The position numbers and the translations under genes were made by a program. Under the pieces are notes generated by a model. The model did not search any database and was not told where the DNA came from. It worked only from the letters and a program-made list of their open reading frames with translations. This document shows positions 1 through 31,360 of a stretch of DNA of 31,360 bases, in pieces. Every line of letters begins with the position of its first letter. Position 1 is the stretch's first letter. The stretch is from a virus, in IMG/VR virus record IMGVR_UViG_3300032296_001455, positions 1 through 31,360 of that record. One strand, given 5' to 3'.

Positions 1-12
1 GTGGCAAGCCAC
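1..12. repeat. Left terminal repeat, candidate cos end
   Basis: The first 11 bases, GTGGCAAGCCA, recur exactly as the last 11 bases of the window. With the next base they form GTGGC-AA-GCCAC, a 5-bp inverted repeat around two bases. Cos-cleaving terminases of the lambda gpA type leave cohesive ends of about this size at sites with partial dyad symmetry, and a gpA-type terminase starts close to the other end. Filled-in cohesive ends would give one copy at each terminus. Cos is an inference; a short assembly overlap of a circular contig would look the same. Confidence 0.6.
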
Positions 13-63
13 GCGGCCTTGGGGGGGTAGGCAAAAGATTCCTTAGAAGCCCCTTTATGGCCT

Positions 64-537
64 CTAACCACGGTCCCCGCGTGCACGTCGCAAGCCCCCC
101 TGGTAACGGCGCCGGAAGCACGCAATTTGCTCATGCACCGATGAGACTGCACTCAGCCCCATCATCTTCGCGATGGATCTCATGCTGTGTTTGGAGCCGA
201 GTCCAAGTCCGATGCGTACCACCTCCGTCTGTCCACGTAGGTAGGGGCAGCGGCGAGATCCGATTGAGTCGAGCATGACGCGCAGGATGGTGAGCACCTC
301 TGCCCGGTCATACGTCTGGTGTCTGGTGGTCGCGTCCTCTCCCTCGTCTTGCCTTAGTCGCCAGCACGCCCTGGCTTCGTTCAGCTCCATGACTGTATCG
401 CCAGACTTGGGCAGTTCGCGGTAAGGCCGGTAGCCGGAGGCCCGTGCCTTCCTCTGCTCAGCCTTCGATAGGGAATCGAAGTGGGCATCAGCTGCGCGCA
501 TATGCGCCTGCGGGATGTTGTCCTGAGTCTCGGCCAC
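64..537 (-). CDS. Small helix-turn-helix protein, putative regulator
   Basis: This is a 157-aa basic protein that I cannot assign to a named family. Its C-terminal third (about residues 115-150) contains SMRSIAKMMGLS followed by SVHEQIACFRRRY, which reads as a helix-turn-helix like sigma region 4 or small phage regulators, and it ends in an Arg-rich tail. The start used is GTG at 537. An ATG at 501 is an alternative: it lies in the palindrome GCGCATATGCGC and follows TCCCGCA, close to the leader motif seen before other genes. The gene sits between the iteron region and the left genome end, the last gene on the minus strand. A role in late-gene control or replication control is possible but not shown. 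Confidence 0.6.
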   Translation of the reverse strand: MAETQDNIPQAHMRAADAHFDSLSKAEQRKARASGYRPYRELPKSGDTVMELNEARACWRLRQDEGEDATTRHQTYDRAEVLTILRVMLDSIGSRRCPYLRGQTEVVRIGLGLGSKHSMRSIAKMMGLSAVSSVHEQIACFRRRYQGGLRRARGDRG

Positions 538-670
538 TGATCAGGTTGTAGGGGTCAGGATGGGCTGAAGTGAAACTATAACCCCGCATCCATCGTTTGC
601 GTCTGTTTGCAGGCGTTTGCAGGACTTGCAAACACGTTAACCCATTGACTACCAGCGGACTTGCGAACGA

Positions 671-743
671 CTACTACTACTACCTACAACTATATAGATA
701 GATATATATAGAGAGAGGGAAAAGGGGAGGGGATAGGAGAGGG
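671..743. repeat. Low-complexity AT-rich and purine tract
   Basis: The stretch begins with about four CTA repeats, continues through TA/GATA-type repeats at 690-710, and ends in an almost uninterrupted A/G run on the plus strand to about 743. It is the most AT-rich and repetitive short segment in an otherwise GC-rich genome. Flanked by iterons on both sides, it could be the easily melted part of an origin. Confidence 0.6.
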
Positions 744-786
744 TATCCTATAAAGGGGGCTATATCGTGGGGAAGTTGCAAACACC

Positions 787-797
787 GACTTGCAGTC
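787..797. promoter_or_regulatory. GACT-TGC-AGTC inverted repeat, operator candidate
   Basis: GACT and AGTC form a perfect 4-bp inverted repeat around TGC. A near-identical copy (GACTTGCGGTCA) lies at 10884-10895 upstream of the HExxH-protein operon, and half-matches beginning GACTTGC occur at 623 and 658. Shared sites in two non-coding regions suggest a common DNA-binding protein, which is an inference. Confidence 0.35.
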
Positions 798-864
798 ATA
801 AAGCCTTACCACTGCAGACGTTTAGCACGTTTGCAGATGTAGGCAGAATTGTTGCAACAGACCC

Positions 865-3516
865 TTAGTCGAGGAAAGCCGACCTCGGAATCCGCACCGC
901 ACGATGGATGGACGCACCGAAACGGACGCCCGCCACGTGGGCCGCGCCCGGTACTCTTGCAAACTGATCCTTCCACTTATCCGCCCAGGACGTGTCCATG
1001 AACAGGGTACGCAGGGCCGGGTGATGGTTGGAGATCGCGACTGTGTCGTCCTCCAGTCGGATACCCGAGCGCTGCAGATTGAGGCGCAGGTTGTCGGCCT
1101 CGTCGACGGTGACCTCGGTCGAGTAGTAAGCCTGCACCAGTTCGCCGATGGAGCGGGTGTAGGTATGGTCGCCCTGCTCGAAGCGAATGGACTTATCAAG
1201 GAGCCAAGCGAGGGCGCGGACTTCGTCCTGGTCAGCCTCGTCGGGCATGAAGCCGTGCCAGTTCTGCTTCTCGACCCAAGCGGTGGCGTCCTCGAGGGAC
1301 AGGACTCGCGTCGAGGTCAGGGAGAAGGCACCGGATAGGAGAGCGCCCAACTGGTCACCGATGCGCTGATCGCCTAGCTTGACGGCCACGGCCTTGGCGA
1401 AGGTCCGGGCGTTGGCGGTGATGGAGAGGGCGTTAGCCAGGGCACGGGAGCGGATGCCCTCGGCGTAGTTAGGGCGGGCCACGGTCTCGGCCCACAGGGC
1501 TTTCAGCTGCTCGAAGCGTTCGCGTCCGCCGTCGGTGTTGTCCTTCCGCAGTTCGAGGGACGTGATACGGCTGGTGTCGGCGCGCTGGTTCGCGGCCACG
1601 CCGATGGAGGCGAAGGCGAAGCACGAGCGGATCTGATACTCCATGGCCTTGCCGGAGGCGGAGCCCTTGCCGATGCCTGCGCCGGTCTCAGCTGAGGCGG
1701 CACGTGCGAGCTCGAGGATGGACTGCATCCGCATCTGGCCTCGCTTGTCCTCGGACTCGGCCTCGTCGAAGATGACCGGGAGAGCGTCGGACTTGAGGCG
1801 CTGACGGATGAAGGCTTCGGTGGTGGCCGACTGCACCTGCAGCGCAAGGCGACCGACGAGCGGGTCGAGGATGTTGTTTAGGAGCCACGTCTTGCCGGAG
1901 CCCGAGGGGCCGTTGACCCAGATGTGCGGACGCCAGCCGAGCACGCCGCAGATGGGAGCGATGACGCACCAGCCAGCGAAGAACTTGGAGAAGATGGGCT
2001 CCTTCCAGTTCATCATGTCGGTGAGGGCCATGAGACGCGCGGCCTCGGCGTTCGAGATAGGTTCAGCCTGGTCAGCCTCTAGGCGCTGGCCCTGCGTGTA
2101 GATCCACTTGGACTTGAAGGACGGGATGGTGCGCTCTTCGTTGCCGATGAGCAGGCGGTCGCCAGCGTGGAACAGGACCTGTTCGCCGTCGACCCAACAG
2201 CCACGGCCACGGACGCGGCGGGGAGAGAAGATGCCCTCGCGGTGAGCGGCTTGGATGAGAGCGTTGGCTGCTGCCTTCCAGTCAGCGCCTTCGCGGGAGG
2301 GGAAGTGAGACTCCCACCAGTTGGCACCGGCAAGGCGGAGGAACGGCAGGTGCTTGTGGTCGTTGGCCGACAGGGCCACGATCTGCTGGCTGGAGTCGGG
2401 CAGGTAGAAGTAGACGCCCTCGTCATGTCCGAGGACGCGGAACGGCCACGGCACTTCGGGAGTGGGGTCTGGTTCGCTCGGCAGGGCTGCGTACTCCATG
2501 GCCTCGAGCACTTCGGGAGGCATGGGCACGTGCGGAGATTCGGGGGGCGTATTCTCCGCATCCTTGCGGACATTAGGTTCGCCCCGGATGTGAGCGCGCA
2601 CCTGGTCAGTGGTCCATCCTTCGGACTCAGCGTCGGCGAGGTCCCATCCTTCGGCCACGCCAGCGGGAGGGGTGACGATGCGGACGTTGGGCAGTTGCTT
2701 GCGGATGAGCTCGATGCACTTGCGCCCGGGCTCGTCGGCATCAGGCCAGAAGAGGACGCGGCGGTCAGAGAGGGGAGACCAGTCGGCGAGGCTGACGGCC
2801 TTGGAGCCACCCGACCACGTCGTGCAAGTGAGGTTCGGCAGCAGACGAGAGGCCGCGTCGGCGGTCTTCTCGCCCTCGACGATGAGGACCCACGCGGTGG
2901 GGTCGGCCTTGCACAGGGCAGGCAGGTTGTAGAGAGGGCGGGGCTTGGCGAAGGACTTCCAGCGCCAGCCTTCCTTGCCGGAGACATGGCGGCACCACGT
3001 GATGGGCAGGACTTCCTTGGAGCCGTCAGCCAGGTCGAAGCGGCAGATCAGGCCGACGCGGTGGCCGTCAGCGGTGAGGTAAGGCCAGGTGGCCACAGGA
3101 TGGCCGTGCTTGTAATGGTTCAGGTCGGGCTCGTGGCAACCATCGGGAGCGTGGGCGAGGGGTTCCCACTCGCTCGCGGCGCTTGGCTTGGACTCGTACT
3201 CGGCCTTCGGAGCGATGGCGGTGAGGTTGCCCAGGGACAGACGGTCGGCGAGTTCCTTGGCGGCTTCGCCCTGCTTGCATCCGCGCACGGCGGCCAGCAG
3301 GCTGATCGGGTCGGAGCCCTTGAGGTCACCGGCGAAGTCAGCCCAGCGACCTGTGATAAGGTTGATGGACATCGACGAGCCGGGCTCTCCGTTGATGGAG
3401 CCGATGCGGAACTCGTGGCCGTCCTTCTTGCCAGCGGGGAACCACTCCATGCAGAGCGATTCGAGGGATGAGAGAGCAGCCGAGTTGACGGCGGCGAAGT
3501 CGAGACGAGATGCCAT
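865..3516 (-). CDS. TOPRIM primase-helicase
   Basis: This 883-aa replication protein probably synthesises primers and unwinds the phage DNA. Residues about 30-95 look like the degenerate N-terminal domain common in phage primases. A TOPRIM domain follows, with VLIVEGEKTAD (209-220) and the acidic pair in FWPDADEPG (D259, D261). The C-terminal half is an ATPase: Walker A GPSGSGKT at 536-543 and Walker B VIFDEAE at about 581-587. The start chosen is ATG at 3516, which follows the leader TCCCGCAC by 3 nt. The reading frame is open further upstream, but that would run through the terminator at 3568-3616. No separate DNA polymerase gene is visible, so host polymerase is probably recruited. The candidate origin lies immediately downstream. 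Confidence 0.9.
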   Translation of the reverse strand: MASRLDFAAVNSAALSSLESLCMEWFPAGKKDGHEFRIGSINGEPGSSMSINLITGRWADFAGDLKGSDPISLLAAVRGCKQGEAAKELADRLSLGNLTAIAPKAEYESKPSAASEWEPLAHAPDGCHEPDLNHYKHGHPVATWPYLTADGHRVGLICRFDLADGSKEVLPITWCRHVSGKEGWRWKSFAKPRPLYNLPALCKADPTAWVLIVEGEKTADAASRLLPNLTCTTWSGGSKAVSLADWSPLSDRRVLFWPDADEPGRKCIELIRKQLPNVRIVTPPAGVAEGWDLADAESEGWTTDQVRAHIRGEPNVRKDAENTPPESPHVPMPPEVLEAMEYAALPSEPDPTPEVPWPFRVLGHDEGVYFYLPDSSQQIVALSANDHKHLPFLRLAGANWWESHFPSREGADWKAAANALIQAAHREGIFSPRRVRGRGCWVDGEQVLFHAGDRLLIGNEERTIPSFKSKWIYTQGQRLEADQAEPISNAEAARLMALTDMMNWKEPIFSKFFAGWCVIAPICGVLGWRPHIWVNGPSGSGKTWLLNNILDPLVGRLALQVQSATTEAFIRQRLKSDALPVIFDEAESEDKRGQMRMQSILELARAASAETGAGIGKGSASGKAMEYQIRSCFAFASIGVAANQRADTSRITSLELRKDNTDGGRERFEQLKALWAETVARPNYAEGIRSRALANALSITANARTFAKAVAVKLGDQRIGDQLGALLSGAFSLTSTRVLSLEDATAWVEKQNWHGFMPDEADQDEVRALAWLLDKSIRFEQGDHTYTRSIGELVQAYYSTEVTVDEADNLRLNLQRSGIRLEDDTVAISNHHPALRTLFMDTSWADKWKDQFARVPGAAHVAGVRFGASIHRAVRIPRSAFLD

Positions 3517-3519
3517 AGG

Positions 3520-3527
3520 GTGCGGGA
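3520..3527 (-). promoter_or_regulatory. TCCCGCAC leader motif (primase-helicase)
   Basis: On the minus strand TCCCGCAC is followed by three bases and the ATG at 3516. It is one of six copies placed 0-3 nt before start codons. No Shine-Dalgarno sequence is visible at the usual distance. Confidence 0.5.
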
Positions 3528-3567
3528 TTGGCAACGGTGTCCCTAGGGCTGGGGTCAGGCAAGCGGG

Positions 3568-3616
3568 AAATAAGAAGACCCCCCGAGAGAAACCTTCTGC
3601 GAGAGGGCCGGGGGGT
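3568..3616 (-). terminator. Terminator after VRR-NUC gene
   Basis: On the minus strand an 8-bp GC-rich stem (ACCCCCCG pairing with CGGGGGGT; 3609-3616 with 3578-3585) encloses a 23-nt loop and is followed by the pyrimidine-rich tail CTTCTTATTT. It lies between the nuclease stop at 3645 and the primase-helicase start at 3516, separating the two transcripts. Confidence 0.75.
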
Positions 3617-3644
3617 TTACTGCCATCAGTCTGCCCGGGCTGGT

Positions 3645-3989
3645 TCAGTCCGCAAGCAAGAACCTGACATCCTCGACCGACCGGGCTATGACGGCGATGC
3701 CCCCGGCCTTGCGGACGTTGTCTGCCCACGTCTGCTGCTCGGGTCGGACGGTGCCCTTGGGGGTCTTGACCTCCACGGATACGAACTGAGCGACGGTCGT
3801 GCCGACCATGTCGGGGGTGATGACCAGCGACCGCCAGCCGATCAGGTCGCCCGAGCCGGTGATGAGGCCGTAACGGATGACGCGGCCATCGGGTGCCTTG
3901 AAGGCGCCGACGTTATTGCGGAAGACCTTAATCCCTGGATGAGTCCCGAGGGCCAGCCTGATGGCCTGCTGTACGCCCTGCTCGCTCAC
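3645..3989 (-). CDS. VRR-NUC domain nuclease
   Basis: This 114-aa protein matches the VRR-NUC family, a compact PD-(D/E)XK-fold nuclease often paired with SF2 helicases in phages and thought to act on branched DNA. The visible core is GSGDLIGW (acidic residue of the active site), then VSVEVKTPKGTVRPEQQTW (the ExK of the active site and the conserved PEQ). It starts with GTG inside a 4-nt GTGA overlap with the helicase stop, so the two are translationally coupled and probably act together in recombination or replication-fork processing. The length is normal for a stand-alone VRR-NUC. Confidence 0.9.
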   Translation of the reverse strand: MSEQGVQQAIRLALGTHPGIKVFRNNVGAFKAPDGRVIRYGLITGSGDLIGWRSLVITPDMVGTTVAQFVSVEVKTPKGTVRPEQQTWADNVRKAGGIAVIARSVEDVRFLLAD

Positions 3990-5359
3990 TTCTTCTGCCG
4001 TGCCCTGAACACGTTGTGCGCCCAGCCGTAGGGGTTCTTCATGCCCCGGGCCTTGCCGACGCGGATGAGGTCCTCGAGGGTCTGAGCCGTGCCCTGCTCC
4101 CGCTTGCGCTCACGGATCTGCTGGCGTGCCTTCAGCTCTTCGAGCTCGCCGTCGACCACGTCAGGGATGCGGTCCTTGATTTCGTAGACGTGCAGGCACT
4201 GCGGACAGTTCGGGCTCGGGGTATGCACGGCATAGCACTGCGGGCACTGGCGGGTGCTCTGGACGTCGTCCTGCTGGCCTTTCTTGCCCCGCTTGCGGAT
4301 GCCGTCGAGCGACCAGTCGCGGATCTCTTCGGCTAGGCCATGACGCCTGCAGTTGCCTACGTGGTCGAGGATGATGGCGCGGGGCTTGCCCGGGCTGACG
4401 CGGAGGACTCTGCCCACCTGCTGGAGGTGCAGGGACAGGGAGGCCGTCGGCCTGAGCAGTACGGCGCAGGCCACGATGGGCAGGTCGAAGCCCTCGGAGA
4501 CGATGTCGACGGTCACGAGGCCATGCAGCTTGCCGTTGCCCAGGGACTGGACTCGGGTGGCTCGCTCTTCGGTTGAGAGCGTGCCGTCGAGCACTGCGAA
4601 GCGGTAGCCTGCAGCGTTGAACGCTTGGGCCACGTGCTCGGCGTGCTTGATGCCTGTGCAGAACACCACGCAAGGCAGGCCGTCAGCGTACTTGCGGTAG
4701 TGGGTGACCGCGTCGCCGGTGATGGTCGGCTTGTCCATGCGCTCGGCCATCTCAGCGCGGTTGAAGTCTCCGGCTGTCTTATGCACGCCGTCCATGCTTA
4801 CGGTCTTGGGGGCGAAGTACTGTGGCCGGCAGAGAAAGCCCTGTCCGATGAGGTCGGCCACTTCAGGCCCACGGATCAGGTCGTCGAACACTTCGCCGAG
4901 GCCCTTGCCGTCAAGGCGCTGCGGAGTCGCGGTGACGCCGAGCACCCGGGCTTGCGGCCACTTAGCCAGGACGGTTGCCCATGCGCCTGCCGTGGCGTGG
5001 TGGGCTTCGTCGATGACGATGAGGTCGGGCGGTCGGACGTGGTCGAGCCTGCGGATGAGAGTCTGCACGGAGGCGACCTGCGTCAGGTGCGAAGGGTCGG
5101 AGGTCTTGCCTGCCGCGATCAGGCCGTGGGGGACTTCCAGCTGAGAGAGGGCGGCGTGGGTCTGGTTGAGCAGTTCGGCGCGGTGAACGAGGACGAGCGT
5201 GCGGTTGCCCTTGGCGGCGGCGTTGGCGGTGACGTAGGAGAAGATGACCGTCTTGCCGGAGCCTGTCGGGGCGACCAGGAGCGGGCGCTTGCGGCCTTGG
5301 CGGAAGGCTTCGCGGACTTGGTCGACGGCGGCGGACTGATAGGGACGGAGGGTGAACAC
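3986..5359 (-). CDS. DEAH-type SF2 helicase
   Basis: This is a 457-aa superfamily 2 helicase (ATP-dependent DNA or RNA unwinding or translocation). Motifs in order: Walker A APTGSGKT (30-37), DEAH (117-120), TATPQR (about 143-148) and motif VI QQVGRVLR. Behind the two RecA-like domains is a four-cysteine zinc ribbon with two CPQC pairs. I chose the GTG start at 5359: it directly follows the leader TCCCGCAC and lies about 20 nt below the predicted transcription start. An in-frame ATG at 5404 lies between the -35 and -10 boxes and could not be on that transcript. First gene of a two-gene operon with the VRR-NUC nuclease. Confidence 0.92.
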   Translation of the reverse strand: MFTLRPYQSAAVDQVREAFRQGRKRPLLVAPTGSGKTVIFSYVTANAAAKGNRTLVLVHRAELLNQTHAALSQLEVPHGLIAAGKTSDPSHLTQVASVQTLIRRLDHVRPPDLIVIDEAHHATAGAWATVLAKWPQARVLGVTATPQRLDGKGLGEVFDDLIRGPEVADLIGQGFLCRPQYFAPKTVSMDGVHKTAGDFNRAEMAERMDKPTITGDAVTHYRKYADGLPCVVFCTGIKHAEHVAQAFNAAGYRFAVLDGTLSTEERATRVQSLGNGKLHGLVTVDIVSEGFDLPIVACAVLLRPTASLSLHLQQVGRVLRVSPGKPRAIILDHVGNCRRHGLAEEIRDWSLDGIRKRGKKGQQDDVQSTRQCPQCYAVHTPSPNCPQCLHVYEIKDRIPDVVDGELEELKARQQIRERKREQGTAQTLEDLIRVGKARGMKNPYGWAHNVFRARQKK

Positions 5360-5367
5360 GTGCGGGA
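5360..5367 (-). promoter_or_regulatory. TCCCGCAC leader motif (helicase)
   Basis: TCCCGCAC on the minus strand abuts the GTG start at 5359 with no spacer. This copy helps decide the start codon of the helicase. Confidence 0.5.
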
Positions 5368-5384
5368 ATAGGGGGAGAGTGGGG

Positions 5385-5412
5385 GTTATAATCGGCGGGG
5401 GCAAATTGTAAA
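5385..5412 (-). promoter_or_regulatory. Sigma70-like promoter for helicase operon
   Basis: On the minus strand TTTACA (5412-5407) is separated by 16 bp from TATAAC (5390-5385). Transcription would begin near 5378 and leave a leader of about 20 nt before GTG at 5359. It is the clearest consensus-like promoter in the window and suggests host RNA polymerase reads the early genes. Confidence 0.65.
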
Positions 5413-5456
5413 CGATTAGGGTAGACGCTGAGGGTGGTCAGTGTAGTTTGTTTTCC

Positions 5457-5464
5457 TCCCGCAC
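5457..5464 (+). promoter_or_regulatory. TCCCGCAC leader motif (33-aa gene)
   Basis: TCCCGCAC lies directly before the ATG at 5465, at the head of the plus-strand gene block. Confidence 0.5.
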
Positions 5465-5566
5465 ATGAAACTCATCATCGCCCTCCTAGCTGGCCTCGCG
5501 CTGGCCCTCTACATCCTCGCGCTCTGCGACGGCCCGGACCTGCTCACGATCATCGACCGCTACTAA
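5465..5566 (+). CDS. 33-aa single-pass membrane protein
   Basis: This tiny frame starts MKLIIALLAG and has one hydrophobic segment over about residues 3-20, then a short acidic tail ending DRY. No family is recognised. Support for it being real comes from the TCCCGCAC leader directly before its ATG, identical to that before the next gene 13 bp downstream, and from its place at the head of a compact operon. It may act in the inner membrane, for example in superinfection control or lysis timing, but that is a guess. Confidence 0.5.
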   Translation: MKLIIALLAGLALALYILALCDGPDLLTIIDRY

Positions 5567-5570
5567 TCTC

Positions 5571-5578
5571 TCCCGCAC
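5571..5578 (+). promoter_or_regulatory. TCCCGCAC leader motif (100-aa gene)
   Basis: TCCCGCAC is followed by one base and the ATG at 5580. The motif recurs here inside the operon, only 5 bp after the previous stop, so it cannot be explained only as a transcript 5' end. Confidence 0.5.
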
Positions 5579-5579
5579 C

Positions 5580-5882
5580 ATGAAATACAAACCCACCAGC
5601 ATCACCGATCCCGTCCGCCTTCAGGCGGCCAAGGACATCCTCATCGAACGCCGCGCCAAGGCCAAGGACCGTGCCTCTTACGAGCTGTACGGAATCCTGT
5701 TCAACGGCAGGACCAGCATCGACCGCGTGGACCACGCTCCCACCTCCGGCGACTTCGCCGGCATGATTGGGAAGAAGCGCATCGCCTCGCTGTTCACGGC
5801 CTACGACATGGTCGTGGAGTTCCGTGGCAACTGGAAGACCGACGCCGAAGCCAAGGTCATCGCATGGGAGGCCGCGCAGTAA
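5580..5882 (+). CDS. Hypothetical protein, 100 aa
   Basis: A soluble, basic 100-aa protein that I do not recognise. It is rich in Lys and Arg in the first half (ILIERRAKAKDRASYELY) and ends in an acidic, Trp-containing tail. No signal peptide, membrane segment or catalytic motif is visible. The start is supported by TCCCGCAC one base upstream. Second gene of the plus-strand block and followed after 4 bp by the next gene. Confidence 0.75.
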   Translation: MKYKPTSITDPVRLQAAKDILIERRAKAKDRASYELYGILFNGRTSIDRVDHAPTSGDFAGMIGKKRIASLFTAYDMVVEFRGNWKTDAEAKVIAWEAAQ

Positions 5883-5886
5883 GGCC

Positions 5887-6300
5887 ATGGCTAAGCCCTC
5901 CACGTTCAGAAACGAGATGGTCAAACTGCTCCAGCAAATCGACCGCATCAGCAAGGCCATGGAAAACACCCCTGCCAATTCGGACAAGATGGACCAGTCG
6001 TCCAAGATTGTCATGATGGATAAACCCCCGAAGTCCTTCAAGGCCATCAAGGCCGTGATGTTCGAGCACTACTACCAGGGCGAGCGCGCTTGGATCATGT
6101 TCCCGAACGGCTACGGAGCCAGCATCATCAAGACTCCGTTCTCTTACGGCAACGAAAACGACAACTGGGAAGTGGCCGTCATGACCAAGGAGGGCATCAC
6201 TTACGACACGCCTATCACCGATGACGTCGTCGGAAACTGCTCTCAGAAAGCGGTCGTTGAACTGTGCAAACAAATCCACGCTCTACCGGCCAATGCCTGA
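5887..6300 (+). CDS. Conserved phage protein of unknown function, 137 aa
   Basis: The protein has an N-terminal helical region and a C-terminal half with a pattern I recognise from uncharacterised proteins of many phages: FPNGYGASIIK, a Tyr-Gly pair, EVAVMTKEG, then YDTPITDDVVG. In those proteins the same order (Gly-Tyr-Gly strand, ELAV strand, YDTPITDDV turn) is conserved, but the role is unknown. The start is the ATG at 5887, four bases after the preceding stop; the open frame continues further upstream but would overlap the previous gene. Its stop overlaps the ATG of the next gene. Confidence 0.85.
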   Translation: MAKPSTFRNEMVKLLQQIDRISKAMENTPANSDKMDQSSKIVMMDKPPKSFKAIKAVMFEHYYQGERAWIMFPNGYGASIIKTPFSYGNENDNWEVAVMTKEGITYDTPITDDVVGNCSQKAVVELCKQIHALPANA

Positions 6301-6625
6301 CCCATCCCACCGACCCTACGACCCCATGCTCATCGTCAAACCCGACTCCCTTCCCCGCCTCTGGTGGCTCTTCCCCTGGAGCGTCGCCCGTCAGCTGCAC
6401 AAGAACGCCGTGGCCCTTCGCAAGATGGCTGACAACCAGTCCACGACCATCACCAATCAGGCCAACATCCTTGGCCGATACATGGATGAGAACCGCGAAC
6501 TGAAGGCCGAGGTCACCCGCCTCGCCCACTCCCGCGAGCACTGGATCGCCAAGCACGACCGGGCCTACGCCGTCGCCATGCATAACGAGCGCGTCATCGC
6601 CGACATGGAGAACCGCACCCGATGA
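6293..6625 (+). CDS. Trp-rich small protein with coiled coil, paralogue of the 7610-7930 gene
   Basis: This 110-aa protein has a Trp/Pro-rich hydrophobic segment, LPRLWWLFPW, then a long helical, probably coiled-coil region containing ENRELKAEVTRL. The arrangement and residues match the product at 7610-7930 (LPFWWFLNPW followed by a helical tail), so the two look like diverged duplicates. The start at 6293 overlaps the previous stop by 8 nt; ATG at 6326 is an alternative that begins just before the conserved part. The hydrophobic segment could bind a membrane or a hydrophobic partner surface. Function unknown. Confidence 0.75.
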   Translation: MPDPSHRPYDPMLIVKPDSLPRLWWLFPWSVARQLHKNAVALRKMADNQSTTITNQANILGRYMDENRELKAEVTRLAHSREHWIAKHDRAYAVAMHNERVIADMENRTR

Positions 6626-6828
6626 ACCTCACCCACCACCAGATGGCCACGCGTCACATGGCGACCGAGGTCGAGCACATCAACCGCCTGATCTACACGA
6701 AGGACCTCTCCGTGTCCAAGGCCAAGCAGATGCTGGCCGACGCCGCGCGCGCCGCCGAGCAGCACTGTGCCGGATGCGTCATCAAGTTCGGCATCAACGC
6801 CGGGCGAGCCTGGTTCAACGTGCTATGA
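6622..6828 (+). CDS. Hypothetical small protein, 68 aa
   Basis: An unrecognised 68-aa protein, mostly helical by composition, with several His and Met residues near the N-terminus and a CAGC motif (two Cys two residues apart) at about 49-52. Its ATG overlaps the preceding stop in ATGA and its own stop overlaps the next start in the same way, which supports both boundaries and translational coupling. Confidence 0.75.
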   Translation: MNLTHHQMATRHMATEVEHINRLIYTKDLSVSKAKQMLADAARAAEQHCAGCVIKFGINAGRAWFNVL

Positions 6829-7121
6829 GCGACATCGACCACAGCCGGATGATTCCCCTGCACATCGCCGACCAGGCGGTGGCCGCGTGCGAGAAGGAGA
6901 TCGCGGCGCTCAAGGCCGAGGTCGAGCGGCTCCGTGCCTCGTCCTTCGTGACCGCCGTGCCTGTCGAGCAGTACGAGCGTCTAATCAAAGCCGGGGATGC
7001 TCTGCACAAGTCCATGCTGGAGTGCGGTCCCAACGAGATGGCCGAAGAGTTCGACCACGACCGCTGGTGGGCTTCGTATTACGCATGGCAAGCCGCCAAG
7101 GAGACCCCGCCCAATGCCTAA
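6825..7121 (+). CDS. Hypothetical coiled-coil protein, 98 aa
   Basis: An unrecognised protein with a heptad-like helical segment (CEKEIAALKAEVERLRASS) in the first half and a C-terminal part with HDRWWASYYAWQAAK. Coiled coil followed by an aromatic-rich stretch suggests a small oligomeric adaptor, which is an inference. The start at 6825 sits in an ATGA overlap with the preceding gene. The following gene begins 8 nt before this stop. Confidence 0.75.
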   Translation: MSDIDHSRMIPLHIADQAVAACEKEIAALKAEVERLRASSFVTAVPVEQYERLIKAGDALHKSMLECGPNEMAEEFDHDRWWASYYAWQAAKETPPNA

Positions 7122-7266
7122 GCAGAAGCGCCGCCCTGAGCTCAGCCGTCCCGGCCTGAAGCAACTCACCCCCATCGAGCGCAAGGTCGTCGAGGAACGT
7201 CTCGCGGATCATAAGAAGCGCTGGGAATACCTGTTCAGCATTAATGTCTGGAAGCCCTCCAAATGA
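7114..7266 (+). CDS. Hypothetical basic protein, 50 aa
   Basis: A 50-aa, very basic protein (MPKQKRRPELSRPGLKQL) with a central helix rich in Glu, Arg and Lys. No family is recognised. The ATG at 7114 overlaps the previous stop by 8 nt and its stop overlaps the next ATG in ATGA, so it fits the unbroken packing of the block. It could be nucleic-acid binding judging by charge alone. Confidence 0.6.
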   Translation: MPKQKRRPELSRPGLKQLTPIERKVVEERLADHKKRWEYLFSINVWKPSK

Positions 7267-7613
7267 CCACGCCTTACAACCCACGGACGCCCATCAACGA
7301 GCTGCACGACATGATCGACAAGCACGTGCCGCAGGCCGAGGCGAAGTTGCAGTCGTTCTACGACAAGGCCGCCCAGACCAGGGCGTTGCTTAAGCGCATG
7401 GGATGCTGGCCTGCAGAGACGAAGCACAAGGCACAGCCCCCGCGCAAGAAAGAGACCGGGCGTGGCACCATGTCCACCGTCGCGGCAATCGCTTACGAGT
7501 GGGCACGGAAGAACCGCAAGACCACCAACGAGGCAGCCGAAGAGTTCCGCTGCACTCCCGACGCGATCCACTCTTACCGCCAATACCGCAAACTCCCTAA
7601 ACTAAAACGATGA
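7263..7613 (+). CDS. Small putative HTH protein, 116 aa
   Basis: The N-terminal half is a predicted helical pair (INELHDMIDKHVPQAEAKL). A Lys/Arg-rich linker leads to a C-terminal segment that reads like a helix-turn-helix (KTTNEAAEEFRCTPDAIHSY). Such a domain would suit a small DNA-binding or initiation-type protein. I do not recognise a named family. Coupled by ATGA overlaps at both ends. Confidence 0.7.
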   Translation: MTTPYNPRTPINELHDMIDKHVPQAEAKLQSFYDKAAQTRALLKRMGCWPAETKHKAQPPRKKETGRGTMSTVAAIAYEWARKNRKTTNEAAEEFRCTPDAIHSYRQYRKLPKLKR

Positions 7614-7930
7614 ACCCTGATAAGACCTATACCTATGACCCCAAGTGGACCATGGAACTGACCGACGACTCGGCCAAGTCCAAGGTCATCATCAACGCCG
7701 TGCCCGAACTGCCGTTCTGGTGGTTCCTCAATCCCTGGCTGACTGTCCAGCATCTCGCCGACGAGCGTGCCCGGCTGGTCAAGCAGTGCAACGATTTGCG
7801 GGCTGACATGGCCGTGCTCGACGACCACGTCTACGACCTGCAGAACCAACTCGACACTGCCAAGGTCGAGCGAGACGCGGCCAACGACGCGGTCGGCTAC
7901 CTCCGCAAGAAAGGCAAACGCCGTGGGTAA
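7610..7930 (+). CDS. Trp-rich small protein with coiled coil, paralogue of the 6293-6625 gene
   Basis: This 106-aa protein contains LPFWWFLNPW followed by a helical stretch and a C-terminal coiled coil (NQLDTAKVERDAANDAV), and ends in a basic tail. The W-W spacing, the Pro-Trp and the following pattern of Leu and Lys match the product of 6293-6625 within the same operon, which indicates duplication and divergence. No enzymatic motif is seen. ATGA overlap with the preceding gene; the next gene starts 8 nt before this stop. Confidence 0.75.
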   Translation: MNPDKTYTYDPKWTMELTDDSAKSKVIINAVPELPFWWFLNPWLTVQHLADERARLVKQCNDLRADMAVLDDHVYDLQNQLDTAKVERDAANDAVGYLRKKGKRRG

Positions 7931-8249
7931 GCGCGCCCCCTACGGCGCCGTGAAGGAAGCCTGCGCCCTGGCTGACGGTTCCGGCCTGACCGCCATGGAC
8001 GTCGCCAAGCGGACCGGCTACCCGGTGCACTCCATCCGATCCTGCGCTCGGGACTACGGCTTCACCCTCCGTGCCGTCCGTAGGCCGCAGGGGTCAGTCA
8101 AGGAACTGGTGCAGACCGCCCTCGACCAGGGGATGACCATCCCGCAGCTTGCGGAAACCTCGGGCATCAATCCCCATACCCTGTACTCAGTCCGCCGACG
8201 CCTCGGCTTTACCCCTTCCCTGCCCCGCCAAGCCCCTAAGCACCCATGA
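7923..8249 (+). CDS. Protein with two HTH-like segments, 108 aa
   Basis: The product contains two similar helix-turn-helix-like segments: LTAMDVAKRTGYPVHSIRS at about 21-39 and MTIPQLAETSGINPHTLYSV at about 71-90. Each is followed by a basic region and a Gly-Phe (DYGFTLRAVRR, RRLGFTPS). This is an internal duplication of a DNA-binding unit. The likely start is GTG at 7923, overlapping the previous stop by 8 nt. It may regulate this block or the neighbouring convergent genes. No close named family is recognised. Confidence 0.75.
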   Translation: MGKRAPYGAVKEACALADGSGLTAMDVAKRTGYPVHSIRSCARDYGFTLRAVRRPQGSVKELVQTALDQGMTIPQLAETSGINPHTLYSVRRRLGFTPSLPRQAPKHP

Positions 8250-8719
8250 CCCTACTCCTTACCCTCACCGCTGGCCTTCTCGCCTCTGAGGCCATCCCAG
8301 ACCAGACTCTGCAGGCCGTCGAGCACATCGAGTCCTCTGGCCGTGGGGCGGCTACCCCCGATGGGGATGGTGGCAAGGCCAAGGGATGCCTCCAGTGGCA
8401 CCTTGTCGCGTGGCGCGATTGCTCGGCCATCAGGCGCAACGCGGGGCTGGCCGTCTGGTCCTATGCTTCGGCTGCCGACCCTGCCCGGGCAAGGGACTAC
8501 GCTCGCACCTGGCTGACTGTCCTGAAGGTCAGGCTGGCCAAGCAGATCGGGCGGACTCCGCTCCCCGGGGAAATCTGGCTGGCGTGGAACCTCGGCTGGT
8601 CGGGCTACTCGCGCTACGGTTTCAGCTTGGCGTTCGTCCCGAGGGCGAAGTTCGACAAGGCAAGGCAGGTGAACACGCTGGCTTGGGGCTTGCCAAAGCG
8701 TAAGCCGTCAGCACGTTAG
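8246..8719 (+). CDS. Lysozyme/transglycosylase-like endolysin candidate
   Basis: This 157-aa protein probably cleaves peptidoglycan. Its N-terminus is hydrophobic (MTLLLTLTAGLLASEA), like a signal or signal-arrest sequence, so it may be exported by the host Sec pathway. Next comes AVEHIESSGRG with Glu29 in the position of the catalytic Glu of SLT/goose-type folds, and GGKAKGCLQWH resembling their GxxQ region. Later Trp/Gly/Tyr-rich stretches (EIWLAWNLGWSGYSRYG) fit the fold. It is the last gene of the plus-strand block and lies about 5 kb from the holin candidate, unlike the usual joint lysis cassette. It could instead be a virion or moron-type muralytic enzyme. Confidence 0.7.
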   Translation: MTLLLTLTAGLLASEAIPDQTLQAVEHIESSGRGAATPDGDGGKAKGCLQWHLVAWRDCSAIRRNAGLAVWSYASAADPARARDYARTWLTVLKVRLAKQIGRTPLPGEIWLAWNLGWSGYSRYGFSLAFVPRAKFDKARQVNTLAWGLPKRKPSAR

Positions 8720-8724
8720 GCATC

Positions 8725-8773
8725 GAGCCCGGCACAATCACTTGTGCGGGATCGCAAGAGGGCAGTCGGGCTC
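8725..8773. other. Nested inverted repeats between convergent genes
   Basis: GAGCCCG (8725-8731) pairs with CGGGCTC (8767-8773). Directly inside lies a perfect small hairpin, GCACAA-TCAC-TTGTGC (8732-8747). Together with the adjoining terminator the 80-bp gap is almost entirely base-paired. It could be a structured RNA 3' end or a two-way transcription block. A TCCCGCAC copy is present on the minus strand here (8751-8758), but no gene start follows it. Confidence 0.5.
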
Positions 8774-8803
8774 AGGCCATCCGCAAGGGTGGCCTTCCCT
8801 TTT
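8774..8803 (+). terminator. GCAA-tetraloop terminator of the plus-strand block
   Basis: AGGCCATCC and GGGTGGCCT form a 9-bp stem (one U-G pair) closed by the tetraloop GCAA, followed by TCCCTTTT on the plus strand. It lies 54 bp after the lysozyme-like gene and also just beyond the end of the convergent minus-strand gene, so it may stop both transcripts. Confidence 0.8.
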
Positions 8804-9260
8804 ACCGCTTGAATCGGCTGCGCTCGTAGTGGCGGGTCGTCGAGGGAGTCTTATAAACCTTATAGGGAAACCGCCCTTGGGTCGCCTGATACTGCAGGCC
8901 GCGAACCGTCATGCCCATCTCGAGGGCGATAGTCGACAGGGACGCCCATCCTTCGGGCACCTTGTCCACCCTAGTGGCACGGAGGGCTGACCTGGCCTCC
9001 TTCCACGTTGCGAACTTAGGCGACAGCCGGAACAGGACTCGGTCGTGCTTGATGCGCTTACGCTCGGCTAGGCCAGCGGCCACCATCCTGTCGGCAAGTT
9101 CCCGGCCTGAGCCCATTGTAGCCACACCCAGCAGGGGCAACAGGTCCTTGGTCCTGAGCCAGCCTTCGCCCTGGTTATCCTCCGGGGTGGTGCTGTCCCC
9201 TAGCTCACGCATCAGGATCGCAAGCAACTTGCTGGTCTCGGTCAGACGTTGATGCGCCAT
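8802..9260 (-). CDS. Winged-helix/MerR-like DNA-binding protein
   Basis: The 152-aa product has an N-terminal winged-helix-like half (WLRTKDLLPLLGVATMG followed by LADRMVAAGLAERKR) and a C-terminal segment, ASLSTIALEMGMTVRGLQYQ, that reads like a MerR/excisionase-type helix-turn-helix, with a basic end. Probably a transcription regulator; the target is unknown. The ATG at 9260 overlaps the phosphoesterase stop by 19 nt. The open frame extends further upstream but would overlap much more. Last gene of the four-gene minus-strand operon. Confidence 0.7.
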   Translation of the reverse strand: MAHQRLTETSKLLAILMRELGDSTTPEDNQGEGWLRTKDLLPLLGVATMGSGRELADRMVAAGLAERKRIKHDRVLFRLSPKFATWKEARSALRATRVDKVPEGWASLSTIALEMGMTVRGLQYQATQGRFPYKVYKTPSTTRHYERSRFKR

Positions 9261-10000
9261 GGCTGTCCTGCGAGTTCCTGCGGGTGGACGTAAAGGGTGG
9301 GGATGATAAGGTCGTCGGAGTACTCGCCGTAGCAGATGGCCTGCCCCCACGAGAACGTCTTACGGCGCCCCGAGGCATAGTCCATGCAACCCGTGCGGGT
9401 CAGCGTGCCGACGTTGATGCCCAGGGGAGAGTCGTCGCGGCGACCCTTGGCGATGCCCGGGGAGTGGGTATGCCCGAAGATGACGACCGAGACGCCGCCT
9501 TTGCAGTACATCTCGGCCATGTCGCGGCAGGCGTTCTCGTTATAGATTGAGCCGTGGGTGATGAGGCCGTTGCCGATGCGCGAGCCTTCCCAGATGCCGT
9601 TGTAGGGAATCTGCTTGGCCTTCAGTTTGAGGCAGTGCTGTTGGATCTGCACGAGCAGGAGCCGGGCGCACTCGGCGATGACCTGATTGGAGGACTGAGA
9701 GAGGCGCCGTAAGCGGACCTCATGGTTGCCGTCGTGGATGACGAGCTCGAGGTCCTTGTAGGCTTTCAGCTGCTCGAGGAAAGCGAGCCCCTCTTCGACG
9801 TCCGGGCCGAGCGGGTCGCCGTCGCCCTTGCCTCCGCCCATCATGGGGGAGAGGTCAGTATAGTCTCCCGCGTGGTCGAAGCGGTGGGGCTGGAAAGCCT
9901 TGATGAAGTCCGTGACGGCCTTGCCTGCCGCCGGGTCGATGAGATGCCCGTGCGAGCAGGACACGACCGCGAACCGCTTCCACTTGCGGGTGATGTTCAT
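9242..10000 (-). CDS. Calcineurin-like metallophosphoesterase
   Basis: A 252-aa protein of the metallophosphoesterase superfamily, which hydrolyses phosphomonoesters or diesters using two metal ions. Conserved blocks are visible in order: AGDYTDLS (GDxxD), HDGNHEV (GNHE), an ITHGS segment, and FGHTHSPG (GHTH). The first block, normally DxH, reads SCSHGH, so the metal-binding Asp appears to be Cys or Ser, which may alter metal binding. The start at 10000 is an ATGA overlap with the dNMP kinase gene, suggesting a joint role in nucleotide or DNA-end metabolism. Substrate unknown. Confidence 0.85.
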   Translation of the reverse strand: MNITRKWKRFAVVSCSHGHLIDPAAGKAVTDFIKAFQPHRFDHAGDYTDLSPMMGGGKGDGDPLGPDVEEGLAFLEQLKAYKDLELVIHDGNHEVRLRRLSQSSNQVIAECARLLLVQIQQHCLKLKAKQIPYNGIWEGSRIGNGLITHGSIYNENACRDMAEMYCKGGVSVVIFGHTHSPGIAKGRRDDSPLGINVGTLTRTGCMDYASGRRKTFSWGQAICYGEYSDDLIIPTLYVHPQELAGQPWRINV

Positions 10001-10617
10001 CGGTAAACGCTCATCTCCTGGGTGAACTTCTTGGCCCACTGGCTGATGCGCTCGAGGGACTTGTCACCGAAGGAGAGTTGCAGGGCGTTGCCGGTGCTGA
10101 AGCAACCCTTGGCCGCCATCTCGGCGATGCTGTAAGCCTCTTGCTCGTTCGCGGGTAAGTTGCCATGGCGCTCAATGTAGATCGGGACGAACGCCCAACC
10201 ATGCTGGTCGGCCACGGCCTTCAGCTTCTCGTATTCATTCAGGTATCTGAGGTCAGGGACGAGGATGACCGAGCCGGTGCTGTCGGACTCGGCCACTGTC
10301 TCGTTCACCCATACGCCGATTTCCTTCAGGACCTTCTTGACCCAGACGTCAGGGTCGATGCTCCGGCGGTATTCTCCGTAGGCCACGAGCATCGGGCGCA
10401 GCGCCTTCTTCTTTTCGGTGTCCTCGGTGAATGCGTCCACCTTTACGCCCACGGCGCCTAGGGCTTTCTCGAGGTCGGTCTTCAGCGCGTCGGCGAACTT
10501 CAGCGTGATGACGGAATAACTCGGCTCGGCCACTTCGAGGTGGTCGAAGATAAAGTCGGCGAGGGAGTCTTTCCCTGCCCTGGCGAACCCACAGATTGGG
10601 ATGAGTATGTGTTTCAT
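9997..10617 (-). CDS. Deoxynucleoside monophosphate kinase-like P-loop protein
   Basis: This 206-aa protein resembles T4 gp1-type dNMP kinases, which phosphorylate deoxynucleoside monophosphates to supply dNTPs. The N-terminus has the P-loop GFARAGKDSLADF (about 10-22), where AGKD replaces the usual GKS/T end. VPDLRYLNEYE at about 125 matches the DxRYxNE block of this family. Alternatives are adenylate-kinase-like proteins of other substrate range. Coupled by ATGA overlaps to both neighbours. Confidence 0.8.
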   Translation of the reverse strand: MKHILIPICGFARAGKDSLADFIFDHLEVAEPSYSVITLKFADALKTDLEKALGAVGVKVDAFTEDTEKKKALRPMLVAYGEYRRSIDPDVWVKKVLKEIGVWVNETVAESDSTGSVILVPDLRYLNEYEKLKAVADQHGWAFVPIYIERHGNLPANEQEAYSIAEMAAKGCFSTGNALQLSFGDKSLERISQWAKKFTQEMSVYR

Positions 10618-10865
10618 TTGGAGATTCGTCGGTAGCCTTGGGACCAGAGCACGTCCGCGATCTTGCGCGAGACGCGGTCGACCTTCTCTTCCCGGGCTTT
10701 CCAGTCTGCGAGGTGATAAGCCTCGTGCACGGTCACGCGCAGGCGCTCACGCTCGGTGATGTTCGGGTCTATCTCGATCGTGTTGTCGGCCTTGCAAGCC
10801 AGCCCTGCCGTGTCGCCCGGTAAGGGGCGGACGATGACCTTCGGCACCTTGGGCTTGCGTCCCAT
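10614..10865 (-). CDS. Small HExxH metallopeptidase-like protein
   Basis: An 83-aa protein whose centre carries VHEAYHLADW, an HExxH zinc-binding signature preceded by a hydrophobic helix, and followed by helical sequence rich in Lys, Arg and Asp. The motif is typical of zincin metallopeptidases. At this length the protein would be a minimal zincin core, or an inactive or structural relative. N-terminus basic, no signal peptide. First gene of the operon with dNMP kinase and phosphoesterase. The operator-like repeat at 10884-10895 lies just upstream. Confidence 0.7.
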   Translation of the reverse strand: MGRKPKVPKVIVRPLPGDTAGLACKADNTIEIDPNITERERLRVTVHEAYHLADWKAREEKVDRVSRKIADVLWSQGYRRISK

Positions 10866-10883
10866 GGCTTAAGGTTCTGACCA

Positions 10884-10895
10884 GACTTGCGGTCA
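10884..10895. promoter_or_regulatory. GACTTGC-type repeat, operator candidate
   Basis: GACTTGCGGTCA closely matches GACTTGCAGTCA at 787-798 in the candidate origin. It lies 19-30 bp upstream of the ATG at 10865, where a repressor or activator would act. Inference from similarity only. Confidence 0.35.
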
Positions 10896-10900
10896 CTGCA

Positions 10901-10934
10901 AATAATAAGGCCGACCCCCTTGCGGAGATCGGCC
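10901..10934 (-). terminator. GCAA-tetraloop terminator after recT
   Basis: On the minus strand GGCCGATCTCC and GGGGGTCGGCC form an 11-bp stem (including two U-G pairs) with a GCAA tetraloop, followed by TTATTATTT. It lies 27 bp after the RecT stop and ends the ligase-RecE-RecT transcript. Its apex TCCGCAAGGG is the same as in the terminator at 8774-8803. Confidence 0.85.
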
Positions 10935-10960
10935 CGGCTACACGGCACTCCTGCGTCAGC

Positions 10961-11746
10961 CTAAATATCGATAGGTTCGTCGGCCTTGGGTTCGGCTGCA
11001 GGCGCGGCCTCTGGTGTCTTGGCCTTCTTCACCACGTCCTTGATGGCCTCAGCTGCGGACTGCACCGGCTGGCCGTCCACAGTGCGCTGGCCGAACTCAG
11101 CCTGGTTGTCGTCTTGGATGGCCTGCTGGACTTCACGCGGCAGGCGGGGGAGCCACTTGGCGTGGCGCTTGAACACGGTCTTCTTCCACATCTCAAGCGG
11201 GTAGGTCGCCCAAGGGCCGGAAGAGCCGGAGCGGCTGGCCTTACGGATGGCCTCAATCTCGGCCTTGCTCATCTGGCAGGCGGAAGTCTCGCCGTCCTTG
11301 AAGCGCACGATGGAGTAGGCCGCGTAGGGTTCGCCCCGATCTGCGGCCAAGTCGACGACGTGCTCTTCGACCTTGCCCAGGTTGAAGCGGTACTTGTCGT
11401 TCTTGCAGACCACATCCGCGTAGACGTGGGCGACTTCGCCCGAGCGCATGATAAGCGCAAGGATGCCCTTGTAGTCGAACTGCAGGGTGGCGTCGTTGCC
11501 GTAGGGGATGAGGTGGGCGTGATGGCCGTCCGGCATCAGACCCCACTGGGCGGCCTGCAGGATGACCGAGGCCACGGAGGCAGGGGTGCAATCCCACAGT
11601 TTGGGGTTCTTGTTGCAGGCGGTGACCACGCAGCGCATGAAGCGGGTGGCGTCTTCGCCCTTGGGGAGGGCTTTGCTGACCTGCTGCTGCAGGCCCTCGG
11701 AGCGGACGAGCTCAGAGGCGTTCTTCGGGATGATGGCGTTGGACAT
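10961..11746 (-). CDS. recT: RecT family single-strand annealing protein
   Basis: The 261-aa protein anneals complementary single strands and promotes strand invasion in phage recombination. It shows the RecT pattern: CVVTACNKNPKLWDCTPASV near residue 40, ILQAAQWGLMPDGHHAHLIPYG, LQFDYKGILALIMRSG (the conserved tyrosine-lysine-Gly block), and MWKKTVFKRHAKWLP towards the end. A disordered Ala/Pro/Glu-rich tail follows, as in many RecT proteins. It lies 4 bp downstream of the RecE-like exonuclease gene, the canonical partner that makes the 3' single strands. A terminator follows. Confidence 0.95.
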   Translation of the reverse strand: MSNAIIPKNASELVRSEGLQQQVSKALPKGEDATRFMRCVVTACNKNPKLWDCTPASVASVILQAAQWGLMPDGHHAHLIPYGNDATLQFDYKGILALIMRSGEVAHVYADVVCKNDKYRFNLGKVEEHVVDLAADRGEPYAAYSIVRFKDGETSACQMSKAEIEAIRKASRSGSSGPWATYPLEMWKKTVFKRHAKWLPRLPREVQQAIQDDNQAEFGQRTVDGQPVQSAAEAIKDVVKKAKTPEAAPAAEPKADEPIDI

Positions 11747-11750
11747 GAGA

Positions 11751-12539
11751 TTAGGCGTTGAACTTGGAGAGGTCGACTTCGATGACGCCCGGGCCGGTCT
11801 TCTTAGGCCAAGCCTGCGGGTCGGTTCCGAACTGATCGCGGTAGGACTTCATCAGGTCGAGCGCCTTGCGGTAGCGACGGCGTCCCAGTTCGATGTCGGC
11901 GTAGGTCATCACGAATACCTGGACGAAGACCTCGGGGGCGTCCTTGCCCTCGACGGCGATGAAGGCGAAGCCTCGGGGGCGGCGGCTGGTCACGGCCTCG
12001 ATGCCGTCGATATACAGCGCAGTCTGGCGGTCGTAGCCGTAGTCCCAGACCGAGCGGCGGAAGGCGTAGTGCTCGATGCTGGCAGTGGTTTTCACATCTA
12101 CCAGCAGGCCGTCGTCGCGGTAGCGGTCAGGTCGGCAGCGCATATCGATGCCGGTGATGGCGTCCGTCCAGAAGTAGGAGGACTCGTTGACCCCTTCGCC
12201 GGAGAGCAGTGCGTTGGCTTCCTCGTCTTCCTGAACCGCCGTGGCGATGTTCGACAGTTGGACGAACTCATCGTGGCTGACGATCTCCTTGCCCTCGTTA
12301 GCCAGGAGGAACTCTTCCTCGCGAGCCTTGGCGCCCTTGCCCTTGTCGAGACCCTCGGGCATGACGGCCCAAGTGCCCTCGATGAGCTGCGGTTCGAGGA
12401 TGATGGTGTGGACGAGAGAACCCCAGCGGAGGCTAGGGGTCTTCTTGCGGGGCGTGTTCATCAGACGCGGGGACTCGATGAAGCGGGAGAGCTTCGAGTT
12501 CGAGACCGCCGGGCTGGCGTGGTATTCGGCGTTGTTCAT
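11751..12539 (-). CDS. RecE-type PD-(D/E)XK exonuclease
   Basis: This nuclease of the RecE/PDDEXK_12 type should degrade 5' strands from double-stranded ends and hand 3' tails to RecT. The N-terminus NNAEYHASPAVSNSKLSRF is typical of the family. The active site is visible as CRPDRYRDDGLLVDVKTT (Asp, then the DxK), followed by YDRQTALY (QxxxY). I prefer the ATG at 12539 because CCCGCAC directly abuts it and family members begin near this point. An in-frame ATG at 12563 would add eight residues. The gene lies between ligase and recT in one operon. Confidence 0.93.
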   Translation of the reverse strand: MNNAEYHASPAVSNSKLSRFIESPRLMNTPRKKTPSLRWGSLVHTIILEPQLIEGTWAVMPEGLDKGKGAKAREEEFLLANEGKEIVSHDEFVQLSNIATAVQEDEEANALLSGEGVNESSYFWTDAITGIDMRCRPDRYRDDGLLVDVKTTASIEHYAFRRSVWDYGYDRQTALYIDGIEAVTSRRPRGFAFIAVEGKDAPEVFVQVFVMTYADIELGRRRYRKALDLMKSYRDQFGTDPQAWPKKTGPGVIEVDLSKFNA

Positions 12540-12547
12540 GTGCGGGT
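12540..12547 (-). promoter_or_regulatory. ACCCGCAC leader motif (RecE)
   Basis: A seven-of-eight match to TCCCGCAC that directly abuts the ATG at 12539. It supports the downstream start of the exonuclease gene. Confidence 0.4.
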
Positions 12548-12571
12548 GGGAAAGGGTGGTCATACGTCGTA

Positions 12572-13456
12572 TTACTTGTCGCCCCGGATGCGGGGGTGGC
12601 GGAAGGAGCCTTCGGGCGTCATGTTCTGGAACGACACTTCCAGCCAGGAGCCGATGACGCTGTCGCGGTTCTCCCAGATCTGACGGCGCTGCTCGTCGGT
12701 GAAGCCACCGCCGACGCGGACGAGGCGGGTGCCGTGCTCGACGACCACGTGACCCATGGTGCCAGCGAGACGGCCTTTGCCCTCATGCACGGAAACGATG
12801 GGGCAGTCCTCGGAGTCGACGGCCTTGACCTTGAGCCAAGCGTTCGAGCGCTTGCCCTGCGAGTAGGGGGAGTCGGTGTCCTTGATCATGGCGCCCTCGA
12901 AGCCCTGAGAGACGAAGCGGCGGAAGGCATCGTTCGGGGACAGGTTGGAGAACGAGGGGACGAGGGTGACGTTGGACGGCAGGACCATGCGGGACATCAG
13001 TTCGCGGCGCTCAGAGTAGGTGCCCACATCGTCGGGCAGGTCGAGCAGCCAGAGGCGGGCGTCGTCGTCACGGTGCTGGGAGCGGATGGCGCCCACGCCG
13101 TCGAAGAAGTCAGAGCCGGACACGGCCTCGCAGTCGTAGGTGAACACGCCGTGCAGGGTGGCCAGAGCGGAGAACACGCCCTCGAAGTGCTGGATGGCGG
13201 GGAGCGGGTTGCCGTTGCGGGTCTTAAACACCACGGCCAGCGTCTCGCGGCAGACTTCCACGATCACGCGAACGCCGTCAATCTTCGGCTCACAGGCGAA
13301 GGACTCGGGGAGGATGCCCTTGTAGGGCTTGGCCAGCATGGCCTGCGACAGGGCGGGCTTGCTGGTGCGGTGCGCTTCAATCTTAAAGCGGGGCTCAGAT
13401 TCAACCATCTTGAAGATCTGAGCGTAGAGGTCGGCCAACGGGTCGGTGGGATTCAT
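12572..13456 (-). CDS. ATP-dependent DNA ligase
   Basis: The 294-aa enzyme seals nicks in duplex DNA. Motif I is CEPKIDGVRV with the adenylated Lys58. Motif III is around YDCEAV, motif IV is EGAMIKD, and motif V is WLKVKA, in the expected order. The remaining C-terminal part (about residues 215-290) fits the small OB-fold domain. Length and composition match minimal phage ligases. It is the first gene of the recombination operon and has TCCCGCAC directly before its ATG. The residues just upstream of the start are non-coding, with a strong hairpin further up. Confidence 0.95.
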   Translation of the reverse strand: MNPTDPLADLYAQIFKMVESEPRFKIEAHRTSKPALSQAMLAKPYKGILPESFACEPKIDGVRVIVEVCRETLAVVFKTRNGNPLPAIQHFEGVFSALATLHGVFTYDCEAVSGSDFFDGVGAIRSQHRDDDARLWLLDLPDDVGTYSERRELMSRMVLPSNVTLVPSFSNLSPNDAFRRFVSQGFEGAMIKDTDSPYSQGKRSNAWLKVKAVDSEDCPIVSVHEGKGRLAGTMGHVVVEHGTRLVRVGGGFTDEQRRQIWENRDSVIGSWLEVSFQNMTPEGSFRHPRIRGDK

Positions 13457-13464
13457 GTGCGGGA
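13457..13464 (-). promoter_or_regulatory. TCCCGCAC leader motif (ligase)
   Basis: TCCCGCAC on the minus strand abuts the ATG at 13456. The palindrome CTGCCCGGGCAG (13475-13486) lies 11 bp further upstream and could be an operator. Confidence 0.5.
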
Positions 13465-13510
13465 TACGGACAGACTGCCCGGGCAGGGGTCGCCGTCAAC
13501 GGTAAATCGG

Positions 13511-13541
13511 CACCCCCGCTAGGATGCCCTAGGAAGGGGGC
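13511..13541 (-). terminator. Strong hairpin ending the late operon
   Basis: Two stacked stems: CCCCC (13513-13517) with GGGGG (13536-13540), and inside them CTAGG with CCTAG around a 4-nt loop (13519-13532). On the minus strand only a weak T stretch follows (GATTT). It lies between the last lysis gene (stop 13549) and the ligase gene, so it probably separates late and early transcription. Confidence 0.6.
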
Positions 13542-13548
13542 TTCTGGG

Positions 13549-13878
13549 TCAGCCCTGCCGTCTACCCCGCCAGACCCTGATACCCACCGCCACGGCCACG
13601 CCAAGGCATCCAAACGCCATAGCCAGCCCTAGTTCACGGACAGACCGCAGGGCTAGGGTGGCCGAGGACATATTCTGCTCAAGGCTTTCGGAGTCCGAGC
13701 GCAGCTTGCCCCCATCGGTCACCAGCATCACAAGGGCGTCAGTGCTCTGCAGTTGGTCGACGACGAACCCTGCCGTGTAGGCGGTGGTCACCGAGGCCAG
13801 CCCGGCGAAGGTCACCAGCAGGCAGACGACCAGGAGCAGGTTGCCCTCACTTGCGCTTCTTTCGGGAGGCTTTGCCAT
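13549..13878 (-). CDS. Two-pass membrane protein of the lysis cassette
   Basis: The 109-aa product has a hydrophobic segment near the N-terminus (NLLLVVCLLVTFAGLASV), a polar central region of about 45 residues, and a second one near the C-terminus (LGLAMAFGCLGVAVAVGIRVW) followed by Arg-rich residues. This hairpin topology suits a second holin, an antiholin or a membrane-bound accessory factor. The start at 13878 overlaps the holin gene by 32 nt; no nearer in-frame start removes the overlap without cutting the first membrane segment. Last gene before the hairpin at 13511-13541. Confidence 0.65.
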   Translation of the reverse strand: MAKPPERSASEGNLLLVVCLLVTFAGLASVTTAYTAGFVVDQLQSTDALVMLVTDGGKLRSDSESLEQNMSSATLALRSVRELGLAMAFGCLGVAVAVGIRVWRGRRQG

Positions 13879-14221
13879 TGGGCTTTGGCTTGGGACTGCC
13901 AGCGATGCGGTCGGCTTCGCGGTTGGCTCGAGCTTTGACTGCCCGCAGCAGGGCGTCGAGGACTTCTGGAGATGCGTAAGAGAGCGCACCGATGGCGCCC
14001 ATCCGCAGGCCCGGGCTGGAGATGTATTCGACCAGCACGTAGCCGGAGAGGCAGGCCACGCCAGAAGCCACCATGACGCGGCGAGCCACCCACCCCCACG
14101 TGTGCTTCTCGTCTGAGAGCATGAGGCGACTGGCCATTGAAAACGCGCCGATCGTGGCGGCAACTACGCCGTCCTTCAGTTCCTTCGGGATGGACTCCGG
14201 GTCGATAGGGCTGGAGCTCAT
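13847..14221 (-). CDS. Holin candidate
   Basis: A 124-aa membrane protein with about three hydrophobic segments (17-32, 48-67, 72-90) and a very basic C-terminal tail (KPKPNGKASRKKRK). This resembles phage holins of the LydA type, which open the inner membrane at the time of lysis. The ATG at 14221 overlaps the upstream lipoprotein stop in ATGA. The position between a spanin candidate and another small membrane gene supports a lysis role. Family assignment is by topology and context, not by an unmistakable motif. Confidence 0.65.
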   Translation of the reverse strand: MSSSPIDPESIPKELKDGVVAATIGAFSMASRLMLSDEKHTWGWVARRVMVASGVACLSGYVLVEYISSPGLRMGAIGALSYASPEVLDALLRAVKARANREADRIAGSPKPKPNGKASRKKRK

Positions 14222-14922
14222 TCCTGCGGGGGCTTGTTGACCTTGTCGCGGGCCATGTCCCAAACGACCCAGATGCCTAGGCCAGCACAGACCAGGAGGA
14301 AACCTCCCGCGATCCACGGGAAATACTCAGACTCGACGACGAAAGGGAAGGCGCCGATGGCGGCACCGCAGGCCAGCAACGGCAGGCCGACCTTGGGTCC
14401 GGCGAATACCATGGACACCGCACCCAGCAGAGCACAGGCCACGCCTGCCATGGTCCAGATGTCTTTCTTGCCCTGCTCAATCTCTGCCGTCAGGTCGGCG
14501 ATACGCTTGTCCCGGGCGAGGAGGGCGGCCTTGCTCGCGGCGACTTGGGCTTCGAGGTTTGTCCAGGCTTGCTCGGCGGCCTTCTGCTTCTCGGCGGCCT
14601 TGGCTCGCTGTTTCTCGTAGTCGGCGGGGGTGGCCTTCTCCGATCGCTGGCGAGCGTAGGCGAGGTCTCCTTCGGTCGGCTTCGGCAGGAAGGACGAGGC
14701 GACGCTCAGTTCCTCTTCGACGACGGAGGGCTTCCCTGCGGTGTTCGCTTCCCGGGCGATGGTCACGGCGGCGGCCACGCGGGAGTCGATGACGTCGAGG
14801 GTCGAACCTACGGCGGAGAGGTCGGGAGCCTTCGGGGCTGGGACGGCGGCAGGCAGTTCCGCCTTGGGGGTGGACTTGCACCCAGCCAGGGCCGCGAGGG
14901 CGATGACCAGGAGCAGGCGCAC
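14218..14922 (-). CDS. Lipoprotein with coiled coil and three C-terminal membrane segments; unimolecular-spanin candidate
   Basis: The 234-aa product starts with a lipoprotein signal MRLLLVIALAALAGC, with lipobox LAGC and Cys15. A Pro/Ala-rich stretch and a long charged coiled coil (about 85-152) follow. Three hydrophobic segments lie at about 155-174, 177-196 and 202-221, with a polar tail. An outer-membrane lipid anchor, a periplasmic helix and an inner-membrane anchor is the plan of unimolecular spanins, which fuse the two membranes at the last step of lysis. Known ones have one transmembrane segment and are shorter, so three is odd. GTG start. It could also be an unrelated envelope protein. 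Confidence 0.65.
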   Translation of the reverse strand: MRLLLVIALAALAGCKSTPKAELPAAVPAPKAPDLSAVGSTLDVIDSRVAAAVTIAREANTAGKPSVVEEELSVASSFLPKPTEGDLAYARQRSEKATPADYEKQRAKAAEKQKAAEQAWTNLEAQVAASKAALLARDKRIADLTAEIEQGKKDIWTMAGVACALLGAVSMVFAGPKVGLPLLACGAAIGAFPFVVESEYFPWIAGGFLLVCAGLGIWVVWDMARDKVNKPPQE

Positions 14923-14925
14923 GGC

Positions 14926-15057
14926 TTACTTGCCCTTGAGGGCGTCGAGGATGGTCTTGCCCTTGGCTTCCAGTTCGGAGGCCCTGGCGGCGTGCTTGCG
15001 GAAGACGAGAGCACCGGCGACGAAGCCGACGAGGAGGGCGAGGAGGTGGGTGATCAT
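14926..15057 (-). CDS. 43-aa membrane protein of the lysis cassette
   Basis: A short frame starting MITHLLALLVGFVAGALVF, then a basic, helical, soluble tail (RKHAARASELEAKGK). One membrane segment with the tail probably in the cytoplasm. It starts in an ATGA overlap with the preceding gene and ends 3 bp before the lipoprotein gene, and this packing makes it credible despite its size. Possible roles are a holin, antiholin or pinholin. No family recognised. Confidence 0.6.
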   Translation of the reverse strand: MITHLLALLVGFVAGALVFRKHAARASELEAKGKTILDALKGK

Positions 15058-15293
15058 TTGAGGATGTCGGGTTTGAAGTCTTTGAGGGAGGCCACGTCGT
15101 CGGGCAGCGGCTGCTTGGTCACGTCGCGGAGGGCTTGCTTCTCGGCCACGATGCGGGACTGCTCGTCGGTGTCGCCTTGCTCAAGCGCACGGACGAAGGC
15201 CACGTCGAGGGCGGCGAGTTTAGGCGCACGCTCTGCCCGGAACTGGTCGAGCTTGATGGCCTTGGCTTTGTCGATGTTGATGCGGATGCTCAT
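15054..15293 (-). CDS. Small helical protein, tail-assembly-associated type
   Basis: This 79-aa helical protein follows a pattern I recognise from small genes after tail fibres in many phages: I-N-hydroxyl/K-A (RINIDKAKAIKLDQFRAER), APKLAALDVAFVRALEQGD, then KQALRDVTKQPLPDD. Homologues are often called tail-assembly chaperones, but their role is not established. Coupled by ATGA overlaps to both neighbours, so it is probably made with the fibre. Confidence 0.75.
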   Translation of the reverse strand: MSIRINIDKAKAIKLDQFRAERAPKLAALDVAFVRALEQGDTDEQSRIVAEKQALRDVTKQPLPDDVASLKDFKPDILK

Positions 15294-15487
15294 TCGGCGG
15301 AGAACTCCCAGGCGTTGCGGAAGGTGCGGTCGGACGGGATGTCGGCGGCGTCGATGATACGGAAGGGGACGCCAGCGGGGACATCCTTCGCGGCGATCTG
15401 CTCGATGGTCAGTCCGCAGTCGGGGGCGGGGATGATGATAGCCACGCCACCTTCGGGCGTCGGGTAGATGATGCGAGGGTTATTCAT
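15290..15487 (-). CDS. Small conserved protein following the fibre gene
   Basis: A 65-aa protein with the pattern [18 protein letters not shown], typical of short proteins encoded next to phage tail-fibre genes. A helical middle ([13 protein letters not shown]) and an acidic end follow. Possibly a fibre chaperone or accessory protein. ATGA overlap with the fibre stop and with the next gene. Confidence 0.75.
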
Positions 15488-17925
15488 CGGATGAAGGAAA
15501 AAAGAAGATATGAAGCGTCAACAAGCGCAGCAGGATATGATGGCCCCTGTGGGTATCCGCATTTAAATCGAAAAGCGGATGTAGTCTGCGTGTAAGTTCC
15601 ATAACTAAAAACAGCAGTCATTACCGAAAAAGCCGCGTCACCGCTAAAACCCGAGCCAACGTAATTTGCATCACTAAAAGCAGTGGTGAAGTTTACAGTA
15701 TAATCTCCTGATCCGTTGTCCGTAATGGATGACACATTTAATGAAGCGCGGATGGAGACCGTGCCCGTGCCGTTGAAGTTAACCCAAGCCTTGACGTTGT
15801 TATCCGCACGGACGAAAGCAGTCGTCGCAATCTGAGTCGTGTTCGTTCCCGCCGTGGCGGTCGGAGCCGCAGGGGTTCCAGTGAAGGTCGGCGAGGCGAG
15901 GTTCGCCTTTAGGTTATCCGCCGTGGTCACGAACGCAGTCGTGGCGATCTGCGTGGTGTTGGTGGCGGCGGCAGCCGTCGGGGCGGTCGGGGTTCCCGTC
16001 AGCGCAGGGCTGGCGAGGTCGGCCTTGTTCGCGGCGCTGGCGATCGTGAAGTAGGTCGAAGCAGCCGAAGCGGTCGTGAGGTAGGACGACATCCCGCTGA
16101 TCGTCTGGTAAGTAGACGCGGCGGTAGCCGTGGTCAGGTAGGAGGACATACCCGACAGAGTCTGGTAGGTGCTCGCCGCCGTGGCCGTGGTCAGGTAGTT
16201 GCTCGCCGTCTCGACCGCCATCGTGCCGAGGCCGAGGTTCGTGCGGGCCGTGCCGGTGTTCGCCAGACCGCTCAGGTTGTCCGTTTTAAGCAGGAAGCCA
16301 GACGAGCCGGGGTAGGCGACAGTCTGCTGGGTTCCGCCTGGGAACTGCAAGTAGCTGTCCGTAAACAACCACTTAAGCGAACCACCGTAGACCATGGCAA
16401 TCTGCCCGACTCCAGCCCGCAGGTGGATGTAGTTGTTGGCGTCCTGATTGACTTGAACGGTGGCGGAGTTGATTCCGCTAGGCTCGACAGTGAGGATGCC
16501 GTCGACGCTCGGCTCGAGGATTGTGGCGTAGGTGCTGGCGGCGGTCGCGCTGGTGAGGTAAGGGCTCAGAGCGGACGAAGTGATGAAGCCCGAGGGGTTG
16601 CCCGTCAGAGGGTAGTAGGTGCTGGCGGCAGCCGAGGTCGTCAGATACGAGCTCATGCCCGACAGGGTCTGATAGGTCGAGGCCGCCGTGGCGCTGGTCA
16701 GGTAAGGCGTAAGCGCCGAAGACGTGATGAAGCCAGAAGGGTTGCCCGTGAGGGGATAGAATCCAGCCGTCACCCAGGACTCCGTGGCGTAGCCGGACAG
16801 GTTAATGCTGACGGTCTGCGTGCCCGCGTCATAGGCCAGCGGGGCGGTCGCGTTGACCACGCCAGAAGGACCAGTCGGCCCGGTATTACCCTGAGGTCCT
16901 TGGATACCTTGGATACCTTGGATGCCCTGCGGTCCCTGAGCTCCAGTGTCGCCCTGCGGTCCTTGCGGGCCAGTGGCTCCCGTTGCCCCGGTATCGCCCT
17001 GAGGTCCCTGAGGACCAGTGGCACCCGTTGCACCAGTGGCCCCGGTGTCGCCCTGGATGCCTTGCGGTCCCTGCGGACCAGTCGGCCCGGTGGCTCCCTG
17101 CGGACCAGTAGGACCAGCCGGACCTTGCGGACCTTGGATGCCTGCAGCGCCTTCGAGGTTGACCGTCCAAGAGGCGAACGTGCCTGCCCCGGTGTGGTTC
17201 TTTACGTCGATGACGATGACGCCCGTCGTGAAGTTGTAGCTCGTGACGTCACCATGCATATGGTTGTCGTTATCATATGCGATGATCACCGACTGCTGCA
17301 CGGTATACGCGAGGCCAGCCTCGACCGTCAGCGTCTGGATCACGTTGCCAAGAGTCAGGCTAGTCGTGGAGGTCGTCTCGTACTTGTCGCCGTTGATGCC
17401 CTGGATGCCCTGCGGACCGATTGGGCCTTGCGGACCGATAGGGCCTTGAGCGCCAGTCTCGCCTTGGATGCCTTGCGGGCCGGTGGCACCAGTCGCGCCA
17501 GTCGCACCCGTCTCGCCTTGGATGCCCTGAATACCTTGAGGGCCTTGGGGGCCAGTCTCACCGATAGGGCCTTGCGGACCTACGTCGCCCTGAGGGCCGG
17601 TGTTACCTTGCGGTCCCTGCGGACCTTGGATGCCTTGGATACCTTGCGGGCCAGTCGGACCAGTGGGGCCAGTTGCGCCTGTAGCTCCAGTGTCGCCCGT
17701 GTCACCCTTGGGGCCAGTAGGGCCGACAGGTCCGATGGGACCAGTGGGGCCAGTAGGACCAGCAGGGCCAGTCGGACCGGGTGCGCCTGGGACGCCGACA
17801 CTTCCCGTCAGGGTGCCAGTGATGATGCCCGTGACCGTGCCGGTGATGGTCGACTGGTCAGCGGCGAACGTGCCGGTGATGGTCCCGAAGGTCGAGGCCG
17901 TGGCGGTGATGATCGCGTCAGGCAT
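15484..17925 (-). CDS. Collagen-like tail fibre, putative receptor-binding protein
   Basis: The 813-aa fibre starts with a short Thr/Gly-rich virion-attachment segment (1-45). Two collagen-like Gly-X-Y blocks (about 46-179 and 261-354) flank a small beta domain (180-259). Then come repeated helical units of the type [18 protein letters not shown] and Pro-Ser-Gly-Phe insertions. Two copies of the phage-fibre unit ending [11 protein letters not shown] follow at about 660-730. The last 85 or so residues form a beta-rich tip. The protein should be a trimer that binds the host surface. DNA for the tip (about 15484-15760) is clearly richer in A and T than the rest, suggesting exchange of the receptor-binding end. 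Length of the collagen blocks may vary by slippage. Confidence 0.9.
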
Positions 17926-17928
17926 GGC

Positions 17929-18243
17929 TTAGACCGTGACGCTGTCAGTTACGTTGATACGGAAGATTTCGGAGCGGCTGATGGTCGAGCCGGGAAAGAC
18001 AAATTTCACGTCCCAGTTGGCCCAGCCAAGCGGCCAGTCGGCGGTGTCGCCCGGGTAGGCCACGGTGAACGACAGGCCGTCCAGCGCCTTGGTCACGGTC
18101 AGGGGATACTGCGTGCCGCACCTGTCCTCGACCGTAGAGGTGAGGGTGGTGGCCAGCAGGTTCGCGGGGCCGGTAGCACCCGGGGTCCAGACGAACGTGC
18201 AGGCGAAAGTGTTCCCCTGGCTGACTGTGACACTGTTCGACAT
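17929..18243 (-). CDS. Small beta-rich tail protein, 104 aa
   Basis: A 104-aa protein that looks like a single Ig-like or BppU-like beta domain: alternating hydrophobic strands (FACTFVWTPG, LSFTVAYPGD, WDVKFVFPG) and a Ser/Thr-rich end. Such small domains often sit between the distal tail and the fibre. It starts at 18243 downstream of the CCCGAA-N8-CAATA element, and the fibre gene begins 3 bp after its stop. Function inferred from position. Confidence 0.65.
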   Translation of the reverse strand: MSNSVTVSQGNTFACTFVWTPGATGPANLLATTLTSTVEDRCGTQYPLTVTKALDGLSFTVAYPGDTADWPLGWANWDVKFVFPGSTISRSEIFRINVTDSVTV

Positions 18244-18271
18244 AGGTATACCTATTGTGGCGGATTTCGGG
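18241..18271 (-). promoter_or_regulatory. Late leader element, copy 4
   Basis: On the minus strand CCCGAA, eight bases, then CAATAGGTATA and, after three extra bases, TATG. The spacing between the two blocks is the same as in the other three copies. It lies between the stop at 18281 and the ATG at 18243. Confidence 0.55.
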
Positions 18272-18280
18272 TTTTATCCG

Positions 18281-18784
18281 TCAGAAGGCCGTCAGGTTGC
18301 CGATTGAGACCACGTCCCCCGCGTCTGGCTCGTTTAGGGTAGGGCCAGACCAGACTTGGCGGTATTCGTCCCACAGGGTCGAAGTGATGGCCGTGGTGCG
18401 TCCGTCGAAGAATGTGACGGTTGCGCCTGTCATCACGGCCTTGGCTTCGTCCGTAACCGCATAACTCTCGAACCCGGTCGGACTTCCAGCCTTCGCCTGA
18501 GGGGGTTGAGCCCAGATACGATTGCCACCGATGAAGGGAGGGAAGGAAACCGTAAAGACTTGATTCCAGATTGTAGGCTGTAGCTCATCGGAGTTGGTAG
18601 GCGACAGGGGCCGAGGGCGCCACCTGATAAGACCGCTTCCTGCGGCGGCGGCTTTCTGGCCTGATCCGTAGGTGATGTGGTAGTCGCCAAACTCCGGCAC
18701 GTCGTAGTTCAGCTGCAGGCACCAAGCGCAACGGAACTTGCCCCAGGTCGACGTCGCCGTGGCTGTGCCTACTCCAGTGGCCAT
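18281..18784 (-). CDS. Putative tail protein, 167 aa
   Basis: The protein is unrecognised. It has a CAWC motif near residues 19-22, many aromatic and Pro residues, and beta-like alternation in the C-terminal half. No signal peptide or membrane segment. Its ATG overlaps the stop of the previous large tail gene by one base (TGATG), so it is translated with it. Probably a structural or assembly protein of the distal tail. Confidence 0.65.
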   Translation of the reverse strand: MATGVGTATATSTWGKFRCAWCLQLNYDVPEFGDYHITYGSGQKAAAAGSGLIRWRPRPLSPTNSDELQPTIWNQVFTVSFPPFIGGNRIWAQPPQAKAGSPTGFESYAVTDEAKAVMTGATVTFFDGRTTAITSTLWDEYRQVWSGPTLNEPDAGDVVSIGNLTAF

Positions 18785-20532
18785 CAGATTCGGGCGTAGT
18801 AGTAGGTCGCCGTGGCCGAGCCGAGCTTGATGCGGTCAGCCCACAGCGAGCCGGTGACGAACTGGGTGACGGTCGAGCCGTTGACGGTGGCGATACGGAT
18901 ATAGCCCTCGGCGTCCGTGTCGGACGGCAGCGGGGTTCCGATGTTCCACTCGAAGCCGGAGGTGGCGGGGAAGACCCCAGCCGCGAACGGCGCCTTGACC
19001 CATACTTCGTAGGTGCTCGTCGAGACGGTGATCGTGCTGGCGATGTTGCCAGGGGTGACGTTGTTGACCGTGCCCGAGACGATGGAGTAGGTGGACATAC
19101 CGCCAGTGGTTTCCTCGTGGATGACCTTGAAGGGGTGCATAAAGTCGGGCTCTGGCTCGGGACCGCATCCGCCCGTTTCGCTGTAGTCGAGGGTGTAGGT
19201 CGTGAAAGCGCGCGGTGTGGTGGTGTTGACCACGGGGGTGGCGAAGGCGGGAATGAAAGTCAGCGCATTGGCTGCGGTAGCGTCAGATCGGTTGACCACG
19301 TTGTTGAAGGTAGGGGTGGTGGCCGCGTTGACATAGTAAGGGTCCTGGGCCTCGGTCACGCCTTCCTTGTTCATCAGGAAAGTGGCGTTGAGCTCGCAGG
19401 GAATGACGATGTCCTGCGACCCCACGTGCATCTGGCTGACCTGATACCAGGTCGTGAAGGACGTCAGGGTAGAGTTGGCCGTAAGCGCAGCCACGGAACT
19501 GTTCCGCAGGATGTTGGTGAACTCGATCTGGTAGACACCAGCCGATACCTGCTGGACGAACACGTTGCCGTCCAAGGCCGGGATGGTGTTGAGGCATTCC
19601 TGCAGATCGTAGGCCGACTGCGTGGAAGGGTTAAAGGTGGTCGTGGTCGTGGCCGCTCCGTGGGTAAAGGTCGCCCCGCCGGACTTGTAGTCACCGGCGA
19701 AGACCACCTGCTGGATGCTATTGCCGGCCGATGAGCTGCCGTCCCTGACCACGTTGACAACCACGGTGGACGGAGTAGCCGCGACAGAGTCGATGATGGC
19801 CAGCACGCGGACGTGGTGACCGAAGAAGCGGGGGTTAAAGTAGGTCGTGTGGCAATAGCCCCAGTCCTTGCCGGATACCACCCCAGCGTAACCCGTCATC
19901 TTCTGGACGTTGGTGATGTTCTGGTAAAGGGATGGACCCGAGTCGACGAACAGGGCGTTGAACTCAGCCGAGCCGTCCTTGACGAAGGACACCCAGGGGA
20001 GGTTCTGATCCAGCAGTCCGCCAGTGAAGGCGCCGTTGCCAGCGTCCCACTTCGACAGGGTGACATACCAGCGACCAGTGCCGGTCAGAGCGTAACCGCC
20101 ACCGCCGAGCATCCAAGGGGAGGTTGCGTCAGCCAAGGGGGCTGGCGTGACGCTGGAGGACTTAACCGCGACGAAGTTGATGTATGCCTGCCTGTGGTCT
20201 AGAAACGCCCCAGTCTTGATGTAGGGCATCAAAGAATGCGTATAGGTGACCGAGCCCATGGCCACTTGGATGACAGGGGTCGGGGTGCCCGAGACTGGGA
20301 TGGACAGCACGTTGCACTGGAACTGCTGGGGCTTGTTGAGGTAGGCAGGCGTCAGCAGGGCCGGAAGGTCCGGGGGCTCCGGCGGCTGGGGCGGGTCTGG
20401 GAAGTTCGGCAGCGCGATACCAAACGAGATGCCCGTGTCGCTCGGAGGCGTCCAGGGCTGCTCGATGTTCAGGTTGAATCCGCTCGACGATGCGGAGAAG
20501 GTATATCCGTCGCCGGGCTGGATTGTCTTCAT
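18784..20532 (-). CDS. Large minor tail protein, 582 aa
   Basis: The product is Thr/Ser/Val-rich and beta-like over most of its length. The N-terminus has the Pro-rich linker FPDPPQPPEPPDLPALL at about 50-66, then beta-domain sequence with Ala/Thr-rich stretches. A short acidic linker CGPEPEPDF at about 453-461 marks a second, smaller C-terminal domain. I do not recognise a family. The place between the tape measure and the fibre, and the domain-linker plan, fit a distal tail or baseplate-type protein. It starts 4 bp after the preceding gene and shares one base with the next. Confidence 0.65.
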   Translation of the reverse strand: MKTIQPGDGYTFSASSSGFNLNIEQPWTPPSDTGISFGIALPNFPDPPQPPEPPDLPALLTPAYLNKPQQFQCNVLSIPVSGTPTPVIQVAMGSVTYTHSLMPYIKTGAFLDHRQAYINFVAVKSSSVTPAPLADATSPWMLGGGGYALTGTGRWYVTLSKWDAGNGAFTGGLLDQNLPWVSFVKDGSAEFNALFVDSGPSLYQNITNVQKMTGYAGVVSGKDWGYCHTTYFNPRFFGHHVRVLAIIDSVAATPSTVVVNVVRDGSSSAGNSIQQVVFAGDYKSGGATFTHGAATTTTTFNPSTQSAYDLQECLNTIPALDGNVFVQQVSAGVYQIEFTNILRNSSVAALTANSTLTSFTTWYQVSQMHVGSQDIVIPCELNATFLMNKEGVTEAQDPYYVNAATTPTFNNVVNRSDATAANALTFIPAFATPVVNTTTPRAFTTYTLDYSETGGCGPEPEPDFMHPFKVIHEETTGGMSTYSIVSGTVNNVTPGNIASTITVSTSTYEVWVKAPFAAGVFPATSGFEWNIGTPLPSDTDAEGYIRIATVNGSTVTQFVTGSLWADRIKLGSATATYYYARI

Positions 20533-20535
20533 GGC

Positions 20536-21453
20536 TCAGATCAGGCGGTTGTCACGGTAGACCTTGTCGCTCCAACCTACCAGACTAAAGCGCACTTCAT
20601 AGTTCACCTTGTAGAGCAGGCCGTAGTCCTCGACGTTGACCTGGGACAACAGCAGCTGATTGAAGGAGCCGTTGGCCACGCTTGAGACCCAAGTGGTGCC
20701 AGCGTAGTCGGGGATGATGGGGGGCAGGACGCTCGACCAGTCGTTGTCGCGGGAGGTCGTGCCAAGGTAAGAGACCATGTTCTGGACCTCGGCGGAAGAG
20801 GTTGTGTAGAAATGCCCGGAGAAGGACGACTGAGGGGCAAGGTAGTTCGTCTTGCCGTACAGGTGCTTGAAGTTCGAGTCGACGAAGCCGATGAAGCGGC
20901 CGCCGCTGACGTCCTCGAAGCAAGAGCCGTTCAGTCCGACGTAGGACTGCTTCTTGCTGACGAGGCCGGTGACCGGGGTGCCGTCAGAGTTGTAGCCGGT
21001 GATGACCGAAACGAAGTCCGCAGGGCTCTTGATTTCGACCATCGGTCCGAGCGGGGACTGCGTATAGGTTCGACCTGCGATGATGCCAGCGTAGCCGTCA
21101 CCGCCATCGTCGAAGAAGTTAGGGTTGGCCGTGATGTTCTCGGAGGTCAGGCCGTTTGACGCGGCGACTTCCGGGTTGGTATACAGGCCATCGTTCACAG
21201 TCGGGTCGATGCCGATGTAGTCGACGGTAATCGTGGCGATGCCCAGGTTGTCGTAGGTCACGCCGAACTTGTGCGCGGCGAGGGCCGCGTTGATGGGGCA
21301 GGTCGAGCCTCGGTTGCCGACCGACAGATCGTTGTCCGTGTTCGCCTTCCAGACGCAGGTGGCCGTGAGCAGGCCGTAGCCGTCGTTGCTCAGTTTGGCA
21401 CCGGGCTGTAGCACCGGGGCTGATAGGTTGTTGCCGTAGTCTTGACGTGCCAT
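20536..21453 (-). CDS. Putative tail protein, 305 aa
   Basis: A soluble, Gly/Ser/Asp-rich 305-aa protein without a recognised family. Repeated strands with Tyr and Gly (GDGYAGIIAGRTYTQ, FVSVITGYNSDG) suggest beta structure. The N-terminus is free of a signal peptide. Placed directly after the tape-measure candidate, where siphoviruses encode the distal tail protein, so it may close the tail tube. Assignment by position only. Confidence 0.6.
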   Translation of the reverse strand: MARQDYGNNLSAPVLQPGAKLSNDGYGLLTATCVWKANTDNDLSVGNRGSTCPINAALAAHKFGVTYDNLGIATITVDYIGIDPTVNDGLYTNPEVAASNGLTSENITANPNFFDDGGDGYAGIIAGRTYTQSPLGPMVEIKSPADFVSVITGYNSDGTPVTGLVSKKQSYVGLNGSCFEDVSGGRFIGFVDSNFKHLYGKTNYLAPQSSFSGHFYTTSSAEVQNMVSYLGTTSRDNDWSSVLPPIIPDYAGTTWVSSVANGSFNQLLLSQVNVEDYGLLYKVNYEVRFSLVGWSDKVYRDNRLI

Positions 21454-21461
21454 AAAGGTGA

Positions 21462-22349
21462 TTACATCTGGTCGCCGTAGCCGTCGACGTGGGGGTTTCC
21501 AGTGGGAGCGGCCAGCCAGCCATCAGCCGGGGAAGGACCACCTGCCGCGATACGCTCGAGCAGGGCGGTCTGCTTGCGCTGCTCTTCGAGCTGAGCGGTC
21601 ATCGCTTCCATGACAGGGTTGGCGCCTACGCCTACCACGTTGGAGAAGCCTTCAGGTCCCTTGAAAGAGGTCGGCTTGGAGTCGAGTTCCTTCTGCTTGG
21701 CGATAGTCATCTCGGCGGCTTCCTTCTGCTTGGCAGCGGCGGTTTCTGCCTTGGCTTCCGGGGAGTCTGCCATGCGGGCCTGAGCACGGCGCTCGAGGAC
21801 ATCCTGCATATCCTTGTCCTTGCTCATATCGCTCAGGCCAAAGTAAAAGAGCATACCCTTCATGTCTCGCTTGAAGGCTTCCATGCCGCCCATCTTGGCC
21901 CCTTCGGCTTCGTATTGGGCGAGGGCCGCGTCGGCCTCTCCGCCGAAACCTAGGACGCCGCCTTCTTTCAGCTGCTCAGCGGCGAGGGCTTCGGCTGCGA
22001 TCTCGGCGTTCTTGCGGTCAAGAGCGTCCTGCCTGCGCTTGGCGACTTCCCGGGCGGAGGCGGTGGTGCCTGCGCGCATATACTTGTTCTCGCCCTTCTC
22101 CGCGTCGGCCAGAGCGTCACGCACGTCTTGGCGGGACTTCTCGATGGCGGACGAGATCATGTTGATGGCCTGATTCAGGATAACCATCGGCGCCGCGAAG
22201 GAGAGGAACAGGTCCTTGCCGAAGCTCTTGAACTTCGACTCGATGCCCTGCATATTCTTCTCCAGGTTGGAGACGGACTGCTTGACGCGGTCTGTGACCT
22301 TCTCGGCGTTGGTGTCGCCGTTGATGCTGAATTGGATTACGTTGCTCAT
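21462..22349 (-). CDS. Tape-measure candidate, unusually short
   Basis: A 295-aa, mostly helical protein. Residues 1-45 are charged and coiled, 47-69 form a hydrophobic segment (LFLSFAAPMVILNQAINMI), and a long Ala/Glu/Lys-rich helical rod follows to about 240, with a Gly/Pro-rich end. A long helix with one membrane-like segment, between tube/chaperone genes and distal tail genes, is the profile of a tape-measure protein, which sets tail length and is ejected with the DNA. At about 0.15 nm per residue it would give a tail of only about 44 nm. No other longer helical gene is present. Coupled to the upstream gene by ATGA. Confidence 0.6.
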   Translation of the reverse strand: MSNVIQFSINGDTNAEKVTDRVKQSVSNLEKNMQGIESKFKSFGKDLFLSFAAPMVILNQAINMISSAIEKSRQDVRDALADAEKGENKYMRAGTTASAREVAKRRQDALDRKNAEIAAEALAAEQLKEGGVLGFGGEADAALAQYEAEGAKMGGMEAFKRDMKGMLFYFGLSDMSKDKDMQDVLERRAQARMADSPEAKAETAAAKQKEAAEMTIAKQKELDSKPTSFKGPEGFSNVVGVGANPVMEAMTAQLEEQRKQTALLERIAAGGPSPADGWLAAPTGNPHVDGYGDQM

Positions 22350-22885
22350 TTTTGTTTGTCCATTTCCTCCATGAGTTTCTCTTCCTCGGTGGTCAGGACT
22401 TTCAGCTCGGCGCCCTTGATGACGGCAAAGGCCGAGTTCATCCAGATTGCTTGGGACTCAGGCATGGTCCATGCCCGGGTCTCGGGGATGCCGTTGGCAA
22501 CCAGATTGGCCACGACCGAAAGCACCCAGGGGATGCCGGTGGCGTCACCGTTTCGGCTGCGCTTCTGCCAGAACTTAGGCCAAGACTCGACCAGCACGAT
22601 CTGCGAGAACTTGTCGATTTGCTCGGCGAAGTAGTCCGGGTTGTTGGCCATCTTGCCGACGTGCCAGGAGTCGAGGAACGAAGCCTTGCCCATGGGTTCA
22701 CCGGCGCAGATCTTCACGGCCACCAGCAGGTCGATGGGGCGGATCTGCGCGTCGGAGCGGAGAAGGGGGCTGTCCGCCGCTTCCAGTTGGACGCGGTGAA
22801 TCAGCGCAAATGGCGCGACCCTACGCCCAAGAATCTTTACTTGGTCAGAAGGGTCCGTGAAGGCGCTCAGGAAGCGCCTGTCCAT
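22346..22885 (-). CDS. Tail assembly chaperone candidate, 179 aa
   Basis: The protein has an N-terminal domain with RRFLSAFTDPSD and RVAPFALIHRVQLE, a helical middle with conserved Trp/His residues, and a highly charged C-terminal tail (EEEKLMEEMDKQK). The pattern and the position between tube and tape-measure candidates fit a tail assembly chaperone. In lambda this gene is extended by a -1 frameshift (G/GT). An A-rich run precedes the stop here, but no extension frame is evident because the next gene starts inside the stop. The ATG immediately follows the tube stop. Confidence 0.6.
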   Translation of the reverse strand: MDRRFLSAFTDPSDQVKILGRRVAPFALIHRVQLEAADSPLLRSDAQIRPIDLLVAVKICAGEPMGKASFLDSWHVGKMANNPDYFAEQIDKFSQIVLVESWPKFWQKRSRNGDATGIPWVLSVVANLVANGIPETRAWTMPESQAIWMNSAFAVIKGAELKVLTTEEEKLMEEMDKQK

Positions 22886-23263
22886 TTAGGAAATCCCCTC
22901 GTATCCGACAGCAGTGACAGAGACGGCGGAGTAGCCGCGATTCGAGCCTTTGTCCGAAACCTTGGTGACCCAGCCCGAGAACGAAGTCGAAGCAGTACCA
23001 CCAGCGTATGACGAGGCGGTGTTGACCGTGACTTCAAAAGAAGCACCGAGGACCGGGATGGCGCTGGTCTTGGCAATCATCTCGACCGTGATCTGAGTCT
23101 TGCGGTCATCGCCGCGCCAAGCGACGGTGAGACCGTTCTCGTCGACGATGGTGGCCTCGGCGGTGAACTCACCGTCGTTGGTGTAACTTTGCACCACGGC
23201 GTTGGAGACGAGGGTGTCGCCACAGCCATAGATTGCACTGACGCCCTGGACGATTGCTGCCAT
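22886..23263 (-). CDS. Tail tube protein candidate
   Basis: A 125-aa beta-rich protein (TAEATIVDENGLTVAW, ITVEMIAKTSAIPVLG, SYSAV-type strands) of the size and place expected for a siphovirus tail tube subunit. It follows the tail terminator candidate and precedes the chaperone. It has its own CCCGAA-N8-CAATA element upstream, in line with a highly expressed gene. No family motif is decisive. Confidence 0.6.
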   Translation of the reverse strand: MAAIVQGVSAIYGCGDTLVSNAVVQSYTNDGEFTAEATIVDENGLTVAWRGDDRKTQITVEMIAKTSAIPVLGASFEVTVNTASSYAGGTASTSFSGWVTKVSDKGSNRGYSAVSVTAVGYEGIS

Positions 23264-23287
23264 ATACCTATTGTCTGGTAGTTCGGG
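23261..23287 (-). promoter_or_regulatory. Late leader element, copy 3
   Basis: CCCGAA (23287-23282), eight bases, CAATAGGTATATG with the ATG of the tube gene at 23263. It starts directly after the TAA stop of the preceding gene and fills the whole 24-bp gap. Confidence 0.55.
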
Positions 23288-23722
23288 TTACTGAGGGTTC
23301 ACCACAATCAGCAGGTCGTAGGAGAAGACCGAGGCCCAGGAGCGCTCGTTTACCCCCTCGTCCTCAGCGGTGGGGGTGATGTCGTAGCAGAGGGCATCCC
23401 CGCTGGCCACGAAGCCCGCCTTGATGGCGGTAAGGTCCTGCATGGCTCCGGCGATGGCGGCGCAGCGCTCGCGGTGCTGGCTTAGGGTGGTGTCGTCGGC
23501 GGAGTCGAATACGGTCACCCGGACCCCGCAGTTGTAGTTGCCGAGGCCGTCAGGGAAGTCGTTCGGCAGCCGGGCGGAGTCGCATAGGACCACGCACTTG
23601 GGGAGCGTGGCGGTCTCAGCTGAGTCCCCGGTATAGAACGTGACGCCATTCAGTTCTGGCTGGCTGTCGAGGTAGGAAGCCAGGACGGCTTCCACGATGT
23701 GTCGTGCGGATTTGTAGCCCAT
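23288..23722 (-). CDS. Tail terminator candidate (lambda gpU position)
   Basis: A 144-aa protein: an N-terminal helix (ARHIVEAVLASYLDSQ), then beta strands including KCVVLCDSAR, CGVRVTVFDSAD and VFSYDLLIVV. This helix-then-strands pattern, and the place between the completion protein and tube genes, match tail-terminator proteins of the gpU type, which cap the tail tube and connect it to the head. The identification is from context and general pattern. Followed directly by late element copy 3. Confidence 0.6.
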   Translation of the reverse strand: MGYKSARHIVEAVLASYLDSQPELNGVTFYTGDSAETATLPKCVVLCDSARLPNDFPDGLGNYNCGVRVTVFDSADDTTLSQHRERCAAIAGAMQDLTAIKAGFVASGDALCYDITPTAEDEGVNERSWASVFSYDLLIVVNPQ

Positions 23723-23726
23723 AAAG

Positions 23727-24710
23727 TTATTTGGATTTCTTGCGGTTGGCCCGTTCGATGGCGTCCCGCATACGAGCCTGCACCGTGTCCTTGATTTGGC
23801 GAACGCGATTTCCGTAGACGATGTTCTCGGTGTTGGCGTCCTTGGCCACGTTGTTGATGTTGCCGATCAGGTTCTGGATGGTCATCGAGACGCGGCTCTT
23901 GGTGACCGATTGGCTGAAGACCCCCGTGCCGGAGCGGATGTTGGAATCCACCCAGGGCGCGTTGTAGACGCCGAAGTTGCGCTCGACTCCCTTCTTGTTC
24001 ACGGGCTTGGGAATCTGCCGGAGGTTGAACGCCCACCCGGCCTTGACGCGGCCGACCTTCTGCTGGCGGTCGAGGATGTAGGCATTCAGGGCGGCGGTCG
24101 ATTCGATGTAATACTGCGGGCCTCCGATGGGCTGGTTGCGCTTCCATCGTCCGTTCACGGCGTTCTTATACTTGTCGTGGATGGGACGCGGGTCCGGGGC
24201 GAGGCCGGCCACAGGTCGATAGGTGCCACGGATGTTGGCCTTGTTCAGGTAGTTGCTGGCCTTCTTGAACGCCCGGTGGTGGTCGGTGTCCTGCATGATC
24301 TTGCGGAGGACAGGGGACAGGCCGCGAACCTTGCCAGCGGTCTGGCTGGTATAGACGTCCAGCCACTCGGCGCCGAAGCCGCCCTCAGCACCTCGGCCAA
24401 GTTTCACCGCGTTCACGATCTGGCGGAGAAAGACGGACTTGCCCTTCACCGGGGCGTCCTGGGGAATGAAGATGCGTTTGACGTCGTTGCCTAGCTTGTT
24501 GGCACCGGCACGGCGCGCAGCGTCCAGCAGGCCACGGCCTCCGCCCTTGGGCATAGGGGGCGTGAAGGTCATGGCGTCCCGGCACATCAGGCGCATCTGC
24601 TCCCGCCCGATCTGCTCGAGGTCACCGCCGACCTGCTTGGCGAACTCGTCCAAGGCCATAGTGAAGTCCAACAGGGACTTCGGGTCGATGGCTGGGTTGC
24701 CCTTAGCCAT
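23727..24710 (-). CDS. Head-tail completion or minor tail protein (gp10/gpZ type)
   Basis: A 327-aa basic protein. The N-terminal region LDEFAKQVGGDLEQIGREQM with a following FTPPMPKGGG resembles the start of HK97 gp10/lambda gpZ-like tail completion proteins (helix, then TPxxTG-type loop). The rest is rich in Asn, Arg and Lys and ends NRKKSK. It is longer than usual gp10-like proteins. Its ATG shares one base with the preceding stop (TAATG). Confidence 0.55.
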   Translation of the reverse strand: MAKGNPAIDPKSLLDFTMALDEFAKQVGGDLEQIGREQMRLMCRDAMTFTPPMPKGGGRGLLDAARRAGANKLGNDVKRIFIPQDAPVKGKSVFLRQIVNAVKLGRGAEGGFGAEWLDVYTSQTAGKVRGLSPVLRKIMQDTDHHRAFKKASNYLNKANIRGTYRPVAGLAPDPRPIHDKYKNAVNGRWKRNQPIGGPQYYIESTAALNAYILDRQQKVGRVKAGWAFNLRQIPKPVNKKGVERNFGVYNAPWVDSNIRSGTGVFSQSVTKSRVSMTIQNLIGNINNVAKDANTENIVYGNRVRQIKDTVQARMRDAIERANRKKSK

Positions 24711-25081
24711 TACTGGTTATCGTCGATGCACTCCAGCTCGATGACGGCGCTGGCCTGCTTGTAAGCCTGACCCTTGACCCGGAGGACCTGCCCGTTGACC
24801 GTCAGTTTCTTACCTTCGGCTAAGGAGGCGATAGGGACGCCCGAGACGATGGTGGCTACCTGCCCTCCAACCCGACCATCAGAAGCCGTCCAAGGGGCCG
24901 TAGCGGCGGCGAATCGCACCGTCCACATCTTCTGGTCGACGAAGCCCCCCGCGTCGAACTTGGGGGTGTTCATGGGGCGGGACAGGGCAACCAGGAAGAG
25001 GTTGCCGTTGACGCTGGCCGGGACGCCTACGTCCGCCAACAGTCCTTGGAAGTCTGCGAGAAAGGTCTGGTAGATGCTCAT
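24710..25081 (-). CDS. Head-tail connector candidate, 123 aa
   Basis: The protein starts MSIYQTFLADFQGLLADVG and continues as beta-rich sequence (FLVALSRPMNTP, KMWTVRFAAATAPW, VATIVSGVPIAS). It lies at the first position after the major capsid gene and terminator, where siphoviruses encode connector or stopper proteins. The ATG at 25081 was chosen because a longer frame (to 25114) would run into the terminator hairpin. No specific family recognised. Confidence 0.6.
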   Translation of the reverse strand: MSIYQTFLADFQGLLADVGVPASVNGNLFLVALSRPMNTPKFDAGGFVDQKMWTVRFAAATAPWTASDGRVGGQVATIVSGVPIASLAEGKKLTVNGQVLRVKGQAYKQASAVIELECIDDNQ

Positions 25082-25100
25082 GGGTTGGAAAGGGGGATAC

Positions 25101-25125
25101 AAAAAAGCCCCCATTGCTGGGGGCT
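25101..25125 (-). terminator. Terminator after the major capsid gene
   Basis: On the minus strand AGCCCCC and GGGGGCT form a 7-bp stem (25125-25119 with 25112-25106) with a 6-nt loop, followed by TTTTTT. It lies 21 bp after the capsid stop. Partial termination here would raise capsid mRNA above that of downstream tail genes. Confidence 0.85.
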
Positions 25126-25145
25126 GTTCAGAGGCTCAGCCCCGA

Positions 25146-26000
25146 TTAGGGGTTGTAGACCGAGGCGATGGTGCCCGTGGTGATGCCCTTGGCCGCGCCG
25201 AACATCAGTTCCATGGAACCGATGAGGTTACGGGTGGAGGGGTCGACCCAGACGTTGTACGAGACCGAGATGCCGAGACCTTCGATCGGGACGACTTCGC
25301 GGACGAGGAACTGGTTGCCGACGGCGTCGAGGTCCGGGCTGGCAGCGGCCATAGCCACGGCTTCAGCCGAGCAGGCGAAACCAGCGAGTTTGGCTTCAGA
25401 CGGGAAGACGTTGGCGTAGAACACGCCGCCTTCGAAACCGTAAGCACCTTCAGCGAGAGGAAGGGAGTTGGTGCTGTTCGGGATGAGGTTGCTGTAGATG
25501 CCCGGGTTGACGATGAGCGTCTTGCGACCGGCCTTGCTGACACCAGCCCAGAGAGCCTTGAGTTCAGCAGAGCCAGGGATGACAGCCGAGTCGGCAGCGG
25601 TGACCGTGGCGGCGCCGAAGTTGGCGACGGTGATCGGAGCGGTAGCGGCGGCCCAGATGGAGTCGGCCAGCTTGTCCATGTTGATCTTCAGGATCTTCTC
25701 GAGGCGGATGCCGTTCTGGACATCAGCGTAGGAGAGGCCGAAGGGCTGGTAGAGGTGGTTCAGTTCCACGGCAGAGGCACCGAGGGTGCTGGCGCCGATG
25801 GAATTAAACGAGGTCGGGTTGGTCAGCGTGGTGCTGCCAGCGGTGGAGAGAGCCACCTGGACGACGTCCTTCGGGCGCTTCACGTCCGAGGAGAAGTCGG
25901 AGGCGAAGTTGCGAAGACCGGCGAGGCGGTTCGAGAGGGAGGTGAGGCTGAGCTCGGCGACGGTGTCGACGATCAGAGCGCTGTTGATGGTGTTAGCCAT
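25146..26000 (-). CDS. Major capsid protein
   Basis: A 284-aa protein rich in Ala, Ser, Thr and Val with no Cys-rich or catalytic motif. The order protease, scaffold candidate, this gene, terminator, connectors is that of HK97-fold phages. The sequence has an N-terminal helical arm, a central segment KILKINMDKLADSIWAAA that resembles the long spine helix, and C-terminal strands (VSYNVWVDPSTRNLIG, a loop-like P-domain end). Length fits a small HK97-fold capsid. A strong terminator directly after the gene suggests high, isolated expression. The family subtype cannot be fixed by eye. Confidence 0.8.
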   Translation of the reverse strand: MANTINSALIVDTVAELSLTSLSNRLAGLRNFASDFSSDVKRPKDVVQVALSTAGSTTLTNPTSFNSIGASTLGASAVELNHLYQPFGLSYADVQNGIRLEKILKINMDKLADSIWAAATAPITVANFGAATVTAADSAVIPGSAELKALWAGVSKAGRKTLIVNPGIYSNLIPNSTNSLPLAEGAYGFEGGVFYANVFPSEAKLAGFACSAEAVAMAAASPDLDAVGNQFLVREVVPIEGLGISVSYNVWVDPSTRNLIGSMELMFGAAKGITTGTIASVYNP

Positions 26001-26027
26001 AGTGGGTTATGATATGTGGGTGAAGGG

Positions 26028-26435
26028 TTACTTGGAAAAGAGGACGGCCTTGTGCTTCTTGAAGAACGCACGGCGCTCAGGGCCAGCAGGCATCGAGGCG
26101 TACTGATCGGCGAGCGAGACGGCGGCGGCGGCAGCGGTGTCTTCGGCCTTGACGGCTTCGACGCCAGAAGAGGCGAGGATGTTCGCGGCTTCCTTGGCGC
26201 CGGACTGCACGGAGGCTTCCAGGGCGGAAACCTTGGCGTTGGCTTCTTCAAGCTTCGCGGCGAGGTCAGCCAGGGCGGCGTCCTTCTCGGCGAGGGAAAC
26301 CTTGGCGGCGTCCAGTTCGACGGAGACGTTGACGGCGGCGGCTTCGACGCTCTTGCGGAGGTCGTCGCGCTCAGACGTCAGGGAGATGACAGCGGCCTCG
26401 GCGGCCTTGAAGCGTTCTTCGATGGTGAGAGCCAT
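26028..26435 (-). CDS. Scaffold candidate, coiled-coil protein
   Basis: A 135-aa highly charged, Ala/Glu/Lys-rich protein predicted to be almost one long coiled coil (EERFKAAEAAVISLTSERDD onward), with a C-terminal end PERRAFFKKHKAVLFSK resembling the capsid-binding tails of phage scaffolds. It stands directly between the S49 protease and capsid genes, the place of Nu3 in lambda, where the protease and scaffold share a gene; here they are separate. It starts downstream of late element copy 2. Confidence 0.75.
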   Translation of the reverse strand: MALTIEERFKAAEAAVISLTSERDDLRKSVEAAAVNVSVELDAAKVSLAEKDAALADLAAKLEEANAKVSALEASVQSGAKEAANILASSGVEAVKAEDTAAAAAVSLADQYASMPAGPERRAFFKKHKAVLFSK

Positions 26436-26458
26436 ATACTATTGCGGGGTAGTTCGGG
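26433..26458 (-). promoter_or_regulatory. Late leader element, copy 2
   Basis: CCCGAA (26458-26453), eight bases, CAATAGTATATG, with the ATG at 26435. It begins right after the protease stop codon and occupies the entire gap before the scaffold-capsid pair. Confidence 0.55.
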
Positions 26459-27262
26459 TTAGGTGGTCCGCTCGAACTCTTCGAGGGCGGCGTTGAAGGA
26501 CGTGGCCAGCCCGGTGATGAGCCCCTTTTCGGCGGCTTCTTCGCCAGTAAACACTTGGCCTTCCATGTCTTCGTCCCTGGCGTAAGAGCGCTTGCGCTTC
26601 ACGACAGACTTGAAGCGGTCGTGCATACGCTCGATGCGGCGCTGCTCTTCGCCGCGCATATCTTCGGAGTAGCCTTCTCCGGCCACGTTGGCGGCCTTCA
26701 GTTTACCCGCACGGAAGATTTCGAGCTGCAGGCCGATCTGCTTGTAGTGCTCGGCGTAGGACTCGTCGACCATGATGACGCCGATGGAGCCGACGTAAGC
26801 GGACGGAGAGGCCAGCACGTGGTCGGCCTGACTGCCCCAATAGAAACCACCCGAGGCCATCAGGTCCTTGGTATAGGCCATGGTCGGCAGCGGAAGCATG
26901 GCCACCTTGTCGGCGAGCTCAGGGGTGCCGAGGACGGAACCGCCCGGGCTGGAGATGTTGAAAGCGATACGCTTCACCGCAGGGTTGGCGAGAGCCTCGT
27001 CAATCTGGTCGGAGATTTCCTCCATGTCGGCGCCGCCAGTGAGTTTCTCGAACTTGGTGAGACCGATACCCAGCACACCCTTGGCGCTGATGACCGCCGT
27101 GCCGTTCGGGGTCACGTAGGGCTTGGCGACAGGGTTGAAGAACATATCGAGCACGCCTTCGACCACGCCGTACTTCTCGGCGTACTTGGCGTGGTTCGCG
27201 GCCTTGATCGGGTCGCAGAGCATCGGCTCGCGACCACAGAGAGCATTGTGTAAAGACTTCAT
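26459..27262 (-). CDS. S49-family head maturation protease
   Basis: The 267-aa protein is of the SppA/lambda gpC type, which cleaves scaffold and portal or capsid parts during prohead maturation. Visible: FNISSPGGSV (102-110) of the crotonase-like fold, MASGGFYWGS with the catalytic Ser137, AYVGSIGVIM (about 156-164), and FRAGKLKAAN with Lys189, 52 residues after the Ser as in Ser/Lys dyads of this family. It lacks the C-terminal scaffold extension of lambda gpC, consistent with the separate scaffold gene next door. ATGA overlap with the portal gene. Confidence 0.92.
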   Translation of the reverse strand: MKSLHNALCGREPMLCDPIKAANHAKYAEKYGVVEGVLDMFFNPVAKPYVTPNGTAVISAKGVLGIGLTKFEKLTGGADMEEISDQIDEALANPAVKRIAFNISSPGGSVLGTPELADKVAMLPLPTMAYTKDLMASGGFYWGSQADHVLASPSAYVGSIGVIMVDESYAEHYKQIGLQLEIFRAGKLKAANVAGEGYSEDMRGEEQRRIERMHDRFKSVVKRKRSYARDEDMEGQVFTGEEAAEKGLITGLATSFNAALEEFERTT

Positions 27263-28749
27263 GGGTTAGAGGGGGCGGGAGGTTCGGGGACGTCCAGGTT
27301 GTCGGCGACGTCTTGCGACATCTGCGCCGGGGTCTGGCCCTGCTGGAGCCAGTTGAACGCGGACTGATAAATCATCCAGAGGGGAAGGCCCGCATCCTTG
27401 GCGGCCTGAACCATGGCGGACATTTCCTTCACGCGGGTCGAGACGACCTCTTCGTGGGTCATGCCCTTCTTGCCGAGGATGGCGGTGGCCGTGGTCAGAC
27501 CCATCTGCAGGTCGGCACGGTCTTGCGCGGCTTCGCGGCCAGCGTCGACGGTGACGTCGCGCGGGGTGATCCACGTCTTGCGGTTGAAGTAGGGGTCGTC
27601 CGGCAGTTCGCCGTTCTGGATACCCCAGGAGATGACGAAGTCCCACGTGTCGTCACAGACGGTGTCGATGGTCAGGTTCTGCCATTTCGCGGCGATGCGT
27701 GAGACCTTGGCGGCCACTAGGCGGATAGCCGGGCCGGTGATGCCGGAAGGGTCGGAGACGTATTCGACAGGGAGCAGCTTGACGATGTCGCGCTCGATGG
27801 CCTTCATCATGCCGACCCAAGCTGGCGATGGGCGGTTTGATGCGATTTGGGTTAGATCTTCATTGGTATCCACCACGGCGAGTTTGCCGCCCATCTGGCT
27901 GGCAAGTCGCTCGCAGGAACCGTTAGCGGAACCGCCAGCGAACTGTGCGGCGGCATCGTCCTGAAGCATACCACCTGCCTTTTTCAGCAACATGACGTGG
28001 TCGCTCGCCGCGCGGAGAGCGGTCTTCTCTAGCTCGAAGACCTCGAGCTGATCCTGCACAGAATTGAGGCTAGACTGCAGCACTGGGTATCCGCGAACGG
28101 AGGACGCACGCTCGAACTCGCAGACGTGGCTCATGGACTCGACAGGGATGAACCTGTCCTTCTTGTCGCCGTCGACGTAGATGTTGTAGCCGACCACTTC
28201 GCCGTAGGAACCGAGGTAGACGCCGTCAACGCACTTGGGGTTGAACTCGTCCTTGGTCGGACCGACGCGGTGGGCTTCGATGAGTTGGACGCGAGGCCGG
28301 CCGGTCTTCGGGTCGTAGGTCTTCAGCAGGAACGCATCCCCATCGACCAGCGAACCGAACAGGCTGAGGCGCTGCACTTGGCCGAACGTGAAGCGACCGC
28401 TGATGTCGCACTTCTTCGACCAGTTGCGGAAGTACTCTTCGTACTGCGCGGCCTTCTTCGGGTCCTGTGCCAGGGACTGAGGCACGAGGCCGTCACCGAT
28501 GGTGACCAGCACGACCTCGTCCATGACCTGCTTGTAGGTCGGAGAGTTGCGGATACCCCAGCGGGACTTACCGATCATCTGGATACGGTTGACCGAAGAC
28601 AGGTCAGTGCGACCGTCGGACGGCGCCGAGGTCAGCAGCCAACGCCGGGTGGCCGACTGGGTCGTGCTCGCGTATTGGCTGTAGTTCGCCCCCGCCTGCT
28701 TCCGAGGCGACTTAGTTGCAGGCGTTTTGGGTGTCTTCTTGGTGGCCAT
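27259..28749 (-). CDS. Portal protein, lambda gpB type
   Basis: The 496-aa product forms the dodecameric ring through which DNA enters and leaves the head. It has the lambda-type portal pattern: an N-terminal NSPTYKQVMDEVVLVTIGDG, HVCEFERASSVRGYPVLQSS (the conserved RG-P block), VEYVSDPSGITGPAIR near residue 330, and PYFNRKTWITPRDVTVD. A basic N-terminal tail (KKTPKTPATKSPRKQ) precedes the fold. The ATG at 28749 shares one base with the gpW-like stop; a longer frame upstream overlaps that gene. Lies between the joiner and protease genes as in lambda. Confidence 0.93.
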   Translation of the reverse strand: MATKKTPKTPATKSPRKQAGANYSQYASTTQSATRRWLLTSAPSDGRTDLSSVNRIQMIGKSRWGIRNSPTYKQVMDEVVLVTIGDGLVPQSLAQDPKKAAQYEEYFRNWSKKCDISGRFTFGQVQRLSLFGSLVDGDAFLLKTYDPKTGRPRVQLIEAHRVGPTKDEFNPKCVDGVYLGSYGEVVGYNIYVDGDKKDRFIPVESMSHVCEFERASSVRGYPVLQSSLNSVQDQLEVFELEKTALRAASDHVMLLKKAGGMLQDDAAAQFAGGSANGSCERLASQMGGKLAVVDTNEDLTQIASNRPSPAWVGMMKAIERDIVKLLPVEYVSDPSGITGPAIRLVAAKVSRIAAKWQNLTIDTVCDDTWDFVISWGIQNGELPDDPYFNRKTWITPRDVTVDAGREAAQDRADLQMGLTTATAILGKKGMTHEEVVSTRVKEMSAMVQAAKDAGLPLWMIYQSAFNWLQQGQTPAQMSQDVADNLDVPEPPAPSNP

Positions 28750-29000
28750 CAGAGGTCGATGCGGTAGGTCCAAGTCTTCTGGACCGAGGTATGGGCGCCG
28801 CCATACTTGGCACTGTCCAGCTTAGATAGCGCGAAATTAATCTCGAGCATCCGGGTCTGCGGGGGGATGCCCCACTGCTTGTTGACCGAGGTACCGCTGT
28901 CAGAATAGGACGTGACCGCTAAGCCCATATCGGCAAGAGCCTGCTGCTTGTAGGCGAGCAAGGTATCTTCATCCAACCCTACGAACAACCCGAGAGGCAT
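28749..29000 (-). CDS. gpW-like head-tail joining protein
   Basis: An 83-aa protein at the place of lambda gpW, between large terminase and portal. The helical N-terminal part with DEDTLLAYKQQALADM, then SYSDSGTSVNKQWG and a C-terminal helix with beta end matches the size and secondary-structure order of gpW, which plugs the portal and allows tail joining. The start at 29000 is supported by late element copy 1 directly before it; an ATG at 29099 would lie deep inside the terminase gene. Confidence 0.75.
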   Translation of the reverse strand: MPLGLFVGLDEDTLLAYKQQALADMGLAVTSYSDSGTSVNKQWGIPPQTRMLEINFALSKLDSAKYGGAHTSVQKTWTYRIDL

Positions 29001-29024
29001 ATACTTATTGCCTCTCAGTTCGGG
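28998..29024 (-). promoter_or_regulatory. Late leader element, copy 1
   Basis: CCCGAA (29024-29019), eight bases, CAATAAGTATATG with the ATG at 29000. It overlaps the end of the large terminase gene, whose stop codon TAA is part of the CAATAA block. Confidence 0.55.
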
Positions 29025-30828
29025 TTGGTTCGGCATCCCTGCCGACGATGCCCCACCGGCAGGCGATGAGCATCCCGAGCAGTTCGCAGTCGAAAGCATG
29101 GTTGTGCTTCACGCCCTGGCGCAACCGCCAGATGGGTTTGCCTCCCTCCTTCACGCGGGTCTCGGAGTTCAACTGCATCACGTAGTCCTCGGTCGCATCC
29201 CGGGCGAAGCTGAAGACCTTGCGCGCGCGCAGGCCGTAGAACAAGTCCTTGCCCGAGAGGTTAGACCAGACCACCAGCGAGGTCGGCTTCTGCACCCCCG
29301 GCACGTGGATCGCGGAAGGCGATTGATAGAACCGGCGGACCATGTCCCCGTTCTTCGTCTTCACGTTGAAATACTCCTGGCCGGAACCCTTGGCGCAACC
29401 CCACCCACGGATGGCGCACTGCTTGTACACCTCCTGCGTGTTGTTGCCGTCACCCGAGTCGACCATGACGAGCTGAGGGTGGACGCCCCACTTGGCCGCC
29501 ATAGCGTCGAGCCCGGTCCAATCGGTCAGGCCGTCGTTCGACAGCACCTTTTCGTAGGTCGCCAGACGGCTGTGCCCGGTGCGACTCCAGCGCCGCACGA
29601 TAATCCAGAAGTGGTCGCCCTGACAATCGATGGCCAGCGTGACGAACGGAACCGACCCGGGCGGGGCTTCCTCCTTGTCGACGATCTGGCCACGCGGCCC
29701 GATGTAGCAGGTGGCCGACCACTCGTCCTTCATGGCGTAGTCAGAGGACTCCGTGCTCACGACGAGTGAGCCTGTCTCGTCCGCCCACGGGAGAGCCAAG
29801 TACTGCTGCTTGAACAGCATCCTGGGCGTGATGTCACCGAGCTCGGCGACCTCCTTCGCCTTGATCATGTCGACGGCCAGAGACCCCCAGCTCGTAGAGG
29901 CGAGAGCGTTGACGTGCAGACCGACGTAGCCTGCCTTCTCCGGCTTGGCCGTGGCGACGAAGCCAGCCCCACGCTCGACCTCGTTCGCGATCGTCCGCAC
30001 CTCGTCATTGTCCTCCAACCGCGCCTTGCAGTGCGGGCACTCGTAGGTCGTGCCGTTCTGCACCTGCTCCAAGTCCCAGCCGTCGATGCCTTTCGCCCCG
30101 TCCGGAAACCTCACAAAATCCCAAGACCACGCACTCGTCTTGGAGCACGCCGGGCACGACATCATCCACTCGCGCTGGTCGGTCATCAGGTAGAACTTCC
30201 AGAACTCCGCCCCTTGTCCTTCGATGTTCCCGGGCTGGCTCTCGTAGACCGCCTTCGACGCGAACGCCGCTGCCTTCAATCGGGACAGAGACATCGCCAC
30301 CGCACCGTTCGGCCACTGCCAGATTTCCGAGCCGAGGACGTAGCGGACGTGCAAGGACTGCAGGTGCTTCTCCGTCGACGCCGATCGGTTGTGAATCAGC
30401 GAGCCGTCAGCGAACCTCAAGGTCCCCGACTTGTCGTTATCGTCGGCGCTCATCTGCGCGCGGATGTCGGCCACCTGCTCGAACAAGGGGCGCAGCTCGT
30501 TCAGCGTGAAACCCTTCGCCTTGTCCTGGCTGTCGAGGTAGATGGCCATCGACGCCCGGCGGTTCGCCATCAGGTAGGTCGCAATCAGTTTCAGCGTCAG
30601 CGTCTTCCCACAGCCGATTGCCCAGGGCATGAACATCCGGCTCGTCGTCGACTGGTTGAAGATGCGGACAGCCTCCGCGATCCACGGCCAGCGCTTCGGG
30701 TTGTACCCGCCGTCGAACACGCCAGCAGGAATCTTCTTCACGTTGTGCCGCAGGTAGTCGACCGGGTCGGACATCGCCGACGGCCTGACCACCGTCAGCC
30801 CTTCGCGGAACAGTTCCTCGGCGTTCAT
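29005..30828 (-). CDS. Large terminase subunit, lambda gpA family
   Basis: The 607-aa packaging motor cuts concatemers at cos and pumps DNA into the head. An ATPase part with P-loop MPWAIGCGKTLTL (about 68-80) is followed by a four-Cys zinc-type insert (CPAC and CPHC pairs). The nuclease part carries acidic residues in LAIDCQGDHFWI, VMVDSGDGNNTQEVY and KHNHAFDCELL, in the order seen in gpA. Start ATG at 30828, in an ATGA overlap with the small subunit stop; a longer frame runs into that gene. Length is close to lambda gpA (641 aa). This family implies cohesive-end packaging. Confidence 0.95.
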   Translation of the reverse strand: MNAEELFREGLTVVRPSAMSDPVDYLRHNVKKIPAGVFDGGYNPKRWPWIAEAVRIFNQSTTSRMFMPWAIGCGKTLTLKLIATYLMANRRASMAIYLDSQDKAKGFTLNELRPLFEQVADIRAQMSADDNDKSGTLRFADGSLIHNRSASTEKHLQSLHVRYVLGSEIWQWPNGAVAMSLSRLKAAAFASKAVYESQPGNIEGQGAEFWKFYLMTDQREWMMSCPACSKTSAWSWDFVRFPDGAKGIDGWDLEQVQNGTTYECPHCKARLEDNDEVRTIANEVERGAGFVATAKPEKAGYVGLHVNALASTSWGSLAVDMIKAKEVAELGDITPRMLFKQQYLALPWADETGSLVVSTESSDYAMKDEWSATCYIGPRGQIVDKEEAPPGSVPFVTLAIDCQGDHFWIIVRRWSRTGHSRLATYEKVLSNDGLTDWTGLDAMAAKWGVHPQLVMVDSGDGNNTQEVYKQCAIRGWGCAKGSGQEYFNVKTKNGDMVRRFYQSPSAIHVPGVQKPTSLVVWSNLSGKDLFYGLRARKVFSFARDATEDYVMQLNSETRVKEGGKPIWRLRQGVKHNHAFDCELLGMLIACRWGIVGRDAEPTRTERQ

Positions 30829-31331
30829 GCTTCGGGCGGGCGGAAGGCGTCCGCCGCGTTCGCAATCTTCTCCCGGGCTTCGAGCGCCCAAGCCGTCAGG
30901 ACAGTGATGGCCTTGATGGGGTCTTTCGGGTTTGAGTTCTCGCCGCACTCCGAGGCCAGCGCGTCCAGCCGCTCGACGATCAGGCCAGCCAGACGGAGCA
31001 TCGCTTCGCGCGCTTCGGTCGCTTCGATTCTGTCACGAGCTGCGAGGGCTCTGCGTTCAGACTCTTCTTGCAGTGCCACCAGTTGCTTCAGGCTCTGGCC
31101 ATACGTGACCTGATACTTCCCGGTCTCGGCATCACCGGCTCTGAGCATCCGCTCGTACTTCTCGCGGGCGAGCACGACCAGGCTCTCGTGCTTGCTGATC
31201 GTCTCGGCGAAGTTCGCGTCGGGGATTCCCTCCACGTCGAGGGATTCCCTTTCCTTTTTCGGTCGCCCCGGCTTGCGCTTGGTTTCCACCAAATCAGAAA
31301 CAGGCGTTTTTTCCTCGTTTTCAAAAGTCAT
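30825..31331 (-). CDS. Small terminase subunit candidate
   Basis: The 168-aa protein starts with a disordered acidic stretch and the AT-hook-like KRKPGRPKK, then helical sequence with repeated charged segments (LVVLAREKYERMLRAGDAET, LKQLVALQEESERRALAARD), and a C-terminal helix ending FRPPEA. Small terminases bind the packaging site and hold the large subunit; DNA binding via the basic segment fits. It is the first gene from the right end, 19 bp from the terminal repeat, and overlaps the large subunit by ATGA. Leader lacks a Shine-Dalgarno sequence and has a run of six T and four A before the ATG. Confidence 0.8.
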   Translation of the reverse strand: MTFENEEKTPVSDLVETKRKPGRPKKERESLDVEGIPDANFAETISKHESLVVLAREKYERMLRAGDAETGKYQVTYGQSLKQLVALQEESERRALAARDRIEATEAREAMLRLAGLIVERLDALASECGENSNPKDPIKAITVLTAWALEAREKIANAADAFRPPEA

Positions 31332-31349
31332 GTTTTAAAAAAGAGCGGG

Positions 31350-31360
31350 GTGGCAAGCCA
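31350..31360. repeat. Right terminal repeat, candidate cos end
   Basis: Exact copy of bases 1-11 (GTGGCAAGCCA), ending the window 19 bp upstream of the small terminase start. In lambda-like phages cos lies just before the small terminase gene, as here. Inferred cos end. Confidence 0.6.

Follow-up and report, generated by a model that had tools for sequence, protein, structure and literature searches.

A candidate iteron-type replication origin beside the primase-helicase gene of a freshwater phage

In phage P4, the alpha protein combines primase, helicase, and origin-binding parts in a single polypeptide, and its iterons lie around an AT-rich stretch. In the lambda ori, with its O protein, the iterons lie beside an AT-rich unwinding element. 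The staphylococcal SaPI Rep and Cch2 are described as binding, through their C-terminal domain, iterons located directly downstream of their own helicase gene (PMC7581432). The DNA analyzed here (the window) spans an entire virus record (IMG/VR IMGVR_UViG_3300032296_001455; 31,360 bases) that contains terminase, portal, recombination, and replication genes. The intergenic gap at positions 538 to 864, between the primase-helicase gene (865 to 3729, minus strand) and the gene of an HTH protein (64 to 537, minus strand), is probably a phage replication origin of the iteron type, which, judging by sequence comparison, would be read by the upstream primase-helicase.

By analogy, the best reading of this locus is as a candidate member of the SaPI Rep/P4 type in its working. 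As with SaPI Rep and Cch2, the iterons are placed directly downstream of the primase-helicase gene; the best match of the protein's C-terminal domain, a weak one, is to SaPIBov1 Rep. Unlike in those systems, the helicase here forms one protein with a TOPRIM-like primase and is encoded by whole tailed phages; heptamers of another sequence serve as iterons, accompanied by a TAG/TAA triplet tract. The likeness to P4 alpha, drawn by description, lies in a single protein with primase, helicase, and putative origin-binding parts and in the iterons around an AT-rich stretch, although here boxes and core are contained within one 327-bp gap. Lambda O-type origins also have iterons beside an AT-rich unwinding element, but inside the initiator gene; here the iterons are found in the gap, outside both flanking genes, with one further box (956) in the primase gene, and the candidate initiator is itself a helicase-primase.

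The heptamer box TGCAAAC/GTTTGCA forms two clusters that flank an AT-rich core with a TAG triplet tract. In the cluster beside the HTH gene (595 to 634), GTTTGC is repeated on the plus strand in 10-bp steps at 595, 605, and 615, with an inverted copy at 628 (minus strand) and GACTTGC at 623. The cluster beside the primase gene (776 to 836) contains an inverted box at 776 to 783 (GTTTGC at 778, minus strand), GACTTGC at 787, and a box at 829 (plus strand). Between the clusters, a GACTTGCGAAC variant box (658 to 668, plus strand), which includes the GACTTGC at 658, adjoins the DnaA-trio-like triplet tract TAGTAGTAGTAG (670 to 683, minus strand; CTA repeats on the plus strand). The AT-rich core TATATAGATAGATATATATAG (684 to 712), probably the unwinding element, and a purine tract (713 to 745 on the plus strand, pyrimidine-rich on the minus strand) follow, and the whole CTA/TATA/GATA and purine run spans about 670 to 745.

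The sequence-only reading had described phased GTTTGC repeats and GACTTGC boxes, and these were confirmed at numbers far above shuffle expectation: six GTTTGC copies in 538 to 864 against a mean of 0.14 in 5,000 dinucleotide shuffles and three GACTTGC copies against 0.03, counts that none of the 5,000 shuffles reached in either case. When 500-base stretches of the whole record were ranked by their densest non-simple 7-mer, 601 to 1100 came first (GTTTGCA, six copies). GTTTGC has six more copies elsewhere in the record, including one at 959 inside the primase gene, where an extra CTTGCAAAC box occupies 956 to 964 at the 3' end of the coding sequence. The AT/purine tract also stands out in a GC-rich record, as had been claimed, with a G+C content of 47% in the gap versus mostly 58 to 66% in the other 1-kb windows. 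GC skew tracked gene direction and was therefore uninformative on the origin, a search of Rfam gave no match, and ORF calls were ambiguous at about 5.9 to 6.2 kb and 13.5 to 13.8 kb.

A search with the primase-helicase found 17 related virus loci. All of them keep, between the primase-helicase and HTH genes, the gap, both box clusters in the same place and orientation, the pyrimidine tract, the AT-rich core, and the TAG triplets. The earlier reading had considered absence of the repeats from relatives as evidence against an origin; their presence in all 17, together with the new repeats beside distant primase-helicases described below, strongly supports that part of its proposal. The core shows small changes only, the purine tract is kept in type and not in exact sequence, and the TAG triplets number 2 to 4 copies per relative. 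The GACTTGCGAAC box at 658 to 668 is not retained in L007, L008, L009, L010, L012, L014, L016, and L017.

In 4 of the 17 relatives (L008, L009, L012, and L016), the conserved boxes have changed together from TGCAAAC to TGCATAC/TGCACAC, two boxes of L016 reading TGCATTC, while L010, L014, and L017, otherwise close to this group, retain TGCAAAC. Because L008 and L009 are near-identical, the number of independent box-change events is small. TGCA[TC]AC or CGCATAC also fits a few non-conserved positions in the TGCAAAC-class sequences L004, L006, L010, L014, L015, and L017. If one binding protein changed, all conserved boxes would be expected to change jointly, and the pattern thus, at the sequence level, points to one cognate DNA-binding protein. 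The switch between close phages (L010 versus L012 and L008) is a ready test of specificity. As a guide to the box reader, residue covariation was undecisive, since discriminating columns appeared in both proteins alike: columns 748 and 898 of the primase-helicase (counted on the rows that remained after leaving out L001, L002, and L015, which have frame breaks in the alignment) and columns 27 and 151 of the HTH protein separate the box classes. These columns do not single out the reader, because shared ancestry would separate the classes too. Several genes unrelated to these two (ligase, exonuclease, and the gene at 25146 to 26000) showed larger L010-specific differences.

Farther away, the primase-helicase matched 75 phage records, of which we used 17 (9 over all or nearly all of their length, 8 in part), chosen for a match that extended into the C-terminal half; ZRG1 was covered for 50,000 of its 52,767 bases. 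With the studied record, L081, and 10 further loci, they made up 29 representatives, in each of which the top-scoring 6- or 7-mer cluster up to 7 kb from the helicase was sought automatically. Loci L083 to L088, which have only the TOPRIM part in common, and L082, too short, were left out. The related primase-helicases of distant phages are roughly 27 to 56% identical, and the layout recurs near their genes with a different heptamer, for example TGTCAAC, GGTAACA, or TGGCACA. L081, with a helicase part 56% identical, repeats this order downstream of its primase gene, TGTCAAC/GTTGACA boxes being found directly after the gene on both flanks of a core with CCCCCCTCCCC, TATCTATC, and TAATAATAATAAGGGG.

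Cluster scores of at least 12 were obtained for L081, Acjo_20, phi1422, MinM1, ZRG1, L107, L108, L110, L115, ST4, and MT835534, followed by L116 (10.9), the studied record (10.5), S-H1 (9.7), MQ-4 (9.1), and KLER1-1 (8.3). Among the 10 complete or nearly complete genomes, the studied record included, 8 had their densest 6-/7-mer cluster within 1.5 kb of the helicase, a count that contains PY223, whose cluster is weak and in coding sequence. The exceptions were Mwe-JY13 and ZRG1, the latter with its strongest cluster elsewhere in its genome, and the clusters of Mwe-JY13 and PY223 are doubtful. That of MQ-4 ranked fourth in its own genome with 7-mers only and first once 6-mers were included. Strong clusters within 1.5 kb were also present in the partial loci L081, L107, L108, L110, L115, and MT835534; the distance was 5.7 kb in ST4 and about 7.4 kb in fHe-Yen8-01. 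No convincing cluster appeared in the stretch examined for 10 of the 29 (L109, L111, L112, L113, L114, PHB04, Mecenats66, phiT5282EW, Touem01, and Dolphis). Paired clusters around AT-rich cores could be recognized by sequence in L107, L108, L110, L115, ST4, fHe-Yen8-01, ZRG1, and MQ-4. The iterons are directly downstream of the helicase gene in the studied record (gene end at 865, boxes at 595 to 836), L081, L108, L110, KLER1-1, phi1422, and S-H1, and the Acjo_20 cluster precedes the primase gene. Across these phages, as far as their sequences indicate, the repeats follow the primase-helicase and not the neighboring HTH gene. The set offers naturally varied pairs of iterons and initiator, and predicted origins and initiators are now supplied for phages in whose records, among those seen, replication start sites are not annotated.

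The candidate initiator, a TOPRIM-like primase fused to a P-loop helicase, strongly matched PHROG families named DNA primase (primase-helicase). Its sequence contains the Walker A motif GPSGSGKT, with AAA_22 and AAA_16 matches below the Pfam cut-offs, and when solved structures were searched by profile with the helicase part, no relative emerged. The model of residues 423 to 954 was poor overall (pLDDT 47.8), with its longest confident stretches near the C-terminus, where residues about 835 to 954 form a fairly confident predicted domain. Its best match was the C-terminus of SaPIBov1 Rep (8tch_A, residues 452 to 554; rmsd 3.0, 87 aligned) with a Z of 5.7, which is 0.8 ahead of the next row, weak in itself, and below the level clear of common folds. 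On the basis of the models, this C-terminal domain is most likely a better candidate box reader than the HTH protein. We infer box binding by the primase-helicase, core opening, and origin activity as follows: the C-terminal domain would bind the TGCAAAC/GTTTGCA boxes, the strands would open at the AT-rich core, and the protein would form helicase rings there and itself prime DNA synthesis.

The HTH protein had been put forward by the sequence-only reading as the initiator, and an origin at which it acts as initiator and helicase loader would fit the adjacency of its gene in 17 of 17 close relatives and the recognition-helix region REAAMGQ, which occurs in all four TGCATAC-class sequences and in no others. 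However, the group of the studied record has a SAVSSVHEQI helix and yet the same TGCAAAC box as the groups with RVSVVQQ or RESAMQQ, and the protein found no match in 50,697 phage records, though iterons persist beside the primase-helicase. Nor did the neighbor gene of L081 show meaningful similarity to it (14 residues, E 0.02). With the iterons traveling with the primase-helicase, this part of the earlier proposal was not sustained, and we consider it unlikely. The C-terminal half of the HTH protein is sigma-region-4-like, sigma region 4 being the best fit of its model (pLDDT 71; Z 6.9), and by this model it is more likely a transcription regulator than an initiator. A resemblance to DnaA domain IV, suggested by eye, was discarded as the main reading, since the VIA comparison ranked sigma region 4 chains at the top and DnaA chains were confined to the Foldseek list, where their E values exceeded 1.

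That resemblance to sigma region 4 fits another reading, also improbable, in which the boxes serve as an operator or promoter region for the HTH gene and for late genes on the far side of cos: phased boxes ahead of a TATAGT -10 element would be bound by the HTH protein or some other regulator, driving an HTH-cos-TerS-TerL operon. The HTH start is preceded by a strongly conserved TATAGTTTCAC, and 13 to 14 nt upstream of this sequence is the box array; a transcript running this way would pass through cos and reach the terminase genes. The conserved GGGTTATAGTTTCACTT upstream of the HTH gene (568 to 584, minus strand) is promoter-like by eye only; it received no call in the promoter consensus scan, and no sigma-70 promoter was called in the region. 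Such control would account for neither the second cluster of boxes nor the AT-rich core with its triplet tract, and L081 has different boxes followed by a gene without meaningful similarity to the HTH gene. Moreover, the phi1422 cluster follows the primase, with the terminase genes about 7 kb off, while that of Acjo_20 precedes the primase. The distance of about 7 kb from the annotated terminase genes of phi1422 also counts against the very improbable reading of the boxes as a cosB-like terminase or packaging site. The probable cos end is about 0.6 kb away, an 11-nt direct repeat is present at the record ends, and TerL and portal are of lambda type, but the repeats are located 595 to 836 bp from the end, with a gene in between. 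An iteron origin served by the primase-helicase is our preferred reading.

Within this candidate origin, the triplet tract is the most interesting and least certain part, and what we say of its role is hypothetical. The bacterial DnaA-trio is described as 3'-GAT-5' repeated at least three times beside a DnaA box (PMC8287927). TAGTAGTAGTAG, the record's only (TA[AG])4+ run, has the triplets of the DnaA basal unwinding system (at least three, with a middle A). As in that system, in the description given by the same source (PMC8287927), repeated 5'-TAG-3' (3'-GAT-5') occurs a few bases from a box and beside AT-rich DNA; in contrast, the phage tract adjoins a heptamer variant, and 538 to 864 contains no DnaA box (TTWTNCACA, up to one mismatch).

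The 29 iteron windows (23.1 kb) contained 7 trinucleotide repeats of at least 12 nt, in 6 windows (AAT 5, ACT/TAG 2), versus 40 (AAT 3, ACT 0) in the 674 kb outside them. When the windows were shuffled in 100-base blocks, 300 rounds yielded 0.08 such repeats on average and never more than 1, against the 7 observed, of which 6 remain without the studied record. The three outside AAT repeats are also in origin-like stretches, namely, the gap before the primase in Mwe-JY13, a stretch of L109 with CATACA repeats, and the iteron cluster of fHe-Yen8-01. The orientation of the tract relative to the iterons varies among phages and the GGG spacer is likewise not constant, for which reason we keep the trio reading as a hypothesis. 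The trio-then-GGG pattern was set aside as evidence, being only mildly enriched (3 distinct places in the 23.1 kb of windows versus 17 in 674 kb). A literature search gave no title on DnaA-trio-like tracts at phage origins among the matches listed, which is not proof of absence.

Tentatively, the TAG/TAA tract might be a functional counterpart of the DnaA-trio, a single-strand capture element that a self-loading phage primase-helicase, guided by rapidly evolving iterons of its own, would use in origin opening. If so, box-plus-trio opening would extend beyond DnaA and could serve to find a whole class of phage replicons. The recurring tracts make the extension of the DnaA-trio principle to self-loading viral helicases testable. 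In Aeromonas phage ST4 (L118), GCTACC repeats are very densely packed at positions 15301 to 15800, where one strand carries an 18-nt TAG tract and the other a TAA tract, and each of these tracts faces iterons. This stretch is well suited to testing for a two-way origin.

The 11-nt direct repeat at the record ends, GTGGCAAGCCA, occupies positions 1 to 11 and 31350 to 31360 and is probably a cos cohesive end of lambda-type packaging. An 11-nt repeat occurs at this site in the L010 and L012 records too, and several other relatives read across it. Near this presumed cos end, a TCTAAGGAATCTTTT-like sequence (43 to 52, minus strand; GGAATCTTTT shared) is present in all 17 relatives, and a terminator-like stem was called before it in a scan of the studied record alone. 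A large collagen-repeat tail fiber gene is encoded at 15484 to 17925 (Pfam Collagen, E 3.7e-36).

Follow-up and report, generated by a model that had tools for sequence, protein, structure and literature searches.

In staphylococcal and lactococcal phages, small regulators of the RinA/Ltr/Alt kind are encoded directly upstream of terS and drive the late genes (PMC13123087). Ltr and Alt bind about four direct repeats, at about -107 to -32, upstream of one sigma-A late promoter (PMC13123087). The start-associated sequences of cluster K mycobacteriophages (SAS/ESAS) are contiguous 13-mers with a Shine-Dalgarno-like GGAG and are present at many genes (PMC3203893). In the temperate cluster A phages, stoperators are bound by the immunity repressor at up to about 30 sites genome-wide (PMC6550527; PMC9283540). 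The AR9 late promoter, AACA-N6-TA/G, is read by a phage multisubunit polymerase (nvRNAP) and gives leaders of 26-491 nt (PMC5312081). Finally, the middle and late promoters of Thermus phage P23-45 are of the extended -10 type with ordinary geometry, and its gp39 does not bind DNA (PMC7403470). The element that we describe here has features in common with RinA/Ltr activators, start-associated sequences, and stoperators without belonging to any of these classes, and we found no closer known system in the literature.

The window, by which we mean the whole 31,360-base stretch of phage DNA that was analysed, contains four exact matches to the pattern CCCGAA-N8-CAATA, all on the minus strand. The pattern was absent from 100 dinucleotide shuffles of the window, and the exact spacing reported for these four copies in the preliminary description holds. 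Allowing two mismatches revealed no extra site in the window, the chance level in shuffles being 4.7. All four copies open with AACCCGAA, and the element can be written as AACCCGAA-N8-CAATA:

29006..29026 (core 29024-29006), minus strand: element copy 1, AACCCGAACTGAGAGGCAATA; ATG at 29000, 5 nt downstream; overlaps the 3' end of terL
26440..26460 (core 26458-26440), minus strand: element copy 2, AACCCGAACTACCCCGCAATA; ATG at 26435, 4 nt downstream
23269..23289 (core 23287-23269), minus strand: element copy 3, AACCCGAACTACCAGACAATA; ATG at 23263, 5 nt downstream
18253..18273 (core 18271-18253), minus strand: element copy 4, AACCCGAAATCCGCCACAATA; ATG at 18243, 9 nt downstream

As the preliminary description had it, two copies, those of the scaffold and tube genes, fill the entire gap between genes after the preceding stop codon, and one, the copy before 29000, is partly coding because it shares bases with the end of the terminase ORF. 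The TATA-containing start region that it placed after CAATA is also present: the base 3' of CAATA is A or G in all four copies, and the start region reads CAATA-R(1-2)-TATA. The genes served and the features next to them are as follows:

28749..29000, minus strand: adaptor-like gene, 83 aa, between terL and portal; function assigned from position
26028..26435, minus strand: scaffold-like gene, 135 aa, between the protease and capsid genes; function assigned from position
25146..26000, minus strand: major capsid protein candidate, 284 aa, sharing a transcription unit with the scaffold-like gene
25106..25125, minus strand: intrinsic terminator, directly 3' of the capsid gene
22886..23263, minus strand: tail-tube candidate, 125 aa; function assigned from position
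17929..18243, minus strand: gene of 104 aa that precedes a collagen-like fibre gene

The functions of the four served genes follow from position and neighbours, clear family matches being limited to portal, protease, TerL, and fibre. The capsid candidate is a distant relative of gene 11 of phage P8625 (P22-coat-like), and a search of its protein against the phage collection gave no match. No integrase was seen among the genes annotated here.

We compared about 100 relatives, most of them retrieved through capsid-protein homology. Pattern matches in L017, L022, L026, and L030 were excluded from the trees and the consensus; three of these matches are probably due to chance and lie in coding DNA. 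The preliminary description had named conservation in related phages as a check on the element, and relatives of three groups indeed carry an element at the same four genes as the window. Near-complete genomes have 4 sites each, and a single extra site, in one genome, lies outside those four genes. Block 1 is spelled AACCCGAA in group 1, AACCTTAC or AACCCTAC in group 2, and GTTGCC or GATGCC in group 3. The type is uniform in each genome, with 0/98 mixed loci among those with at least two copies. The spacer, originally described as variable in sequence yet constant in length, is exactly 8 bases at 27/27 unique sites in group 1 and 87/87 in group 2. Over the relatives, element and ATG lie 1 to 38 nt apart: groups 1 and 2 have 3-9 nt, a subgroup of group 3 has 35-38 nt, and because of this last distance the element is not bound to the start codon. 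The terminator previously noted 3' of the capsid gene (25125-25106) is kept after the scaffold-capsid unit in 74/75 relatives (group 1, 11/11; group 2, 42/42; group 3, 21/22), and behind 12 other genes none was detected.

Recombination between groups has exchanged the genes that follow the elements, yet the element types stay unmixed. Groups 1 and 2 exchange capsid and tube genes, with major capsid proteins up to 97% and tube proteins up to 94% identical. In the tube-gene tree, the group-1 phages do not form one clade (AU p 0.013), and well supported branches force at least three type changes, parsimony giving five. The tube gene of the group-1 phage L013, for example, falls within the group-2 part of this tree, although the phage has a group-1 element. 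Across relatives, the element keeps its place while its spelling changes in every copy within a genome at the same time.

Since groups 1 and 2 exchange capsid and tube genes, they probably share hosts. The phage group probably infects Verrucomicrobiota, bacteria that make little use of Shine-Dalgarno sites and of which, to our knowledge, almost no phages have been studied. Host assignment from one genome scan pointed to two short MAG contigs, from Opitutia (L146) and Aurantimicrobium (L145), and was set aside because each of the two may itself be phage DNA that was binned with a MAG. Could a host alternative sigma factor read the element with no phage factor, the group differences being differences between hosts? 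The rigid spacing recalls promoters of the -24/-12 type, and the Opitutia MAG has several sigma factors. However, a change of specificity would not be expected between such close relatives, and the blocks of groups 1 and 2 have no GG/GC at the sigma54 positions (consensus TGGCAC-N5-TTGCW), group 3 being loosely similar. We regard this explanation as very unlikely.

One phage protein matches the element types, and its gene lies next to terS in relatives:

64..537, minus strand: LateR, 157 aa, candidate reader of the element, with a C-terminal HTH like sigma region 4
30825..31331, minus strand: terS candidate, 168 aa, at the opposite end of the linear contig from LateR; function assigned from position

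Like the genes for RinA, Ltr, and Alt, that for LateR is directly upstream of terS in the relatives; unlike Ltr and Alt, LateR would act at four promoters, each a single asymmetric two-part site reaching almost to the ATG. Between groups 1 and 2 the LateR HTH is 38% identical, as against 74% for residues 1-78 and 69% for residues 79-116; within groups, HTH identity is 71-94%. Among 1776 stretches in 24 proteins, the HTH is the most type-discriminating, with a narrow lead (35 vs 33) and only two group-1 proteins. The type of LateR equals that of the element wherever both were seen, an agreement that could also stem from shared ancestry. In hhalign comparisons, the LateR profile matched sigma region 4 with a probability of 95 and a score of 47.5, whereas 60 column shuffles scored no higher than 16.9; group-3 LateR alone gave no such match. 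Profile searches of the PDB returned just four matches, all to sigma region 4 and none significant (E 0.06-0.67). An AlphaFold model (pLDDT 61) was unusable, as was the Foldseek search with it. No relation to RinA, ArpU, or Ltr was found in Pfam, PHROGs, or NCBIfam. With its predicted DNA binding, LateR is the best candidate for the reader of the element; it is a region-4-like protein and not a demonstrated sigma factor.

The element had been described as unlike both a sigma70 promoter and a Shine-Dalgarno site, and hexamer and Shine-Dalgarno tests agree. A -35/-10 pair with normal sigma70 geometry (hexamers 16-18 bp apart) is absent from all four sites, and the region as a whole has 3 promoter-like pairs, no more than shuffles give (mean 2.7). 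Shine-Dalgarno complementarity (GGAG/AGGA type, 5-12 nt before the start) is absent at the four sites, and it is not enriched in the window and relatives (0.12 genome-wide vs 0.14 at a control position). This absence elsewhere, together with the position at start codons, is what one would expect if a phage RNA-binding protein or small RNA read the mRNA and controlled the four starts in a host that does not use Shine-Dalgarno sites. A group-specific phage factor of this kind would likewise account for the uniform type in each genome, and a strong hairpin (z -5.3) encloses the ATG at the copy before 29000. Nevertheless, we consider such translational control unlikely. Of the six sites that were folded, this copy alone does better than shuffles, the remaining three of the window and two from group 2 having no hairpin; the distance to the ATG is variable, most genes of the window phage start without the element, and the protein that co-varies best has an HTH of the DNA-binding type. 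A guide or antisense RNA is further disfavoured in that no separate complement exists, exact matches being confined to the elements; Rfam and tRNA searches gave no match. The element does share with SAS/ESAS an asymmetric repeat just 5' of starts, mostly in one orientation, and the ESAS extension varies by subcluster. However, SAS is GGGATAGGAGCCC-like with a Shine-Dalgarno core, whereas the element is bipartite with a variable 8-base spacer, has no GGAG, serves four virion genes, and switches its entire recognition block.

A further alternative is an operator or stoperator-like site at which a phage repressor or roadblock protein holds late transcription down until late infection. Cluster A stoperators also lie in short gaps between genes as asymmetric sites that point one way, are group-specific, and have a consensus that diverges with the phage DNA-binding protein (PMC6550527; PMC9283540). 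Here, by contrast, there are just four sites rather than up to about 30 per genome, all at late virion genes and adjoining start codons; no integrase is visible among the annotated genes, and no conserved upstream promoter was seen as a target of repression. An operator is thus quite unlikely.

The purine directly after CAATA and the very short leader resemble promoters for phage-coded RNA polymerases, whether T7-like or multisubunit. AR9 late promoters share two short blocks at a fixed distance and a purine start directly after TA, at the last base of the motif, and they also serve late genes (PMC5312081). They differ in requiring the phage multisubunit polymerase and in their 26-491 nt leaders. 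The 31 kb window has no polymerase-sized unassigned ORF, and a family search of 16 records found no polymerase, which is not proof of absence because the control was silent too. A phage polymerase has an exceedingly small chance of being the reader.

We return to a promoter read by way of LateR. The element is probably a late promoter whose mRNAs have little or no leader and which is read with the help of LateR. Conservation alone does not separate a promoter from an RNA-level element in a short leader; a promoter is favoured because of the conserved terminator after the capsid unit, the 35-38 nt leader between element and ATG in one subgroup, and LateR, a predicted DNA-binding protein whose type matches that of the element and whose domain resembles sigma region 4. 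The preliminary description had left the choice between a translation signal and a promoter, with very short leaders, that an unusual sigma factor would read; on these grounds the promoter gains and the translation signal is weakened.

In the mechanism that we propose, whose start site, polymerase, binding, and timing are ones that we infer, block 1, at about -25 to -16 from the ATG, would be the recognition site with group-specific sequence, and block 2 with the AT-rich stretch (CAATA-R-TATA) would be the part adjoining the start site. Transcription would begin at the ATG or a few bases upstream, and the four mRNAs would therefore be leaderless or have leaders shorter than about 10 nt. Ordinary -10 spacing would put the start inside some genes, and unusual contacts with the polymerase are therefore required. 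LateR would help to read the site, most likely as an activator or a sigma-like partner of the host RNA polymerase. The late promoters of P23-45 also lack a -35, and the host polymerase uses them once sigma region 4 has been displaced by a phage protein (PMC7403470), but its extended -10 promoters of ordinary geometry and its gp39, which does not bind DNA, set it apart. With four such promoters, the phage would add late dosage to the adaptor, to the scaffold-capsid unit, which a separate terminator closes, and to the tube and pre-fibre genes.

A point in favour of the promoter comes from P8625, a cultured phage of Opitutia, in which five sites read TTGnnA-N17-TAnnnn-N7-ATG and so have sigma70 geometry with a start at or adjoining the ATG. 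We saw these sites in this analysis; they are not described in PMC4642752. They resemble the element in placing a repeat at about -22 to -4 of late gene starts, the adaptor position included, with an apparent leaderless geometry, and differ in their recognisable -35/-10 hexamers, 17 bp apart, and in a repeat that is palindromic, GTATCC..GGATAC. No relative of LateR was found in P8625.

What would this mean for the phage group? We suggest tentatively that a phage protein with a sigma-region-4-like HTH may define a new promoter class, two-part with an 8-bp spacer, spanning -25 to -5 and producing leaderless late mRNAs, whose specificity would have switched at least two times, HTH and all four promoters together. 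The protein (LateR) and the segment (its HTH) to test are now named. If the suggestion is true, recombined late genes must take on the promoter type of the new genome, and these phages would supply a natural set of regulators, each with its matching promoter, in which several sites can switch their regulatory code simultaneously even though the genes served go on recombining.

The window contains exactly four matches to CCCGAA-N8-CAATA, all on the minus strand, against none in 100 shuffles, which agrees with the preliminary description; allowing two mismatches added no site there. Each of the four can be extended to AACCCGAA; A/G and then TATA come next, and the ATG lies 5, 4, 5 and 9 nt after CAATA. 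Folding of the RNA that spans the first copy (28980-29028, minus strand) gives a strong hairpin (z -5.3) whose loop contains the ATG; the other three lack this fold.

Relatives were gathered by a pattern scan of viral contigs (29 stretches) and, independently, by capsid-protein scans that yielded about 120 loci irrespective of the element. Orthologous gene starts in these relatives fall into three element groups.

Group 1, including the window: AACCCGAAct-N6-CAATA
Group 2: AACCTTACc-N6-CAATA, with AACCCTACc at the pre-fibre gene
Group 3: G[TA]TGCC(c)-N4-CCGCA[GA]-TTT

Near-complete genomes carry one element per gene, in constant orientation, at the same four genes (adaptor-like, scaffold-like, tube candidate and pre-fibre), as expected if the element is conserved; the incomplete contigs G012 and G013 carry three and two. 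One group-3 genome, G009 (the contig of locus L120), has a fifth copy at 28532 (minus strand), 18 nt before another gene start (MSQKLEYELK). The proposed constant spacer is also upheld, being exactly 8 bases at 27/27 group-1 and 87/87 group-2 sites, although group-1 contigs from the pattern scan were fetched by the pattern itself, so block-1 and spacer conservation in them is partly due to selection. The group-2 loci, the group-3 loci and about a dozen group-1 loci were not fetched this way.

Element types are never mixed in the 98 distinct loci that carry more than one copy, some of these loci coming from the same contig and thus representing fewer independent contigs. Simple co-inheritance does not explain this, because group-1 and group-2 phages can share capsid proteins up to 97% identical and tube proteins up to 94% identical, and because group-1 phages are not one clade in the tube tree (AU p 0.013). 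That tree implies five type changes by parsimony, at least three of them forced by well supported branches; in locus L013, the tube gene is nested among group-2 genes, yet the element is group 1. The capsid tree gives weaker evidence (AU p 0.149). These sequence comparisons are most simply explained if an element has to match some factor of the genome that carries it. G013 (the contig of L105, 24900 bases) is a natural chimera, with early genes near those of the window (RecT 98%, ligase 91%) and group-3 structural genes and elements.

The candidate for this factor is LateR, a helix-turn-helix (HTH) protein.

64-537, minus strand: LateR gene, directly upstream of terS in relatives, with orthologs in all three groups

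In the window, a linear record with the order terS-terL-adaptor-portal-protease-scaffold-capsid-...-tube-...-fibre, LateR and terS lie at opposite contig ends; their adjacency in relatives suggests circular permutation. LateR shares 62-68% identity with its orthologs in full group-2 genomes and about 25% with those of group 3. Between groups 1 and 2, the HTH (columns 117-149) is only 38% identical, with a one-residue insertion in group 1, whereas residues 1-78 reach 74% and residues 79-116 reach 69%; within the groups, HTH identity is 94% and 71%. Among 1776 stretches in 24 shared proteins, the HTH best separates groups 1 and 2, though two others come close behind. Small HTH proteins also occupy the early cluster (7263-8249, plus strand), and the HTH stretch of one (7263-7613), a runner-up, is likewise very different between groups 1 and 2; this protein does not follow element type, because its counterpart in G013, which has group-3 elements, is 81% identical to it. 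LateR type equals element type in every contig showing both, an agreement to which shared ancestry contributes. The LateR profile is similar to that of sigma region 4 (probability 95, well beyond column shuffles), and its four PDB profile matches are all sigma region 4, none significant alone; group-3 LateR by itself gave no such resemblance in profile comparison, and the structure model was unusable. RinA/Ltr activators are alike in regulator position, SAS in place at gene starts, and stoperators in asymmetric sites that co-diverge, but we file the element under none of them, since each has one or more defining features that were looked for here and found lacking.

Is the element a promoter with very short leaders or a translation signal, the two possibilities first raised for it? 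The scaffold-capsid unit that it opens is closed by an intrinsic terminator in 11/11, 42/42 and 21/22 relatives of groups 1, 2 and 3, confirming the one first noticed in the window.

25106-25125, minus strand: terminator directly after the capsid gene, kept in 74/75 relatives

Twelve other gene ends that were tested had no terminator, and random stretches gave 1 in 400. The following ORF, whose first ATG overlaps the terminator, probably begins farther downstream. A second strong terminator-like hairpin (10908-10935, minus strand, 12 pairs) separates the RecT gene from the one that follows.

The main rival is a translation element at gene starts, which the elements closely precede in groups 1 and 2 (3-9 nt to the ATG) and at most group-3 sites (1-11 nt; all group-3 distances are counted from the TTT end). 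In a group-3 subgroup, however, the distance is 35-38 nt, and the tube gene there has a separate leader. This variable distance (1-38 nt), the rigid spacing within the element, the lack of an RNA fold common to the sites and the conserved terminator closing the unit all favor a promoter. As first described, the element resembles neither a sigma70 promoter nor a Shine-Dalgarno site. A standard promoter is disfavored because the four sites have no -35/-10 pair and because ordinary -10 geometry would have transcription begin within the gene wherever the element lies closest to the ATG. A further point for a promoter is that Shine-Dalgarno use is absent from these phages (0.12 vs 0.14 at a control position, with similar results in the other groups) and weak in an Opitutia MAG (0.13 vs 0.06), so near-leaderless mRNAs would lack nothing the phage uses elsewhere. 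A conserved pyrimidine-rich leader of the form CAACCCTCACC..TAAACTAAT, differing from the element, precedes the group-3 capsid ATG (e.g. loci L106, L111 and L142) and is possibly a translation-friendly leader in phages without Shine-Dalgarno sites. On balance, we favor a late promoter that LateR would help read, producing nearly leaderless mRNAs; the role of LateR is the less certain part.

The outgroup P8625 (L196, KP792622; PMC4642752) is a cultured verrucomicrobial phage that infects Puniceicoccales sp. IMCC8625 (class Opitutia); its TerL, portal, capsid and helicases are distantly related to those of the window (21-33% identity). Its coding strand carries five TTGnnA-N17-TAnnnn-N7-ATG sites (5412, 9620, 10736, 15558 and 17505), a sigma70 geometry with the predicted start at or next to the ATG, and these are apparently leaderless sigma70 promoters at late genes; the word "promoter" is absent from the paper of this record (PMC4642752). 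At 9620, the TTG annotated as a start codon is probably part of the promoter, with the gene beginning at 9658. A GTATCC..GGATAC repeat, lying at about -22 to -4, recurs at several of these sites; a sixth copy of it, at 11267, is well upstream of the tube-position gene. By their geometry, the P8625 sites lend weight to a start near the ATG for the window's elements too, and they point to leaderless late mRNAs as the usual case in such phages.
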